Below are positions 1 through 64,000 of a stretch of DNA of 64,000 bases, one piece after another. Numbering within the stretch: the stretch's first letter is position 1; each line of letters opens with the position of its first letter. Under the pieces are notes generated by a model. The model was not told the origin of the DNA, made no database searches, and was given only the letters and a program-made list of their open reading frames with translations. A program made the position numbers and the translations under genes. Location: assembly GCF_000258175.1 (NCBI RefSeq), contig NZ_JH636049.1:3139482-3203481 (forward strand), in the 5' to 3' direction. Source of the stretch: Saccharomonospora xinjiangensis XJ-54. Its GTDB lineage: Bacteria > Actinomycetota > Actinomycetes > Mycobacteriales > Pseudonocardiaceae.

Positions 1-2
1 TG

Positions 3-142
3 CGGCAGCTCCAGCCGATCGCCGACGAACTCGGCGTGGAGATCAACCCGCGCTTCGGTGTCTGGGACAGCGCGGCCGTGGCCCCGGCCGCGAGTGAGGA
101 CGAGGTGACCGGCTACCAGTGGGAGTCCCGTACCGTGCAGCC

Positions 143-146
<4 letters not shown>
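3..146 (+). CDS. 3' end of a SurA-like lipoprotein gene (partial)
   Basis: Only the last 47 residues lie in the window. The tail contains IADELGVEINPRFGVWD, which resembles the C-terminus of the SurA N-terminal-domain lipoproteins found between mfd and mazG in Pseudonocardiaceae. The assignment rests on this short tail and on gene order, so it is tentative. The stop codon overlaps the mazG start as ATGA, so the two genes are probably co-transcribed and translationally coupled. Confidence 0.55.
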
Positions 147-1129
<983 letters not shown>

Positions 1130-1183
1130 GTGGCGCGCGTCGTCCCTCGTGAGCGACGACGGCGACGCGGCGGGAAACGCGCG

Positions 1184-1591
1184 CTAGTCCTCGCGGTTCA
1201 GCGCGACCCTCGCCGAGACCTGACCGAGCGCGTCCTGATACTCGGGGACCGGGTTCATCGCGGTGGCCATGCGTAACTGGGCCAGCGCCTCGGCCCACCT
1301 GCCGAGCCGCTGAAGTGTCCTGCCGAGCACGAATCGCGCGTAGTGGTCCGAGGGATCGAGTTCCACGACCCGGCTCAGCGCGCGTTCTGCCCGGTTCAGC
1401 TGCGCGGAGTGGAAGTACGCCCTGCCTGCCAGTAGCTGCACACTCGGCTTGTCGGCGTCGGAATCGAGCAGCGGTCGCAGCGTCTTGAGCGCCTCCAGCG
1501 GGCGCCTGCGCACCAGTTCCTCCGCTCTGCGGAACGCCGCGAGCCGCTCGCCTCCGGAGAGCGCCTGCGGTGGGGGTGCTTCGTCAGCCAT
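1184..1591 (-). CDS. Small tetratricopeptide-repeat protein
   Basis: A 135-residue protein made of about three TPR-like helical pairs, for example AGRAYFHSAQLNRAERALSR and FVLGRTLQRLGRWAEALAQL. There is no signal peptide, so it is probably a cytoplasmic protein-protein interaction module. It is convergent with mazG, 54 bp away. No enzymatic role can be seen. Confidence 0.8.
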   Translation of the reverse strand: MADEAPPPQALSGGERLAAFRRAEELVRRRPLEALKTLRPLLDSDADKPSVQLLAGRAYFHSAQLNRAERALSRVVELDPSDHYARFVLGRTLQRLGRWAEALAQLRMATAMNPVPEYQDALGQVSARVALNRED

Positions 1592-1732
1592 CGCCTATCG
1601 ACGGTACCCGCATGAGAGGGGGATGCCGAACCGCGACCACGCCGTCACAGTCCGTGGCGCACCTTGTCGATCCGGCGTCGATCCGGCGGGGGCGTGACGG
1701 CGTGGGGAACCGATGTGGTGGACTTGCACGTC

Positions 1733-2260
1733 ATGAGCGACGAAGTCCCGAGGTATCTCGGCCTCGCGCCGTACCTGTACTACACCGACGCGACCGAGGC
1801 TGTTGAGTGGCTGACGCGGGTGTTCGGCTTCGGGGAGAAGGTCCGCTACGTCGATGCGGCGGGCGCGGTGTTCCAGGCGACGTTGCTGGCAGGCGACGCC
1901 GAGGTGCAGGTCACCGCGGTCGATCCCACTTACTGGGAGAGCAAGGGCGTCGATGGTCCTGTCGGGCAGCTCAACGTCGTGTACGTGGACGATGTGGACG
2001 CCCAGTACGAGCGGGTGCGCGAGGCCGTGGGTGAGTCGGTCGAGCTCACCGTGCCGCAGGACCAGCCCTACGGCGCGCGGCTGTTCACGGTGCAGGACGT
2101 CGGTGGCAACAGCTGGACGTTCTGGCAGCACGTCTCCGACATCGTCGATCTTCCTGTCGGCTGGCAGGAGATCCGCGCCGAGGATGCTTCCGGCGGCCTG
2201 CCTTCCGAGGGCGACCTGATCTCGGAGCAGGAGACGCCCGGCAACACCGGCCTGGTGTGA
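1733..2260 (+). CDS. VOC (glyoxalase/bleomycin-resistance) family protein
   Basis: A 175-residue protein of the vicinal oxygen chelate superfamily, with the paired beta-alpha-beta-beta-beta pattern (LAPYLYYTDATEAVEWLTRVFGF near the start, YGARLFTVQDVGGNSWTFWQ in the second half). It belongs to the PhnB-like/glyoxalase-like branch, whose members bind metals or small hydrophobic ligands; the substrate cannot be told. The start is uncertain: ATG 1733 gives the family-like N-terminus, while GTG 1715 or 1718 lies 6-9 bases after a GGGGAA sequence. Confidence 0.8.
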   Translation: MSDEVPRYLGLAPYLYYTDATEAVEWLTRVFGFGEKVRYVDAAGAVFQATLLAGDAEVQVTAVDPTYWESKGVDGPVGQLNVVYVDDVDAQYERVREAVGESVELTVPQDQPYGARLFTVQDVGGNSWTFWQHVSDIVDLPVGWQEIRAEDASGGLPSEGDLISEQETPGNTGLV

Positions 2261-3679
<1,419 letters not shown>

Positions 3680-3685
3680 GCCGGC

Positions 3686-4201
3686 GTGGCCGAGCGGGGA
3701 AGGTCCCGGAGCAGACGCGGTGGGGGGAAGACGGGCCGTTCCGTCCCCCGCCGCCCGCGTCGCGTGCGCAGAGAACGCCGCGTGGCGCGGTTGCGGCGGC
3801 TCGGGGCCGGCAAGGTCGCCGACGCGGCGAAGGCCCTCGGTCTCTCGACAACGCGGCGGGCCGCGCTCGTGGCCATCGTCGTGTGCGCGCTCGCGTTCAC
3901 CATCGCCGTCCCGCTGCGCACCTACCTGTCGCAGCGGGCCGATGTCGCCGCGCAGGAGCACGAGGTGGCGGAGCTGGAGGCCGAGGTCGAGCGGCTGGAG
4001 AACCGGCGTGACGAACTGAACGACCCCGCTCAGGTCGAGGCGGAGGCCAGAAGGAGACTGCGCTACGTCATGCCGGGGGAGACGCCCTACATCGTGCAGT
4101 TCCCCGACAGCCGGACAGGGCAGGCAGGCGGTGCGGGGGAGCAGCCCGGTGAGCCGGAACCGTGGTACGAGAAGTTGTGGAACAGCGTGAGGCAGAGGTG
4201 A
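3686..4201 (+). CDS. ftsB: FtsB/DivIC-type septum formation initiator
   Basis: A 171-residue bitopic membrane protein. An arginine-rich cytoplasmic N-terminus is followed by one membrane segment (RAALVAIVVCALAFTIAVPL), then a coiled coil (VAAQEHEVAELEAEVERLEN) and a family motif near ARRRLRYVMPGETPYIV. FtsB acts with FtsL and FtsQ in the divisome. The GTG start lies 6 bp after eno, and its stop overlaps the start of the DUF501 gene as GTGA, so eno, this gene and DUF501 look co-transcribed. Confidence 0.93.
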   Translation: MAERGRSRSRRGGGKTGRSVPRRPRRVRRERRVARLRRLGAGKVADAAKALGLSTTRRAALVAIVVCALAFTIAVPLRTYLSQRADVAAQEHEVAELEAEVERLENRRDELNDPAQVEAEARRRLRYVMPGETPYIVQFPDSRTGQAGGAGEQPGEPEPWYEKLWNSVRQR

Positions 4202-4704
4202 GTCCCATCGAGTTCGAGCCGGTGACCGACATCGACCGCGAGGTCATCAGGCAACAGCTGGGCAGGCCGCCTCGCGCGGTGCGTGCCATCGCGGCGCGCT
4301 GCCCGAGCGGCCACCCCTCGGTGGTGCAGACCAATCCTCGGCTGGAGGATGGGACGCCGTTTCCCACGCTGTACTACCTGACGTGCCCGACACTGTCGTC
4401 GATGGTGGGAAGGCTCGAAGCGTCCGGGATCATGCGCGAGATGACGGCGCGGCTCGGCGAGGACGCCGAGTTGGCCGAGGCGTACCGGCAGGCCCACGAG
4501 TCGTACCTCGCGCAGCGCGACGCGATCGAGCCGCTCGGCCACCAGGTCACCGCCGGGGGCATGCCGACGCGGGTGAAGTGCCTCCACGTCCACCTCGCCC
4601 ACACGCTTGCCTGCGGTATTGGTGTGAACCCCTTCGGTGACGAAACCCTTCGCCTGTTGCGGGAAGAGGGTTGGCCGCTCGGTGATTGTGCGCAGTCTCG
4701 TTAG
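4198..4704 (+). CDS. DUF501 family protein
   Basis: A 168-residue DUF501 protein (Rv1025 family). Conserved features include GRPPRAVRAIAARCPSG, FPTLYYLTCPT, TRVKCLHVHLAHTLA and the closing GEDxAE-like helices; the cysteines and histidines (CPSGHPS, CPT, KCLHVHLAH) suggest a metal-binding or redox site, which is inference. Function is unknown. GTG 4198 overlaps the ftsB stop. The gene precedes the transglycosylase and ppx, as in other actinobacteria. Confidence 0.9.
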   Translation: MSPIEFEPVTDIDREVIRQQLGRPPRAVRAIAARCPSGHPSVVQTNPRLEDGTPFPTLYYLTCPTLSSMVGRLEASGIMREMTARLGEDAELAEAYRQAHESYLAQRDAIEPLGHQVTAGGMPTRVKCLHVHLAHTLACGIGVNPFGDETLRLLREEGWPLGDCAQSR

Positions 4705-4817
4705 TCCGTCCGGAGTAATCCGAGTTTGATTCGCCCCCGAGGGGGTGAAACGTCCAGAGGGTTTGCGGCAGGCTTGGGCCCCGGGAACGACTCGTGTGGT
4801 CGGCGGGAGGATCGATC

Positions 4818-6356
4818 TTGGGTGCTGACGGAGGGACCGGCGCGCAGGGGCGTTCCGGGATCGGGCGAAAGGCCACGATCGCGGTGCTCACAGGCTCGCT
4901 GGCCGTACTCCCCGTACTCGTCGTCAGCGACTCCACCGCGCGATGGTTGAACCTGGCAGCAGGGCAGGAACGTCCCGCGCAGGGTCCGGTGGCAGGCAGG
5001 CCCTCCGCGTTCGGGCCGATCTCGGTGGACGGCAGTCTGCCGGACGCGGTGACGCCCGAGGAACTGAGCGTGCACTCCGAGCCGGACACCGGCTCTCTCG
5101 GTATCCCGGAATCGGCGCTCGATGCCTACCGGCGCGCGGCGGAAAAGCTGGCAACCGAGTATCCGGGCTGCAACATCGACTGGGCGTTGCTCGCTAGCAT
5201 CGGGCGCATCGAGTCCAACCACGCTCGCGGCGGATACGTCGATACGGCCGGTGACACGCTCGAAACCATTCTCGGCCCTGTGCTCGACGGCAAGGGCAAC
5301 GTGGCCGCGATCGCCGACACCGATGGCGGCAGGCACGACGGTGACACGACGTGGGACCGCGCGGTCGGCCCGATGCAGTTCATCCCCTCTACATGGGCGC
5401 ACTACGCGGCAGACGGCAACGACGACGGCATCACCGACCCGAACAACATCCACGACGCCGCCCTGGCCGCGGGGCGGTATCTCTGCTCGGGTGACTTCGA
5501 CCTGTCCGACAGCGAACAGTTGCGCACCGCGATCTACCGATACAACAACTCGTGGGCGTATGTGGACACGGTGATCCGATGGGCCAAGGCGTATCGCAGT
5601 GGAGTGCTGACGCTGCCGGACAGCGACCTTCCTTCTGCCGTGCCCGAGACACTGCTCGCGCACGGACCCGGCCCCGGCTACGACGTGTCCTCGGGTGCTC
5701 AGCCGCCGTCGGGCGGTTCGCGGCCGACCGAACCGCCGAAATCCGGAGCTGGGAAGCCGGGGACGTCGAAGCCGGGTGGTTCCGAGTCGGACCCCACGCT
5801 GCCGGACGGATCGACGAAACCGGGTACGCCCGGCGGCACCGATGGGACCCCCCCGACGGGCCCGAGTGATCCCGGGACGCCTGGCACTGGCCCGACCGAC
5901 CCTCCGACCGACCCCCCAACCGACCCCCCGACCAACCCTCCGACCGACCCCCCGACCAACCCTCCGACCGACCCTCCGACCGACCCGAGCGACCCGACGG
6001 ATCCCCCGACGGACCCAACCGAGCCGGACCCCGATTGCGATCCGGAAGGCGGGACTGAGGAGACCGACGAACCCGCGCCCGAGGACGGCGAGGCAACGGA
6101 GACCGAGGCGGAGCAACTCAACTCGGACCCGACCACGACACCCACGACGACACCTACAACGACGCCGACCACGACTTCGCCCACCACGGACAGCTCCGGC
6201 TCCACCGACCCCGCCGACGGTGACGACTCCGTCGGCGGCGAGGATTCGGACGAAACGCCGTGCGGTGACGAGGAAACCGACAGGGAGACCCCGGACGAGA
6301 GCACATCGCCGGGGCAGGAGTCGGCCACCAAGGAGCAGGACGCCGAGGACGGTTAG
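4818..6356 (+). CDS. Secreted lytic transglycosylase with long Pro/Thr-rich tail
   Basis: A 512-residue exported cell-wall enzyme. The N-terminus has a signal-type segment (ATIAVLTGSLAVLPVLVVSD). Residues ~110-270 form an MltB-type transglycosylase domain: the catalytic Glu is in GRIESNHARGGY, followed by AVGPMQFIPSTWAHY and IYRYNNSWAYVDTVIRWA. It should cleave the MurNAc-GlcNAc bond of peptidoglycan, releasing 1,6-anhydro ends. The C-terminal ~240 residues are low-complexity: PPTDPPTNP repeats (about 5883-6000), then acidic and Thr-rich stretches. TTG 4818 follows GGGAGGA at 4805-4811; GTG 4794 is the alternative. It corresponds to LpqU-type proteins of Mycobacterium, displaced here to lie before ppx. 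Confidence 0.9.
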   Translation: MGADGGTGAQGRSGIGRKATIAVLTGSLAVLPVLVVSDSTARWLNLAAGQERPAQGPVAGRPSAFGPISVDGSLPDAVTPEELSVHSEPDTGSLGIPESALDAYRRAAEKLATEYPGCNIDWALLASIGRIESNHARGGYVDTAGDTLETILGPVLDGKGNVAAIADTDGGRHDGDTTWDRAVGPMQFIPSTWAHYAADGNDDGITDPNNIHDAALAAGRYLCSGDFDLSDSEQLRTAIYRYNNSWAYVDTVIRWAKAYRSGVLTLPDSDLPSAVPETLLAHGPGPGYDVSSGAQPPSGGSRPTEPPKSGAGKPGTSKPGGSESDPTLPDGSTKPGTPGGTDGTPPTGPSDPGTPGTGPTDPPTDPPTDPPTNPPTDPPTNPPTDPPTDPSDPTDPPTDPTEPDPDCDPEGGTEETDEPAPEDGEATETEAEQLNSDPTTTPTTTPTTTPTTTSPTTDSSGSTDPADGDDSVGGEDSDETPCGDEETDRETPDESTSPGQESATKEQDAEDG

Positions 6357-6366
6357 GGTTGGTGGC

Positions 6367-7323
6367 ATGCCACGGGTAGCTGCCATCGACTGCGGTACCA
6401 ACTCCATCCGCCTGCTCGTCGCCGAACTCACGCATCGCCACGACGGGAGTGTGGACCTGCGGGATCTGCACCGGGAGATGCGCATCGTGCGTCTCGGTCA
6501 GGGTGTCGATGCCACGGGAAGGCTCGCGCCCGAGGCGCTGGAACGGACACGGGAAGCGCTGAAGGCGTACGCCGTCGCAGCGCGCCGCAAGGGTGTCGAG
6601 CGGTTGCGCATGGTGGCGACCTCCGCGACCCGGGATGCGAGTAACCGCGACGAATTCTTCGCGATGACACGCGAGCTGCTCGGCACCGAGGCAGAGGTGA
6701 TCAGCGGCGACGAGGAGGCCCGGCTTTCGTTCGCGGGCGCGGTGGGGGAGCAGGATCCCGACGACGGTCCTTTCCTCGTCGTGGACGTCGGCGGTGGCTC
6801 GACCGAACTGGTGCTGGGCACGTGGGACGGCCGCGCGGCCGACGTGTGGGCGGCACGGTCGGTGGACATCGGATGTGTGCGACTGACGGAGCGCACCCTG
6901 CGGTCAGATCCCCCGACCGCCGAGGAGATCGCCGAGGCGGAAGACGTCGTCGTGCGCACGCTGGAGCCCGCGTTCGAGTCGGTGGACGTGTCGAAGGCCC
7001 GCCGGTGGATCGGGGTCGCAGGCACGGTCACGACATTGTCGGCGATCGCGCAGAAGCTCCCGGAGTACGACTCGGAGCGCACACACCTGTCGAGTCTGGC
7101 CCGCGCCGATCTGGACACGGTGGTCGGTGAGTTGCTGGTCTCCGACCACGAGACCCGAGCGGCGAACCCGGTGATCCACCCCGGCAGGGTGGACGTCATC
7201 GGCGGTGGCGGGCTCGTGGTGCGTGTCCTCGCCGAGCAGATCGCCCAGCGCGGTGGCCCCGCCGATCCGCTCGTGGTGAGCGAGCACGACATCCTCGACG
7301 GCATCGCGCTCTCCCTGGCCTGA
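6367..7323 (+). CDS. ppx: Ppx/GppA family exopolyphosphatase
   Basis: A 318-residue ASKHA-fold phosphatase that removes terminal phosphate from polyphosphate or pppGpp. The two phosphate loops are seen in AAIDCGTNSIRLLVAE (start) and LVVDVGGGSTELVLG (~residues 138-152); SGDEEARLSFAGA and GVAGTVTTLSAI are also typical. It lacks the HD-like C-terminal domain of longer Ppx enzymes, as in the short actinobacterial (Rv1026-like) type. It starts 10 bp after the transglycosylase stop. Confidence 0.92.
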   Translation: MPRVAAIDCGTNSIRLLVAELTHRHDGSVDLRDLHREMRIVRLGQGVDATGRLAPEALERTREALKAYAVAARRKGVERLRMVATSATRDASNRDEFFAMTRELLGTEAEVISGDEEARLSFAGAVGEQDPDDGPFLVVDVGGGSTELVLGTWDGRAADVWAARSVDIGCVRLTERTLRSDPPTAEEIAEAEDVVVRTLEPAFESVDVSKARRWIGVAGTVTTLSAIAQKLPEYDSERTHLSSLARADLDTVVGELLVSDHETRAANPVIHPGRVDVIGGGGLVVRVLAEQIAQRGGPADPLVVSEHDILDGIALSLA

Positions 7324-7330
7324 GTCAACC

Positions 7331-7498
7331 CGCGTGTCCGCACCCTGTGAACGGGTGTTGGCACCTCATGCCCGCGTGTTGGCACTTCTCGCGCGCGTGT
7401 CGGCAGCCAGCGCACACGTGCCGGCAGAATCCGCACCAGTGTTCGCATCCTGTGCACGGGCGGTGGCACCTCACGCACACGTGTCGGCAGCCCGCGCA
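7331..7498. repeat. Eight tandem degenerate 21-bp units
   Basis: Immediately after ppx there are eight head-to-tail units of exactly 21 bp (starts 7331, 7352, 7373, 7394, 7415, 7436, 7457, 7478). The core is CGCGTGTYGGCA, followed by a nine-base variable part ending mostly in GCA. Units differ at several positions but keep the period. Because 21 is a multiple of three, every open frame shows a seven-residue repeat, including a minus-strand Cys-x-His heptad. No function is apparent. Confidence 0.85.
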
Positions 7499-7541
7499 CG
7501 CCGGTCGCCGCTTCGAGCCGACGGCGCCAACCCCGCTGACA

Positions 7542-7595
7542 ACCGAACCCACCGAACCCGCCGAACCCACCCAAGCCACCGAATCCGCTGAACTC
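7542..7595. repeat. Six tandem 9-bp units
   Basis: Six degenerate copies of ACCGAACCC lie between the 21-bp array and the lipoprotein gene. Together with the 21-bp array they fill most of the 379-bp space between ppx and the lipoprotein gene, in which no convincing gene is seen. Confidence 0.7.
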
Positions 7596-7702
7596 GCACA
7601 GCCGGGGAACAGGAACGCGAGAAGCGCGCTCTCGCAGGCCAGGATCCGGCATCCTACCTGGATGGCATGCGTGATCGGGGCAGGCGTTCTCTGGGAGATG
7701 TC

Positions 7703-8497
7703 ATGAGCACGAGCGGAACGCATCGGCGGTGGCGGTGGGTGGGCGTGGTCGGTCTCGTGCTGGCCGTCGTTCTGAGCGGGTGCGGCCGCAAGCACGACAG
7801 GGACTCCGATAGCGGACTCAACATCGATGCCGGTCCCAATATCGACGTCGGCCCCGACATCGACCTAGGCCCCGACATCGACCTAGGCCCCGACATCGAC
7901 CTAGGCCCCGACATCAACGTCGGCCCCGACGAGGAAGCCGGGTCGCCGTCACCTGTCCACGTTCCGGAACCCACCACGTCGGCTTTCGACACCACCGAGG
8001 AAGCTTTCCGGTCGGTCGAGGTGGGCAGCTGCCTTCCCGTCTACATGACGGGCTACGGAAACGAATGGAGCCACTCGGAGCCGCCTGCTCCTGTGTCGTG
8101 CGGTTCGAGTTACGGCGGGCTGTTCCAGGTCACGCACGTCGGCAACAGCAGCGGCGAATGCGGGACGGGGCCCGGGCACACCTGGTGGAGCTACTCCGGC
8201 GCCTCGGGCGAAACGACGATCTGCCTCGAACGAGTGTGGGTGCCACGGTATTGCGCTCTCGCGGAGAGCGACGGCAACGGTGGCATCTCCTCCCTCGGCA
8301 CGAGCACCGCTGTGGACTGCGACGCGGACAGCGTGCCCCAGCCGTACGACACCGTCCTCGTCGTCTCGGCCGTCTATGCGGCCCCTGCGAACGCCAGTAC
8401 GGATCACTGCGTACAGAGCGAGTACGACGCCAACCCGTACTGGTCGTTGCTGGTGAACGAGGATTCGACCCTCGTGTGCTTCACCACGCCGGGCTGA
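7703..8497 (+). CDS. Putative lipoprotein with Gly-Pro-Asp repeats
   Basis: A 264-residue predicted lipoprotein of unknown function. After a basic start (HRRWRW) comes a hydrophobic segment with lipobox VLSGC near residue 28. Next is a repeat of GPDIDL-type hexapeptides, encoded by three perfect 18-bp copies (7850-7903) and diverged flanking copies. The C-terminal ~160 residues contain about eight cysteines and are probably an extracellular disulfide-bonded domain resembling septum-formation/DUF4190-associated modules; this is inference. ATG 7703 follows GGGAG. Confidence 0.75.
   Translation: MSTSGTHRRWRWVGVVGLVLAVVLSGCGRKHDRDSDSGLNIDAGPNIDVGPDIDLGPDIDLGPDIDLGPDINVGPDEEAGSPSPVHVPEPTTSAFDTTEEAFRSVEVGSCLPVYMTGYGNEWSHSEPPAPVSCGSSYGGLFQVTHVGNSSGECGTGPGHTWWSYSGASGETTICLERVWVPRYCALAESDGNGGISSLGTSTAVDCDADSVPQPYDTVLVVSAVYAAPANASTDHCVQSEYDANPYWSLLVNEDSTLVCFTTPG
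7850..7921 (+). repeat. 18-bp tandem repeats within the lipoprotein gene
   Basis: Three identical copies of GGCCCCGACATCGACCTA (7850, 7868, 7886) are followed by one copy with changed last bases at 7904. They encode the acidic GPDIDL repeat just after the lipobox, a linker likely to vary in length between strains. Confidence 0.9.
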
Positions 8498-8551
8498 CGC
8501 GAGTGCCTGGGCCGGACACCGTGCCGTCGAGTGGACCGGAGGTCGGGGGTG

Positions 8552-8608
8552 CGGTCGTGGGACATGGGGTCACATCACCGCGCGTGTCCCCTATCCGTCC
8601 CACGACCG
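8552..8608. terminator. Likely bidirectional terminator
   Basis: A 12-bp perfect inverted repeat (CGGTCGTGGGAC at 8552-8563 and its complement at 8597-8608), with an inner GGGACA/TGTCCC pairing, lies between the convergent lipoprotein and peptidase genes. Confidence 0.55.
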
Positions 8609-8630
8609 TCCTCGCCTGTGACAGCCCTGG

Positions 8631-10121
8631 TTACCTGTTCGCGCTGGCCCGCACGAATTCCGCGAGGTCTCGCGACTGCTGAATCCGCGATTCCTCGTGC
8701 ACGTACATCATGTGTCCCGCCGGGTAGTAGGCCGTGTCGATGTTGGCCCGCAGGTTCTCCGGGATCTGAAGGCGCGCGATGACGTGCTCGGCCGCGTAGT
8801 GCGGGGTCGCGCCGTCGTAGTAACCGAAGGCGACGTGGACCTTCAGATGCGGGTTGGCGCGCATGGCGGAGGAGAGATCACCCACCACGGAGATCGGCCT
8901 GCCCTCGAAGTCCGAGTAGGACCATTCCTTGTTGACGTCGAGCGACAGGATCTCGTACGGCAGGTCGTTGGCGTAGCCGAGTTCGCCGCGCACGTAGTGG
9001 TTGAACGTCGCGGAGTACGCGCCGATGATCCGGGAGATCGAGGCGTCGTCGCTCATGTGCTCGCGCCCGCCGTCGGGCTCCCACGTGGTGAACCGGCCGT
9101 CCATGCGGCCCGTCGTCAACCCCTTGTCGCGCAACAACTCGGTGAAGAACCGCACGTGTTCGATACGGAGGTCCACGCGATCCACATAGGACTCGGTGAG
9201 GCCGGTGAGGCGGGCGAGCCTCGCGACGATGTCGGCGCGTTCGTCTTCGGAAAGCCGGTTCCCGCGCGACAGCGCCCACGGGAGGTCGCGTGAGGCGAAT
9301 TCCTCCGCCTCAGCCAGCACCTCGTCGAGCGGCCTGTCGCCGTGCTTTCCGTGGTAGTGGGCGATCGCCGCGTACGTCGGCACGTACAGCGAGTAGGGCA
9401 GGTCGTTGCCCTCATGGAACATCACGGTGCCGAGATCGAGCACGGAGGAGATCAACATGAGGCCGTTGAGGTAGAGGCCGTGCCGCTGCTGGAGATGGGA
9501 CGCCAGCGCGGCGGCGCGCACGGTGCCGTAGGACTCACCGGCCACGAACTTCGGCGAAAGCCACCGTTCGTTGCGCGACGTCCACAGCCGGATCACCTCG
9601 CCGACGGCCTCGACATCGGGCGTGAAGCCGTGATAGTCCTTCGGTTTCTCCCCCTCGACGGCGCGTGAGTAACCCGTGGACACGGGGTCGATGAACACGA
9701 GGTCGCTGTGCGCGAGCAGTGTCTCGGTGTTGTCCGCGAGCCGATACGGAGGCGGTTCCGGGGCATCGACGTCGCCCGACACCACGCGGCGCGGCCCGAA
9801 AAGGCCCATGTGCAGCCAGATGCTGGACGAGCCGGGACCCCCGTTGAACGCGAACGTCACCGGTCGCGAAGCCGGGTCGGCCCCGTCGAGCGTGTACGAG
9901 GTGAGGAACACCTCGGCCTTCGGCTGGTGGCCGTCGAAGGCGCCGTCCTTGAGCACTTCCTTGCGCAGCACGATGCGGCCGGTGGTGGCGGTGTAGGCGA
10001 GCTCGCGGTCGGCGAGTGACAGGGTGTGGTGGGTCGTGACCATGTCGTCACGTGGTTCGGCCTTGGATTCCCCGGCCTTCGCGGAGGTGTCCTGCGTGGC
10101 CTCACTGATCTTGTCTGGCAT
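8631..10121 (-). CDS. Serine carboxypeptidase-like peptidase (S10 family)
   Basis: A 496-residue alpha/beta-hydrolase of the S10 type. The oxyanion region is FNGGPGSSSIWLH, the nucleophile is in FVAGESYGTVRAAAL (GESYG), and the end contains YPAGHMMYVHEES with the catalytic His. S10 enzymes remove C-terminal residues at acidic pH. No signal peptide is seen, so a cytoplasmic location is possible. ATG 10121 was chosen; GTG 10139 is an alternative. It is divergent from the uracil-DNA glycosylase gene. Confidence 0.88.
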   Translation of the reverse strand: MPDKISEATQDTSAKAGESKAEPRDDMVTTHHTLSLADRELAYTATTGRIVLRKEVLKDGAFDGHQPKAEVFLTSYTLDGADPASRPVTFAFNGGPGSSSIWLHMGLFGPRRVVSGDVDAPEPPPYRLADNTETLLAHSDLVFIDPVSTGYSRAVEGEKPKDYHGFTPDVEAVGEVIRLWTSRNERWLSPKFVAGESYGTVRAAALASHLQQRHGLYLNGLMLISSVLDLGTVMFHEGNDLPYSLYVPTYAAIAHYHGKHGDRPLDEVLAEAEEFASRDLPWALSRGNRLSEDERADIVARLARLTGLTESYVDRVDLRIEHVRFFTELLRDKGLTTGRMDGRFTTWEPDGGREHMSDDASISRIIGAYSATFNHYVRGELGYANDLPYEILSLDVNKEWSYSDFEGRPISVVGDLSSAMRANPHLKVHVAFGYYDGATPHYAAEHVIARLQIPENLRANIDTAYYPAGHMMYVHEESRIQQSRDLAEFVRASANR

Positions 10122-10153
10122 ACGGACAACGTAGGTCACGGCACAATGGTGCG

Positions 10154-10894
10154 GTGAGCGCTTCCTGGAAGTCGTTGGCCCAGCTCGACGCCGCTGTGAG
10201 CGAGTGCCGCGCGTGCCCGCGTCTGGTGGAGTGGCGGGAGCACGTGGCGAGGACGAAGCGCGCGGCGTTCGCCGACCAGACCTACTGGGGCCGTCCCGTG
10301 CCGGGTTTCGGGCCCGACGACGCGGCGCTGGCGATCGTGGGGCTCGCGCCCGCCGCGCACGGCGGAAACAGGACGGGCCGCATGTTCACCGGCGACCGGT
10401 CGGGGGACGTTCTCTTCAAGGCCCTCTACGACGTGGGGCTCGCCTCGCAGCCGACCGCGACACACCGCGACGACGGCCTCACCTTGCGCGGCACCCGCAT
10501 CACAGCGCCCGTGCACTGCGCGCCGCCCGCGAACAAGCCGACGCCGGGCGAACGCGACACCTGCCGCCACTGGCTCGCCGACGAACTCGCCTTGCTGCGC
10601 CCGACGCTGAAAGCGGTGGTGGTGCTCGGAGCGTTCGGCTGGCAGGCGTTGCTGCCCGTGCTCGCCGAAGCCGGGTGGACGATCCCAAGGCCGAGACCGA
10701 AGTTCGGCCACGACGTCCACATCACCCTCGACGGCCCCACCCCGCTGCACCTGCTCGGCTGCTACCACGTCTCGCAGCAGAACACGTTCACCGGCAAGCT
10801 GACGCCCGCGATGCTGCGCGCGGTGCTGGAACAGGCGAAGGGGCTGGCGGGGTTGGTGGGGTTGACGGCCACCGAAGGGAACCGGGATGCCTGA
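10154..10894 (+). CDS. Uracil-DNA glycosylase, family 5 (UdgB type)
   Basis: A 246-residue Fe-S uracil-DNA glycosylase that removes uracil, and often other deaminated bases, from DNA. CRACPRL near residues 18-24 gives two cluster cysteines. Motif 1 is GLAPAAHGGNRTGRMFTGD, in which the usual catalytic polar residue is Ala, the mark of family 5 rather than family 4. The distal motif is HVSQQNTFTGKLT. GTG 10154 begins 32 bp from the divergent peptidase start. Confidence 0.92.
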   Translation: MSASWKSLAQLDAAVSECRACPRLVEWREHVARTKRAAFADQTYWGRPVPGFGPDDAALAIVGLAPAAHGGNRTGRMFTGDRSGDVLFKALYDVGLASQPTATHRDDGLTLRGTRITAPVHCAPPANKPTPGERDTCRHWLADELALLRPTLKAVVVLGAFGWQALLPVLAEAGWTIPRPRPKFGHDVHITLDGPTPLHLLGCYHVSQQNTFTGKLTPAMLRAVLEQAKGLAGLVGLTATEGNRDA

Positions 10895-10936
10895 CGCCTG
10901 TCCCGCCGGTGCTGGAGGGCAGCGAAGCGGCGCCGG

Positions 10937-11293
10937 TCACCGGTCGTGCTCGGCTGAACCCTCCGGTGCACGCCGGAAACCGTAGCGGCGCTTCACCTCG
11001 GCGACGTGAACCTCGAAACTGTCGTACCACCGCTGGCGGCCGGTCTCGCGGGCGATGGTGTGTTCGGCATGGCGCCGCCATGCGGCGATGGATTCCTCGT
11101 CGCGCCAGTACGAGACCGTGATGCCCAGCCCGTCGCGAACGGAGTCCATACCGAGGAAGCCGGGCTGTTCCGAGGCGAGCCGATTCATTCGTTCAGCCGT
11201 GTCGCTGTAGCCGTCGGTGTTCGGGCTCAGCCGGGAGGTGAAGACGGCAATGTAATACGGGGGCTCGGGCAACTCGCGGTTCGCAGACTGCAT
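10937..11293 (-). CDS. Antibiotic biosynthesis monooxygenase (ABM) domain protein
   Basis: A 118-residue protein with the dimeric ferredoxin-like ABM fold: YYIAVFTSRLSPNTDGYSDT, then ASEQPGFLGMDSVRDGLGITVSYWRDEESIAAWRRHAEH. Members include cofactor-less monooxygenases and heme-related proteins; substrate unknown. ATG 11293 gives the family-like start. The stop is convergent with the glycosylase gene. Confidence 0.82.
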   Translation of the reverse strand: MQSANRELPEPPYYIAVFTSRLSPNTDGYSDTAERMNRLASEQPGFLGMDSVRDGLGITVSYWRDEESIAAWRRHAEHTIARETGRQRWYDSFEVHVAEVKRRYGFRRAPEGSAEHDR

Positions 11294-11489
11294 GCCGAAC
11301 GTATAGCAGTGACGACGGACAGAAGGACCGCCTGAAGCGGCGCCGCACGGCCGGGGTGGGGACAGCGAAGGCACAACGACGGCATTCGCCCAGCGGGGCC
11401 AACTGAATCGTTTGCGTAGTGTGGCGACGCTGGTCACAGCCAAGGAGGGGTAGCTAACACCAGCCGTACGTCGGTGCAACTATGGACGT

Positions 11490-12812
11490 ATGGCAGTCAA
11501 GTCGGAACCGACGCGGATCCTGATCCTCGGTGGCGGATACGTCGGCTTGTACACGGCCCTCGGGCTACAGAAGAAGCTGCGGGCCAACGAGGCTTCCGTG
11601 ACCGTCGTCGATCCGCAGCCGCACATGACCTACCAGCCCTTCCTTCCGGAAGCCGCTGCGGGGTCCATCGAGCCGCGTCACGTGGTCGTTCCGCTGCGCA
11701 GGGTGCTCCGGCGCTGCCATATCCTCACCGCCAGGGTGACGTCCATCGAGCACAACCGTAAAGCGGTCACGGTCGAGGCGGCCGACGGCCATGTCGAGCA
11801 ACTCAACTACGACGTGCTCGTGGTCGCGCTCGGCTCCGTGGCGCGGCTGCTGCCGATTCCGGGGCTCGCCGAGCACGGCATCGCGTTCAAGACCATCGGC
11901 GAGGCCATCTATCTGCGCAACCACGTCCTGACGAAGCTGGACGAGGCGGCGAGCACGCTCGATCCCGAGCTGCGCAAGCGGCTGCTCACGTTCACCGTCG
12001 TCGGCGGCGGCTTCGCGGGCATCGAAGCGCTGGCCGAACTGGAGGACATGACTCGCGACGCCTGCCGCTACTACGAAAACATCGAGCCGGAGGACATCCG
12101 GTGGGTGCTCGTGGAGGCTGCGGGCCGCATCCTGCCCGAGGTGCGCGAAACCCTCGGTGTCTGGACAGCGGAGCAGCTGGAGAAGCGCGGCATCGAGGTT
12201 TATCTCTCGACGGCGGCGAAGTCGTTCGAGAACGGGCACGTCGTCCTCTCCGACGGCACGGAGTTCGACAGCGACACGATCATCTGGACCGCCGGTGTGA
12301 AGGCGAACCCGGTGCTCGCCAACTCCGACCTGCCCACCGACAAGCGGGGCAGGCTCCAGGCGACGGCGGCGTTGCAGGTGGTGGGCCATCCCGACGTCTG
12401 GACGGCGGGCGATGTCGCCGCGGTGCCCGACCTGTCGCGCACCGAGAACGACCCGACGGCCACCTGCCCGCCCAACGCCCAGCACGCGGTGCGCCAGGCG
12501 CGGCATCTGGCCAACAACATCATCCGCGCACTGCGTGGCGGAACGCCGAAGGACTACTACCACAAGAACCTCGGCGCGGTGGCGGGTCTCGGCCTGCACA
12601 AGGGCGTCGCCGATGCCATGAATCTGAAGATCAAGGGCTTCCCGGCGTGGCTGTTCCACCGCGCCTACCACGTCAAGGCGATGCCGACCTTCAACCGCAA
12701 GGTCAGGATCCTGCTCGGCTGGACGCTCGGCGGTCTGTTCAAGCGCGAAACGGTCTCGTTGGGACAGATCAACAACCCGAAGGAAGAGTTCGCCAGGGCA
12801 TCGCGCTCGTAG
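11490..12812 (+). CDS. ndh: Type II NADH:quinone dehydrogenase
   Basis: A 440-residue non-proton-pumping NADH dehydrogenase at the inner face of the membrane. The FAD motif is ILILGGGYVGLYTALGLQ near the start, the NADH motif is TVVGGGFAGIEALAEL (~residue 170), and WTAGDVAAVPD is the second FAD contact. The C-terminal basic/hydrophobic part (FPAWLFHRAYH, FNRKVRILLGWTLGGLF) likely anchors it to the membrane. The strong AAGGAGG at 11441 is too far upstream to serve ATG 11490. Confidence 0.93.
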   Translation: MAVKSEPTRILILGGGYVGLYTALGLQKKLRANEASVTVVDPQPHMTYQPFLPEAAAGSIEPRHVVVPLRRVLRRCHILTARVTSIEHNRKAVTVEAADGHVEQLNYDVLVVALGSVARLLPIPGLAEHGIAFKTIGEAIYLRNHVLTKLDEAASTLDPELRKRLLTFTVVGGGFAGIEALAELEDMTRDACRYYENIEPEDIRWVLVEAAGRILPEVRETLGVWTAEQLEKRGIEVYLSTAAKSFENGHVVLSDGTEFDSDTIIWTAGVKANPVLANSDLPTDKRGRLQATAALQVVGHPDVWTAGDVAAVPDLSRTENDPTATCPPNAQHAVRQARHLANNIIRALRGGTPKDYYHKNLGAVAGLGLHKGVADAMNLKIKGFPAWLFHRAYHVKAMPTFNRKVRILLGWTLGGLFKRETVSLGQINNPKEEFARASRS

Positions 12813-12840
12813 GTGGTGGCGGGGGCATAGAGTAGATCGT

Positions 12841-12917
12841 GCCCCCGTAGCCCAATCGGCAGAGGCAATCGACTTAAAATCGACGCAGTGCGGGTTCGAG
12901 TCCCGTCGGGGGCACCA
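12841..12917 (+). tRNA. tRNA with anticodon UAA, short variable loop (attachment site)
   Basis: A 77-nt tRNA including encoded CCA. The acceptor stem is GCCCCCG/CGGGGGC, the T arm GCGGG-TTCGAGT-CCCGT, the anticodon loop CTTAAAA with anticodon TAA at 12875-12877 (leucine by anticodon), and the discriminator A. The variable region is only about 5 nt, whereas bacterial leucine tRNAs normally have a long variable arm; the top anticodon-stem pair is A-C. The 3' part is the AICE attachment site. Leucine identity is thus tentative. Confidence 0.85.
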
Positions 12918-12931
12918 ACGGTGCTGGTCGG
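12877..12931 (+). repeat. attL: 55-bp direct repeat, left end of the AICE
   Basis: Identical to 23135-23189. It begins at the third anticodon base, covers the 3' half of the tRNA including CCA, and runs 14 bp past it. The integrase stop codon is 27 bp further on. Confidence 0.95.
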
Positions 12932-12957
12932 AGCCTTCCCGGCGGAACGGCCGAAGA

Positions 12958-14154
12958 TCAGATCCCCGGTTTACCCCCGGAATTGGGTCGGTAGTCGCTC
13001 AGCGCGAGCGACTCCAACGCCTCTGCCGCCCGAGGCGACGCCACTCCGCGACCGAGGTACACATCCTGCGTCATGGATGGCTTGGCGTGACCAAGCTGGT
13101 CCGCGATCTCACGCGCGGTGAGCTTCGCCTCGTCGAGGATCGTCGCCGCCGTCTTGCGGAACACGTGCGACGTCACCCACGCGAAGTCACCACTGCCACG
13201 AGCCTCCCGGAAGGCACGTCGGGTGTTGGAGGGATCCCGCAGACCGCCAAGCGAATCCGGGAACACCGGACTCGCGGGTGGCCGGTTCTCGGCAACCGCT
13301 GTCGCATACCGCCGACGGAGCATCTCCAACGCCCACACAGGCACCACCAGCGTCCGTTCGCTTGACTGCGTCTTCGGAGGCGTCCGCCGTAGCCCGGCAC
13401 CCCGGACCCGGACAACGGTCCATTCAATGCGCACGAGGCCTCGATCGAGGTCGATATCCTCCCAGTACAGTGCGAGCGCCTCACCGATCCGGACGCCCGT
13501 CGCCATCATGAACCGCGTCAGATCGGGCAAATCGTGTCGCCGTGCCGTCGGATCCTGTTCGAGCTGGGCAAGCCACTCGCGGCGCTCTGCCGGAGTGAGC
13601 GCACGCGACCGCTTCCGTGCTCCACCTTCGATGGGCTCGATGTCTCGGACCGGGTTCCCCGTGATCGCTCCATGACGAGCGGCGTAGCGAAGGATGCCGC
13701 TGACAACCGCGCGAGCCGTGATCGCATGAGCAGCGCTCGTTTGCGTGATCAACTCCGGGAAGAAGCGATCGAGCCGCGGCACGGTCACCTCCGACAGCCG
13801 CAACTCACCGAGCGCCGGGAGAACGTGGTTCTTCAACATGCTGCGGTAGTTGTCCAAGGTACCCACGGCCCGTTCCCCCGCAGCGACACGACGCTCCTGC
13901 CAAGCAAGCCAGAGTTCGGCGACCGTGCTGAAACGGGTCTTCGCCGTGATCTCACTGCCACTCGGAGTCTGTAGCTCCTGCTGAATCGCGCGCTTCAGCG
14001 CCTGCTCAGCCTTCGCCTTGCTCCTGCCCACACGTTCGACGTCCCGGACCCGACCGTCATAGCCGCGAAAACTCGCACGAGCACGGAAGCCGGTCTTCGT
14101 CGGAGAAAAACGGATCTTCCCGTGGGTACCGATCTCCAACGGCGGACGCCCCAT
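12958..14154 (-). CDS. int: Tyrosine-type integrase of the AICE
   Basis: A 398-residue phage-type integrase for site-specific recombination at the tRNA gene. An N-terminal arm-binding part (residues 1-70) and a SAM-like core-binding domain (ca. 75-165) precede the catalytic domain with Arg222 (ATGVRIGEALALYW), Lys261, His330-x-x-Arg333 (SHVFRKTAA), His356 (QLGHAKPS) and Tyr366 (QDVYLGRG). ATG 14154 overlaps the xis stop (ATGA) and follows GGGGGAG; GTG 14160 is close by. The C-terminus faces attL. Confidence 0.96.
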   Translation of the reverse strand: MGRPPLEIGTHGKIRFSPTKTGFRARASFRGYDGRVRDVERVGRSKAKAEQALKRAIQQELQTPSGSEITAKTRFSTVAELWLAWQERRVAAGERAVGTLDNYRSMLKNHVLPALGELRLSEVTVPRLDRFFPELITQTSAAHAITARAVVSGILRYAARHGAITGNPVRDIEPIEGGARKRSRALTPAERREWLAQLEQDPTARRHDLPDLTRFMMATGVRIGEALALYWEDIDLDRGLVRIEWTVVRVRGAGLRRTPPKTQSSERTLVVPVWALEMLRRRYATAVAENRPPASPVFPDSLGGLRDPSNTRRAFREARGSGDFAWVTSHVFRKTAATILDEAKLTAREIADQLGHAKPSMTQDVYLGRGVASPRAAEALESLALSDYRPNSGGKPGI

Positions 14155-14330
14155 CAGCACTCCCCCTGCTGCGCGACCCAGGTTTCGACGTCTTCGGGTC
14201 GGTAGCGGACGTATTTGCCGATGCGTCGGCCTTGTGGTCCGTAGCCTTTGGTGCGCCATTGGTAGAGGGTGTTGACGGGGACGCCGAGGTAGTCGGCGAG
14301 GTCGGTGATGGTCCAGAGCTTCGAGCTCAT
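14154..14330 (-). CDS. xis: Excisionase, MerR-like helix-turn-helix
   Basis: A 58-residue protein beginning MSSKLWTITDLADYLGVP and containing NTLYQWRTKGYGPQGRRIGKY, the winged helix-turn-helix of AlpA/Xis-type excisionases (helix_turn_helix_17). It should direct the integrase towards excision. It overlaps both neighbours by ATGA: its start with the rep stop, and its stop with the int start. Such a rep-xis-int coupling ties excision to replication in AICEs. Confidence 0.93.
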   Translation of the reverse strand: MSSKLWTITDLADYLGVPVNTLYQWRTKGYGPQGRRIGKYVRYRPEDVETWVAQQGEC

Positions 14331-15658
14331 CGGGTGTTCTCCTCTCGGTACTTCTGCTGTCGTTGGGTGCGGAGTCGTTCGGCGATGCCGAGGGCGAGTT
14401 CGCGTTCAGCGTCGTTGCGGTAGCCGGAGCCGGTGAACGCCCAGTCGTTGACGACGAGCACGTTCTCGGGGTCGAGGTCGAGGCGGTCGAGGGCCTCAGC
14501 CAGGCGGAAGGCCCGCCGGTCGGCGCGAATCTGCTTGAAGGTGGTGGAGTAGGCGCGGGACTTGGTGAGGAAGTGGCCGCGGAATCCGAGCATGTGCGCC
14601 CACCTGCGCAGGTTCAGCTCCGCGTACTCGTCAAGGCCGCCGAGGTCCCAGCAGGTGCGGATCATGCGCCGGTGATGCTCGGAGATCCGCAGGTGGTCAA
14701 TGTCGAGTTCGGAACGGAGGGGGTGGTCGGCGCCTTCGACGGTGCCGGTGCCTTTGGTGGCGTACTTGGCGATGTAGCCCGCCAACGCCCGTTCCCCGAT
14801 CCCCTCGCCGGTCTCAGTGTCCTCATGTTCGACGGGGCGGATGTCGAGCTGGTCGCCCCACATCAGCGACAACCGGGTGCCGTTGGGGCGTGTGGTGGTC
14901 ACGACCGTGCCACCGGCCGCCGCCGTGATCGCATCGGAAAGCAAGGCGCTGGAAGCCCACGAGGGAGCGCGGTCGGTGGGTCCGTCAGGGCCGTCGAGGC
15001 GCACCAGGGCGTGGAAGTGCACCAGCCCGCGCCGCTGGTACTCGGCGACCTTGCTGTACGACAGCCGGGCGTGGTCGGGGAAGTCCCGGACCCGTAGACC
15101 CGCGCGGGAGGCGAGCTCACGTCGCAGCCGCACCGTGAAGCGGTGCCACAGCTTCCCGGCATGTGCCTGCCAGAGCACCGCGGCTTCGTAGTCGTAGGTC
15201 TCGGGATCGAGGGGGGTGCCGAGGCGGGGGTCGTCCTCGCGGTAGTGGGAGTGGCCGCAGCCGCAAGGCATCACCCGACCCCGCCGAGACACCCGCCGAG
15301 TGTGGACCCGACCGAAGCTCGGTGCGGTCAGGGTGACGAACACCCGAGGATGCTCCGTCACCGCCTCCGGAACCCCCTTGTCGCCGCCGCACAGGCCCGC
15401 CCGGATCAAATGGAACGCATCAGCCGCGTAACGGTCCGAGCAGGCCGGGCACACGGTCTCGCGCCGGTTGCCGCACGGAGCGAAGATGCTGCCCCCGTAG
15501 TGATGCACCACAAGCCCCGTAGAGGCATCACGAAGCTGATGCGCACCGGTCAGCCGGATCGGCCGAGCACAACCGTTGACGGACATCACTTTCTCGCGCC
15601 AGGTCTTGTAGTCCGCCGCCCGCAAACGAGCGGCAAGACGATCGTCCAGCGTCAGCAC
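14327..15658 (-). CDS. AICE replication initiator (RepSA-like)
   Basis: A 443-residue initiator of the rolling-circle type used by pSAM2-like elements. It shows a zinc-type CPACSDRYAADAF, a possible second cluster MPCGCGHSHY, the HUH-like RRGLVHFHALVRLD (His-hydrophobic-His) and the downstream GYIAKYATKGTG with candidate nicking tyrosines. It should nick a double-strand origin in the element. GTG 15658 was chosen because AAAGGAGG lies 10 nt upstream. The stop overlaps xis. Confidence 0.9.
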   Translation of the reverse strand: MLTLDDRLAARLRAADYKTWREKVMSVNGCARPIRLTGAHQLRDASTGLVVHHYGGSIFAPCGNRRETVCPACSDRYAADAFHLIRAGLCGGDKGVPEAVTEHPRVFVTLTAPSFGRVHTRRVSRRGRVMPCGCGHSHYREDDPRLGTPLDPETYDYEAAVLWQAHAGKLWHRFTVRLRRELASRAGLRVRDFPDHARLSYSKVAEYQRRGLVHFHALVRLDGPDGPTDRAPSWASSALLSDAITAAAGGTVVTTTRPNGTRLSLMWGDQLDIRPVEHEDTETGEGIGERALAGYIAKYATKGTGTVEGADHPLRSELDIDHLRISEHHRRMIRTCWDLGGLDEYAELNLRRWAHMLGFRGHFLTKSRAYSTTFKQIRADRRAFRLAEALDRLDLDPENVLVVNDWAFTGSGYRNDAERELALGIAERLRTQRQQKYREENTR

Positions 15659-15757
15659 GATGTGAGGTCCTCCTTTCAGGCATGAGAAAGGGGGCGAAGC
15701 GCACACCGCGAGTCGATGTGTGCCCCGCCCCCCAAGGGAGTCAGCGAGTTCGGGTGA

Positions 15758-16687
15758 TCAAGCAGGCGCGGGGTGGTACCCGTTCACCGTGGTGTTCAGC
15801 TCTTCCACTAGCGCGGTCACCATCTGCTCTGGCAGCGCGACCCGTTGAGTGATGTCCTCAGCGGTCACCTGGCGTCCCTGCTGATGCACCGACGTCGCCA
15901 GGCCGGTCACGGTGTCCCGCAGCGAACCCGGCAACTTCCCCAACACGGGAGCCTTACGAGGCGGTGCCGGTGCCAGTCGAGGCGCAGACGCCAACGTCGA
16001 TGCCGTTGCTGGCTCAGGCTCCGAGACCACCGGCTTCGGCTCCGGTGTTGCTGGTTCCGGTGCTGGCTTCCGCGTCGGTTCGGGTTCCGGTGTGGTTGTC
16101 GCCTCGTGGTGGTCGGCCTGGGCGTAGACGGCGAGGACGATCTCGCGTTGCCGGGCCTGGATGACCGGGATGACTTCGGCGATGCCGTAGACGATGACCG
16201 GGATGATCGCGTGCACCGCCAGCGACCCGAGGTTGAACCGCTCCCACCGGCCTTGCGCCAGCGGCATGAGTTGCGGGAGGACGTTCATCGCCAACGTCGA
16301 TCCAAGGAGCACGTGTTTGAGCCGCGACCACCAGCGGTGATCCGGTTCGACGCCGTGGGACAGGATCACCGATTCGAAGTTCAGCAGAGTGATCAGCAAG
16401 CCCGCGAACATCGGCTCCACCGTCCACGCGGCCCACCACAACGGATCAGCCGGAGTGGTGCCCTCCGAGAGGAACGCGTGGACCCCTTCGGTGGTATAGA
16501 CCAGGCCGAGGGCGAGGAAGAACCACAAGCCGAGCAGTGTCCTTCGTCCCCGCCGTTCCAGCTCGACGGCCTGCAAGTCAGGGTCACGGACCAGGCCCCG
16601 CAGGCGTCGAGCCTCGGAGATGCGTTTGCCGAGCTTGCGCACCCGCCGAGTGCGGCCGGAGGGGGTGCGGTCGTCTGCGGGTGACAC
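15758..16687 (-). CDS. DUF2637-type membrane protein (AICE spread-type protein)
   Basis: A 309-residue membrane protein. A basic N-terminus (residues 1-48) is followed by hydrophobic segments near LLGLWFFLALGLVYTTEGVHA, MFAGLLITLLNFESVIL and LAVHAIIPVIVYGIAEVIPV, then a long Pro/Glu/Lys/Thr linker and a small helical C-terminal domain (DTVTGLATSVHQQGRQVTAE). It resembles DUF2637 proteins common on AICEs, often linked with intramycelial spread; the role here is inferred from context. GTG 16687 has AGGAGA just upstream. Confidence 0.8.
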   Translation of the reverse strand: MSPADDRTPSGRTRRVRKLGKRISEARRLRGLVRDPDLQAVELERRGRRTLLGLWFFLALGLVYTTEGVHAFLSEGTTPADPLWWAAWTVEPMFAGLLITLLNFESVILSHGVEPDHRWWSRLKHVLLGSTLAMNVLPQLMPLAQGRWERFNLGSLAVHAIIPVIVYGIAEVIPVIQARQREIVLAVYAQADHHEATTTPEPEPTRKPAPEPATPEPKPVVSEPEPATASTLASAPRLAPAPPRKAPVLGKLPGSLRDTVTGLATSVHQQGRQVTAEDITQRVALPEQMVTALVEELNTTVNGYHPAPA

Positions 16688-16697
16688 GATTTTTCTC

Positions 16698-16871
16698 CTA
16701 TTCGCTGGGTTTGAGCAGGGCGAACAAGCCCTTGACCAGGACGAGCAGCACCAGGCCGATCGCGATGGCCCAGGGTGGACTGATCAGCCACACCACCCCG
16801 AGGACGGCCAGCACCATCAGCAGAACCAGGAGGCTGATCAGGACGCCTTTGCCGGTGAGATGGATCTGCAT
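16698..16871 (-). CDS. Small two-helix membrane protein
   Basis: A 57-residue protein starting MQIHLTGKGVLISLLVLLM, with two hydrophobic segments separated by SPPWA and a short basic end (LKPSE). GGAAGGAA lies 9 bases before the ATG. It overlaps the 3' end of the GGDEF gene by 34 bp in another frame. Small membrane proteins of this type are usual beside the DUF2637 gene on AICEs; function unknown. Confidence 0.75.
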   Translation of the reverse strand: MQIHLTGKGVLISLLVLLMVLAVLGVVWLISPPWAIAIGLVLLVLVKGLFALLKPSE

Positions 16872-17428
16872 TTCAGTTGTTCCTTCCGTGTGGAGTTGTG
16901 CGTGTGTTTGTCGCCGTACATGCGGTCATCCGCCGACGCGAGCAGCGCCGACAGATCCGCGGATTCGCTCGGGGCTGTGATGACCCCGAGCGCCATGGAT
17001 GCCGTGATCGGTTGGCCCTCGACCTCATCCAGCGCCGCAACAGCGGCCCGGTAGGTGTCGAGCCGTCGCGCGGCGTGGTCGGGGGTGTCACAGGGGATGA
17101 GGACGGCGAACTCGTCGCCGTGCAGCCGCACCACCAGCTCCCTCCGGCATGCTGTGCGCTGGAGGATCGCGGCGACCTCGATCAAGACGCGGTCGCCGAA
17201 GCGATGGCCGTGGGTGTCGTTGATGGCCTTGAACCCGTTCATGTCCCCGAGCGCCACCGCCACCAGAGGTGAACGGCGACGAGCCCAAGCGAACGCCTCC
17301 GCCAGCGCGAGCCGGTTGCCCAAGCCGGTGAGTGGATCGGTGCGCAGCTTGCGCCGCAGCCGGTAGGCACCGAAGCCGGTGCTCAGGGTGGTGGTTGTGG
17401 TGACGACGAGTGCGATTTCTGCCAGCAT
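16838..17428 (-). CDS. GGDEF-domain protein with variant HGDEF motif
   Basis: A 196-residue protein: a short hydrophobic N-terminus (residues 1-21), then a GGDEF fold starting DPLTGLGNRLAL, with the metal/nucleotide motif DMNGFKAINDTHGHRFGD (62-79) and RLHGDEFAVLIP (101-112). The signature is HGDEF at 103-107, the first Gly being replaced by His, and no RxxD inhibitory site is seen just before it. Diguanylate cyclases make c-di-GMP; whether this variant is active is open. Carried inside the transfer operon. Confidence 0.87.
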   Translation of the reverse strand: MLAEIALVVTTTTTLSTGFGAYRLRRKLRTDPLTGLGNRLALAEAFAWARRRSPLVAVALGDMNGFKAINDTHGHRFGDRVLIEVAAILQRTACRRELVVRLHGDEFAVLIPCDTPDHAARRLDTYRAAVAALDEVEGQPITASMALGVITAPSESADLSALLASADDRMYGDKHTHNSTRKEQLKCRSISPAKAS

Positions 17429-17515
17429 GGAACCTGCCTCTTCTGTAGGGGTAGGCCCGCCCGGAAGTCTCTGCCAGGGGAAACCGGGCGGGCCGTTTCG
17501 TGTGATCGGTGTGGA

Positions 17516-17944
17516 TCAGTCGGTCAGGTCGTGTCCGAGGTGTGAGGTCAACGCGGCTGCCTGCTGCATTTCCCTCGTGAGCTGGTCGGTAGTGGCGCGG
17601 CACCACACGAGATTGGCGATGGCTTGCCTTGCGGTGTGTGCGCCGGGGCGGTCGCGGCGGTCGTCGTAGAGGCTGGCCTGATCTGCATGGTGTTCCAGCG
17701 CCGTGATGAGCTGCTGGAAGAGCTGGTCGAGGCCGCTGACCGCCGTGGCCACGTTCGACAGCACCCAATCCACGGTGGGTGCGTTGGGCAGTGTCTGCGT
17801 ACCGTTGCCGGGGCCGGTGGCGTTGTTGAGGTAGCGGACCAGCTCCCGCAACCCCCGCGCCGCTTCTAGCACCGTGTCCGGCCCATGGGGGCCGTCGTAG
17901 GGCAGCCGGTGATCAAGCAGTTCGGACAGGCTGTGCATGGTCAT
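17516..17944 (-). CDS. Helical protein of unknown function (AICE)
   Basis: A 142-residue, mostly helical protein starting MTMHSLSELLDHRLPYDGPH. It contains LREL/LDQLFQQLITALEHHADQ-type amphipathic helices and no recognised motif. AAGGAG lies 5-6 bases before the first ATG. It sits 25 bp after the translocase stop, in the same operon. Confidence 0.7.
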   Translation of the reverse strand: MTMHSLSELLDHRLPYDGPHGPDTVLEAARGLRELVRYLNNATGPGNGTQTLPNAPTVDWVLSNVATAVSGLDQLFQQLITALEHHADQASLYDDRRDRPGAHTARQAIANLVWCRATTDQLTREMQQAAALTSHLGHDLTD

Positions 17945-17969
17945 GGTTGGCTCCTTGCTGTGTCGGTTG

Positions 17970-19469
17970 TCAGGCGATGTCTTCGTCGCCTTCGGTCCAT
18001 TCGTCTTCCGGGATCTCCTCGACGTCCTCGTCCTCGACTTCCCAGGCGGTGAAATCGACCGCGTCGGCCGTGGCGGAGGACTCAGCCGGTGGCGTCGCCG
18101 TAGTGGTGGTGTCGCGGTGGAGGGGGATGACGGCCGCGTCGGTGCTGGTGCAGAACCGCACGAGCTCGGCGATGTCGTCATCGGAGGTGTAGGCGGCACG
18201 GACCCGCAGGGGTTCGCGTCGGCCGTCTTTCTTCACATACGCCACACCGGGCAGGTAGGCGGGAATCTTGTCCGCCAGTGCGCCCATGTCCCGCATGCCT
18301 TCCCCAAGGCACATGTCCACATAGGACGCCGAGGCGAGCCGCAGAGCGATACGGGTGGGGAACAAACCCCGCATCGGGACGGTGTTCTTGTCCGGTTCCT
18401 GCGTCGCCGCGATCACTCGCCCGAGCACCGCCCGGTACTGCGTCAAGGCCTTGCTCAGCAGTGGTTCGGCGGCACGGACGATGTCGCGGGAGCCGTAGGC
18501 GGTCAGCGCTGCCAACTCGTCGATGATCAGCACTTCCAGTGGTGTGTCCGCCGACGGGGTGGCCGTGCGGTGGCCGCCGCGACCGAGCTGGAGTTTCGTG
18601 CGGTCGAGGGTTTCGACGTACTCGGCCAGCAGCGCCAGGCCGTCACGCTCGTTGTCGGCGAAGCGGTGAAACAGCGGCCGTCCGGCGCTGAACTCCATGC
18701 CGCCCTTCGGGTCGATCACCCACAACCGCGCATGACCAGCCCTCAGCAGCGGAGCCAGGGTGCGCAGCAGCGCCCACAACCACGAGCCCTTACCCGCGCC
18801 GGTCTCCCCGCCCAGGAGGATGTGCAGATCCTTGTCGTGCAGATTCAGCCCGAAGTCGCGGCCGTACTCATCCCGCCCGATCACCAGCTTGCCCAAGTCA
18901 ACCTCGTCGGCCGTCTCGCCCAGCTCAGGCAAGGGGACGAGCATCTCGTCGAACGGCTCCCGCCGCTGGAAATCCAAAGCGATCTTTCCTGGCTTGAGCA
19001 GCCGCACCGCCGCCGCACGAGCCTTGAACGCCATGGCCAACCGACCCAAAACCTCTTCGAAGTCCTCCGGTTGCTGCCCCTTCGCCAGGCGGATGTGCAG
19101 GGAATCCCACACCCACGCCGACCGCACCCGCAGCAGCTTCGGCACCAGCGTGTTCCCGCGGTGGTCGGTCGTGGTGAGGTTGCAGGCGAAGACCACCCGC
19201 TGCCACTGGCGTTGGTAGACCAGCCAGCGCCGCCACCACGCCCGCAGCAGCCGACCGGCGAACCGGTCAAACGTCGGCTGATCCAGCAGCCGCCACGACA
19301 CCCCAGCCACCACCGCCACACCAGCCGCCATGAGCACCGCCTGATACCCAGCCCACAAGCCCGCCGAGTTCAGCACCACCACCGAGCCCGTCGATCGTGG
19401 ATGCCGCGCCACAAACCGCGCCGCCGACCGGACCGGCGTCCGATGCACGCCCACTCGCGTGTCCCGCAT
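17970..19469 (-). CDS. FtsK/SpoIIIE-type DNA translocase (TraSA-like transfer protein)
   Basis: A 499-residue conjugal translocase. The N-terminus has one or two membrane segments (residues ~30-60), followed by the motor domain with Walker A GGETGAGKG (220-228), VIDPKGGMEF and Walker B VLIIDELAAL (~312-321), then ATQEPDKNT and RIALRLAS typical of FtsK motors. TraSA-like proteins move double-stranded DNA between mycelia and bind a cis site (clt). The C-terminus is very acidic. ATG 19469 follows GGGAGGTGAG; ATG 19490 is an alternative. Confidence 0.92.
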   Translation of the reverse strand: MRDTRVGVHRTPVRSAARFVARHPRSTGSVVVLNSAGLWAGYQAVLMAAGVAVVAGVSWRLLDQPTFDRFAGRLLRAWWRRWLVYQRQWQRVVFACNLTTTDHRGNTLVPKLLRVRSAWVWDSLHIRLAKGQQPEDFEEVLGRLAMAFKARAAAVRLLKPGKIALDFQRREPFDEMLVPLPELGETADEVDLGKLVIGRDEYGRDFGLNLHDKDLHILLGGETGAGKGSWLWALLRTLAPLLRAGHARLWVIDPKGGMEFSAGRPLFHRFADNERDGLALLAEYVETLDRTKLQLGRGGHRTATPSADTPLEVLIIDELAALTAYGSRDIVRAAEPLLSKALTQYRAVLGRVIAATQEPDKNTVPMRGLFPTRIALRLASASYVDMCLGEGMRDMGALADKIPAYLPGVAYVKKDGRREPLRVRAAYTSDDDIAELVRFCTSTDAAVIPLHRDTTTTATPPAESSATADAVDFTAWEVEDEDVEEIPEDEWTEGDEDIA

Positions 19470-19567
19470 TCCTCGTCTCACCTCCCACATCGCGCACAAA
19501 AGAAGGGGCACCGAGCCCGCTGCAAAGGGAGGCCCGATGCCCCGTGCCGAGTCGTTATGTCGCCGGA

Positions 19568-19747
19568 TCAGTTCCGGCGCTGCGTCATCTCCAGGTGCGC
19601 GACCAGATCACCCACCGTGTTCCGCAGCTTGTTCAGCGACGTCCCCATCCCCTTCGGGACCCCGAGCTGACGCAACGTGGACACCAGCGCAAGCATCGTC
19701 GCGTCGATCCGCCGCACCGTGGAGTGCACACCATCACCCCGCGCCAT
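19568..19747 (-). CDS. Small helical protein (AICE)
   Basis: A 59-residue protein starting MARGDGVHSTVRRIDATML and ending HLEMTQRRN. Its ATG overlaps the stop of the 83-residue gene (ATGA), which supports translation. No domain recognised. Confidence 0.6.
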   Translation of the reverse strand: MARGDGVHSTVRRIDATMLALVSTLRQLGVPKGMGTSLNKLRNTVGDLVAHLEMTQRRN

Positions 19748-19998
19748 CACTTCTTGTATCCCTTCGCCACATTCCCGCCCGACTTCTTACCGATCTCACC
19801 ACGCACCATCCGCAACGCCGACCGAACCTTCCCAGCCAGATCAGTCGCGGTGTCGAAATCCTTCTTCTCGACAATGTCACCTTCCAGAAACTCAACCCGA
19901 TCCAAATCCCGGTCGAGTTCGTCAATCGTGTCCGCGATCCGCTTCAACCGCTGCACCGCCGCAGTATTACGCCGCAACGCACCCTTACGCAGATCCAC
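19747..19998 (-). CDS. Small coiled-coil protein (AICE)
   Basis: An 83-residue charged protein (IADTIDELDRDLDRVEFLEG, then KVRSALRMVRGEIGKKSGG) likely to form a helical hairpin. GTG 19998 follows GGGAGGTTGTGAGG. It is coupled by ATGA to the next small gene. Function unknown. Confidence 0.65.
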   Translation of the reverse strand: MDLRKGALRRNTAAVQRLKRIADTIDELDRDLDRVEFLEGDIVEKKDFDTATDLAGKVRSALRMVRGEIGKKSGGNVAKGYKK

Positions 19999-20091
19999 CC
20001 CTCACAACCTCCCTTCCAACAACCGTCACACCGTGCCCCACCACCAAGCAACACGAACCGTGGAAACCCACCGTGACCACCTCCTGCCAGG

Positions 20092-20202
20092 TCACACCTC
20101 CTCGGGCAGCGCCGAGGAACGGAATTTCTTGCAGTACTGATCACCCGAGTGCCGATACAACCAGCCATCGCAATGACACGCCGGGCAATACGCCAACGAC
20201 AA
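20092..20202 (-). CDS. Possible 36-residue zinc-ribbon-like protein (AICE)
   Basis: A short reading frame starting at TTG and giving MSLAYCPACHCDGWLYRHSG, then DQYCKKF. The CPAC...C...H...C arrangement suggests a small metal-binding ribbon. A near-perfect ribosome site, AAGGGGGTGAT, lies a few bases upstream. It fills the gap between the SCO3933-type gene and the small coiled-coil gene, on the same strand. It is short, so the call is moderate. Confidence 0.5.
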   Translation of the reverse strand: MSLAYCPACHCDGWLYRHSGDQYCKKFRSSALPEEV

Positions 20203-20378
20203 AACCCATCACCCCCTTCCCAAAGGTATATAACGCCGAATAGAACAGTTGCCAAAACAACTATTTTTGGCATAGCTCGGCCCACTCTGGAATTATCAAA
20301 CACCGAAATAGCGCCCCCGCCCGACTCGAACGGGCCGCCCACCACAACAGAGGAAGGGCAAAAAGGAAGACTTTCCAG

Positions 20379-20717
20379 TCAGCGATCCAGCGGCTTGACG
20401 CCGGCCGCGCTAAAAGCGATCCCAGAGATGACCTCGTCCTTATCGTTCTTGAACGAATACGGGTTGACTCGCGCGTCCACCAGCTCGACCAGGTCGCCTT
20501 CCTCCAGGCCCTCACCGGGGTCGGTGTCCAGGGTCACGCGAATCTCCTCACCCTTCTCGCCCGCGACCTTCGCGAACAGCGACATCACGAACTTCGCCGC
20601 CCCGTCGCGGTCGGTCACCACGATCTCGCGCCCCGCGTCGTCCTTGCGCATCTTCATCGTCGGAGGCTCGACCACTCGCAACCGAAAGGCCGCCAGGTTC
20701 ACCGGAATGTTTCGCAT
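20379..20717 (-). CDS. SCO3933-family regulatory-type protein
   Basis: A 112-residue protein beginning MRNIPVNLAAFRLRVVEPP, the mark of the SCO3933 family present in pSAM2/SLP1-like AICEs. It is the first gene of the long minus-strand operon and reads away from the GntR gene; both promoters lie in the shared 20718-20834 region with repressor-type repeats. AGGGAG precedes the start (ATG 20717, or GTG 20720). Exact role unknown. Confidence 0.82.
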   Translation of the reverse strand: MRNIPVNLAAFRLRVVEPPTMKMRKDDAGREIVVTDRDGAAKFVMSLFAKVAGEKGEEIRVTLDTDPGEGLEEGDLVELVDARVNPYSFKNDKDEVISGIAFSAAGVKPLDR

Positions 20718-20732
20718 CACGCTTGCTCCCTA

Positions 20733-20750
20733 GTTTGTAAGTTTGCTTAC
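20733..20750. promoter_or_regulatory. Probable GntR operator, site 1
   Basis: GTTTGTAAG (20733-20741) runs into the palindrome GTAAG-TTTG-CTTAC (20737-20750), just upstream of the SCO3933-type gene. It shares GTTTGCTTAC with site 2, consistent with repression of the AICE operon by the adjacent GntR protein. Confidence 0.7.
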
Positions 20751-20767
20751 CAACTGCTCCGACAGTA

Positions 20768-20786
20768 CACCCAGCTACTCTGGGTG
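20768..20786. promoter_or_regulatory. Small hairpin between the two operators
   Basis: CACCCAG-CTACT-CTGGGTG, a 7-bp perfect stem with a 5-base loop, lies midway between the divergent genes. It may be a further protein-binding site or a transcript hairpin; no T tract follows. Confidence 0.45.
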
Positions 20787-20794
20787 CGCAAGGG

Positions 20795-20808
20795 GTTTGC
20801 TTACAAAC
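20795..20808. promoter_or_regulatory. Probable GntR operator, site 2
   Basis: GTTTG-CTTA-CAAAC, a palindrome sharing GTTTGCTTAC with site 1, lies 27-40 bp upstream of the GntR start. Autoregulation is the simplest reading. Confidence 0.7.
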
Positions 20809-20834
20809 TTCTGAAGGCGCAGTACGATGCGGTT

Positions 20835-21659
20835 ATGAGCCCCCGACGGACAGCCGCGCGGCAGCCGATCGCATTACGAATCGCTGATGATCTGCGCATC
20901 AAGATCGAGACAGGTGAGCTGAGGGCAGGGGACGATCTGCCGACGTTGCAGCAGCTCGCCGAGCAGTACGAGTGCTCAACGGTGACCGCCCGTGGGGCGA
21001 TTGCCTTGCTCAAGCAACAGGGGTTGATCCTCGGTGGTCGGGGGCATGCCGCGCGAGTTCGACCGATGCCGCGTCGTATCGAGCGTTCGAACCTACGTCA
21101 CCAGCTGGAGAAGGATCTCGTTCGCCAGCCCGAGGAAGTCCGAGCCACCAAGGGGCTTGCCGAGATCGACATGGGTGGTCCGGTCGCCGACTTCGAGATC
21201 GACGCCGCGTACTCGATCGTCAGCGCCGACCAGGGACTTGCCGATGCCTTCAGGTTGCCGGAGGGGACTTCGCTCTTACGTCGCGAGTTCACTCACCGCG
21301 ACAAGCGCACAGGCGCACTCGAAGCGTGGTCGGTGTCATGGATGCCTTGTGACCTCATAAAGCCGAATCCGGCGATCTCCGACCCTGCGAACAAGGCGTG
21401 GCCCGGGGGCACGATGCACCAGCTCTACACCGTCGGTGTCGAGGTCGCTGAGGTGATCGATCAGGTAACGGCGGAAATGCCGACAACGGTCGAAGCGCAG
21501 GAGTGGCAGCTCTCCGAAGGTGTGCCGCTGATGTGGACACGCCGGATCTCGATCGACACCGACGAGCGTGTCGTCGAAGTCAGCGACGCTCAGTATCCCG
21601 CCGATCGCACCATGCTCAGCTTCCACACACCCCTGGCCCGATGGGAAGACACCAAATAA
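20835..21659 (+). CDS. GntR/HutC-family repressor (KorSA-like)
   Basis: A 274-residue regulator. The N-terminal winged helix has ALRIADDLRIKIETGELRAG and LPTLQQLAEQYECSTVTARG; the C-terminal part is a UTRA-type effector domain (FRLPEGTSLLRREFTH, ending YPADRTMLSFHTPLARWED). On pSAM2-like elements the KorSA protein represses transfer/replication genes. ATG 20835 is used. Its stop overlaps the next start as TAATG, so it is translationally coupled to a glycosyltransferase. Confidence 0.92.
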   Translation: MSPRRTAARQPIALRIADDLRIKIETGELRAGDDLPTLQQLAEQYECSTVTARGAIALLKQQGLILGGRGHAARVRPMPRRIERSNLRHQLEKDLVRQPEEVRATKGLAEIDMGGPVADFEIDAAYSIVSADQGLADAFRLPEGTSLLRREFTHRDKRTGALEAWSVSWMPCDLIKPNPAISDPANKAWPGGTMHQLYTVGVEVAEVIDQVTAEMPTTVEAQEWQLSEGVPLMWTRRISIDTDERVVEVSDAQYPADRTMLSFHTPLARWEDTK

Positions 21660-22498
21660 TGACTCGCCGCGTTTCAATCATCACGGCCGCATACGCGCCG
21701 CTCAGCGACTACTTCAAAGCCACGATCGAGAGCGTGGCCGCCCAGGAACTCCCGGACGGATGGGAGCTTGAATGGCTCGTGCAGGAGGACGGCGAGCACC
21801 CCGACCTCGAAGGCATGGTCGCAGGGGTTCCTGGAATCAAGTACTCGGCCAACAACGCACACACGGGCATCAGCGCCACGCGCAACCTCGCATTGACTCG
21901 TGCAACTGGTGACATCGTGCAGGTCCTCGATCACGACGACGTACTTCTGCCGGATGCGCTGAAGACCTTGCTACCTCGGTTCGACGAACCGGGTGTTCAC
22001 TGGGTGGTCGGCCAGGCCGACGACCTGCTTCCGGATGGAAATCGGCGCGAGTACGAATCCGCGCTGCCCTTCGGACGGGTCGCCGCAGGTGCTGTGAACA
22101 CGTGGGCGATCGAACACGGCGGCAACTGGCCCATCCACTGTGCTGGCTTGCTCATGCGCACCCAGCTCGTGCGTGCCTGTGGTGGATGGGGAGGCGTGCC
22201 CGTTGACGACGACCTCGTAATGTTCTCCGCCTTGTCCGAGATCGCTGACGGATACAACGACCCTGCCACGACATGGCTCTACCGAATCCACGAACGGCAG
22301 ACACACAAGTCGGCCCAGTGGCGCGAACGCAGTTCGGACGGCCGTCGAGTCGCACTGCAACGAGTCCAAGCCGTACGAGCCACCGGACTAGCCATCACGG
22401 GCAACCCCGCCGACAGTCCAAGCCTCGATGAGTTCGAAGTGGGCCCCGCGGCCAAGGACGGTGCTGACGGCCGCCCGTGGTGGAAGGACCAGGGCTAA
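21659..22498 (+). CDS. Family 2 glycosyltransferase (AICE cargo)
   Basis: A 279-residue GT-A fold transferase. It begins TRRVSIITAAYAPLSDYFKA, with GISATRNLALTRATGDIVQV and the DxD-type VLDHDDVLLPD, then GGWGGVPVDDDLVMFSAL as the acceptor-side motif. There is no membrane segment, so it acts in the cytoplasm on an unknown acceptor. It forms a two-gene unit with the GntR regulator (TAATG overlap) and is not part of the transfer machinery. Confidence 0.88.
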   Translation: MTRRVSIITAAYAPLSDYFKATIESVAAQELPDGWELEWLVQEDGEHPDLEGMVAGVPGIKYSANNAHTGISATRNLALTRATGDIVQVLDHDDVLLPDALKTLLPRFDEPGVHWVVGQADDLLPDGNRREYESALPFGRVAAGAVNTWAIEHGGNWPIHCAGLLMRTQLVRACGGWGGVPVDDDLVMFSALSEIADGYNDPATTWLYRIHERQTHKSAQWRERSSDGRRVALQRVQAVRATGLAITGNPADSPSLDEFEVGPAAKDGADGRPWWKDQG

Positions 22499-22550
22499 CG
22501 CCCACACATGCCAGGCCACCCAGCCGCACAGCTTCCAGCCCGAAGCCGCA

Positions 22551-22790
22551 GCGCAGCGCGTGTGTTCAAACTTTCTTCTCTTGTTCAAGGGCGGCCCCGC
22601 CGGGGCCGCCTGCCTACTGCCTGTGGGTCCGCGCCAGCGGGACGCCGGGCGTGCGGCTGACGCCGGTCCCGCCGTCCCGCACGCGGCCCCGGGAGCGGAA
22701 GGCAGGCGACCGGGAACCACGGCGGGACCGCAGTGAGGGAAGAAGATGCCCTCGCCGGGCGGGCAGGTCTCCGGGATGGCCGGGGAAAGT
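22551..22790. repeat. Direct-repeat block A, inside the AICE right end
   Basis: This noncoding block is repeated at 23281-23512, outside attR. The first ~140 bp differ at only a few positions; the rest diverges with small indels. It contains a GC hairpin GGCGGCCCC-GCC-GGGGCCGCC (22590-22610). The 22499-23134 region has no convincing gene. Confidence 0.88.
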
Positions 22791-22822
22791 GCCGGCACTT
22801 CCGGTTCGGTGGTGGTCCGGTA

Positions 22823-22969
22823 GGTGTTCCATCCCGTCTGACCTCCCCGAGGGCTATCACGCCGCGTCAAGGGGGCAAGCCTGGCAACGACAGCCGCCGG
22901 TCAACGAGCAAGGTTGCCCCCTTGACACAGCGTGATCGGGCTACGCCAGGTCAGACGGGATGGAACACC
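22823..22969. repeat. Two-part inverted repeat near the AICE right end
   Basis: Outer arms of 22 bp (22823-22844 and 22948-22969) are perfect complements. Inner arms of 23 bp (22856-22878 and 22914-22936) match at 21 positions and contain TCAAGGGGGCAA. The segments between outer and inner arms are both 11 bp, and the centre is 35 bp. The symmetric layout suits a replication origin, transfer (clt) site or RNA hairpin; the role is unknown. Confidence 0.9.
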
Positions 22970-23134
22970 AGGCGACCCGCGTGCGCAGGAGAAGACGAGT
23001 TCCCCGGCTTTCCCCCGGAAATCACCGCGATGCGACGACAACCGTTGATAAAGGTCCAGCGTTAGCACTTGCTAATGGTGCAGGTAGTGTCAAGTGGTGG
23101 CAGCGGACGACAAACATTGATCATCGCTGCCTTG

Positions 23135-23189
23135 AAATCGACGCAGTGCGGGTTCGAGTCCCGTCGGGGGCACCAACGGTGCTGGTCGG
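23135..23189 (+). repeat. attR: 55-bp direct repeat, right end of the AICE
   Basis: Identical to 12877-12931. The sequence 5' of it does not complete a tRNA (the stem cannot form), so only the left copy belongs to a functional tRNA gene. Confidence 0.95.
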
Positions 23190-23280
23190 TGAGTTGGGGT
23201 CGTGGTGGAAGCGACCAGCGCTGACCTGACCACCAAGCTGGGCATCGCTCATGCCCCATCGGCCACGGGTTGTTGTTCCA

Positions 23281-23512
23281 GCACAGCGCGTGTGTTTAAA
23301 CTTTCTTCTCTTGTTCAAGGGCGGCCCCGCCGGGGCCGCCTGCCTACTGCCTGTGGGTCCGCGCCAGCGGGACGCCAGGCGTGCGGCTGACGCCGGTCCC
23401 GCCGCCCCGCACGCGGACCCAGGAGCGGAACCAGCAACCACGGTGGGACCGTCGAGCAGTAAAAGAGATGCCCTCGCCGGGCGCGCAGGCTCCGGGATGG
23501 CTGGGAGGGTCC
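23281..23512. repeat. Direct-repeat block B, outside attR
   Basis: A second copy of block A lying 92 bp beyond attR, with the same GC hairpin (23320-23340). No integrase or further att copy was found to its right, so it looks like a remnant of an earlier related element. The stretch from 23190 to 23700 has no convincing gene. Confidence 0.85.
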
Positions 23513-23700
23513 GGCGGTTCTGGTTGGCAGACTGGTGATGCGTAGTGACACTATCCACTATGGACATCTAACGGGTTTGGGGGCACGTCCGTATCCGTTG
23601 ATGCCGCCTGTCCTGGCCTTGTTTGCTGTCTCGGAGAGCGGCTGGCGGCGAGCTTCCTGCGTCAGGACTGCTGCGGGGAGGGGCGCGCTATCGTCGGGGC

Positions 23701-24138
23701 ATGACTGGCGAGACCACGGCGTGCGCCGACTGCGGAGCGAGCGGGCGTTTCGGCACCTGCGGCGAGCTTTTCAGGGTATTGCTCGCCCTCGACCACGAAC
23801 GCCGGCAACCGTGGGCTGCGTTCCACAGCGTCAACGTGGCCTGTTACCTCGTGCAGCACCGGTCGCAGACGCAGGCACACGCTCTCGCCGGGCAGTGGCA
23901 GATCGTCACGACGTTCGTCGCGGACGGACTGGATGCCGTTCACCAGCTCACGGCCGATCGGGTGCGTCAGAATCGGCGCGGGGCACGCCCGTGGCTCGCC
24001 GGGGACCCGCCGCCACCGCTGACGGCGACGGTGACCATTGAGGATGTTTCCGTCGATGGCACGTTCCCCGCAGAAGGTTACGAACAGCGCATGCGCCGAT
24101 GGGCCGAGTCGATGACGGTGGGGACTCACTCGGTCTGA
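23701..24138 (+). CDS. DUF5946 family protein
   Basis: A 145-residue protein starting MTGETTACADCGASGRFGTC and continuing ELFRVLLALDHERRQPW and HSVNVACYLVQHRSQTQAHA. The CxxC...C and the conserved NVACYLVQH helix match DUF5946 proteins. The cysteines suggest a metal site. Function unknown. The coding sequence ends WAESMTVGTHSV. Confidence 0.75.
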   Translation: MTGETTACADCGASGRFGTCGELFRVLLALDHERRQPWAAFHSVNVACYLVQHRSQTQAHALAGQWQIVTTFVADGLDAVHQLTADRVRQNRRGARPWLAGDPPPPLTATVTIEDVSVDGTFPAEGYEQRMRRWAESMTVGTHSV

Positions 24139-24353
24139 CCTTCGCGGCACACCTGACCGCCTGATGGCGCGGCGTCACGGTACCCAGCCGAGCACGACAC
24201 AGCACTCTGCCTGACGAGTGGGACAGCCCTGTGGCCCCAATTTGGCTTGGTCGCGACGTCATCAGACGACGGGTGATCGCCGAGCTGGTTTGCACGCATA
24301 TCGGTGCAGCAGTAACTGCGATCCTGGAGTTTGAAGCGGCTTGCGGCGGGCCG

Positions 24354-24809
24354 TCAGGCGACCCCGACGAAGCCGCCGCGGGCACGACCGTCGGCGAGTC
24401 GGGCTTTCCAGTGGAGTTCGGACGGTCGGCCGTCCAGCGAGACGACCACGGCCCCGCCGAACTCGTCCACCGCAGCGCACCACGTGTTCATATGCGTGAC
24501 CTCGTCCGCCTCCGCGGAGGGGAGCAGGGTTGGCACAAGACATCCCGCCTCGCCTGGCCCATCAACGACACACAGCGTAAGCCTTGCGAGGATCGACCAT
24601 CCCTCGCAAAGGGGCGGCTGCTGAGTCGAGGCACGCAACGGGGGCAGATGTCGGTGCACCGGAGCGTCGCCGAGCACAAGCATGGGCTTGGACTCAAGGA
24701 GAAACAGCGCGTTGTCGCGTGGCAGGAGCACCCGGCCACCTTCGCATACGGGCGCGTGCCAAGTTCGAGTCGGCAGCAGTACGACCGCACGGATCCAGTG
24801 CTGTGGCAT
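24354..24809 (-). CDS. Hypothetical protein
   Basis: A 151-residue frame with no recognised domain. It ends in SLDGRPSELHWKARLADGRA, which reads like a genuine protein end, and AGGTGAGGAG lies immediately before the ATG. A competing plus-strand frame exists over the same bases, so this is only moderately supported. It lies 19 bp downstream of the TrmO-like gene on the same strand. Confidence 0.5.
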   Translation of the reverse strand: MPQHWIRAVVLLPTRTWHAPVCEGGRVLLPRDNALFLLESKPMLVLGDAPVHRHLPPLRASTQQPPLCEGWSILARLTLCVVDGPGEAGCLVPTLLPSAEADEVTHMNTWCAAVDEFGGAVVVSLDGRPSELHWKARLADGRARGGFVGVA

Positions 24810-24828
24810 CTCCTCACCTGATGGGCAC

Positions 24829-25296
24829 CTACGGCTTGAAGTATTCGGACATCAGGCGGCTGACCCATTCCGGCTGCGAGACGTTCACGGGGAGAAACTC
24901 CGCCATGACCGGCTTGAGATCGACCACCGGGGTGCCCGAGACCGCGTCGAGGCCCACCACGGTCAGTTCGCGGCCGCGGACGAATTCGATGGCGCAGCAC
25001 GTTGACCCGATGCGGTTCGGTCTGCGGGGGCCGCGGCCTGCGAAGATGCCGACGGGTGGAAGGTCGGGGCGACCGCGATTCGGGCGGGGTTCGCGGTAGT
25101 CGTCGAGCTCCGGTAACTGGTCGAAGATGAAGAGAACTTCCACGTGGGAGAAGTCCTCCAGACCTTGGAGGCACGCCTCGCCGAAGCGCTCGTCGATGAC
25201 GATCGTGCTGCGGACAGCACCCCAGTTGTCCGAGTGCTGGACGTCGGTCCGCTCGTTTTCGACCGTGCCTATCGGTGTGACCGCGAAGCTCGACAT
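24829..25296 (-). CDS. TrmO/TsaA-like SAM-dependent methyltransferase
   Basis: A 155-residue protein of the TsaA/VirR/TrmO fold. FAVTPIGTVENERTD, DFSHVEVLFIFDQL, and GIFAGRGPRRPNRIGSTCC are the typical segments, the last forming the SAM/active-site region. E. coli TrmO methylates t6A at tRNA position 37; short members may act on other substrates. A C-terminal DLKPVMAEFLPVN matches the family DIKPY-like motif. Confidence 0.88.
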   Translation of the reverse strand: MSSFAVTPIGTVENERTDVQHSDNWGAVRSTIVIDERFGEACLQGLEDFSHVEVLFIFDQLPELDDYREPRPNRGRPDLPPVGIFAGRGPRRPNRIGSTCCAIEFVRGRELTVVGLDAVSGTPVVDLKPVMAEFLPVNVSQPEWVSRLMSEYFKP

Positions 25297-25564
25297 AACT
25301 GGACCCTAACCCACCGCACCCATGCTGGAGCCGACAAGATAATTTCTTGCCGCCCCGGATCACGACGTATCGATGTATCCGACCGCGATGGCGAAGCAGC
25401 CTACGAAGGAAACAGGATCACGAGAGGCCACGGTGATCGTGAGCCGCTTGCGGTGACGCGTGGCTGCGCAGTGCCGGTCAAGCGTTCGTCGCTCGCCGTG
25501 GATCGGACGTTGGTGAGGTGGCTGCTCCACCGGCCTCCGTCGCGAGCGGGTGTCCTCACCGGGA

Positions 25565-26137
25565 TCACTGGTTTTCTCCAGCAATCCGTGACAGCAGAAG
25601 ATCGAGGCGAGCCTCCTGATGTTGCGGCGGAATGCGGCCGTCGCGGGCGAGCGCGGCCAGGCCGTGCAGCGCGCTCCAGATCACCTCGGCCGCCAGGTCG
25701 ATGTCGCGGGTGCCCGCAGGGAGGGCCGAGGTGAAGGCTGTGAAACAGGCCCGAAGGGGTTCGGGAGTGTCATCGCTGGCAAACGGCACGTCATTCGGCA
25801 TCTCGAACATCGCCTCGTAGACAGCGGGGTGTTCGGCGGCGAAACGAAGGTAGGCGGCGCTTACCGCGCGCAGCGCACGGCGCGAAGAAGCGGTTTCCCG
25901 TGCTGCGTGCAGTTGCCGGGCGAGATCGGTGAAACCGTCGAGGGCGACGGCCCGCACGATGGCAGCTTTGCCTCGGAAGTGGCTGTAGAGGACGGGTTGG
26001 CTGTATTCCACGCGGTCGGCAAGGCGGCGGACGGTCACCGCATCCCAGCCCTCGGCTTCGGCCAGTTCGCGGGCGACTCGAACGATCAATCGTTCGCGCT
26101 CGGTGCGCTCGCGGGCGCGCCGTTCGGAGAGTGTCAT
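25565..26137 (-). CDS. TetR/AcrR-family repressor
   Basis: A 190-residue TetR protein. The DNA-binding part is RLIVRVARELAEAEGWDAVTVRRLADRVEYSQPVLYSHFRGKAAI; the rest is a helical ligand-binding domain with EHPAVYEAMFEMP typical of the WHG group. ATG 26137 was chosen. It is divergent from the DUF4267 gene, with two matching palindromes between them. Confidence 0.92.
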   Translation of the reverse strand: MTLSERRARERTERERLIVRVARELAEAEGWDAVTVRRLADRVEYSQPVLYSHFRGKAAIVRAVALDGFTDLARQLHAARETASSRRALRAVSAAYLRFAAEHPAVYEAMFEMPNDVPFASDDTPEPLRACFTAFTSALPAGTRDIDLAAEVIWSALHGLAALARDGRIPPQHQEARLDLLLSRIAGENQ

Positions 26138-26145
26138 AACCGGGA

Positions 26146-26162
26146 GTCTAGCAGTGCTAGAC
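26146..26162. promoter_or_regulatory. TetR operator 1
   Basis: GTCTAGCAGTGCTAGAC, a 17-bp palindrome with perfect 8-bp arms, 9 bp upstream of the tetR start. Core TCTAGC-TGCTAGA is shared with the second site. Confidence 0.82.
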
Positions 26163-26197
26163 ATTCTAATTTCGCTATGATTAGCTCTTGCTATGAA

Positions 26198-26214
26198 ATC
26201 TAGCGATGCTAGAT
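26198..26214. promoter_or_regulatory. TetR operator 2
   Basis: ATCTAGCGATGCTAGAT, with one arm mismatch, 22 bp upstream of the DUF4267 start and just before its GGAGG. Centre-to-centre distance to operator 1 is 52 bp. Confidence 0.82.
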
Positions 26215-26235
26215 ACCTGTGGAGGGGAGACGGTC

Positions 26236-26610
26236 ATGGCTGTTGTCGGGCTCATCATTGCCGGGCTGGTCGGGGTGGCGATCATCATCATCGGGGTGTT
26301 GGCTCTGGCGATGCCGAGCAATGCGGCGGGATTCGGCATACCCGGCACACGAACCGACGATCCGGTTTTCCGGTCCTGGCTGAGCGTCAAGTCCGCCCGA
26401 GACATCGCCTCAGGGGTGGTGCTGCTTGCCCTGCTCGCGACGGCGTCGAATCCCGTGATCGGGGTCGCGCTGCTGGGGTTCACCCTCGCGCCGATCGGTG
26501 ATGCGGCGGCGGTTCTGTGTGCCCGCGGCCCACGTGGTGCGGCCTACGGTATCCACGGCGCAACGGCTGTCGTGATGCTGGTGGGCTCGTTTGCGCTGCT
26601 GCTGGGGTGA
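26236..26610 (+). CDS. DUF4267 membrane protein
   Basis: A 124-residue protein with about four hydrophobic segments, starting AVVGLIIAGLVGVAIIIIGV, with FGIPGTRTDDPVFRSWLSVK between the first two and ARDIASGVVLLALLAT next. These are features of DUF4267 proteins of unknown function. GGAGGGGAG precedes ATG 26236. It is very likely repressed by the divergent TetR. Confidence 0.85.
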   Translation: MAVVGLIIAGLVGVAIIIIGVLALAMPSNAAGFGIPGTRTDDPVFRSWLSVKSARDIASGVVLLALLATASNPVIGVALLGFTLAPIGDAAAVLCARGPRGAAYGIHGATAVVMLVGSFALLLG

Positions 26611-26762
26611 GTGGCTGCTTCGGTCGTCGTGTCGGGCGGGTTCGCTTCGGTGTCAAGGAAAGGCGCGGATGGCCGTGGTCTCGGCCTGCGCATGGCTGCG
26701 GCGGGAGGGTGTGGGAGCAGGGCTGAACAATCTTGCCGGATCTCGTCGGCCACGATGATCGT

Positions 26763-27594
26763 ATGGAACAGAGACCATTGCCGTTGCCGGACTCGCCGGA
26801 ACTTGACGTGCTACCCACTGAGTCGCACAGGCTGCTGTACGCGTACCTCTTCGAGCGACGTGATGATCCTCCGACGATGCGGGAGATCCGGGCATATCTC
26901 GCGGAGCGGCTTGGGGAGGCTCCGGCGCAGACGGACCGGCGTGTGCGTGACTTACGTGATCACTTCGATGTGCCAGCGGTCCGGCTTGGGGCTGACTATC
27001 GGTACAGGCTGACCGGATGGTCGAAGGTCAAGAAAGCCGGGTCGAGGAAAGGTGTCAGCAAGCGGGTGCGTGCCGAGGTTCTCGCTCCTCAGCGCTGCGC
27101 GCAGTGCGGACGTCAGCCGCTGGAACATGGTGTCGTCCTGGTCGTTGATCATAAGGTTCCCCGGGAATGGGGAGGTGCCGACGATATCGAGAATCTGCAG
27201 CCTCTATGTGAGGATTGCAATTCCGGCAAAAAAGCTTTCTATGCCACATATGATGAATATGCCGAAGAAATCGCGGCGGCATCATTGCATCCAGAACCAC
27301 ATGGCCGGATTGGGGGAGCTACTAAAAGCCTTCCATGGTAGCTGGGTTCCTTCCAGTCTGATTGGTGTCGTCGCATCCATGCAGCAGTATCAGGAAGACT
27401 GGCAAAAACGTCTTCGAGAGCTTCGTCTCCTGGGGTGGGAGATAAGGACGCGGAGGTCAAAAGATCCGATCACTGGCCGGACCAACACCTGGTATCGAGC
27501 CGAGCGTTGGGAGCCGTGGCCGGAAGGCTCAATTCGCGCAGAGGTGGCGAGGCGGGACCCGTCGAACAAGCGTAATAAGAACGGAAAGCGCTGA
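26763..27594 (+). pseudogene. HNH restriction-type endonuclease interrupted by a frameshift
   Basis: The first frame (26763-27341) encodes a winged-helix-like part (residues 20-85) and an HNH nuclease, CAQCGRQ...VVDHKVPREWGGADDIENLQPLCEDCNSGKK, then breaks after PHGRIG with a short out-of-frame tail. The +1 frame continues ELLKAFHGSWVPSSLIGVV and goes on to 27594 (WQKRLRELRLLGWEI, WYRAERWEPWPEGS). Removing one G from the G5 run at 27312-27316 joins both into one ~276-residue protein. The HNH core is intact in the truncated product. It is convergent with a C5 methyltransferase, so a restriction-modification pair is likely. Confidence 0.83.
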
Positions 27595-27647
27595 CGGTGG
27601 TCGAGACTGCCCGGCTGTTTCGTGAAGTCGGGCAACCCTGACGGCCT

Positions 27648-28886
27648 CTAACTGATACGCGCCCGGTGCTTAAGGAAGAGATCGTGACGAGCATGATCTT
27701 CTTGTCCGATGAAGGCTTTGAAGCTGCCAAGTCTGTACCGGGTCTTAGTTCCCTCTGTGCGGATCTCGACCTCGAAGTCCCGGCTGAGGAGGCCGATGCG
27801 GCGTTCGAGCTCAGCCCGGTCATCGAGGTCGGCTGACTTCATTAGCCGTTCCGGGGTCACGAAGCCCGAGGATGCCCGGAGTGTCTTATAAATCGGATCG
27901 TGCTCGGTATCGTCTACGGTTTTGGGAGTTCCTTCGTGGTGGAATGCGCGCATGATCGCGGAGCCCACTGCGTGTGCGACTGGTGGAGGGAAGGCGTTGC
28001 CGATTTGCCGGTAACGGGAGGTCTTACGGCCTGTGAATTCCCATGTGTATTCATCCGACCAGCCCTGAATTCTGGCCACCATCTCGCAGGTGAGCTTCGG
28101 TTTGAAGTCGTCAGATTCCTTGGCTGACGGGGGAGCATCAGCTATACCGAGGGCGTCAACGCCTAGCGCTGCCCAGGCTCGCTTCGCCCGAGTCGGTCCG
28201 AGGTCGGCACCACCGTGCTTCTTCGATCCTCCTACGATTGTCGGAGCGATCTTATCTGCCCTCTTTGCCCATTCCTTGGCCCCGTGCCAGCCATTAGATG
28301 CCATCAGGTCGATCAGCGTCTCCCCGACGGTGGGCGCGGACGACCTGGGTTCGGGCCAGCGGAAATATGGGGCATCCTCGGGTTTTAGAGCGACCAAGAT
28401 GAACCGAGGTCGGAGCTGAGGTACACCGAAATCAGAAGCATGGAGAAGCCTCCACTCCGCTACATAGCCAAACTGAGTCAACCGGTCTAAAACGTGCTGC
28501 CGGTAGCCAGTGAAGCGCGGCATGCTCAAGCCGCGCACGTTCTCGAGTAGCAATGCCCGTGGTCGCACAACAGCGACTTGTTCGACAGCCCAGGCGAAGA
28601 GGTCACGTTCGTCGCTTGCCCCTAGTTGCCTGCCTGCGATGGAGAACGGCGGGCACGGCACACCGCCGGCGAGTAGCGCAACTCCCTCGTAATCAGCCGG
28701 GTCCCACACGGACAGATCGGCGACGTCTCCTTCGGCAACTTTCCAGGTGGAGCGGTTGGTCCGGAGGGTGTTGCATGCGTTCTCGTCGAGTTCTATCGCC
28801 AGCGCATGCTCGAACCCAGCTTTCTCCAGGCCCAACGCTTGCCCACCGGCGCCAGCGCAGATCTCGACCACTTCGTGCTTTGTCAT
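27648..28886 (-). CDS. DNA (cytosine-5-)-methyltransferase
   Basis: A 412-residue C5 methyltransferase. Motif I is EICAGAGGQALGLEKAGF, motif IV GGVPCPPFS with catalytic Cys78, motif VI ALLLENVRG, motif VIII QLRPRFILVA, and motifs IX-X EMVARIQGWSDEY and RYRQIGNAFPPPVAHAVG. A C-terminal extension of ~80 residues follows. GGAGAG precedes ATG 28886. The target recognition region is short (residues ~180-280), so specificity cannot be read. GC content and codon use are lower-GC than the core genes, a sign of transfer. Confidence 0.95.
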   Translation of the reverse strand: MTKHEVVEICAGAGGQALGLEKAGFEHALAIELDENACNTLRTNRSTWKVAEGDVADLSVWDPADYEGVALLAGGVPCPPFSIAGRQLGASDERDLFAWAVEQVAVVRPRALLLENVRGLSMPRFTGYRQHVLDRLTQFGYVAEWRLLHASDFGVPQLRPRFILVALKPEDAPYFRWPEPRSSAPTVGETLIDLMASNGWHGAKEWAKRADKIAPTIVGGSKKHGGADLGPTRAKRAWAALGVDALGIADAPPSAKESDDFKPKLTCEMVARIQGWSDEYTWEFTGRKTSRYRQIGNAFPPPVAHAVGSAIMRAFHHEGTPKTVDDTEHDPIYKTLRASSGFVTPERLMKSADLDDRAELERRIGLLSRDFEVEIRTEGTKTRYRLGSFKAFIGQEDHARHDLFLKHRARIS

Positions 28887-28935
28887 CGAAGCTCTCCTTC
28901 CTGCGCCGCGCGGGAGCATGTAAGTATCTTGCCTT

Positions 28936-29466
28936 ATGCCGACGGCGGAGCTAGGGACGGTGTTGGATGTGGGAGCGGTGTCGCAGGTTGGTGGAGGCCG
29001 TCCGCAGCAGCATGTTCGTGGGCAGACCAGATGTCCTGAGGCGATGGATGAGGGGCGGTCTCGCAATATGCGAGCCAACCGGCGGGCGAACACGAAGCCT
29101 GAAGTTCTGCTGCGTAGCCAACTGCACCGGCTGGGTTACAGGTTCCGCAAGGATCACAGGCTTGATCTCCCGACCGGCGTTCGTGTACGGCCTGACATCG
29201 TCTTTACGCGACACAAAGTTGCTGTGTTCGTTGACGGCTGCTTCTGGCACGTGTGTCCGGAGCATGGTCGTCAACCAACTCGCAACGAGTGGTACTGGAC
29301 TCCGAAGCTACGGCGGAACGTCGAGCGGGACCGACGTGCGGACGTGGCTCTGTCGGCGGCCGGTTGGGGTGTCGTTCGCGTCTGGGAGCACGAAACGATT
29401 TCGGATGCCGTGGCGCGAGTGACAGAAGCTATCGAACATAAGTTCGATTCTAGGTGTCCTGCCTGA
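28936..29466 (+). CDS. vsr: Very short patch repair (Vsr) endonuclease
   Basis: A Vsr nuclease that nicks at T:G mismatches arising from deamination of 5-methylcytosine. It shows NMRANRRANTKPEVLLRSQL, LDLPTGVRVRPDIVFTRHKV with the catalytic Asp, VFVDGCFWHVCPEHG, and YWTPKLRRNVERD. The pairing with a divergent C5 methyltransferase explains its role. Start uncertain: ATG 28936 gives 176 residues with a weak N-terminus; ATG 29044 gives 140 residues closer to the usual length. Confidence 0.93.
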   Translation: MPTAELGTVLDVGAVSQVGGGRPQQHVRGQTRCPEAMDEGRSRNMRANRRANTKPEVLLRSQLHRLGYRFRKDHRLDLPTGVRVRPDIVFTRHKVAVFVDGCFWHVCPEHGRQPTRNEWYWTPKLRRNVERDRRADVALSAAGWGVVRVWEHETISDAVARVTEAIEHKFDSRCPA

Positions 29467-29609
29467 CGTTGGATAGACCACGATCGGGGCCTCGCGGACT
29501 GCCGGCGTTCTTTGTTGTGGTCATGGGGGGCGACATCACCGCGCCCGCCTCTTTCCCCTGTGGGCAGCGCCCGCCAGGTTTGCGTTCTACGTGGATCGTG
29601 GTAGATTCA

Positions 29610-29625
29610 CTGCATGCGCATGCAG
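29610..29625. promoter_or_regulatory. MarR-type operator over the marR start codon
   Basis: CTGCATGCGCATGCAG, a perfect 16-bp palindrome containing the ATG start (29614) of the MarR gene. Placement suits autorepression of the whole operon. Confidence 0.65.
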
Positions 29626-30075
29626 ATATCTGCGGAGGAACTCAGTTCGGCCTGGTCTCAGGTCGCCGTCTTCGCCTCGGCGGTGGATGCGAGCCTCGGC
29701 AAGTGGCTGACGGAGACCTACCGGCTCGGCCTGACCGAGTACCGTGCGCTGGCGCATCTGGCCAAGGCTCCCGACAGGGAGTTGCGCGTGAACGATCTCG
29801 CCTATCGGGTTGGCTTGAACCAGAGTTCGGTGACCCGGTTGGTGAGCAGGCTGGAGACGAAGGGGCTGGCCTTCCGGGATGTCTGCCCCGACGACGGGCG
29901 GGGCGTCTACGCGGTCCTCACCGAGCAAGGGGAGAGCCTGCTCCGGGATGTGCGCGGTCCTTACGGCGAACGGGTTCGCGAACTGCTCGGCGACGTGGCC
30001 GCGCGCTATCCGCAGGTGGACGCCGGTCGGCTCAGTCGTGCCTTGATCGACGTCAGCGACGCCGTCTCTTCCTAG
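29614..30075 (+). CDS. MarR-family regulator
   Basis: A 153-residue winged-helix regulator: LGLTEYRALAHLAKAPDREL, NDLAYRVGLNQSSVTRLVSRLE (recognition helix), DVCPDDGRGVYAVLTEQGE (wing). It heads an operon with a DsbA-like protein, a deaminase and two SMR transporters, which it probably controls. A second in-frame ATG lies at 29620. Confidence 0.92.
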   Translation: MRMQISAEELSSAWSQVAVFASAVDASLGKWLTETYRLGLTEYRALAHLAKAPDRELRVNDLAYRVGLNQSSVTRLVSRLETKGLAFRDVCPDDGRGVYAVLTEQGESLLRDVRGPYGERVRELLGDVAARYPQVDAGRLSRALIDVSDAVSS

Positions 30076-30151
30076 CCTTCTCGCCGTGAGAGTGCGTGGG
30101 TGAAGTCCAGGGTTATATATGTATGTACAGGCAGATAGTGGAGGATGTTCG

Positions 30152-30769
30152 ATGAGCACGAAGGTCGAAGTGTTCGTGGACTACGTGTGCCCGTTTTGCT
30201 TCCTCGTGGAGGACGCGGTCGCGGAGCTGGAGCGCGACCGTGACGTGGAGGTGGAGATCCGGCCGTTCGAGCTGCGGCCCGACCCGGTGCCGACACTGCG
30301 GCCGGAGGACGACTACCTGCCGAACGTGTGGAGCCGATCGGTGTATCCGATGGCGGAGCGGCTTGGCATGGACATCACACTGCCCTCGTCATCACCGCAG
30401 CCGCGGACCGCCAAGGCTTTCGTGGTGTTGCAACTGGCGAAGGAACGTGGCATCGCGGCCGAGTACTCGTCGGCCATGTTCCGGGCGTTCTTCCAGCAGG
30501 ACCGCAACATCGGCCTTGACGAGGTGATCGTCGAGGTGGCGACCTCGGTCGGGCTCGACAGGGACGACGTGGAGAAGGCGCTGGCCAGTGAGGAGCGCTT
30601 CGCCCGCCAGCGCGACGACCAACGATACGCAGCCGAGCTCGTCGGCGTCACCGCTGTCCCGAGCTTCCGGATCGACGGCCGTCTCTACTCGGGCGTGCTG
30701 GACGCCGACCAGTTGAAGCAGGCCGCCGACAACGCCGACAACTCGGCAGCGCGGGAGCGCACGGCATGA
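30152..30769 (+). CDS. DsbA-family (FrnE-like) oxidoreductase
   Basis: A 205-residue cytoplasmic thioredoxin-fold protein with the active site DYVCPFCF near residues 8-15 and the cis-Pro segment GVTAVPSFRIDGRLYSG near the end, as in FrnE. It probably acts in disulfide or redox chemistry. TGGAGGA precedes ATG 30152. The stop overlaps the deaminase start (ATGA). Confidence 0.9.
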   Translation: MSTKVEVFVDYVCPFCFLVEDAVAELERDRDVEVEIRPFELRPDPVPTLRPEDDYLPNVWSRSVYPMAERLGMDITLPSSSPQPRTAKAFVVLQLAKERGIAAEYSSAMFRAFFQQDRNIGLDEVIVEVATSVGLDRDDVEKALASEERFARQRDDQRYAAELVGVTAVPSFRIDGRLYSGVLDADQLKQAADNADNSAARERTA

Positions 30770-31290
30770 ACCGGTCCGAGGCCGAGCTGACCGGGCTGAT
30801 GCGGGAGGCGGTCGAGTACGGCATCCGGCACGTCGAGTCCGGCGGCCTTCCGTTCGTCGGGGTGGTCGTCGGCGACGGCGGCTACGTCTCCGCGCCCGGC
30901 GTCAACCTGGTGTACGAGACCCGGGACCCGAGGGCACACGCCGAGATCGTGGCCATGCGTGAGGCGTTGAGCAAGCGCGACGACCTCCGGGGCACGTGGT
31001 TGCTCGCGACGGGTGAGCCGTGTGGCCTCTGCTACCGCTTCGCCATCGACCACGGGGTCGAGCGGGTCTACGTCGCCGTGGACAGCGACACCGCGGCCGC
31101 GTACGGCTTCGACTACCGCCGCAGCTATCCGGCCTACGGCGTCAACCCCTCTCGCCTCGCCGCCACCGGCATGGTTCGTCGGCTCGAAGTCCCTCGCGGG
31201 CTGGAGCCCTTCGAACGCTTCCTCCACATCGGACACGGTGGCGCGCAGCCACCGTCGGCTTCACCAACGAAATCGAAAGGGACATCATGA
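30766..31290 (+). CDS. Zinc nucleoside/cytidine deaminase-like protein
   Basis: A 174-residue CDA-fold deaminase. The zinc site is RAHAEIVAM (His and catalytic Glu) plus GEPCGLCYRFA (PCxxC). It resembles guanine/tRNA adenosine deaminase-type proteins; the substrate is not known. It is coupled by ATGA on both sides, to the DsbA-like gene and the first SMR gene, and may act on a compound the transporters export. Confidence 0.88.
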   Translation: MNRSEAELTGLMREAVEYGIRHVESGGLPFVGVVVGDGGYVSAPGVNLVYETRDPRAHAEIVAMREALSKRDDLRGTWLLATGEPCGLCYRFAIDHGVERVYVAVDSDTAAAYGFDYRRSYPAYGVNPSRLAATGMVRRLEVPRGLEPFERFLHIGHGGAQPPSASPTKSKGTS

Positions 31291-31607
31291 GCTGGCTCTA
31301 CTTGGGAATCGCCGTGATCTTCGAAATCCTGGTCGCCCTCGCGGCGAGTAACGCGAAGGGGTTCACCCACCTGTGGTGGACCGTCGCGACGCTGGTCAGC
31401 GGTGGTATCGCGACCTTCTTCCTCAGCCTCGCGCTGCTCACCTTCGACGTCGGTGTCGGATACGCGGTCTGGACCTCGGTGGCAGGTGTCGGGATCGTCG
31501 TCGTCGGCACGCTCTTCCTCGGTCAGCGACTGAACGTCAAGAAGCTCCTCGGCATCCTCATCGTCATCGCCGGGGTCGTCGGACTCCAGCTCAGCGGCGC
31601 GGCGTGA
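31287..31607 (+). CDS. Small multidrug resistance (SMR) transporter, subunit 1
   Basis: A 106-residue four-helix membrane protein. The proton/substrate glutamate is in LGIAVIFEILVALAASNAKG, and GVGYAVWTSVAGVGIVVVGT is the SMR third helix signature. Its ATG overlaps the deaminase stop. Two consecutive SMR genes usually form a heterodimeric exporter of cationic compounds. Confidence 0.92.
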   Translation: MSWLYLGIAVIFEILVALAASNAKGFTHLWWTVATLVSGGIATFFLSLALLTFDVGVGYAVWTSVAGVGIVVVGTLFLGQRLNVKKLLGILIVIAGVVGLQLSGAA

Positions 31608-31659
31608 CCACACCCTCGCCCGAGAACCCTGACAAAGCCAATCCCGAAGGGACCGATTC

Positions 31660-32058
31660 ATGACCACGAATGTCGCGCAGACCAACAAGGCAGGCGCATG
31701 GCTCGTGCTACTCCTTGCCGGAGTGTTCGAGGTGGGTTACGCGCTGAGCGTCGGCGGCAGCCAAGGCTTCACCGTTCTCGGCTGGTCCGTCTCCGCCGCC
31801 GTGTTCTTCCTCCTGACGCTGTTCGCCCTGAGCGTCGCGCTGAAGAACATCGATGTCGGGATCGGGTACGCCGTCTGGGCGGGCATCGGCGCCGTCGGTG
31901 CGGCCGTGCTCGGCCCGGTGTTCTTCGACGAGACCCTCACCCTCACTCGGGCGTTCTGGCTGGCCGTGATCATCGCGGGCGTCGTCTGGCTGAAGCTCGC
32001 GGACAGTCCCGCGCTCGAAACGAGGAAGGCCACAGCCTCGCCGGCCCCGGCACGGTGA
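31660..32058 (+). CDS. Small multidrug resistance (SMR) transporter, subunit 2
   Basis: A 132-residue SMR protein with AGVFEVGYALSVGGSQGF (key Glu) and IGYAVWAGIGAVGAAVLGPV. It has a longer N-terminus and a polar tail than its partner, in keeping with opposite membrane topology in a heterodimer (EbrAB type). It lies 52 bp after subunit 1. Confidence 0.92.
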   Translation: MTTNVAQTNKAGAWLVLLLAGVFEVGYALSVGGSQGFTVLGWSVSAAVFFLLTLFALSVALKNIDVGIGYAVWAGIGAVGAAVLGPVFFDETLTLTRAFWLAVIIAGVVWLKLADSPALETRKATASPAPAR

Positions 32059-32120
32059 CCATGCGGTTTCCCCGGCAGTGACGACGGGACGAGCCGCGCG
32101 CGCCGGCGGCCCTTCGCGCA

Positions 32121-32145
32121 GCCCGGTCTCATCACGAGACCGGGC
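32121..32145. terminator. Bidirectional terminator hairpin
   Basis: A 10-bp perfect stem GCCCGGTCTC-ATCAC-GAGACCGGGC between the convergent SMR operon and zapE. Confidence 0.75.
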
Positions 32146-32158
32146 CGTTCGAGCTGTC

Positions 32159-33142
32159 TCAGCTCGCCCTGGTGAGCAATGCGAGCCTGCTCGCCGTTCG
32201 CTCGGTCCTCATCGGACTGTCGCGCAGCAGGTCGGGAAGTGATCGATCAGCCCGCACGTACAGCGTGCGGTCGCGGTCGTAGAGGATGTCAACCAGATTG
32301 GCGAAGCGCTGCCAGCCGTCGCCAGTCATGGCGGGGCGCACACCGGTGAGCACCCAGGTGTCGAAGCGTTCGGCCAGATCGAGATAGTCCTGTGTGGACA
32401 CCGGTCGTTCGCACAGCTCCGCGAAGTCGAACCACACCTCGGTGCCACGCACGGCGAGCGCGCCGAGGGTGCGCGACCGCATCGTCAGCGTGGTGCGCTC
32501 GAGAGGCTCGGGCATGTGCCGTCGCCCGGCCGCGTCGTCCGAAGCGCCGTTCCAGGTGTATCCGCCCGCGAAGTTCCCGAGCGGTGCGTCGTGCGCCCGG
32601 TAGTCACGCGGGCCCGACACGGTCACGACGCGGACGCACTCCTCCAGCAGCGCGATCCCGGGGAGGAAAAGGTGGTGGTAGAGGGGGTTGGGCAGCAGGT
32701 CGTGGGGATGGTGGTTGGAGGTCAGCACCAGGCTGACCCGCCGCTTTCTCAGGACCGTGAGCAGCCGGGTGAGCAGCGCTGCGTCGCCGGGGTCGTCCAC
32801 CTGGAATTCGTCGAACACGACGAGCCTGCTGTCGCCTGCCCACTGTGCGATGGCGGCATCGGCGGAACCGTGGCTGAACACGGCACTGTGCAGCGAGTCG
32901 AAGAACTCGTGGAACGAAACGCGCCTGGTGGGAACGCCGACCGTGGCGTGGAAGGTGTCGGCGAGGAACGTCTTGCCCCGCCCGACAGGGCCGTGCAGGT
33001 AGACGCCACGGGCGAACCGCCGAGGCCGGCGCCGCAGCTCACGTCCGAGGTCGGCGAGCACTGCCGCGGCGGCGCGCTGAGCGGTGTCAGGAACGAAACC
33101 GTGAGCGGCGGCGGCTGCGGTGAGGTGCGCCTCGAAATCCAT
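32159..33142 (-). CDS. zapE: ZapE/AFG1-family cell-division ATPase
   Basis: A 327-residue AAA-type ATPase. Walker A is GVYLHGPVGRGKTFLADTF, Walker B RLVVFDEFQVDDPGDA, sensor VLTSNHHPHDLLPNPLYHHLFLP, and the family motif is VWFDFAELCERPVSTQDYL. In E. coli ZapE associates with FtsZ. It is divergent from the TetR gene. Confidence 0.92.
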   Translation of the reverse strand: MDFEAHLTAAAAAHGFVPDTAQRAAAAVLADLGRELRRRPRRFARGVYLHGPVGRGKTFLADTFHATVGVPTRRVSFHEFFDSLHSAVFSHGSADAAIAQWAGDSRLVVFDEFQVDDPGDAALLTRLLTVLRKRRVSLVLTSNHHPHDLLPNPLYHHLFLPGIALLEECVRVVTVSGPRDYRAHDAPLGNFAGGYTWNGASDDAAGRRHMPEPLERTTLTMRSRTLGALAVRGTEVWFDFAELCERPVSTQDYLDLAERFDTWVLTGVRPAMTGDGWQRFANLVDILYDRDRTLYVRADRSLPDLLRDSPMRTERTASRLALLTRAS

Positions 33143-33211
33143 CCCAGCCCCTCTACAGGTGAAGAGTCTCTAGGCTCGTAGAGTAACTCCGGGTGAGAGG
33201 AGGTGACGGCC

Positions 33212-33814
33212 TTGAGTGACACAGATCGCCGCGTGCTCATCGGCGAGGCGGCGCTCGACGTCGCGGCTGAACGGGGAGCGCGGGCACTCACCCACCGCGC
33301 CGTTGACGTTCGCCTCGGTCTGCCCGTCGGTTCGACCTCGTTCTACTTCCGCACCCGCAAGGAACTCCTGCGCGCGGCCGTGACCCGGCTCGCCCTGCGG
33401 GCACGAGCGGACTTCGAGGAGGCCGAAGAAGAGCAGGAGGCGCCCTCGGACGTCGAGGACGCCGCCCTGCGCATCGCCTCGTTGCTGGATCACATGGTGG
33501 GACCCCGTCGCAGGGACACCATGGCCCGGTACGCGCTCGTGGTCGAGGTCGCCGACGAACCGGAGCTGCGTGCCGCACTCGCTCGTGCCGCCTTCTCCGT
33601 GCCACTCGCGGCCGACCTGCTCACGACGCTGGGCGCCTCCGAACCGCGGGCGGGTGCCGACCTCGTGGCGTTCACGGAAGGGCTCGTGTTCGACCGGGTG
33701 GCGGGAAACGGTGCGCTCGACGCGCCGGAGCCGGGAAGTGCCGAGAGCGTCGGCCGCTTCGCCGATGCGGTGGCCATCTTCCTCAGAGGAGCGGTGGAAC
33801 CGTCACCTCGGTGA
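33212..33814 (+). CDS. TetR-family regulator
   Basis: A 200-residue regulator with IGEAALDVAAERGARALTHRAVDVRLGLPVGSTSFYFRTRKELL as the helix-turn-helix. TTG 33212 was preferred because AGGAGG (33198-33203) lies 8 nt upstream; GTG 33203 would overlap that site. Ligand and targets unknown; the divergent zapE promoter is adjacent. Confidence 0.88.
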   Translation: MSDTDRRVLIGEAALDVAAERGARALTHRAVDVRLGLPVGSTSFYFRTRKELLRAAVTRLALRARADFEEAEEEQEAPSDVEDAALRIASLLDHMVGPRRRDTMARYALVVEVADEPELRAALARAAFSVPLAADLLTTLGASEPRAGADLVAFTEGLVFDRVAGNGALDAPEPGSAESVGRFADAVAIFLRGAVEPSPR

Positions 33815-33861
33815 TCGGCCTGCGGGTGCAGCAGCGGTGATCGCGCCGAGCGTGCTGACCG

Positions 33862-34773
33862 TCACGACGTGAGGTGGGTGGCGAGCCAGGCGTGGAGGTC
33901 GTCGAGCGCGGCGTCGGCCATGGGGGTCCTGTGGACGGTCAAACCGTGTGGCGCGGCGGGGTAGACCCGCAGATCGACATCGACGTCGGCGGCGGCCAGC
34001 CGTGCGGCCATGGCGAGGTTGTCCCGCAACAGGATGTCCTCTTCGCCGACGATGATCAGCACCGGTGGCAGGCCCTCGGGATCGGCATAGATCGGCGAGA
34101 TGTCCGGGTGGGTGCGGTCGGGAGCACGACCGGCGTAGGCGTCGAGGAAATACTCGTCGGCGATCAGCCGTCCACTGGGGGTCTGCCCGCTGAGGTCGTA
34201 GGTTCCGAACTGGAGCACGGCGGCAGCGAAAGCGGCGGTGCTCCGATCGCGGAGCCGAACGAGAGTCGTCATCGCGAGGGTGGCACCGGCGGAGAATCCA
34301 CCGATGGCGAGACGCGATGTGCCGAATCGGGTTGCCGCGTGTTCCGCGAGCCAGAGGGCTGCTGCCTCGCAATCGTCGGGTGCGGCGGGCCACGGGTCTT
34401 CCGGCGCGAGCCGATAGTCAACGCTGACGACCGCGATACCGAGTGAGTCGGCCAGTTCGCGGTTGCGGACATCGTTTCCCGCCGCCGAACCCAGGTAGAA
34501 GCCACCACCGTGGATGTCGAGAAGCACACCCCTCGGCGAAGCGGACCCCGGAACGTGAATCCTCACCGGGACGGTGCGGTCACCCCACCCGACGATCTCG
34601 ACGGCTGCGGGAGGGTTCGAAGGGGCCGGAGATGGCGCCTCGGCACGGACCGCCCGCAGTTCGCTCCAGCTACCCGGGCCACGGCCCATGCCTCGCCGCT
34701 CGTAGAAGGCGCGAGTCGAATCGATCAACGGGATCAGCCGAGGGTCGATCAGCTGAGACAGCCCGAGCTTCAT
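33862..34773 (-). CDS. Alpha/beta-hydrolase, HSL-type esterase
   Basis: A 303-residue esterase of the hormone-sensitive lipase group: DIHGGGFYLGS oxyanion motif, nucleophile in AIGGFSAGATLAM (GFSAG), acid in VGEEDILLRDN, and His in YPAAPHGLTVH. ATG 34773 or GTG/ATG 34806 could start it. It lies downstream of the aldolase on the same strand. Confidence 0.88.
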   Translation of the reverse strand: MKLGLSQLIDPRLIPLIDSTRAFYERRGMGRGPGSWSELRAVRAEAPSPAPSNPPAAVEIVGWGDRTVPVRIHVPGSASPRGVLLDIHGGGFYLGSAAGNDVRNRELADSLGIAVVSVDYRLAPEDPWPAAPDDCEAAALWLAEHAATRFGTSRLAIGGFSAGATLAMTTLVRLRDRSTAAFAAAVLQFGTYDLSGQTPSGRLIADEYFLDAYAGRAPDRTHPDISPIYADPEGLPPVLIIVGEEDILLRDNLAMAARLAAADVDVDLRVYPAAPHGLTVHRTPMADAALDDLHAWLATHLTS

Positions 34774-34845
34774 GGGGTCACCATAGCGATCAGCCACGGT
34801 GGTCACGGTCGGCCGCGTGCTTCCCTGCCGTGGCAGCGCACGCCG

Positions 34846-35496
34846 TTACTTCTGTCCGTAGCCGCGGAGCCGGTCCACGACGTGTTCGATCTCCTCACGG
34901 GGAAGCAACCGCGGCGAGCCGACGGATCGCGCTGTCAGCCACACCTGACACACCCACTCCAACTGCTGCGCGCGCGAGTACGCCGCAGCGAGTCCGGTTC
35001 CATAGGTGAGGGTGCCGTGGTTGCCGAGCAGGCAACCCCTGCGCCCTTCCAGCGCCGCGAGCATGTTGGTCGCGAGTTCCTCGGTGCCGTAGGTGGCGTA
35101 CGGCGCGACGCGGACACTCTCACCGATGGTGGCGACCAGGTAATGCACGGCGGGTACCTCGTCCACCAGTGTCGAGACGGCGACGGCGTGGGTGGAATGC
35201 GTGTGCACCACCGCGGTGATGTCCGCGCCGTCGGGGTCGCCCGCCTCGCGATACACGGCGAGGTGCATGGGCAACTCGCTCGTCGGAAGGAGGTCTCCGG
35301 CAACCGGCGAACCGTCGAGCCGCAGCACCGGGATGTCCTCGGGACGCAGGGATGCGTAATCCACGCCCGTCGGTGTGACCGCGACGAGGTCGCCCTTCCT
35401 CACCGAGAGGTTTCCCGATGTGCCGACCACGAGCCCGTCACTGACCATTCTGCGGGCGTAGTCGCACACCGACTCGCGATGTTCGGCAAGCAGCAT
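34846..35496 (-). CDS. Class II aldolase/adducin-family protein (fuculose-phosphate aldolase-like)
   Basis: A 216-residue zinc aldolase: MVSDGLVVGTSGNLSVRKGD, TSELPMHLAVYR with the acid residue, AVVHTHSTHAVAVSTL (zinc His), and LLGNHGTLTYG. The family cleaves sugar phosphates such as L-fuculose-1-phosphate. ATG 35496 gives the usual family start. Upstream sequence to 36088 has no clear gene. Confidence 0.9.
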   Translation of the reverse strand: MLLAEHRESVCDYARRMVSDGLVVGTSGNLSVRKGDLVAVTPTGVDYASLRPEDIPVLRLDGSPVAGDLLPTSELPMHLAVYREAGDPDGADITAVVHTHSTHAVAVSTLVDEVPAVHYLVATIGESVRVAPYATYGTEELATNMLAALEGRRGCLLGNHGTLTYGTGLAAAYSRAQQLEWVCQVWLTARSVGSPRLLPREEIEHVVDRLRGYGQK

Positions 35497-36088
35497 CCAT
35501 TGGCTCCACTGGTGACGTGCCGGGGTGAGAGAGTTCGACTCCGCTCGTGGTCCCCGGCGATTCTTCGGTCCAAGCTCCACCGTATTCCAGGACGCCACCC
35601 TGATTCGGCGTTGAGAAGGAACTTCTCGCGGCCGGACGCGCCTGACGACGAGCGAACCCTCGTTCTGAAGCCGGGCATGACCGAGGGCGATGTGGTCTCG
35701 CTCGCCGTGAGCGATCGCATCGTGGCGCCGTGACGAACTTGACCGACTGCTATCGATTGCGGTTGCATGGCGGCGTGCCCCGTGATGTGGTGCGTTGTGC
35801 TGTCGCATTTCGTGTCGCTGCGTTTCGTGTCGTGCTACTGCCTTCCGCACCGTCTCCGGGCACCGATTCTCTGGGGAGGGTGCAGTGACCGCACAAATCA
35901 CCGCGGGTCGGATCTGATCGTCCGCGCACCGCACTCGTTTTCCGCGCGATTTCGCTCGCGGCGCCGGTCGTCAGGTCGGAGCTGAGACCGCTTCGCCATC
36001 GCCGGTTCTCGCATGCCACCGGTGTGGTGCGCCTCCCGATTACTGTCCACTGTGTACTTTTTGCGTCAGATCCTGCAAAGGAAGAGCT
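35497..36088. other. 592-bp intergenic stretch
   Basis: No supported gene. A plus-strand frame ending at 35733 (reading VLKPGMTEGDVVSLAVSDRI) lacks a start and could be a remnant. There is a GAGAAG-GAA-CTTCTC inverted repeat near 35612-35626. The final part holds the promoter and ribosome site (AAGGAAG) of the next gene. Confidence 0.5.
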
Positions 36089-36919
36089 TTGACTGATTTC
36101 AACAACGCCATCATCGAGGAATTCCGCGCCAACGGAGGGACGGTGGGCGGGCCGTTCGAGAGCGCTCGCCTGCTCCTGCTCACCACAACCGGTGCCCGCA
36201 GCGGGAAGCCGCACACGGTACCGCTCGGTTTCCTACATGACGGGCACGGACGCATGCTCGTGATCGCGTCGGCGGCCGGTTCGGACCGGCATCCGGCCTG
36301 GTTCCACAACCTCCGCGCCGACCAGAGGGCCACCGTGGAGACCGGAACGTTCACCTTCGAGGCTGAGGCGGAGATCCTCGCGGGCGAGGAACGCGACGAG
36401 GCGTTCTCCCGCGCGGTCGAGGCCGACCCCGGCTGGGCCGAGTACCAGCGCAAGACCGACAGGGTCATCCCCGTGGTGGCGCTCTCGCCCGTCGCCGCGA
36501 AGCCGAGTGAGCGCCCGTGGGGGGACGACCTTGTCGCCACCCACGCCATGTTCCGGCGCGAACTGGCACTCGTCCGCCAGGAGATCGCCCGCTCCGGGCC
36601 GGGGCTCGGTGCTCAACTGCGCATCAACTGCCTCATGGTGTGCAGGGGACTGGCACACCATCACACCGCGGAGGACGCCGAACTGTTTCCCGTCCTCGAC
36701 GAGCGGCACCCCGAACTCGAACCGGTCATGCGACGGCTGCGCGAGGAACACCGCGTCGTCGAGCGGCTCATCGAGGAGCTTGAGGAAGCCATCCAGTCCG
36801 CTGACCTCAGCCGTGACGAGCTGCGGGCGAAGGTCGATCACCTCACGGAGGAGATCGAGGCACACCTCGACTACGAGGAGTCCCAGCTCGTGTCCGTGCT
36901 GAACAACATCACCGGCTAG
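36089..36919 (+). CDS. Deazaflavin-type nitroreductase domain fused to hemerythrin HHE domain
   Basis: A 276-residue fusion. Residues 1-130 are a DDN/FDOR split-barrel (F420-dependent) domain: LLLTTTGARSGKPHTVPLGF, VIASAAGSDRHPAWFHNLRA, FEAEAEILAGEERDEAF. Residues ~148-276 are a hemerythrin-like four-helix bundle with His/Glu iron ligands (THAMFRRELALV, HHHTAEDAELFPVL, EEHRVVERLI, EAHLDYEESQL). It likely links F420H2 redox chemistry to a di-iron oxygen or NO sensor. TTG 36089 has AAGGAAG upstream. Confidence 0.9.
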   Translation: MTDFNNAIIEEFRANGGTVGGPFESARLLLLTTTGARSGKPHTVPLGFLHDGHGRMLVIASAAGSDRHPAWFHNLRADQRATVETGTFTFEAEAEILAGEERDEAFSRAVEADPGWAEYQRKTDRVIPVVALSPVAAKPSERPWGDDLVATHAMFRRELALVRQEIARSGPGLGAQLRINCLMVCRGLAHHHTAEDAELFPVLDERHPELEPVMRRLREEHRVVERLIEELEEAIQSADLSRDELRAKVDHLTEEIEAHLDYEESQLVSVLNNITG

Positions 36920-36961
36920 CGACGACCGACGCGGACAGCGCGGCGCCGTTACCGTGGGGCC

Positions 36962-37894
36962 ATGGGCACGGACGACGCTGTCGAGTTGGACGTCGGCGAC
37001 CGCACGGTGCGCCTCACCCACCCCGGCCGCGTGTACTTTCCGGCGCGGGGCGAAACCAAACTCGACCTCGCCAGGTACTACCTCGCGGTGGGTGAGGGCA
37101 TCGTGCGTGCGCTGTACGAGCGGCCCTGCATGATGCACCGGTTCCCCACCGGGGTGAGTGGGGAGAAGGTGCATCAGAAGCGCGTCCCGCGAGGTGCGCC
37201 GTCCTGGTTGGACACCGTTCGCGTGCGTTTTCCCCGCTACAACCGCACCGCCGACGAACTGTGCGTCACCGAACTCGCACACGTCATCTGGGCGGTGCAG
37301 ATGTCCACCGTCGAGTTCCATCCGTGGAATTCACGCCGAGCCGACACCGAGCACCCCGACGAGTGGCGGATCGACCTCGACCCCATGCCCGAGAGCGGAT
37401 TCGGCGCGGTGAGACGGGTGGCTCATGTGGCGCACGAGGTGTTGGAGGAACTCGGCATGCGGGGCTGGCCGAAGACCTCAGGCGGCAGGGGTTTGCACAT
37501 CCTCGTGCGCATCGAACCTCACTGGGACTTCGCGCGGGTCAGGAGAGCGGCACACGCGTTCGCGGTCGAGGTCGGGAGGCGGGCGCCGAAAGACGTGACG
37601 ACGGCGTGGTGGCGCAGGGACCGTGACCCGGCCGCGGTGTTCGTCGATTTCAACCAGAACGCACGCGACCACACGATCGCCGCCGCCTACTCCGTCCGTG
37701 GTGTTCCCGAGGCGACCGTGTCCACGCCGCTGCGGTGGGACGAGATCGACGACGTCGAACCCGGCGACTGCACGATCGCCACCGTCCCCTCGCGGTTCGC
37801 CGAGGTGGGCGACCTGCACAAGGGGATAGACGACGTCGCCTACTCGCTGGAGACGTTGCTGGACTGGGCGGATCGGGATGGGCTCGACTCGTGA
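36962..37894 (+). CDS. LigD-type polymerase (archaeo-eukaryotic primase fold)
   Basis: A 310-residue stand-alone LigD polymerase domain used in non-homologous end joining or gap filling. Features are LTHPGRVYFPARGETKLDLARYY, the metal motif WRIDLDPMP, TSGGRGLHILVRIEP, and VFVDFNQNARDHTIAAAYSVRG. No ligase or nuclease domain is attached, and no ku or ligD gene lies in the window. Confidence 0.93.
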   Translation: MGTDDAVELDVGDRTVRLTHPGRVYFPARGETKLDLARYYLAVGEGIVRALYERPCMMHRFPTGVSGEKVHQKRVPRGAPSWLDTVRVRFPRYNRTADELCVTELAHVIWAVQMSTVEFHPWNSRRADTEHPDEWRIDLDPMPESGFGAVRRVAHVAHEVLEELGMRGWPKTSGGRGLHILVRIEPHWDFARVRRAAHAFAVEVGRRAPKDVTTAWWRRDRDPAAVFVDFNQNARDHTIAAAYSVRGVPEATVSTPLRWDEIDDVEPGDCTIATVPSRFAEVGDLHKGIDDVAYSLETLLDWADRDGLDS

Positions 37895-37916
37895 CATGGG
37901 GCGCTCGGCGACCGGA

Positions 37917-38339
37917 TCAGCCTTCCCTGTCCCCGCGCAACGGCGCGTTCACCTCGGCCCACACGATCTTTCCGGCCGGGTTCGTCTCGACACCCCAGTC
38001 GTCGGCGAAGGAGTCCACGAGGAACATGCCGCGCCCGTGTGCCCGGTAGGGCGAGGGGGCGAGCACGAGCGGTGGCTCCCTGCTCCCGTCGTGCACCTCG
38101 GCGCGCAACACCGACCCTCGCCTCAGCACCCGCAGCCACTTGGGGCTACGGGAATGCAGAACGGCGTTCGCCACCAGTTCCGAGACAATGAGCAGGAAGT
38201 TGTACCTCGTGTTCGGCTCGATGTCGCCGAGTACGGCGCCTGCGGCCCGCCTTGCCTGTGTCGGGATGTCTCTGTCAACGCTGAGCCGCACGTCCACCAG
38301 TGGAGTCGCGTGCGGGACACCGGCCCGCCGCCCGTTCAT
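37917..38339 (-). CDS. Anti-sigma-type ATP-binding protein (RsbW/SpoIIAB-like)
   Basis: A 140-residue GHKL ATPase domain: NFLLIVSELVANAVLHS (N box), and LAPSPYRAHGRGMFLVDSFADDWG (G boxes). Such proteins bind sigma factors or phosphorylate STAS antagonists. ATG 38339 directly follows the stop of the STAS gene, so the two are a coupled pair. Confidence 0.9.
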   Translation of the reverse strand: MNGRRAGVPHATPLVDVRLSVDRDIPTQARRAAGAVLGDIEPNTRYNFLLIVSELVANAVLHSRSPKWLRVLRRGSVLRAEVHDGSREPPLVLAPSPYRAHGRGMFLVDSFADDWGVETNPAGKIVWAEVNAPLRGDREG

Positions 38340-38708
38340 CTACGTTTCCGGTTCGATGTCGAAGAGCGGCAGCAGGCCGGAGATCTGAAGGACCCGGTGG
38401 GCGTATCGGTCCACGTTGACCAATTTCACGGTCCCTCCACGTTCGGTGACTCGTGCGTGTGCCCTGACGAGAGCGCTGATGCAGGCGGAGTCGAAGAAGG
38501 AGAGCCGGTCGAAGTCGATCACGAGCCGGTCGGCGCCTTCGGCGAGCAACCGATCAAGCGCGTCGTCGAACCGCGGCACGATCCCGTGGTCGATCTCACC
38601 ACAGAGAGTGATGCGTCCCTCGGCGTTGTTGACCAGATCGACGTGTACCGTCGATCTTTCGGGACTGTTGTGGGTTCGTGTCGTGGGCGGTTTGTCGCCG
38701 TCCGTCAT
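38340..38708 (-). CDS. STAS-domain anti-sigma factor antagonist
   Basis: A 122-residue STAS protein, phosphorylatable at Ser in LSFFDSACISALVRAH. It should release a sigma factor by binding the partner kinase encoded next. AGGAG lies 10 nt before ATG 38708. It is divergent from the rsbR operon. Confidence 0.9.
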   Translation of the reverse strand: MTDGDKPPTTRTHNSPERSTVHVDLVNNAEGRITLCGEIDHGIVPRFDDALDRLLAEGADRLVIDFDRLSFFDSACISALVRAHARVTERGGTVKLVNVDRYAHRVLQISGLLPLFDIEPET

Positions 38709-38851
38709 GTTCGACCGCTCCTGGATGTCGCCTACACCCCCTACCAGGCAGTACCCGACCTGGAGGTTAGCCCTGTCGTGCCTTAAGTTTGCCAGGGAGA
38801 GCCGCACCTATCAGCGCGAAGAACCCAGCCATCCAGTTCTGGAGCCGATCT

Positions 38852-39706
38852 ATGACCGACGAGACCCCTCACCCCGTCCGACTTCGCGTGCTCCGTTTCC
38901 TGGAAGAGCACCAGGATGACATCCAGCGCGAGTGGCTCGCGAGCTCCCTCTTCAGTCACCGGAACCAGGCTGACGCGGCTGAGGAGGCGGCCGCTCTGCT
39001 GAGCGGCGTGAAGGAGGTCATCCAGGCCCGTTCCGAGGAGGACCCCTCCGCGGACGGGTTCGCCATGGTCCGCACGGTGCTCGGCTCGCTCGCCGCACGG
39101 TCGGCGGGAGGCCCCTCCGGCAGCAAGCGGCCCGACGTGACTTCGCTGAAGCAGCCGTTGCTGCGCTTGTGGCAGCAGCAGGACGTGACAGGCGACGACG
39201 CCTACTACGGCGCGATCACGCTCTCCACCGTCCTGAACACGCTCCGCATTACCTTGCTGGAGATCGAGCTGTCCGCGGGCGCGGACACGATCCTGGCACA
39301 GCAGGAGCAGCTCGCGGAGCTGTCCACCCCTGTGGTGAAGCTGTGGAACGGCATTCTCGCCATTCCGCTGATCGGCACGCTCGACAGCATGCGCAGTCAG
39401 GCCGCTACGGAGAGCCTGCTCGAACAGATCGTGAAGCAGCAGGCGCGGGTCGCGATCCTCGACATCACCGGGGTCACCGCCGTTGACACGCTCGTCGCGC
39501 AGCACCTCCTCAAGACGGCGATGGCGGCCCGGCTGATGGGCGCGGAATGCATCATCAGCGGTATCCGCCCCCAGATCGCTCAGACGATGGTGCAACTCGG
39601 CATCGACCTCGGTGAGGTCGCCACGAGGGCCACACTGGCGGACGCCTTCGCGTACGCGCTGCGTACCTCCGGTTTCTCGGTGACGCGTACAGACGAGGTG
39701 AAGTGA
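38852..39706 (+). CDS. rsbR: RsbR-type stressosome protein
   Basis: A 284-residue stressosome scaffold. The N-terminal ~150 residues form a helical sensor domain (non-heme globin-like in RsbR, inferred); the C-terminal STAS domain has VAILDITGVTAVDTLVAQHLL with threonines in the RsbR phosphorylation positions. It precedes rsbS and rsbT. GGAG lies before ATG 38852. Confidence 0.92.
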   Translation: MTDETPHPVRLRVLRFLEEHQDDIQREWLASSLFSHRNQADAAEEAAALLSGVKEVIQARSEEDPSADGFAMVRTVLGSLAARSAGGPSGSKRPDVTSLKQPLLRLWQQQDVTGDDAYYGAITLSTVLNTLRITLLEIELSAGADTILAQQEQLAELSTPVVKLWNGILAIPLIGTLDSMRSQAATESLLEQIVKQQARVAILDITGVTAVDTLVAQHLLKTAMAARLMGAECIISGIRPQIAQTMVQLGIDLGEVATRATLADAFAYALRTSGFSVTRTDEVK

Positions 39707-39713
39707 GTTCGGC

Positions 39714-40076
39714 ATGAGCACCACGACTTCGATCGTCGGACTCGGTGACGTCCTGCTCGTCACGATCCAAGGCGAGTTGAGCGACGACGACGCCCTCACA
39801 CTCCAGGAGGAGCTGACCTCCCGGGTCGCGGAGACGAGTGCGAGGGGGGTGCTCATCGACATCTCCGGGTTGGAGATCGTTGACTCGTTCCTCGCGAGGA
39901 CCCTGCACGACATCGCTGGCGCGAGCGCCCTCCTCGCCGCGAGGACCGTGGTGGTGGGCATGCGTCCCGAGGTGGCCATCACGCTCGTCGAACTCGGGCT
40001 TACGTTGCCGGGCCTCGAAACCGCGTTGACGGTGGCAGGGGGGCTTTCCCTGCTGGGCAGCACGGGGCTGCGATGA
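39714..40076 (+). CDS. rsbS: RsbS-type STAS stressosome protein
   Basis: A 120-residue single STAS domain with GVLIDISGLEIVDSFLARTL, where Ser in VDSF is the RsbT target of known RsbS. With RsbR it forms the stressosome that holds RsbT. The stop overlaps rsbT (ATGA). Confidence 0.94.
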   Translation: MSTTTSIVGLGDVLLVTIQGELSDDDALTLQEELTSRVAETSARGVLIDISGLEIVDSFLARTLHDIAGASALLAARTVVVGMRPEVAITLVELGLTLPGLETALTVAGGLSLLGSTGLR

Positions 40077-40495
40077 CGAGCGTTTCGACCGTGCACGAGG
40101 TGCCGATCCGCGAGGAGGTGGACATCGTGCACGTCAGGCAGGCTGCTCGGGAAGTGGCGGTCTCGGTGGGCTTCTCACTCGTCGAGCAGACCAAGCTGGT
40201 GACCGCGGCGAGTGAACTCGCTCGCAACACCCTCAAACACGGCGGCGGCGGGGTCGCGGAGGTCGAACTCGAACGCACGTCGGCGCACACGGCCGTGCGG
40301 CTCGTCTTCCGTGACGAGGGTCCTGGCATCGAGGACGTCAACCTGGCACTCACCGACGGGTACAGCAGCGCGGGAGGGCTTGGGCTCGGGCTCAGCGGCG
40401 CTCGCAGGCTCGCCGACGAGTTCGACCTTGAGACAGCACCGGGTGAGGGGACCACGGTGGTGGTCGCGTTCCGCACGAGATCGGCATCGGGATGA
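40073..40495 (+). CDS. rsbT: RsbT-type serine kinase
   Basis: A 140-residue GHKL kinase: LVTAASELARNTLKHGGGG (N box), VFRDEGPGIEDVNLAL, GGLGLGLSGARRLADEF (G box). RsbT phosphorylates RsbS/RsbR, is then released, and activates an RsbU phosphatase. ATGA overlaps on both sides support strict stoichiometry. Confidence 0.94.
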   Translation: MTSVSTVHEVPIREEVDIVHVRQAAREVAVSVGFSLVEQTKLVTAASELARNTLKHGGGGVAEVELERTSAHTAVRLVFRDEGPGIEDVNLALTDGYSSAGGLGLGLSGARRLADEFDLETAPGEGTTVVVAFRTRSASG

Positions 40496-41499
40496 CCGGC
40501 GCGGCGCTTGCGGTGACGTCGCCGGTGCACGTGACGCAGGCGCGCCAGCTCGCGGGCCGCGCCGCGCGGAGTGCGGGACTGCCCGACTCCGTCGCCGAGC
40601 GTGTGGCTCTCGCCACGTCGGAGCTGGCGAGCAATCTCGTGAAGTACGCCACGGGCGGGCTTCTCGTCGTGATGCCATCAGAGGATCGGTTGGACGTCAT
40701 CGCTACCGATCGAGGGCCCGGCATCGAGCACGTGCCGCAGAGCATGCGGGACGGCTACTCCACCACGGGGACGCTGGGTATCGGACTCGGCGGAATCCGC
40801 AGGACGGCCGACGAGTTCGACATCTTCTCGCGCTACGGCGAGGGCACGACGGTGCTGGCGCGCTGGCGAAACACGACGAGGACGGCCGCGTGGAGCTCCG
40901 ACGTCGGGATCGGCGCGGCACTGTTGCCCGCACCCGGTGAGACGACGTGCGGCGACAGCTGGGCCGTCGCGAACGCGGACGGCGTGACCACCGTGGCGTT
41001 GAGCGACGGCCTCGGGCACGGCCCCGACGCCGCGGCGGCGAGCCGGTCGGCGATGGCGCACGTGACGGCGGACCCGGCGGCGCCGCCGAGTGCGTTGGTC
41101 TCCGCGATGGACGCCGACATGGGGCCGAGACGCGGGGCCACGGTGGCGGTGGCCCAGTTCAACCACGCGCGATCGACGGTCCTGTTCTGCGGTGTCGGCA
41201 ATTCCACCGTGCGCCTTGTCCGAGGTGACGGCTCTCACGAGACGCTGGTCTCCACTCCTGGCATCGTGGGAAGAAGGCAGCGAAGTGGGAGGCGGCCGTT
41301 GCCGCTGGCGCGTCCCTGGGACCACCGGAGCTTTCTGGTGATGCACACCGACGGCGTGTCGGAGCGGTGGAGCCCTGCTGAGCAGTCGGACGCCTTCGAC
41401 CACGACCCCGCCACGGTGGCAGGCTGGTTGCTGGGAAAATATGGAAGGCACCGGGACGACGCCTGCGTCGTCGTGGTGTCCGGAAGTGGAAGCACATGA
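40492..41499 (+). CDS. Fused GHKL kinase-like and PP2C (RsbX-like) phosphatase
   Basis: A 335-residue two-domain protein. Residues 1-130 are a second RsbT-like ATPase (LATSELASNLVKYATGG, DRGPGIEHVPQSMRDGYST, GTLGIGLGGIRRTADEFD). Residues ~145-335 are a small PP2C phosphatase (CGDSWAVANADGVTTVALSDGLGHGPDAA; VMHTDGVSERW) of the RsbX type, which resets the stressosome by dephosphorylating RsbS/RsbR. ATGA overlaps on both sides. Confidence 0.9.
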   Translation: MTGAALAVTSPVHVTQARQLAGRAARSAGLPDSVAERVALATSELASNLVKYATGGLLVVMPSEDRLDVIATDRGPGIEHVPQSMRDGYSTTGTLGIGLGGIRRTADEFDIFSRYGEGTTVLARWRNTTRTAAWSSDVGIGAALLPAPGETTCGDSWAVANADGVTTVALSDGLGHGPDAAAASRSAMAHVTADPAAPPSALVSAMDADMGPRRGATVAVAQFNHARSTVLFCGVGNSTVRLVRGDGSHETLVSTPGIVGRRQRSGRRPLPLARPWDHRSFLVMHTDGVSERWSPAEQSDAFDHDPATVAGWLLGKYGRHRDDACVVVVSGSGST

Positions 41500-42884
41500 C
41501 CGACGACCTTCGCGCAACGAGCCGGGACGCAGCACGTTCCGCGCTACGCGGTGCGTTGGGGGAAACAGAACTCCCGCCCGAGGTATGGCGACGGCTGGAC
41601 GAGCGGCTCGGTGAGGGTTCGGGGAGCGACACGGCGGCGGACACACTCGCCACGGCTCTGCGGGTGCTGGCCGACATACTGGGTGAGCGCGATCGGAACC
41701 TGCGCTGGCACCAGTCCGAGCTCGAACAGACCAACGCCGGATTGCTCGCTTTGCACGCGGAGATCGACCGCCAACGGCAGCGCACGTCGTTCCTCGACGA
41801 GGTGTCGCGGGCCTCGGGGAAGTCACTCGACCCGACTCATCTGCTCGACGAGGTCGGACGGCTGGTGTGCTCCCACGGTTTCTCCGACAGCACCCGCGTG
41901 TGGATCCTGACGGAATACGGGCTGTCCTGCCCCGACGACCCCGAGCGCGAGCCGGACCAGGCCACCCGCAGTGCCGCGAGGACAAAAGACGCGGTGCGGG
42001 ACGGCGTGCGCAGGGTGAGTGTGCCGCTGACAGCGGGGCCGCACGTGCTCGGTGTCTTCGACCTGCACCGCGACCTCACCGAGTTCACCGACGACGACCT
42101 CAACCTCGCGCTGGGCATCGCCAACCGGGCCGCCGTCGGGTTGCGCAACGCCAACGAGTACGAGCGTGAACACGAACTCGCCCAACGGCTACAGCTGGCG
42201 ATGTTGCCCACGCTGGCGCCGCTGCGCGATCTCGGGCTCGTCGCCCGTTACCGGTCCGCCACCAGCGGTGTCCACGTCGGCGGTGACTGGTACGACGCGG
42301 TGACGCGCCCCGACGGTACCGTGGTGCTGACGGTCGGCGACGTCACGGGCCACGGCGTCGATGCCGCCGTGGTGATGGGGAAGCTCCAGAACGCTTTGCG
42401 CGCGTACGCGCTGGAGGGGCACGGCCCCGCCGCGTCGCTGCGGTTGGTGCACGAGTTGCTCAGAGGGCTGGACACGCCGCTGTATGCCACGGCCGTTGTC
42501 GCCGAGGTGGAGCCGGGAACGGGGCTGCTGCGGTGGACCAGCGCCGGACACCCCCCGCCGTTGCTGAGGAGCCGCGACGGCGAGGTGTCCTTCCTCGAGG
42601 CCGAGCACGCCCCGATGCTCGGCATCCACCTGCCCCGGGGGCTGGAGTTCCCCGAGCACGAGCGCGAACTCGAACCCGGTTCATCGGTCGCGTTGTTCAC
42701 CGACGGTCTGATCGAGCGGAGGTCGAGTGATCTCGACGCGGGCATGGAGCGGCTCGCCGAGGCGTTCCGTACCTGCCGGGTCGATGCACTCGACGGCACG
42801 GCCGAGCACGTGCTGAAGGCGATGCTGGGCGCCACCGATCACGACGACGACGTCTGCCTGCTCCTGTGCCGCTGGGAGGGCTGA
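41496..42884 (+). CDS. RsbU-type PP2C phosphatase with GAF domain
   Basis: A 462-residue phosphatase. After an N-terminal helical region with a coiled coil (residues ~60-90) comes a GAF-like domain (~95-215), the linker AQRLQLAMLPTLAPLRDLGL, and a PP2C/SpoIIE domain: GVHVGGDWYDAVTRPDGTVVL, VGDVTGHGVDAAVVM, TSAGHPPPLL, LFTDGLIERR. It should dephosphorylate a STAS antagonist and so free a sigma factor. Last gene of the coupled cluster. Confidence 0.92.
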   Translation: MTDDLRATSRDAARSALRGALGETELPPEVWRRLDERLGEGSGSDTAADTLATALRVLADILGERDRNLRWHQSELEQTNAGLLALHAEIDRQRQRTSFLDEVSRASGKSLDPTHLLDEVGRLVCSHGFSDSTRVWILTEYGLSCPDDPEREPDQATRSAARTKDAVRDGVRRVSVPLTAGPHVLGVFDLHRDLTEFTDDDLNLALGIANRAAVGLRNANEYEREHELAQRLQLAMLPTLAPLRDLGLVARYRSATSGVHVGGDWYDAVTRPDGTVVLTVGDVTGHGVDAAVVMGKLQNALRAYALEGHGPAASLRLVHELLRGLDTPLYATAVVAEVEPGTGLLRWTSAGHPPPLLRSRDGEVSFLEAEHAPMLGIHLPRGLEFPEHERELEPGSSVALFTDGLIERRSSDLDAGMERLAEAFRTCRVDALDGTAEHVLKAMLGATDHDDDVCLLLCRWEG

Positions 42885-42945
42885 CCGCCGTCGCCGGACG
42901 GTGAGGGCGGCGCGGGACGCTGTGTGGGTCGTGGGGTGATCGCGG

Positions 42946-43308
42946 TCAGCGGTCGCCGACGGTGAGCTCGATGACCGCGAGCGTCTCCCCACCGGCCCCG
43001 CGGGCGTGGAAGCATTTCACCGAGCGCACCAGCGCGGTGAGCACGTGCCAGTTGAAGCCGTTCTCGGGCAGCGACGTGCCGTCACGGCACGCCACCTCCG
43101 ATCGCGCCGTGATGGTTCCGTCGCCGATGACGAACCGGGTTCGCAGCAGGGTTGGTGCCGCCGCGCGGGCCAGCAGCAGCCCGCACGCCTCGTCAACGGC
43201 GAGTCGCAGGTCGGCGATCGTGTCGAGCTGGAGGTCGAGCCGGATGGCCAGGTCGGCAGCGACGTTTCGCACCACCGGCACAAGCGCAGGCTCCGCTTCG
43301 ACCGTCAT
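42946..43308 (-). CDS. RsbW-like anti-sigma ATPase
   Basis: A 120-residue GHKL domain: VVRNVAADLAIRLDLQLDTIADLRLAVDEACGLLLARAA, ending LVRSVKCFHARGAGGETLAV. It resembles actinobacterial RsbW/UsfX-type anti-sigma factors, but no sigma gene is adjacent in the window. AGGAGG lies 9 nt before ATG 43308. Convergent with the RsbU-type gene. Confidence 0.82.
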   Translation of the reverse strand: MTVEAEPALVPVVRNVAADLAIRLDLQLDTIADLRLAVDEACGLLLARAAAPTLLRTRFVIGDGTITARSEVACRDGTSLPENGFNWHVLTALVRSVKCFHARGAGGETLAVIELTVGDR

Positions 43309-43439
43309 GTCCACGGTCCTCCTCGCCACGTTCGGCCCCCTTCCTGACCTGTGAACCGTATGCCGAAGAGGCTCCGCGACGAGCCGACGACCCGGGACGA
43401 CCGGAGATCGATCCGCCGAGATCACACTTCCGAGGGAAG

Positions 43440-43458
43440 TTAGGTTCGTCTAACCTAA
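43440..43458. promoter_or_regulatory. IdeR/DmdR iron box
   Basis: TTAGGTTCGTCTAACCTAA matches the 19-bp actinobacterial iron box TTAGGTTAGGCTAACCTAA at 16 positions, with intact 7-bp arms. It ends 5 bp before the start of the siderophore-binding protein gene. Confidence 0.9.
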
Positions 43459-43463
43459 CCGCC

Positions 43464-44462
43464 ATGGTCAGATCACTGTCTCGTCGCGCGTTCCTCGGTG
43501 GCAGCCTCGCAGTCGGGGCCACCGGCCTGCTGGCCGCCTGCGGCGGTGGAGCGTCGAGTGGCCAGGGCGGCGGCTCGGGGTCGTGGTCGTTCAAGGACGA
43601 CACCGGCAACACCGTCAACCTCGACCGGCGGCCCACCCGCATCGCGGGCCTGAACGACACCATCGCGTCGTTGTGGAACTACGGCATCGTCCCGGTGGCG
43701 TCCTTCGGCGCCACCGCGCTCGCCGACGACGTGAACTTCGAGGGCAAGGACACCTCCAAGGTCACCGAGGTCGGCAATACGTACGGTCAGATCGACGTCG
43801 AGGCGCTCGCCGCCCAGCGACCGGACGTGATCGTCACCCACGCCTACCCCGTTGACACGTCGGGCAAGCTCGACCCCGCGAAACCGCTGTACGGCTTCAA
43901 CGACCTCGAACAGCAGAAGCTCGTCGGTGAGGTCGCACCCATCGTCGCCATCGCGATGGCGGGACCGGCGACCAAGGTGATCGAACGCACCGTGGACCTC
44001 GCGACGTCGCTCGGAGTCACCGAAGAGACCCTCGCGGAGCCAAGGCGGAAGTACGAAGCCGCGCGCGAGCGGCTGCGCAAGGTCGCGGGCAGCGGCTTGT
44101 CGGTCATGGCGGTCGCCGCCTACCCGAGCGAGGGCGTGCACATCGCCAAGGCCAAGGACGACCCCGCGCTGCGCAGCTACGTCGATCTCGGACTCTCCTA
44201 CCCCGACCCCGGCGGCTCCGACTACTACTGGCGCTCCGTGAGCTGGGAGAACATCACCGACTACCGCACCGACGTGGTGCTCTACTCCCTCCGCGCCATG
44301 GACGGCGAAGCCATGCTGGACCAGCCCACCTTCGCGCAGCTGCCCGCGGCGAAGGCAGGTCAGGTCTACCCGTGGGAGTTCAGTTCCATGGACTACGTCG
44401 CGCAGGCCAGGACCATCGACAATCTCGCGGCCAACCTGGAGAAGGCGCGCAAGGTGAGCTGA
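43464..44462 (+). CDS. Iron-siderophore ABC transporter substrate-binding lipoprotein
   Basis: A 332-residue FecB/FepB-type binding protein. It has a twin-arginine-like leader (SLSRRAFLGGSLAVGATG) with lipobox LLAAC near residue 29. The mature part shows two lobes (RPTRIAGLNDTIASLWNYGI; LAAQRPDVIVTHAYPVD). Iron starvation should induce it through the iron box that ends 5 bp upstream. No ribosome site is visible, so the transcript may be leaderless. No permease or ATPase gene is adjacent. Confidence 0.92.
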   Translation: MVRSLSRRAFLGGSLAVGATGLLAACGGGASSGQGGGSGSWSFKDDTGNTVNLDRRPTRIAGLNDTIASLWNYGIVPVASFGATALADDVNFEGKDTSKVTEVGNTYGQIDVEALAAQRPDVIVTHAYPVDTSGKLDPAKPLYGFNDLEQQKLVGEVAPIVAIAMAGPATKVIERTVDLATSLGVTEETLAEPRRKYEAARERLRKVAGSGLSVMAVAAYPSEGVHIAKAKDDPALRSYVDLGLSYPDPGGSDYYWRSVSWENITDYRTDVVLYSLRAMDGEAMLDQPTFAQLPAAKAGQVYPWEFSSMDYVAQARTIDNLAANLEKARKVS

Positions 44463-44466
44463 GCAA

Positions 44467-44492
44467 GGGGCGAGCCGGATCCGGCCCGCCCC
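44467..44492. terminator. Terminator-like hairpin
   Basis: GGGGCG...CGCCCC with an inner CCGGATCCGG palindrome, directly after the binding-protein gene and before the convergent DivIVA-like gene. Confidence 0.65.
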
Positions 44493-44582
44493 TCGTTCGC
44501 AGTCGTGGCTACCGCGTGATCGCCAGGCCGAGTGACGCGCCTCCCCGCGCTGCTGCGGGTACGCGGGAGGTGCGTAACCGGC

Positions 44583-45506
44583 TCAGGCCCCTGGCCTGCT
44601 CGCGGCCTTCGTGATGACGGTGGCCTCCTCATCGGACGGAGGAATCAACGCCGCCTCGCTGCGGCGCAGCACCTGGTCGGCCTCGGCGAGCCGCGCGCGG
44701 GCCTCCTCCCTGATCCGCGTGAGGCGGCTGACGACCTCGTTGGCCTCCGTCGTCCTGCGGTCGGCCTCGGCCGTGGCCTCGTCCACGAGCTTGCGGGCCT
44801 TGGCCGTGGCTTCATCGACCAGCCGCTTCGCCTCGGCCGTCGCCTCGGCGATCCGCCGCTCGGCCGCGTTCTTGCTCGCTGTCGTCTGATCGGCGACGTG
44901 CTTCTCCAGCGCGCTCTTCTCCGCGGCCAGCCGCGACTGGAAGTCGCTTTCGATCCTGCGGCGCTTGTGCTCGGCCTCGGCGTCGAGCTGTTCCCGGCGC
45001 TTCGCCGCCTCCGTGGTCATGCGCTGCACCTCGGCCTTGGTGGCGGCCAGCGCCTCCTCGTGCTCCCGCTTCAACTCGTCGGCGTGGCTGTCGAGCGTTT
45101 CCAGCAGCTTCTGGTAGCGCTCGTGGAGCCGCTTCGAGACCTTGCTGCTCTCTGCCCAGTTCTTCTCCGCGGCTGCCTCGGCACGCGCGAGGATCTCGGC
45201 GGCCTGCGTCTCGGCGAGCTGGACGGTGCGCTGCATCCGCTCGTCGAGGTCCTCGACGCGCTCCGGCGGTTTCTTCAACTCCTCGACGCGATCCCGAAGC
45301 TTGGCGATCTCCCTGCGGGCGCCGTCGAGTTCACGGGCCGAGTCGTTGGCCCGCGCCATCGCCGCATCCCGCTCGGTGATGAGCCGGTGTACCTGAGCTT
45401 CGAGATGGTCGAGGTACTGCACCACCTGGTTGCGGTCGAAACCATGCCATGCCTGGCCGAACTCCCGCCTCAGCGGAAGCAGACGGTGATCGTGGTCGGA
45501 AGCCAT
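44583..45506 (-). CDS. DivIVA/Wag31-like coiled-coil protein
   Basis: A 307-residue protein. The N-terminus LPLRREFGQAWHGFDRNQVVQYLDHLEAQV resembles the DivIVA membrane-binding domain; the rest is a long Ala/Glu/Arg coiled coil (residues 45-280) with repeated DEATAKARKLVDEATAEADR. It is likely a polar scaffold or cell-envelope organiser. No membrane segment. Confidence 0.85.
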   Translation of the reverse strand: MASDHDHRLLPLRREFGQAWHGFDRNQVVQYLDHLEAQVHRLITERDAAMARANDSARELDGARREIAKLRDRVEELKKPPERVEDLDERMQRTVQLAETQAAEILARAEAAAEKNWAESSKVSKRLHERYQKLLETLDSHADELKREHEEALAATKAEVQRMTTEAAKRREQLDAEAEHKRRRIESDFQSRLAAEKSALEKHVADQTTASKNAAERRIAEATAEAKRLVDEATAKARKLVDEATAEADRRTTEANEVVSRLTRIREEARARLAEADQVLRRSEAALIPPSDEEATVITKAASRPGA

Positions 45507-45582
45507 GCTCCGACCGTACCCGCGCGTGCCGTCACGCCTGCGTCAGGCAGGCCGACCGGGTGAGTGGTGCGGACCGCTGTGT

Positions 45583-46377
45583 TCAGACGGGTTCGGCGAT
45601 CACCACCCGGTTCTCCGCGTACCCTGTGGTGCCGCCGAGCCAGCGCCCTCCGCACGTCACCAGCACAAGGCGATGCTGCCCGCTCTGGCCGAACAGTTCG
45701 GTGGCGCGGGCAGGCAGTTCGTTCTTGCCCAGCGTGATGATCTGGGAGACGGAGTAGGCGAACTCGGTCCCGTCGTCGTCCGTGACGGTCACCCGCTCTC
45801 CGATGCGGACATCCCACAACTCGGCGAAGGGGCCGGTGCGGCCCCGCCAGTTGACATGCCCAGCGAAGACGCTCGCGCCGCTCGGCGCGTCGAGGCCGGC
45901 GCCCCACCAGGTGGCCTCGCCGAGATCGTCCGGTACCGGCAGCACCGCGTCGGGGCCGAGTTCCTTGCGGACCAGCGTCGCCGTTCCGCCGTCCGGCAGG
46001 ACGACGGTGCCGGGACGCTGACCGCTGGGTGCCGCGACGGGTCGCTGGTCGGCGGGTTCGCTCTCGCCCCCGCTCTCGCCCCCGCCCTCCGGCGTGCTCT
46101 CGTCGCGGCCTCGCTCCTCTTCGGGCTTGCGTTCGGGCGCCTGCCGCTGTTCCCGCTCCGTCTCCCTCTTCCCGTCCGGTACGGGTTGTGCGACCGGTAC
46201 GGGCGGGTGGGCAGGCACCGCCGTGCCGGCCACGACCGCCGGTGAGCGCAGTGCTACCACGCCGCCGACAACGAGTTCGACGGCGAGCACGCTTCCGGCG
46301 CCGAGCAGGTAGGCCCTGCGCCACCGGCGCCGGTCGTCATGTCCGGACGTCCCGCTGGTCCCGCTGGTGACTGTCAT
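45583..46377 (-). CDS. Class F sortase
   Basis: A 264-residue membrane-anchored transpeptidase. The N-terminal anchor is AYLLGAGSVLAVELVVGGVV, followed by a Glu/Pro/Arg-rich linker and a sortase fold with VFAGHVNWRGRTGPFAEL (catalytic His), LVLVTCGGRWL (Cys), and YAENRVVIAE (Arg). Its start overlaps the stop of the surface-protein gene (ATGA), so that protein is the likely substrate. Confidence 0.92.
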   Translation of the reverse strand: MTVTSGTSGTSGHDDRRRWRRAYLLGAGSVLAVELVVGGVVALRSPAVVAGTAVPAHPPVPVAQPVPDGKRETEREQRQAPERKPEEERGRDESTPEGGGESGGESEPADQRPVAAPSGQRPGTVVLPDGGTATLVRKELGPDAVLPVPDDLGEATWWGAGLDAPSGASVFAGHVNWRGRTGPFAELWDVRIGERVTVTDDDGTEFAYSVSQIITLGKNELPARATELFGQSGQHRLVLVTCGGRWLGGTTGYAENRVVIAEPV

Positions 46378-48050
46378 CGCTGCCGGGTGATCCGCTTCCG
46401 AGCCAGCCAGCCAACCAGTGCCGACACGGTCAGTGCGAGAGCGCCGAGTGCGACGAGAGCACCGACCGGAGCGCCCGAGGTGGTCGCGGCCTGCGACACC
46501 GTCGTCTTAGCGCCTGCCGGGATGGTTCTCGGCACTTCGTCGGCCACGTTGGCGATGCGTAGTTCGAGCGTTCCGCCAGGTTCGAGTTCGCCGCAGGCCG
46601 TCGGCGGGTTCTTCGGATCGAAGGCCTGGGTGTATCCGTTCGGTGGCTTCACCTCGATGACGCACACCGTCTGCGGGGTGCGCAGGTTCTCGATCGTGAC
46701 CGTCCCCTCGGTGCCCTCGGTGGTCACCACGATCGGCTCACCGTCCGATCCCACCAGTTCCGCACCGTCGGAGCCGACGGCGGGGGACGACTTGTCCTCG
46801 GCAGTGAGCCGCAGCGGTACCCCTGCGATGCCTTCGCCGGTCTCGTCGTCCACCTTGGTCACCTTCACGACGCCGGGCGCGGGGATGGCGCTTGTTGCTG
46901 CCTTTGCGGTGAGGGTCTGCTCGCCACCGGTGGAGACCACACGCTGCGTGTCGGCCGTCACCGGATCGCGCACGTAGGGGCGCTCGGCCGGTGCCTCCAA
47001 CGTCGCGGCGATGCCGGGCCGCTCGCCCGTCGGCGCGGCGCTGACGCGCACGGTCCCGGTGTCGTCGGTGAGCAGTGTGATCTCCCGCGTCCGCGGTTGG
47101 GTCTCCGCGGCGTTCGGGTTCTCGGCGCCGTCCGTCTCGCCGGTCTCGGGGTTTTCGGTGTTCTTGGCGTTCTCGGAGTCCTGCGAGCCCTCGGAGGTTT
47201 CCGCATCCTTCGAGTCATCCTTCGCCGTGGCGGACGAGCCGGACGACGCTCCGGGTGCGGCGGCTCCGTCCGTGCCCTCTGCCGTTCCGGCGCCGGGACG
47301 TTGCTCGACACCGGCGTCGCCAGCGGGGGCGAGGTCGGTCAGCGTCAGGGTCACCTCGACGCCGGGGATGCCCTTGCCCTCGGCGTTGGTGACCGTGACC
47401 GACCACTCGGCGGGGGCGTCGATGATCTGTTCACCCTCGGGTGCTGTCGCCGTCGCGGTCCATGGACCCCTGTTGGCCTCGGCGTCAGCCCTCAGTCGCT
47501 TCACGGCGGCCTTCGCGGATTTCGGAAGCTTGGCGAAGTGGGCCTCGACGTCGTAGCCGATCTCGGTGAACGGCTTGCGAGGGTCGAGGTCGGCGTCGCT
47601 GCGGGGCGCGGCGGTGTAGGAGTGCAGGAGGTGGGCGAGTGCGGCCGCCTCGTCGGCGTCGCGTGTGTCGCCGTAGCGAAGCAGCAGGTAGGAGATGTTG
47701 GCCGCGGCGTCGGCCGGTAGTGGTTCTCCCCACTTGGTGAGAAGTTCGTCGCCGGGTTCGTACCGCTCGTCGCTGTCCGGGGCCTTGAGCGCGAACGAGA
47801 CGCAGAACACGTGCTGTCCGTTCACGACGTAGGAGCCGAGCCAGTCGTAGGCGCGGTCTCTGCCGCCCCAGGACTGACCCGGAGTGGTCCGGTGCCCGAT
47901 GCCCTCATCGACTTCCGCGGACGCAGCGGGTGCGACCACGACGAGGGACAGGGCGCCGAGCAGGGCGACGAGGGCGAGGCGGAGCGCCTGCGCCGGGCGT
48001 CTTCGTGTCACGGGACGAAACCCCCAATGGTCTTGTGGTGAGATCCCCAT
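46374..48050 (-). CDS. Thioester/SpaA-type cell-surface protein
   Basis: A 558-residue exported protein. A signal peptide (LRLALVALLGALSLVVVAPAASA) is followed by a thioester-domain-like region (GSYVVNGQHVFCVSF, residues ~55-180), a beta-rich region with a Ser/Glu/Asn-rich insert, a SpaA/prealbumin-type domain (GVVKVTKVDDETGEGIAGVP), and a C-terminal membrane helix with RKRITRQR. No LPxTG or LAxTG is seen; VPRTIPAG and TTSGAPVG are the nearest. ATG 48050 or GTG 48011 could start it. Confidence 0.85.
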   Translation of the reverse strand: MGISPQDHWGFRPVTRRRPAQALRLALVALLGALSLVVVAPAASAEVDEGIGHRTTPGQSWGGRDRAYDWLGSYVVNGQHVFCVSFALKAPDSDERYEPGDELLTKWGEPLPADAAANISYLLLRYGDTRDADEAAALAHLLHSYTAAPRSDADLDPRKPFTEIGYDVEAHFAKLPKSAKAAVKRLRADAEANRGPWTATATAPEGEQIIDAPAEWSVTVTNAEGKGIPGVEVTLTLTDLAPAGDAGVEQRPGAGTAEGTDGAAAPGASSGSSATAKDDSKDAETSEGSQDSENAKNTENPETGETDGAENPNAAETQPRTREITLLTDDTGTVRVSAAPTGERPGIAATLEAPAERPYVRDPVTADTQRVVSTGGEQTLTAKAATSAIPAPGVVKVTKVDDETGEGIAGVPLRLTAEDKSSPAVGSDGAELVGSDGEPIVVTTEGTEGTVTIENLRTPQTVCVIEVKPPNGYTQAFDPKNPPTACGELEPGGTLELRIANVADEVPRTIPAGAKTTVSQAATTSGAPVGALVALGALALTVSALVGWLARKRITRQR

Positions 48051-48346
48051 CACGTCGGCGCGGTGACGCGGCGGTTCGCGCCGGCATATCTGACTCGCGT
48101 CGTGAGAATGGCGTGAGACGCACGACCAGCACAATCGGCCAGGCGGTGGACGTGTGGGGGCCCATTCGGGGAGGATGCGAGGTGGCATCCCCGCCCGCGA
48201 GGCCCCGCAGGGTCCACAACCGGACCCGATCTCCCTTTTCGCGTCGGCCTGAGCAGGTAAAGTTGTCTTTACTTCATTGAAGGGAACCAACCGGCGCGCA
48301 CGGTCGTTGGAACCGATGCAAGTGCCGAAAGATCCAGGAGGATCAG
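48051..48346. other. Divergent promoter region
   Basis: 296 bp between the divergent surface-protein and BI-1 genes. It holds GTAAAG-TTGT-CTTTAC (48257-48272), a possible operator, about 75 bp before the BI-1 start. No gene is seen. Confidence 0.5.
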
Positions 48347-49177
48347 GTGCGAACTTCCAGCAACCCCGCCTTCCGCAACCTGCCACGGGGTGCGGCCGGC
48401 GCTCCGTACGCGGGCTTCGGCCAGCCGTACGGCCAGCCCGGCTACGGTCCGCCTACGGGCTACGGTGCACCGCAGGCGCCGTCCGGCGAGGCGAGCCGTC
48501 CCATGACGGTTGACGACGTGGTCATGAAGACCGGTGCCTCGTTGGGCGTGACGCTTCTCGTGGGCGTCGTCACGGCGATCTGGGCGCAGACGCAGGCTGC
48601 CTCGGGCACGATGGGCCCCATCGTCGGCGCGATGATCGCCGGGATGCTCGTCGGTCTCGTGCTCTCTCTGATCATCATCTTCAAGCAGCTTGCCAGCGCG
48701 CCGATGACGCTCGCGTACGCGGCAGCCGAGGGTGTCTTCCTCGGTGCGATCACCGGCGTGTTCGAGATGCTGTACCCGGGTATCGCGTTGCAGGCGATCC
48801 TCGGCACCGCCGCCGTGTTCGTCGTGATGCTCGTGGTCTACAAGACCGGCGCGGTCAAGGTGACACCCAAGTTCCGCAAGTGGATGATCGGCGCACTCGG
48901 TGGTGTGGCCGTCGTCATGCTCGTGAACCTCGTGTTGAGCCTCTTCGGCGTCAACACGGGTCTGCGGGACGGCAGTGGCCTTGCGATCGTGTTCAGCCTC
49001 GTGGTCATCGGCATCGCGGCGTTCAGCTTCTTGCTCGACTTCGACATGGCCGACGAGGCCATCAGGCAGGGCATGCCGGCCAAGTTCGCGTGGTTCGTCG
49101 CTTTCGGTCTCCTGGTCACCCTGGTGTGGCTGTACCTGGAGATCCTGCGGCTGCTGTCGTATCTACAGAACGACTGA
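48347..49177 (+). CDS. Bax inhibitor-1/YccA family membrane protein
   Basis: A 276-residue protein. A Gly/Pro/Tyr/Gln-rich cytoplasmic start (residues 1-50) precedes seven hydrophobic segments, from GASLGVTLLVGVVTAIWAQT to WFVAFGLLVTLVWLYLEILRLL. BI-1-like proteins are membrane pH/calcium-leak-type proteins; the role in bacteria is unclear. AGGAGG lies 5 nt before GTG 48347. Confidence 0.92.
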   Translation: MRTSSNPAFRNLPRGAAGAPYAGFGQPYGQPGYGPPTGYGAPQAPSGEASRPMTVDDVVMKTGASLGVTLLVGVVTAIWAQTQAASGTMGPIVGAMIAGMLVGLVLSLIIIFKQLASAPMTLAYAAAEGVFLGAITGVFEMLYPGIALQAILGTAAVFVVMLVVYKTGAVKVTPKFRKWMIGALGGVAVVMLVNLVLSLFGVNTGLRDGSGLAIVFSLVVIGIAAFSFLLDFDMADEAIRQGMPAKFAWFVAFGLLVTLVWLYLEILRLLSYLQND

Positions 49178-49201
49178 CGGCTTTCGCCTCGACCGGCGGC
49201 T

Positions 49202-49238
49202 GAGGGCGCTCGACCGGAAGGTCGGGCGCCCTCTTTTT
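49202..49238 (+). terminator. Rho-independent terminator
   Basis: GAGGGCGCTCGACC-GGAA-GGTCGGGCGCCCTC hairpin-forming sequence (split here for length) followed by TTTTT, 24 bp after the BI-1 stop. Confidence 0.88.
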
Positions 49239-49385
49239 GTGGTACTGGCGTGCGTAACCGGCTCGCATCTCTCGTGCATCCTTCGAACCTTGGTGGTCAC
49301 CTGATCGAAGTGGACGCGGCGGCAAGGCATTTACTCTATGTGAATTCTTGTGGTGCGGATTCCCTCGAACAGGTGTGAGGTTGCG

Positions 49386-50105
49386 GTGAGTGTCCCTCCC
49401 GGCTCCGGTCCCCAGCCCGGTGACTTCCACTCGGGCTCGGCGTACGGGCAACCCCAGTACGGGCAGCAACAGCCTGGCGCGGGAGGGCCGGTTTTCGGTG
49501 AGCAGCAGTGGGGCGAGCCTCGCTACGGCGAATTGCCCACGGCGCCGCCCATGCCGCTTCCCCCCGTTCCGCCGAAGAAGCTGAAGGCAGGCGCCGTCGT
49601 CGCCACGGTCGTTGTCGCGCTCGCCGTGGTGGCCGGTGCCGTGGCTCTCGTGGTGATGCCGCGGCCGTCGGGCACGACAGCCGACGGTGGCAACGTCGCG
49701 GTGGGCCACTGCGTCGCGGTGAAGGGCTCCGACGATCTCGCCGTCGCGAGGTCGGTGGACTGCTCCGATCCGAAGGCGCTGTGGCGGGTCGCCGCGAATC
49801 TCAGTAGCACGTCGAGTCCGTGCCCCGACGGCGACTACGACGAGTACCACTACAACACCGGCACCAAGCTCTGCCTCGTTCTCAACGTGGAGGCCGGTGA
49901 CTGTCTCTCCAACCTCGACGGTGAGATGTCCGCCATCAGCAAGGTGACCTGCACCGCGTCGGAAGCCGAGTTGATGATCCTCAGGGTCGAGGAGGGAGCC
50001 ACCGACGTCGATGGCGTGTGCGGAATGCTCGGCGACGCGCTCGGCGGAGCGTACTACTCGGAACCCGCGCGGGTCCTCTGCTTCGGGCAGCCGCAGGCGG
50101 TGTGA
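49386..50105 (+). CDS. Single-pass membrane protein with Cys-rich outer domain
   Basis: A 239-residue protein: a Gln/Gly/Pro/Tyr-rich cytoplasmic part (residues 1-60), one helix (AGAVVATVVVALAVVAGAVALVV), and an outer domain with about eight cysteines (VGHCVAVKG, VDCSDP, CLVLNVEAGDC, VTCTAS, GVCGMLG, VLCFGQ). It resembles septum-formation-like/serine-threonine-kinase-associated outer domains, but no function can be named. GTG 49386 was chosen. Confidence 0.78.
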   Translation: MSVPPGSGPQPGDFHSGSAYGQPQYGQQQPGAGGPVFGEQQWGEPRYGELPTAPPMPLPPVPPKKLKAGAVVATVVVALAVVAGAVALVVMPRPSGTTADGGNVAVGHCVAVKGSDDLAVARSVDCSDPKALWRVAANLSSTSSPCPDGDYDEYHYNTGTKLCLVLNVEAGDCLSNLDGEMSAISKVTCTASEAELMILRVEEGATDVDGVCGMLGDALGGAYYSEPARVLCFGQPQAV

Positions 50106-50132
50106 CAGGACCCGCCCTGCCAGAGAAGAGAG

Positions 50133-50165
50133 CGGTGTGCGCGGGCGGCAGGCTCGCGCACACCG
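50133..50165. terminator. Bidirectional terminator hairpin
   Basis: An 11-bp perfect stem CGGTGTGCGCG (50133-50143) and complement (50155-50165) between convergent genes. Confidence 0.7.
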
Positions 50166-50171
50166 GCTTCC

Positions 50172-51392
50172 TCAGCTCAGCCTTTCGATCACCATGGCCA
50201 TGCCCTGGCCGCCGCCGACGCACATCGTCTCGAGCCCGAACTGCTTGTCGTGATGGCGCAGGGAGTTCAGCAGCGTCGTCGTGATGCGCGCGCCGGTCAT
50301 GCCGAACGGGTGACCGACCGCGATCGCACCGCCGTTGACGTTGAGCTTGTCGATGTCGATTCCGAGGTCCCGGTACGACGGAATGACCTGCGCGGCGAAC
50401 GCCTCGTTGATCTCGACGAGGTCGATGTCGCCGATGGTCAGGCCTGCCCTGGCGAGCGCCTGCTTGGACGCCTCGACGGGGCCGAGACCCATGATCTCCG
50501 GCGACAGCCCGGACACGCCGGTGGAGACGATCCGCGCGAGCGGCGTGATACCCAGTTCGCGAGCCTTCGTGTCGCTCATGATCACGAGGGCTGCGGCGCC
50601 GTCGTTCAACGGGCAGGCGTTGCCCGCCGTGACCTTGCCGTCGGGGCGGAACACCGGCTTCAGTGCCTCGACACCCTCCATGGTCACGCCGGCCCGTGGA
50701 CTGTCGTCGGCTGACACGACGGTGCCGTCGGGCAGGGTAACCGGGGTGATCTCCTTGGCCCAGAACCCGTCGGCGAGCGCCTTCTCGGCCAGGTTCTGCG
50801 ACCGCACGGCGAACTCGTCCATCTCGCGCCGGGACACACCCTTGTGCAACGCGAGGTTCTCGGCCGTCTGCCCCATGGCGATGTAGATGTCGGGCAGTTC
50901 ACCGTTGTCGCGGGGGTCGCTCCAGCCGTCGGCTCCCGACTCGGCACGCCGTGCGGTGCGGGACTCCGCGTCGGCGAACTGCGGGTTGTGGGTGTCGGGC
51001 CACGAGTCGGAGGTGCCGTTCACGGCTCGTGACACGGCTTCGACACCTGCCGAGATGAACACGTCGCCCTCGCCTGCCTTGATCGCGTGCAGGGCCATCC
51101 TGGTGGTCTGGAGGCTCGACGAGCAGTACCGCGTGATCGTGCAGCCGGGCAGGTGGTCGTAGCCGAGTTCGACGGCGACGACGCGGCCCATGTTGAAGCC
51201 CTGCTCGCCGCCCGGCAGGCCGCAGCCGAGCATGAGGTCGTCGATGTCGCGCGGGTCCAGCTCGGGTACCTTGTCGAGCGCCGCCCGCACCATCTGTACG
51301 GTGAGGTCGTCGGGACGCATGTCCACGAGTGAGCCCTTGCGGGCCCGCCCGATGGGGGATCGGGCTGCGGACACGATGACGGCTTCCGGCAT
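50172..51392 (-). CDS. Acetyl-CoA C-acyltransferase (thiolase)
   Basis: A 406-residue thiolase. The acylated cysteine is in TITRYCSSSLQTTRMA, the His in INEAFAAQVIPSY/GGAIAVGHPFGMTGAR, and the second active Cys in MCVGGGQGMAM. It condenses or cleaves acyl-CoA in beta-oxidation or acetoacetyl-CoA formation; it is closer to the FadA/degradative type by length. AAGGAG precedes ATG 51392. Confidence 0.95.
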   Translation of the reverse strand: MPEAVIVSAARSPIGRARKGSLVDMRPDDLTVQMVRAALDKVPELDPRDIDDLMLGCGLPGGEQGFNMGRVVAVELGYDHLPGCTITRYCSSSLQTTRMALHAIKAGEGDVFISAGVEAVSRAVNGTSDSWPDTHNPQFADAESRTARRAESGADGWSDPRDNGELPDIYIAMGQTAENLALHKGVSRREMDEFAVRSQNLAEKALADGFWAKEITPVTLPDGTVVSADDSPRAGVTMEGVEALKPVFRPDGKVTAGNACPLNDGAAALVIMSDTKARELGITPLARIVSTGVSGLSPEIMGLGPVEASKQALARAGLTIGDIDLVEINEAFAAQVIPSYRDLGIDIDKLNVNGGAIAVGHPFGMTGARITTTLLNSLRHHDKQFGLETMCVGGGQGMAMVIERLS

Positions 51393-51500
51393 CGGACACT
51401 CCTTCGGGTCGCTAAGCGCGTGCTTAGTCTCATCCTGCCCGCAGGAAACGGGAATGCAAAGAGCGGGCGCCGGACACCACATCCTGCGCCCGCGCCGTGC

Positions 51501-53324
51501 TCACAGCCTGGTGATCCGGCCCACACCACCGACCGGGTAGTCGGCCGAGGTCACCATTCCGCCGAGTCCCTCGGTGAGATGGCGCTGGACAGCCTGCTGG
51601 TAGGTCAGGCCCACGCTCGTGAACGGCAGCCCCGCGAACGGGTACCCGTCGCCGCCTCGTGCGGAGAAGTCGTTGGTCGCGACCGACACCGGCGACCCCT
51701 CCACGACGACGCCGTCCGAAACCAGGACCGTGCCGTCGTCGAGCACCACGTCGCGCACCCGCTCGCCAGGCGTCACGATCTCGTTGGTGCCCTCGCGAAC
51801 CTCCTGCGCTCGCCTGGCCGGGTCGTACGTGAAGGACAGCCCCGCCACCTGCATGAACGCGCCGGATGCCTCGGGCGCGGCGGCGACTCCCCGTTCGAGT
51901 AACTGCCGCAACACGTCCCTCGGCACCTCGGGGACCACGGCGACGAAGTTGGCGAACGGAGCCACCTCGTAGGTGTGCAGCGCGGTCAGCTCACCTGCCG
52001 GCAGGACGGAGTCGTTGCGAATGCCTCCACCGTTCTGGATCGCCACCTGCGGTTCCGCGACGCCGTACTCGGCGGCGTTGCGCCGTCCCGCCCACAGCAG
52101 ACTGTCGGCGACCAGGTTGCCGAGGTTCGTCTCCTCGCTGCGGACGTCGCCGCGCACGCCGTTCAGCGGCACCTCGGTGGTGGCGACGACCTCATCGGCG
52201 AGCGAGAGCACATGGTGGGACACCGGCTTCTCCACCTCGGCCCGCACCACAGGGTCGCCGTGCACCGCGTCGGGGCCGACCCCGGAGACCCGCACCGGCT
52301 GGGTGTATTCGTCGTCCACGCTCACGACAGTGCCGTGGCGGTCGAAGTTCAGGACGAGCCTGCCGACGTACTTGTAGTCTCCCGCGACGGCGACCACGGG
52401 GACGCGCCGTCCGTCGGCGTCGATGGCGTAGCGGGGGAAACTGCCCTCGGCGACATCACCGGGGATCAGGCGATCGCCGGGGTCGGCGAGGATCTCGCCG
52501 CCACCGGCGCCGACCACCGCGTCCACGTTCCGCAGCTCCGGCACCAGTGCGAGTTCGTTGTCGATGTCCTGGAGGTGGCTGACCAGCACCACCTTGTCCA
52601 CACCACGGCGGGTGAGATCGCGTGCGAGCGCGTTCGTGATCTCGTCGAGTTCGGGGCTCACCTCGACGTCGCGAGGGCTGGAGATCGCGGGCAGCTCCGG
52701 GGTGGTGAGCCCGATGACACCGACCCGCTCGCCTGCCGTCCGCAGCACCCTGCTGCGAGCGAGCGTTCCGTCGGCGGCGTGTGCGGCGAGCTCGGGCTCA
52801 CCCGAGACGTCGAGGTTGGCGCTGACGAACGGCACTTCGTCGCCCGCCGTGTCGAGGAACCGGTCCAGCACGTCGGGGCCGAAGTCGAAGTCGTGGTTGC
52901 CGAGCGCGCTCACGTCGTAGCCGATGTGTTCGAGCGCGAGCGCGTCGTAGAACGGGGCGCCGTCCCTCGTGCTCGCCGAGTACTCGGGGCCTGCGAGGAA
53001 GTTGTCCCCGCCCGACACCGTGACGACGCCTCGATGTCCTGCCTGCCCCGGCGATGGCCTGCCACGGGTCGCCTCCGCCCGCAGCTCGTCCACCAGGGTC
53101 GCGACGCGGGAGGCGCTGCCGTAGGGGCGCTCGCCGCCGTCCACGATCGGCCCCTCCTGCGCTCCGGAGCCGGTCACGCCGAGCAGCGCGGACTCCATGT
53201 CGCTCGTGAACAGCACGGTGAGGGTGAAGTCGGCGCGGTCTGCCGCGGACGCGGTCAGCGCCGACGTGCCCAGCATCGTGGCCGCGGCGAGGGCGCACAG
53301 TCCGGCCTTGCGGAGGGATCTCAC
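51501..53324 (-). CDS. Secreted 5'-nucleotidase/2',3'-cyclic phosphodiesterase (UshA-type)
   Basis: A 607-residue exported metallophosphatase. After a signal peptide (AGLCALAAATMLGTSALTASA) the N-terminal domain has TVLFTSDMESALLG in place of the usual DxHG start, GGDNFLAGPEYS, ALGNHDFDFGPD and VLVSHLQD; the C-terminal 5_nucleotid_C domain has ETNLGNLVADSLLW and IQNGGGIRNDSV. It salvages phosphate or nucleosides outside the cell. GTG 53324 follows GAGGAG. Confidence 0.93.
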   Translation of the reverse strand: MRSLRKAGLCALAAATMLGTSALTASAADRADFTLTVLFTSDMESALLGVTGSGAQEGPIVDGGERPYGSASRVATLVDELRAEATRGRPSPGQAGHRGVVTVSGGDNFLAGPEYSASTRDGAPFYDALALEHIGYDVSALGNHDFDFGPDVLDRFLDTAGDEVPFVSANLDVSGEPELAAHAADGTLARSRVLRTAGERVGVIGLTTPELPAISSPRDVEVSPELDEITNALARDLTRRGVDKVVLVSHLQDIDNELALVPELRNVDAVVGAGGGEILADPGDRLIPGDVAEGSFPRYAIDADGRRVPVVAVAGDYKYVGRLVLNFDRHGTVVSVDDEYTQPVRVSGVGPDAVHGDPVVRAEVEKPVSHHVLSLADEVVATTEVPLNGVRGDVRSEETNLGNLVADSLLWAGRRNAAEYGVAEPQVAIQNGGGIRNDSVLPAGELTALHTYEVAPFANFVAVVPEVPRDVLRQLLERGVAAAPEASGAFMQVAGLSFTYDPARRAQEVREGTNEIVTPGERVRDVVLDDGTVLVSDGVVVEGSPVSVATNDFSARGGDGYPFAGLPFTSVGLTYQQAVQRHLTEGLGGMVTSADYPVGGVGRITRL

Positions 53325-53466
53325 GCGGGCTCCTCGGTTGATAGCTTTTGACGATGTCGGGCCAGAGCTAACCACACCAGTCCTTTTCGGACAATGCTGG
53401 TGAGGGAAACCCGACGAACGTCTCCTCTCGCGGCCGCAGCGTCCGGCAGCCGCCTACCCTGGTCAC

Positions 53467-54840
53467 ATGGATTACGCCGAACACGTCACCGACCTCGTCG
53501 GCAACACGCCGCTGGTCAAGCTGAACGCTCTCACCAAGGGTGTGGAACCGCTCGTGCTCGCCAAGGTCGAGTACCTGAACCCCGGCGGCAGTGTGAAGGA
53601 CAGGATCGCCCAGCGGATGATCGAGGCCGCCGAGGAGTCGGGCGAGCTGAGGCCAGGCGGCACGATCGTGGAGCCGACCTCGGGCAACACCGGCGTCGGG
53701 CTGGCCATGGTCGCGCAGCGCAAGGGCTACCGGTGCGTGTTCGTGTGCCCCGACAAGGTCAGCGAGGACAAGCGCAACGTGCTCAAGGCGTACGGCGCCG
53801 AGGTGGTGGTGTGCCCGACGGCCGTGCCGCCGGAGCACCCTGAGTCCTATTACAACGTCTCCGATCGGCTGGCCAGGGAGATCGAAGGGGCGTGGAAGCC
53901 CAACCAGTACGCCAACCCGCACAACCCCGAGAGCCACTACCACTCCACGGGCCCCGAGATCTGGAAGCAGACCGAGGGCAAGGTGACGCACTTCGTGGCA
54001 GGCGTCGGCACCGGCGGCACCATCTCGGGCACCGGCCGGTACCTCAAGGACGTCTCCGAAGGTCGCGTCAAGGTGATCGGAGCCGACCCGGAGGGGTCCG
54101 TGTACTCCGGCGGCACCGGAAGGCCCTACCTCGTCGAGGGCGTCGGTGAGGACTTCTGGCCCGGCACCTACGACACCGACATCGCCGACGAGATCATCGC
54201 CGTTTCCGACGCGGACTCCTTCACGATCACGCGCAGGCTCGCGCAGGAGGAAGGCCTGCTCGTCGGAGGTTCGTGCGGTATGGCCGTCGCCGCGGCGCTC
54301 GAACTCGCGAAGCGGTGCGGGCCGGACGACGTCATCGTGGTGCTGCTTCCCGACAGCGGTCGCGGCTACCTCGGCAAGGTCTTCAACGACAGCTGGATGT
54401 CGTCGTACGGGTTCCTCTCGCCCGAGTCGAAGGACGCGACGGTCGGCGACGTTCTGCGCCGTAAGGACGGCAGGCTGCCCGACCTCGTGCACACGCACCC
54501 GACCGAGACCGTGGCGGAGGCCGTCGCGATCCTGCGGGAGTTCGGCGTCAGCCAGATGCCGGTCGTCAGCGCTGAGCCTCCCGTGATGGCGGCCGAGGTG
54601 GTGGGCGCCGTCAACGAACGTGACCTGCTGGAGGCGCTCTTCACCGGCAAGGCCGCCCTCGCCGATCGGCTCGACCAGCACATGTCGCCCCCGCTGCCCA
54701 CTATCGGAGCCGGCGAGCAGATCGGCGCCGCGATGAAGGCACTCGGCGCCGCGAGTGGCGCGCTGGTCCTCGTGGACGGCAAGCCGGCAGGCGTCGTGAC
54801 CAGGCACGATCTGCTCGCGTTCCTCTCGGGTCACGCCTGA
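53467..54840 (+). CDS. cbs: Cystathionine beta-synthase
   Basis: A 457-residue PLP enzyme joining serine and homocysteine to cystathionine. PLP Lys is in [19 protein letters not shown] phosphate loop in [28 protein letters not shown], and a C-terminal CBS-domain pair (residues ~335-455) probably for regulation by adenosyl compounds. It lacks the N-terminal heme domain of animal enzymes. metB lies two genes downstream, completing transsulfuration. Confidence 0.94.
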
Positions 54841-54958
54841 CCGAAATCAAGATCATCGACGGAACTGCCAGGGGCGTTACACGCCGCGCGGGTCACGATC
54901 CGATAGCGTGTGCGCGAGCGAAATCACTAAGGTCCTCGTCAAGGGGGTTCACGACCCA

Positions 54959-56338
54959 ATGAGTGCTCCTCAGCCACCGAATCAGCCCTGGGGTGGCGAG
55001 CAACAACCCCAGGGGCCGTCCAGCGGCCCTCAACCACAGCAGAACAGCCCGTTCGGCACATCCGAACCCACCCAGGTGGTGCAGCCGCAGCAGCCCCAGC
55101 AGTCGCAGGGTGAGCAGCAGCCGTTCGGGGACAGCCCCGAACCCACTCAGGTCGTCCAGCCCCCGAACCCTTCGGCAGGCCAACAGGGCGACAACGCCGA
55201 GTCCACCCAGCTCGTGTCGCCCGGATCGCAGCCGCAGCCCGCGATCCCGTACGCGCCGCCGCCGAGCGCCGCGGACAACCCCGCCGCCGTGAACCCGCAG
55301 GGCGGCTTCGGGCAGCAGCCGCAGTCCGGTGGCTTCGGCGCGCTGGGGCAGCCTGGCCCCCAGTCCGGACCTCAGCCGAGCTTCGGCGGCCAGCCGGGCC
55401 CGTTCGGCCAGCCGCCGCAGGGCGGTTTCGGCGCACCGCCTGGTGGCGGCTTCGGCGGCCCGCCGCCGCCCGCGTTCGGTCCGGGCGGGCCGGGGATGCC
55501 CGGCGGTTCGGTCGGGATGAGCCCCGTCGGCATGATCGTCGGTGGCGTGCTCGCGGTGATCGGCCTGGTCTCACTGATCTTCTCGTTCGGCGATCTCGGC
55601 GACATCAGCGAACTCGGTGACCTCGCCGAGAACACGCCTGCAATCGCGGAGGCCCTGGAACAGGCCGGTATCGCTTCTCCAGGGACGCTGACCTTCTACT
55701 CGATTCTCACCATGGTCGGCTCCGTCGCGACGATCGCGGGTGGTGTCCTGCTGGCGCTGCGCGCCAAGCTCAAGGGCGCGTTGCAGAAGTTGGGACCGTT
55801 CGTGGTGTTGGGCGGTGGGGTCCTGCTCTTGCTTTCCGGCGTCTTGTTGCTGATCGGGACGTCCGTCAAGAAGGAGTTCGCCGACCAGTACGGTCAGGCG
55901 GGCGTGCTGGGCACATCCGTGCTCTACCTGATCCTCGGCATCCTCGTGGTCATCGGCGGCGTGCTGGCGGTCATTCCTGCCACGGCCAAGATGCTGGGAA
56001 CCGGTGGTGGCCCTGGTGGTCCGGGTGGTTTCGGTCAGCCGGGGCAGCCTGGCGGGTTCGGCCAGCCCGGCCAGTTCGGCCAGCCGGGGCAGCCGGGTGG
56101 TTTCGGCCAGCCGGGAGGCCAGTTCCCGCCTAGCGGAGGCTTCGGTCAGCCGAGTCAGCCGGGTCAGCCGGGTCAGCCCGGCCAGCCCGGCGGCTTCGGT
56201 CAGCCGGGTCAGCCCGGCGGCTTCGGTCAGCCCGGCGGGTTCGGCCAGCCAGGTGGCTTCGGCCAGCCCGGCGGTTTCGACCAGCCTGGCCAGTTCGGCC
56301 AGCAGGGCCAGCCAGGACAGCCGCCGCAGCAGTGGTGA
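54959..56338 (+). CDS. Pro/Gln/Gly-rich membrane protein with repeat tails
   Basis: A 459-residue protein. Residues 1-180 are Pro/Gln/Gly-rich with FGQQPQ-type repeats; residues ~185-350 have four hydrophobic segments ([80 protein letters not shown]); the rest is GQPGGF repeats encoded by 56016-56330. The pattern recalls actinobacterial 34-kDa-antigen-like (DUF5336) proteins; function unknown. The repeats are prone to length changes. Confidence 0.82.
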
Positions 56339-56358
56339 ACCACTGATCCAGAGCGCGA

Positions 56359-56389
56359 GGGGGCCGTGGGCGAGCAGCCTGCGGCCCCC
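56359..56389 (+). terminator. Terminator hairpin
   Basis: GGGGGCCG (56359-56366) pairs with CGGCCCCC (56382-56389), then TTC; directly downstream of the repeat-rich membrane protein. Confidence 0.7.
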
Positions 56390-56436
56390 TTCGGGTCTCG
56401 GAGGCTTCTCGCCCGAGGCGCCCGTAGGCTGTGGGC

Positions 56437-57597
56437 ATGGTTGCAGACCCGCGCTACGGATTCGAGACACGCGCCATCCACGCAGGGCAGGAACCCGACC
56501 CTCGCACGGGTGCGGTGATCGTGCCGATCTACCAGACCTCCACCTACGCGCAGGACGGTGTCGGCGGCACCCGCGAAGGGGACTACGAGTACTCCAGGAC
56601 TGCCAACCCCACCCGCACAGCGCTGGAGGAGGCACTCGCAGCGCTGGAGAACGGCAGGCACGCCCTCGCGTTCGCGTCCGGCATGGCCGCCAGCGACGCG
56701 GTGCTGCGGACCATGCTCAGGCCGGGCGATCACTTGGTGCTGGGCAACGACGTCTACGGCGGCACGTTCCGGCTGATCGACAAGGTCCTCACCGAGTGGG
56801 GCGTGAACTACAGCGTCGCGTCCCTGTCCGACCTCGACGAGGTCAGGACGGCCATGCGGCCCGAGACGAAACTCGTCTGGTGTGAGTCGCCGACCAACCC
56901 GCTGCTCGGCATCGCCGACATCGCGGCGCTCGCGGAGCTGGCCCATGTCGGTGGAGCCAAGCTCGTCGTGGACAACACGTTCGCCACGCCGTACCTCCAG
57001 ACTCCGCTCGAACTCGGCGCCGACGTGGTCGTGCACTCCACGACGAAGTACCTCGGCGGCCACTCCGATGTCGTCGGCGGCGCCGTGATCACCGACTCCG
57101 ACGAGGTCCGGGAGCGGCTGTTCTTCCTGCGCAACTCCGCCGGTGCCGTGCCCGGTGCCTTCGACGCGTGGCTGACTCTGCGCGGTCTCAAGACGCTGGC
57201 CGTTCGCATGGAGCGGCACTGCGGGAACGCCGAGCTGATCGCCGAGGCGCTGGCGGTGCACCCCAAGGTGGAGCGGGTGTACTACCCGGGTCTCGCGGAA
57301 CACCCCGGTCACTCCCTCGCGGCCAAGCAGATGCGCCGCTTCGGCGGGATGGTGTCCTTCACTCACGTCGATGGTGAACGCGCGGCACTCGACATGGTCG
57401 CGAGGACGAAGCTGTTCGTACTCGCCGAGTCGCTCGGCGGCGTGGAGTCACTGATCGAACATCCCGGCCGCATGACGCACGCGAGCGTCGCGGGGTCGCT
57501 GCTGTCGGTTCCCCCCGAACTGGTGAGGCTCTCGGTGGGCATCGAGGACGCGCACGACCTGCTGGCCGACCTCAGGTACGCGCTCGACGCTTCCTGA
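56437..57597 (+). CDS. metB: Cystathionine gamma-synthase/lyase-family enzyme
   Basis: A 386-residue PLP enzyme of the Cys/Met metabolism family: YGFETRAIHAGQEPDPRTGAV, YSRTANPTRTALEEALAALE, PLP Lys in HSTTKYLGGHSDVVGG, and SLGGVESLIEHPGRMTHAS. The family makes cystathionine from O-succinyl/acetylhomoserine or cleaves it. Near cbs, it fits transsulfuration in either direction. ATG 56437 or GTG 56431. Confidence 0.92.
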   Translation: MVADPRYGFETRAIHAGQEPDPRTGAVIVPIYQTSTYAQDGVGGTREGDYEYSRTANPTRTALEEALAALENGRHALAFASGMAASDAVLRTMLRPGDHLVLGNDVYGGTFRLIDKVLTEWGVNYSVASLSDLDEVRTAMRPETKLVWCESPTNPLLGIADIAALAELAHVGGAKLVVDNTFATPYLQTPLELGADVVVHSTTKYLGGHSDVVGGAVITDSDEVRERLFFLRNSAGAVPGAFDAWLTLRGLKTLAVRMERHCGNAELIAEALAVHPKVERVYYPGLAEHPGHSLAAKQMRRFGGMVSFTHVDGERAALDMVARTKLFVLAESLGGVESLIEHPGRMTHASVAGSLLSVPPELVRLSVGIEDAHDLLADLRYALDAS

Positions 57598-57601
57598 CGC
57601 G

Positions 57602-57856
57602 TCAGGGACGGAAGTTGCTGGGGGAGGCGTCCTCGGGGCCCGGCCGCTCATGGCCTGCCTCCCTCAGCTCCGCACCCGAAACGCAACTTCCGATGAGCGT
57701 GACCTGCCTGCCGTCCGTGACGTAGTGGCCGGGTTCGCACCTGGCTTCGGTGACGGTGTAGACGGCGGCTCCGGTGAGGGCGATGGCGGAAACCACGCCG
57801 GCGAGAAGGGGCACGACACCCGCGGAACGCGACCCGTCCGACGTGCGTGCCCTCAT
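57602..57856 (-). CDS. Small membrane protein
   Basis: An 84-residue protein with one hydrophobic segment (GVVPLLAGVVSAIALTGAAVYTV) and an outer part with two cysteines (EARCEPGHYV, IGSCVSGAEL). No recognised domain. It is convergent with metB and divergent from ilvA. Confidence 0.6.
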   Translation of the reverse strand: MRARTSDGSRSAGVVPLLAGVVSAIALTGAAVYTVTEARCEPGHYVTDGRQVTLIGSCVSGAELREAGHERPGPEDASPSNFRP

Positions 57857-57979
57857 ATCCGGCTCTCCCCACCCTGCTGATCCGGCGACGACTGCGTGCG
57901 CGACAAGCTTACCCAATCGTGATCTGTTCAAGCAGGTAGCCTCGTCGTGACGCTTCGTGCAGTGACATCATCTCCGTTC

Positions 57980-59185
57980 ATGGGACTTGTCAGCGTGGAC
58001 ACAATCCGCGAGGCGAGGCGTCTGCTGGAGACCATCGTGCGGATGACGCCGATGGAGCATGCGCGTGACCTCGAACGGCCTCAGGGCGGGCCCGTGTATC
58101 TCAAGTGCGAGAACCTGCAACGCACGGGGTCGTTCAAGATCAGAGGCGCCTACACCCGGATTCACGGGTTGAGCGAGGAGGAGCGCGCGAGGGGCGTGGT
58201 GGCCGCGAGTGCGGGCAACCACGCCCAGGGTGTGGCTCTTGCCGCCGCATTGCTCGGCGCGAAGGCCACCGTCTTCATGCCGCAGCGGGCTCCGCTGCCG
58301 AAGCTGGCCGCCACCCGTGGGTACGGCGCCGACGTCCACCTGCACGGCGAGTCGCTGGAGGAGGCGCTCGCGGAGGCGACCGCCTTCGCCGAACGCACCG
58401 GGGCTGTGTTCATCCACCCCTTCGACCACCCCGACATCATCGCGGGCCAGGGCACCGTCGGCCTTGAGATCCTCGAACAGGTTCCCGACGTCGCCACGGT
58501 CCTCGTCGCCACGGGCGGCGGGGGACTGGTGGGAGGCGTGGCCAGCGCCGTGAAGGCGGTGAAGCCCGGCGTGCGCGTCGTGGGTGTGCAGGCGGAGGGA
58601 GCCGCCGCCTTCCCTCTCTCGCTGTCCGCAGGCAACCCGATGCGGCTCGAACGCACGCAGACCATGGCCGACGGCATCGCGGTCGGCGGTCCCGGCCCGA
58701 TCACGTTCGAACACGTCCGCGCCCTCGTTGACGATGTGGTGACGGTGAGCGAGGAGTCGCTGTCGCGTGCGGTGCTGCTGTGTCTCGAACGACGCAAGCT
58801 CGTCGTCGAACCCGCCGGCGCTGCCGCGGTCGCCGCGCTGCTCGAACACCCCGGCGTCTTCGAACCCCCCGTGGTCGCGGTGTTGTCTGGTGGCAACGTG
58901 GACCCGCTGCTGCTGTTGCAGATCATCCAGCACGGCATGACGGCCGCAGGCCGTTACCTGAGCCTGCGGCTGCGGGTGCCCGACCGGCCGGGGTCGCTGG
59001 CCGGTCTGCTGTCCCTGGTCGGCGAACTCGGAGCGAACGTGATGGACGTCGAGCATTCGCGCATCTCGGGCAGGCTGGCGATGGGCGAGGTGGAGATCGC
59101 GCTGAAGCTGGAGACGCGAGGCCCCGAGCACTGCGCCGACGTGGCGGCACAGCTCCAGAGGGCCGGTTATCGCGTGCTGGTGTGA
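57980..59185 (+). CDS. ilvA: Threonine ammonia-lyase (biosynthetic/catabolic, ACT domain)
   Basis: A 401-residue PLP enzyme converting threonine to 2-oxobutanoate and ammonia. PLP Lys in QRTGSFKIRGAYTRI, VVAASAGNHAQGVALAAALL, GGGGLVGGVASA, and a C-terminal ACT domain (RVPDRPGSLAGLLSLVGE). One ACT domain is typical of the TdcB/short IlvA type. ATG 57980 gives the usual N-terminus; GTG 57947 is possible and has AGGTAG upstream. Confidence 0.94.
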   Translation: MGLVSVDTIREARRLLETIVRMTPMEHARDLERPQGGPVYLKCENLQRTGSFKIRGAYTRIHGLSEEERARGVVAASAGNHAQGVALAAALLGAKATVFMPQRAPLPKLAATRGYGADVHLHGESLEEALAEATAFAERTGAVFIHPFDHPDIIAGQGTVGLEILEQVPDVATVLVATGGGGLVGGVASAVKAVKPGVRVVGVQAEGAAAFPLSLSAGNPMRLERTQTMADGIAVGGPGPITFEHVRALVDDVVTVSEESLSRAVLLCLERRKLVVEPAGAAAVAALLEHPGVFEPPVVAVLSGGNVDPLLLLQIIQHGMTAAGRYLSLRLRVPDRPGSLAGLLSLVGELGANVMDVEHSRISGRLAMGEVEIALKLETRGPEHCADVAAQLQRAGYRVLV

Positions 59186-59195
59186 CGGCGGCACT

Positions 59196-59233
59196 GTCCG
59201 TGGGGCCGCCCGGTCGCGAGCGGCCCCACGGAC
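59196..59233. terminator. Strong bidirectional terminator hairpin
   Basis: A 14-bp perfect stem GTCCGTGGGGCCGC (59196-59209) and complement (59220-59233) with a 10-nt loop, between convergent ilvA and hppD. Confidence 0.88.
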
Positions 59234-59237
59234 GGTG

Positions 59238-60491
<1,254 letters not shown>

Positions 60492-60542
60492 TCATACTGG
60501 CATCCGAGTGATCAGATCGGCCGGATTGCGCAGGAGAGCGGC

Positions 60543-61016
60543 ATGACGTTGGACGCGCTGGACGCACGGTTGCTGCTGTTGCTGGCCGACGCGCCGCGCC
60601 TCGGGGTGCTGGAGTGTGCCCGCAGGCTCGGCGTGGCGAGGGGCACCGTGCAGGCCCGGCTCGACCGGCTCGCGGCCTCCGGTGTGCTCAAGGGCTTCCC
60701 GCCGGACCTCGATCTCGCCGAGATGGGCTACGGCCTCACGGCGTTCGCCGTACTGGAGATCGCGCAGGGCCGCCGTGCCGAGGTGGCGACGGCGTTGGCG
60801 GCCATCGACGAGGTGTGCGAGGTCCATGCCACGACAGGGCAGGGTGATCTGTTCGTGCGGGTGGTCGCCCGCTCCAACGACGACCTGCAACGCGTCATCG
60901 ACAAGGTCGTCGGGGTGCCGGGAGTGCGGAGGACGGCGACGTCGATCGCACTCTCCACGCCGGTCCCGCCGAGGGTGCGGCCGCTGTTGGAGCGCATCGC
61001 CGACCGGAAGGGCTGA
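60543..61016 (+). CDS. Lrp/AsnC-family regulator
   Basis: A 157-residue regulator: LDALDARLLLLLADAPRLGVLECARRLGVARGTVQARLDRLAASGV as helix-turn-helix, and a RAM/AsnC ligand domain (AIDEVCEVHATTGQGDLFVRV). It is divergent from hppD across 120 bp; amino-acid-responsive control of tyrosine breakdown is the natural reading, inferred from position. Confidence 0.93.
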   Translation: MTLDALDARLLLLLADAPRLGVLECARRLGVARGTVQARLDRLAASGVLKGFPPDLDLAEMGYGLTAFAVLEIAQGRRAEVATALAAIDEVCEVHATTGQGDLFVRVVARSNDDLQRVIDKVVGVPGVRRTATSIALSTPVPPRVRPLLERIADRKG

Positions 61017-61134
61017 TCGGCCTTACAGGATGATCGGCACCTGGCCGATATGACCGGGAATCGTTGCCGCAAGGGCACCGCGCTGAGAGCTCCTGTACAG
61101 AGCCCCGGAGCGAAGACGCCGCGGGCCAAAACGA

Positions 61135-61174
61135 ACGGCCGGTGCGCCACCTCATCGATGACCGCACCGGCCGT
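61135..61174 (-). terminator. Terminator hairpin after greA
   Basis: A 12-bp perfect stem ACGGCCGGTGCG (61135-61146) and complement (61163-61174), between the convergent Lrp and greA genes. Confidence 0.78.
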
Positions 61175-61207
61175 GCACGTGTGTCCGGGGTTCGCCGCCC
61201 TATCTGC

Positions 61208-61702
61208 TCATGAGCTGTAGGGAACAGCCTTCACGAGCGTGACCTTCTGGTTCTTGCCGTTGGGCAGCAGGTACTCCCGCGACTCGCCCTCCCTCGCCCC
61301 GAGCAAGGCCTTGCCGAGCGGGGAGTCGGGCGAGTAGACCTCGATCGGCCCGTTGCCGCCTTCCTCACGCGTCGCGAGCAGGAAGGTCTCCTCGTCGTCA
61401 TCGCCGTCGTAGCGCACGGTCAGCACCATGCCCGGCTCGGCGATGCCGTCGTCCTTCGGCGCCTCGCCGACCTTGGCGGCGCGCAGCAGCTCCTGCAGAT
61501 GCCGGATGCGGGCCTCCTGCTGTCCCTGCTCCTCGCGAGCGGCGTGGTAGCCGCCGTTCTCCTTGAGGTCGCCCTCTTCCCGGCTGGCGTTGATCTTCGC
61601 GGCGATGACCGGACGATTCTCGATCAGCTCGTCGAGCTCGCTCTTGAGCCTGTCGTAGGCATCCTGGGTCAGCCAGGTCACCTTGCTGTCGCTCACGGTC
61701 AC
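61208..61702 (-). CDS. greA: Transcription elongation factor GreA
   Basis: A 164-residue GreA: the N-terminal coiled coil has [33 protein letters not shown] with the acidic tip (EEGDLKENG), and the C-terminal FKBP-like domain has [18 protein letters not shown]. It rescues backtracked RNA polymerase by stimulating cleavage. GTG 61702 has AGGAGG 5 nt upstream; ATG 61705 is 2 nt after it and GTG 61696 also fits. Confidence 0.96.
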
Positions 61703-61780
61703 CATCTCCTCCTAGGGCCTGCCGAACCTGGGTATACAAGCCGGCCGCCACGCCGTCGTGGCTGGTAGATAAAGGAAAGA

Positions 61781-61801
61781 CACGGCCCGTCTCGGGCCGT
61801 G
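61781..61801 (-). terminator. Hairpin between DUF4307 and greA
   Basis: CACGGCCCG-TCT-CGGGCCGTG, a 9-bp perfect stem, after the DUF4307 gene on the minus strand. Confidence 0.75.
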
Positions 61802-61879
61802 CCGACGATACGAGGATAGCATGGAACCACCCCCGAGGGCCGCCATATTGTTGACAACGCCGGGCGTCCGGCGCTTATT

Positions 61880-62344
61880 TCACTCCGTTGGCCGCTGGGG
61901 GGTTGACAAGTATTCGGGAACATCATAGGAGCAGCCGTACACATCCGCAGTGACAGGCTGCCGGATGCTCCGCACAACGGTTTCGAGGCGTTGCACGCCC
62001 GGTGGGACGTAGATCTCCTTCCTGCCCGTCTCGGCTCCGTCGATGGCCCGGACCCTGACGATGCACACGGCGGGTCGCGAAGGGTCGTTCCGGTTCACGT
62101 CCACGGTGATCGACATGGCGTCGCCAGGTCGTTCCTCGAACGCGACGCGCTGGGCGTCGATGGGAGTCGCGAACCACTGCGAGTACACGAGGTAGCTGCC
62201 GATGCCGAGCGCCACGACCGCGGCGAGGCCCGCCGCCCAGGCTCGTCTGCCACGCGATCCCCGGTGAGGGCGGCGGGTGCGAGTGGAGCCGTAGCGGTCC
62301 CCCAGAGCGCGCGCCGACGCCTGGCCGGGCTCGGAACTGCTCAA
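61880..62344 (-). CDS. DUF4307 membrane protein
   Basis: A 154-residue protein with ALGDRYGSTRTRRP near the start, one membrane helix (AWAAGLAAVVALGIGSYLVY) and an outer beta domain (ITVDVNRNDPSRPAVCIVRVRA, VYGCSYDVPEYL), the DUF4307 pattern (Rv1081c family). TTG 62344 has GGGAGG 7 nt upstream. It is divergent from mca, as in Mycobacterium. Confidence 0.9.
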   Translation of the reverse strand: MSSSEPGQASARALGDRYGSTRTRRPHRGSRGRRAWAAGLAAVVALGIGSYLVYSQWFATPIDAQRVAFEERPGDAMSITVDVNRNDPSRPAVCIVRVRAIDGAETGRKEIYVPPGVQRLETVVRSIRQPVTADVYGCSYDVPEYLSTPQRPTE

Positions 62345-62487
62345 CGGAGGGCCTCCCGAACGGTCTTGTCGTTGGGACGAGGAGAATGAAATCACCCACC
62401 TCGCGTGTTGAGTATCCGTGAGAGCGGAACGGACATGGGCCGGGGGGCCCGCACACGACGTGCGATCGGGAAAGGAACCGAGCCGAC

Positions 62488-63402
62488 ATGGCGCGAACCG
62501 ACGGAGAGAGGGCTGACAGGGTGGACGCGGGGTTGCGGCTGATGGCGGTGCACGCCCATCCGGACGACGAGTCGAGCAAGGGTGCGGCCACGATGGCCCG
62601 CTACGTCGCCGAGGGCCACGACGTGATGGTGGTGACCTGCACCGGGGGCGAGGCGGGCAGTGTTCTCAATCCCGCGATGGACCGGCCCGAGGTTCACGAG
62701 AACATGACGATGCTGCGCAGGGAGGAGATGGCGAGGGCGGCCAAGATCCTCGGCGTTCAGCATCGCTGGCTCGGCTTCATCGACTCGGGGCTTCCCGAGG
62801 GCGACCCGCCGCCGCCGCTTCCGGAGGACTGCTTCGCGAACATTCCGATCGAGGAACCGGTTCGCAGGCTCGTGCAGGTCATGCGTGAGTTCCGCCCGCA
62901 CGTCGTCATCACCTACGACGAGAACGGCGGTTACCCGCACCCCGACCACATCCGCTGCCACGAGGTGTCGATGGCCGCGTACGACGCCGTCGCCGACGCC
63001 GAGCGGTATCCGGACGAGGGCGAACCGTGGCAGCCGCTGAAGCTCTACTACAGCCATGGCTTCTCCAGAGCGAAGTTCGAGGCGTTCCATGAGGCGCTCA
63101 CCTCTCGCGGGCTGGAGTCGCCCTACGACGAGTGGCTGAAGAACTGGGATTCCGACCGCCCTGACGTCATGGAGCGGGTCACGACGCAGGTACCGTGCGG
63201 CGACTACTTCGAGGTCCGCGACGACGCGCTGCGCGCACACGCCACGCAGATCGACCCCAACAGCCGGTGGTTCGCCGTGCCGCTCGACCTGCAGCGCGAG
63301 GTGTGGCCAACCGAGGAGTACGAGCTGGTGCGCTCGCTCGTCGATACGACCCTTCCCGAGGACGATCTGTTCGCGGGAGTCCGAGAGAGGGTGACGACAT
63401 GA
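62488..63402 (+). CDS. mca: Mycothiol S-conjugate amidase
   Basis: A 304-residue zinc amidase that cleaves mycothiol conjugates to a mercapturic acid and GlcN-Ins during detoxification. Zinc ligands are in [15 protein letters not shown] and [28 protein letters not shown] and [18 protein letters not shown] are family motifs. Its presence indicates a mycothiol-making actinobacterium. GGAAAGGAA lies upstream of ATG 62488. The stop overlaps the next gene (ATGA). Confidence 0.96.
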
Positions 63403-63761
63403 CATTGCCGGCCTTCGCGGCCGTACCCGCCATGAACGCCGGGGTCTGGGTCGCGCAGCAACCCCCCGGAGGCGAGAACGGCGACGGCGGCGGTCAGGGC
63501 GAGGACTTCGGCAAGTCCTCGCCCGTCGGCCTGCTGCTGTTGCTGGTCTTCTTCGTCGCGGTGGCGTTTCTCGTCCGCTCGATGACCAAGCATCTCAAGC
63601 GAATCCCCGCGAGCTTCGACGGCGGGTCGGCGCCCGGCGGGGACGTCGGCGGAGCCGGCGGCCGTGGGAGCACGGACGACGTCGGTGCTGATGTCGGCTC
63701 CAGCGGTGGTGACTCGGGCGGTGGTGGTGACTCCGGCGGCGGAGGGGGCGGCGGCGAGTAG
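63399..63761 (+). CDS. Small membrane protein downstream of mca
   Basis: A 120-residue protein: a short outer N-terminus, one helix ([20 protein letters not shown]), [11 protein letters not shown], and a Gly/Ser/Asp-rich tail. It matches the Rv1083-type gene that follows mca in Mycobacterium. ATG overlaps the mca stop. Function unknown. Confidence 0.82.
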
Positions 63762-63768
63762 CGAGCGG

Positions 63769-64000
63769 CTACGCCGTCGGCACGGTTGACCGCACCGCCT
63801 TGCCGAGGTACTGCGCCGTGTATGAACCGGGTGCGTCGAGAAGCTCGCGTGGCGTGCCCTCGAACATCACCCTGCCGCCTTCGTGGCCGCCCTCGGGGCC
63901 GAGGTCGATCACCCAGTCGGCGCCCGCGATGACGTCGAGGTTGTGTTCGACCACGAGCACCGTGTTGCCGCCGTCCACCAGCCGGTCGAGAACCGAGAGC
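63769..64000 (-). CDS. UvrA-like excinuclease ATPase, C-terminal part (partial)
   Basis: The last 76 residues of an ABC ATPase of the UvrA type, running off the window: [20 protein letters not shown] (signature and H-loop), then [20 protein letters not shown] and a short tail. The ending [20 protein letters not shown] fits a UvrA paralogue as well as UvrA itself, so the exact class is open. Confidence 0.85.

Follow-up and report, generated by a model that had tools for sequence, protein, structure and literature searches.

The window, a 64,000-nucleotide stretch of the Saccharomonospora xinjiangensis XJ-54 genome, carries an integrative element whose putative replication origin can be read from its relatives, including a nick site suggested by old deletion scars. 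By its genes and ends, the segment 12877-23189 is an intact-looking, RepSA-type actinomycete integrative and conjugative element (AICE), about 10 kb long and seated in a tRNA gene. We consider it probable, taking all parts jointly, that this RepSA-type AICE would be nicked on the minus strand at CTTG^A in a double-strand origin (dso), that a hairpin resembling a single-strand origin (sso) would be exposed last, and that RepSA would have made the scars. The AICE itself is ordinary; the origin and the scars are the new part.

In the proposed cycle, Int with Xis would excise the element between the 55-bp att cores, and RepSA would cut the minus strand of the window within CTTG^A (22586/22585), beside the dso hairpin. 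Rolling-circle synthesis would run leftward through rep, xis, int, attP and, last, the sso. The hairpin with 61-nt arms, exposed at the end, would prime the second strand, and attP, about 145 bp away, would re-form first. Judging by their families, the FtsK-like Tra would move the double-stranded circle between cells and GntR would repress transfer. Such an origin model would explain the conversion of the single-stranded intermediate and the decay of the family's elements.

The gene content is that of an AICE (Table 1). The attachment site is a tRNA gene with direct repeats, and the integrase is of the tyrosine class (serine integrases being the AICE alternative), with the stretches GVRIGEAL, SHVFRK, LGHAK and DVYLGRG, presumably catalytic. 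Among the initiators of AICEs (RepSA, RepAM or Prim-Pol) this one is RepSA: PF20199 scores 516 bits against a cut-off of 34, NF041486 gives 481 bits, under its cut-off of 700, and the protein carries VHFHALV and GYIAKYATK, the latter with two tyrosines. There is a single FtsK/SpoIIIE-type Tra (PF01580, 30.9 bits, cut-off 24), an Xis recognised through HTH_17 and a GntR-type repressor, which we assume to be KorSA-like. The product of 15758..16687, which we take to be SpdB-like, has no Pfam match. The earlier note had claimed a complete-looking AICE in a tRNA gene, with genes for integration, excision, replication, transfer and repression, bounded by an identical 55-bp direct repeat that starts at the third anticodon base. 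All of this was borne out: the repeat is exact and begins on the last base of the anticodon (taa, 12875-12877). Its consecutive ATGA overlaps hold for rep and xis, which share ATGA (4 bp), and fail for xis and int, which share one base in TGATG; a direct coupling of replication, excision and integration through overlapping genes is plausible from this arrangement.

Table 1. Features of the element and its right flank, in window coordinates
Feature	Position	Strand	Basis or remark
tRNA-Leu(UAA), integration site	12841..12917	+	ARAGORN, Rfam RF00005
attL core, 55 bp	12877..12931	+	exact repeat
int, tyrosine recombinase, 398 aa	12958..14154	-	PF00589 1.9e-18
xis, HTH excisionase-like, 58 aa	14154..14330	-	PF12728 over cut-off; TIGR01764 below cut-off
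repSA, HUH-type initiator	14327..15706	-	PF20199 1.1e-154
SpdB-like membrane protein	15758..16687	-	77-83% identical proteins at same place in L032-L034
small membrane protein	16698..16871	-	conserved in L035, L039
GGDEF protein, motif RLHGDEF	16838..17428	-	PF00990 3.6e-31
141-aa ORF	17516..17941	-	no family found
tra, FtsK/SpoIIIE-like translocase, GGETGAGKGS	17970..19511	-	PF01580 2.4e-07
two small ORFs, conserved in AICEs	19568..19998	-	L035, L130
SCO3933-family-like protein	20379..20720	-	NF051478 4.1e-12, below cut-off
GntR/UTRA regulator	20835..21659	+	PF00392, PF07702
family-2 glycosyltransferase, cargo	21659..22498	+	PF00535 4.3e-15
left half of origin, putative dso	22549..22735	-	alignment of 44 copies
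CTTGA, with the RepSA nick (CTTG^A) predicted to fall between 22586 and 22585	22585..22589	-	conservation, deletion scars
dso hairpin	22590..22610	-	varies in relatives, pairing kept
sso-like hairpin, 61-nt arms	22823..22969	-	covariation, G.T bias
attR core, 55 bp	23135..23189	+	exact repeat
partial second origin (dso, hairpin missing), CTTGA at 23315-23319	23272..23534	-	profile hit
HNH endonuclease, probable old AICE cargo	26733..27341	+	PF01844
C-5 cytosine methylase (Dcm)	27648..28883	-	PF00145
Vsr mismatch endonuclease	28999..29466	+	PF03852

A noncoding tract of 430 bp lies inside attR (22549-22980). It is matched wholly or partly in 103 of 150 genomes of the family and occurs in 39 of 46 genera. 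We read its left half as the dso, a hairpin followed by CTTGA, and its right half as the sso. The left half has the conserved putative nick sequence and the inverted repeat of a rolling-circle dso, with TTTC-n-TCAAG in 41 of 44 copies.

Old deletion scars in relatives suggest that the RepSA nick lies at CTTG^A. Among 15 fusions of integrase to origin, eight (six clear and two weak, L132 included) are cut exactly at CTTG^A and continue in frame, in a selection whose pattern required TCAAGG and to which cuts within TCAAGG are invisible. These scars retain the hairpin plus CTTG without what follows, keep the full tract in six of the eight, and hit the integrase at differing codons; they come from six genera, of which the clear ones account for four. 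The weak two, L255 and L334, have the dso hairpin only (13.7 and 12.0 bits) and no sso; the integrase match of L255 has an E value of 0.0084, and that of L334 begins at least 92 residues on, and its join could not be placed on an intact integrase. Intact integrases have CTNGA at the join in six of the seven placeable scars (in five when the closest homologue is taken). The background rate is 0.45% of positions over 30 int ORFs, in a comparison that is post hoc and counts the weak scars. For L220 the closest integrase has TCCATG, not CTNGA; for L131 CTNGA stands in the window's int and is absent from the closest homologue, L128. A joining of CTTGA to CTTGA was rejected: the intact integrases show CTCGA or CTGGA at the join, and the CTTG therefore derives from the dso. 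L238 and L287 likewise end at CTTG^A, and no partner sequence was recognised for them.

RepSA itself probably makes these scars: it would link its nick in the dso to CTNG^A sites of similar sequence within int. They could instead be ordinary microhomology deletions in which RepSA has no part, an account that we think unlikely while giving it real weight, as CTTGA has four of five bases in common with CTCGA and CTGGA, and the other seven fusions break elsewhere, with the integrase match stopping 10-163 nt from the nick. Even then, a lesion would be required at the one position shared by the six clear and two weak cuts. Several candidates were set aside during this survey. L239 and L240, where the BLAST match begins at the nick, are degenerate and uncounted; L209 and L275-L277 fit the pattern without a tract, and L208 and L231 also lack one; L278 and L280 gave no module hit; L228, L230, L337, L347 and L353 are variant dso's, with a strong tract match in L228 only; and L151 is a region edge. 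In L241-L244, four of the seven BLAST-start candidates, no dso-hairpin site lacking the TTTC block was found.

The same tRNA site in relatives bears on whether the element is still mobile. The comparison with related genomes that the earlier note had proposed finds the element absent here from the ten genus-mates read across 11-18 kb past the tRNA; an eleventh, G002, read across 1.5 kb, has no element DNA in that distance. Six of the ten have no match to the element's proteins (G007, one of the six, retains a 71% DNA trace of int), four have integrase fragments only, and G009 keeps an identical 55-bp attB. The window's right flank lies directly at attB in no relative, because this flank is variable among relatives and looks like the remains of an older AICE. 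It is itself degraded, and probably is such a remnant: it contains the partial second dso, and its HNH-Dcm-Vsr cluster is AICE cargo in a relative, the HNH gene being found inside an AICE in G143. No second attR was found right of 23189 with a 30-base piece of the repeat at up to three mismatches. That the element is a defective relic, now immobile, would suit this degraded flank and the int pieces that are the relatives' AICE traces at this tRNA; we consider it improbable. Its att cores are identical, its origin is complete and, as the earlier note had also stated, no core gene looks broken: the core ORFs have no stop or frameshift, and homologues in L035 cover int 1-383/398, rep 2-459/459, tra 13-505/513 and xis 1-58/58. 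Extended leftward to 12873/23131, the repeat matches at 58 of 59 bases. The 30-base piece occurs at two places only in the window (up to three mismatches; 0 in 100 shuffles), and across the whole genome the tRNA region has its other matches at 76-83% identity. Att repeats of 35-74 bp are present in 21 of 31 surveyed AICE loci, at Leu, Lys, Arg, Pro, Val or Asn tRNAs.

The putative sso is noncoding, forms a long hairpin and is maintained on one strand. Its cells are paired at 98.1% (84.1% when shuffled), 23 pairs have changed on both sides, and covariation is 0.418, against 0.165 in the shuffles and no more than 0.104 on sliding. Read on the minus strand, G.T stands in 74 cells and A.C in 4, a bias that points to the minus strand in 30 of 34 sequences, with four ties and none opposite. 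A covariance model of the hairpin, run under strict filters across the class, found it in three genomes out of a draw of 394 with an uncounted number of family members: the window's own, a second from the family and one from a different family.

RNA would explain a one-sided pairing strand as well as single-stranded DNA, and the hairpin could act as RNA. We nevertheless give little credence to the whole 430-bp tract being a structured RNA, transcribed leftward to regulate replication or transfer, in place of a DNA origin. There is space for a promoter between 22980 and attR. However, Rfam returned no family at gathering score for the tract and nothing above chance, and the recurrence of a single deletion end point next to the dso hairpin speaks for a cut in DNA. 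A hairpin upstream of hairpin-CTTGA on the same strand is also the usual sso-dso order (PMC5037232, PMC4595007). Similarly doubtful is a plus-strand nick at TTTCTTnnCTTG, a pC194-like sequence, from which synthesis would run rightward and the hairpin would not be exposed last. In its favour, plus-strand TTTCTTCTCTTG is similar to TTTCTTATCTTGATA in the pC194 origin (PMC7072734 Table A2), and a pC194-like nick was proposed for pSAM2 by te Poele, as cited in PMC3218068. Against this, CTTG occurs on the plus strand in only 19 of 44 copies, compared with 41 of 44 for TTTC-n-TCAAG, the scars retain the hairpin plus CTTG without the sequence beyond, and it is the minus strand that shows the G.T bias.

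Cis-acting transfer loci (clt) are made of short repeats. A clt bound by Tra is the least probable identity of the tract, which does lie beyond tra and is retained in compact elements: no tandem repeat scoring at least 50 was found in 22400-23600 (very short repeats would fall under that score), and the tract also occurs in a 5.1-kb element of the same genome, where nothing matches the window's tra.

Among the matches listed, every one of the 42 tract copies within 20 kb of a RepSA stands 5' of rep and in the opposite orientation. For 45 of the 87 listed copies there is no RepSA within 20 kb among the RepSA matches listed; on inspection, 20 of these had RepSA in 3, integrase pieces only in 4 and neither in 13. 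A sample of ten ORFs at nine orphan loci gave no alternative Rep: nine have Pfam families, none a replication initiator, and one has no family. A search of the plasmid collection found no match to the tract. In 300 pairs of 25 elements, 11 have Rep more than 75% identical yet different hairpin types, and 14 with Rep less than 60% identical have hairpins more than 85% identical. Both hairpin types are present within one genus. Hairpin type is thus only loosely coupled to Rep, with a weak correlation remaining (Mantel r 0.19, p 0.006; with genus, r 0.32, p 0.001). Tentatively, and a little short of even confidence, we suggest that the tract may be a self-contained sso-dso cassette swapped among the Rep types of the family's AICEs, and that RepSA may repeatedly join CTTG^A to CTNG^A in its own int. 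If so, such joins would destroy rep and int and leave attL, the sso, a re-formed dso core and attR; for such rep-less relics, a sister element could still supply replication and movement.

In the openly licensed literature as far as it was accessible, with key older pSAM2 papers outside it, we found no prior concrete, testable origin of this kind for the family's RepSA elements, with a nick located through natural deletions, a candidate single-strand origin covarying on one strand and its loose coupling to Rep. For Amycolatopsis and its relatives, the tract could serve as a vector module. Several known systems offer parallels. The dso-sso units of staphylococcal rolling-circle plasmids (PMC5037232) resemble the proposed origin in being more conserved than rep and in having the sso upstream of the dso; their sso is host-specific yet promiscuous within a genus, as the window's may be. 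Here, in a comparison without sequence alignment, the element is integrative and a covarying hairpin stands directly 5' of CTTGA. ICEBs1 sso1 is also an orientation-specific single-strand origin on an integrative element, as the window's is proposed to be, but it is proven and lies downstream of oriT (PMC4595007), whereas the putative sso here adjoins attP and is placed upstream of the nick that we predict. The pC194 origin shares CTTGA and a similar TTTCTT block on one strand (PMC7072734 Table A2); in the window's tract, the conserved CTTGA belongs to the opposite strand and adjoins a covarying hairpin.

The closest likeness in genes is to the pSAM2-type AICEs (RepSA), with a tRNA site, tyrosine integrase, Xis, RepSA, FtsK-like Tra, GntR and the rep-xis-int order known from pSAM2. 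The window's element differs in its GGDEF gene, its glycosyltransferase cargo and the family-specific origin tract beside attR. The earlier note had passed over the cis origin at 22549-22980, the GGDEF gene and the partial second origin beyond attR.

The AICE is bracketed by 55-bp att repeats in tRNA-Leu(UAA), which the earlier note had described as identical and as starting at the third anticodon base. Exact-repeat comparison and the position in the tRNA bear this out, and a 30-base piece of the repeat has no further occurrence within the window. The set of integration, excision, replication, transfer and repression genes read from the sequence is also present, with families assigned by Pfam and NCBIfam. 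Of the consecutive ATGA overlaps proposed, that of rep and xis stands; xis and int are joined by TGATG instead. The GC content of the element is 65.3%, versus 68.6% to its left; it is 63.2% at 23190-29500 and 68.4% from 30 kb onward.

Features of the element and its surroundings (window positions)
Feature	Position	Basis
Tyrosine integrase	element	Pfam/NCBIfam
HTH excisionase	element	Pfam/NCBIfam
RepSA, HUH with two tyrosines	element	Pfam/NCBIfam
FtsK-like Tra	element	Pfam/NCBIfam
GntR/UTRA	element	Pfam/NCBIfam
GGDEF protein	element, 16838-17428	Pfam/NCBIfam
Family-2 glycosyltransferase	element	Pfam/NCBIfam
Origin tract	22549-22980	repeat search
Palindrome TTAGCACTTGCTAA	23062-23075	
Second dso, without sso hairpin	23272-23534	profile match
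HNH, C5 cytosine methylase (Dcm) and Vsr genes	26733-29466 (~26.7-29.5 kb)	
Short-period repeats within an ORF	56012-56334	

The suggested comparison with related genomes found the integration site free of the element in relatives, with the exact 55-bp attB retained in one genus-mate (G009). The left flank occurs in all 12 genus genomes, our own included. Ten of the 11 relatives are covered for 11-18 kb past the tRNA, and G002 for 1.5 kb only, within which it has no match to the element. Past the tRNA, the element's proteins are without a match in six of the ten (G003, G001, G004, G009, G008 and G007, the last retaining an int DNA trace of 71% identity), and the remaining four have integrase pieces only (G010, G005, G006, G011). 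In G006, 2.4 kb past the tRNA, a stretch (L105 3998-4101, reverse complement coordinates) has 82% identity to the attR region at 23071-23174, a remnant that a related element has left at this tRNA. The window's right flank lies directly beside the tRNA in none of the ten; the counterpart of 23687-24117 in G003 is ~2.2 kb from it (78% identity), and the first gene common to five of the ten is at ~34.8 kb in the window. We infer that 23190 to about 29500 would be the remnant of an older AICE. The HNH-Dcm-Vsr cluster also occurs inside the AICE of a relative (G143), between tract and attR, at 68-73% DNA identity. No second attR was found right of the element when a 30-base piece of the repeat was searched for in the window.

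The origin tract consists of one copy of a 152-nt direct repeat, which lies once inside attR and once outside, together with an inverted repeat with 61-nt arms. The second AICE of the same genome has a tract 94% identical and a Rep about 55% identical. Of 150 genomes of the family, 103 have a whole or partial tract match (E up to 0.001); these represent 39 of the 46 genera. Position relative to rep was counted over the 87 matches listed (E up to 2.2e-18, the palindrome's reverse self-hits excluded). Forty-two have one of the 150 RepSA genes listed no more than 20 kb away, and all 42 are 5' of rep on the opposite strand at 2-12 kb; these placements are not independent, because gene order is conserved. 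Twenty of the other 45 were examined, with RepSA in 3, integrase pieces only in 4 and neither in 13. Att repeats were found in 21 of 31 AICE loci; the tract ends 132-179 bp before attR in nine of these and 0.3-6.2 kb before it in 12, where other DNA intervenes (the cluster just described, in G143). Solo tracts sit amid ordinary chromosomal genes at L133, L136, L137, L144, L145, L148 and L149, and nothing matches the proteins of this AICE for about 10 kb around them. The palindrome between hairpin and attR is a possible regulator or integrase arm site.

The left half of the tract, the putative dso, carries a hairpin, GGCGGCCCC-nnn-GGGGCCGCC, followed by CTTGA on the minus strand; sequence variants among 44 aligned copies retain pairing. 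TTTC-n-TCAAG is present in 41 of the 44 and a plus-strand CTTG, similar to that of pC194, in 19. One exact dso form occurs in 52 stretches of an 84,980-species collection, 50 of them in records that we take by name to be Pseudonocardiaceae and the others in Parafrankia soli and one uncultured Corynebacteriales MAG; the sso-like hairpin follows within 2.5 kb downstream in 29. Four genomes of one genus, g58 (L209, L275, L276, L277), share CTTGACTGA(T/A)GAGAGGTC beside a GGCGCC hairpin around which the rest of the tract is absent, perhaps another dso type.

The right half forms an sso-like hairpin on one strand. Both helices covary strongly among 34 aligned copies (33 distinct), with two subtypes that swap GACCT/AGGTC for GCCTGA/TCAGGC and CAAGGGGGC/GCCCCCTTG for CGGGGCCGC/GCGGCTCCG. 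With Watson-Crick pairs and gaps set aside, the cells read on the minus strand comprise 74 G.T, 4 A.C and 22 others, and the excess of G.T over A.C therefore identifies the minus strand (the rep sense strand) as the folding strand. Folded as single-stranded DNA it reaches -63.3 kcal/mol (z -10.0), and the plus strand -60.8 kcal/mol (z -8.6). Coupling between hairpin type and Rep is loose.

Relics in relatives, in which an integrase piece is fused to the tract, are cut repeatedly at the predicted nick site, CTTG^A. Among 155 dso-hairpin sites plus L132, whose hairpin variant lay outside the search pattern, there are 15 close-by fusions, a count blind to cuts within the TCAAGG that the pattern needed. 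In eight the cut falls at CTTG^A and an integrase frame continues from it (L131, L132, L217, L220, L255, L282, L321, L334). Six of these, spread over four genera, have the full tract with sso hairpin; L255 and L334 have the dso hairpin only (13.7 and 12.0 bits), and their integrase evidence is weak too. The other seven (L307, L108, L315, L325, L147, L330, L328) keep the dso block, the integrase match ending 10-163 nt leftward, and five further integrase matches sit 287-606 nt away. For L217, L282, L321, L255 and L132, the closest intact integrase has CTCGA or CTGGA at the join position. In the case of L131 such a sequence is present in the window's int and absent from the closest homologue, L128. 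The position reads TCCATG for L220, and the L334 join could not be placed in intact integrases. Over 30 integrase ORFs, CTNGA accounts for 183 of the 40,881 positions. The CTTG derives from the dso, because the scars carry T at the base that is C or G in the intact integrases with CTCGA or CTGGA. The idea was already formed when a second, larger set of genomes was drawn (at least 152 places, 83 loci examined), and it is this set that contributed L282, L321 and L334. Of its 83 new sites, 71 are intact and 12 are not; four of the 12 counted as real cuts, and in all four the dso block is missing as far as CTTG^A. L287, one of the four, has the full tract and is not among the eight integrase-frame scars.

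Drawing on PMC3218068, PMC5037232, PMC4595007, PMC4170104, PMC7072734, PMC4315094 and PMC13118837, we propose that RepSA would nick the minus strand between 22586 and 22585, that synthesis would run leftward, and that second-strand priming would occur at the hairpin. Since attP is about 145 bp from the hairpin, it would be the first part to be re-formed. RepSA is probably also the maker of the scars.

The GGDEF protein could be a c-di-GMP maker that links transfer to host development. Its RLHGDEF motif is present in 9 of 11 copies examined (window plus 10 relatives), and of the best 22 homologues in 150 genomes, six precede a listed RepSA gene by 1.3-1.7 kb in the same orientation. Among the titles listed in a literature search, no AICE report tied a c-di-GMP maker to transfer. 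The same genome also carries a second, 5.1-kb mini-AICE (L031, C2 about 3551200-3556300) at tRNA-Lys, with 74-bp att repeats. It contains int, rep, gntR and the origin tract, has no match to this tra, and is possibly mobilised in trans; similar layouts are L037 in G001 and L038 in G004. The short-period repeats far to the right of the element apparently encode a Gly-Gln-Pro-Phe-rich tail.
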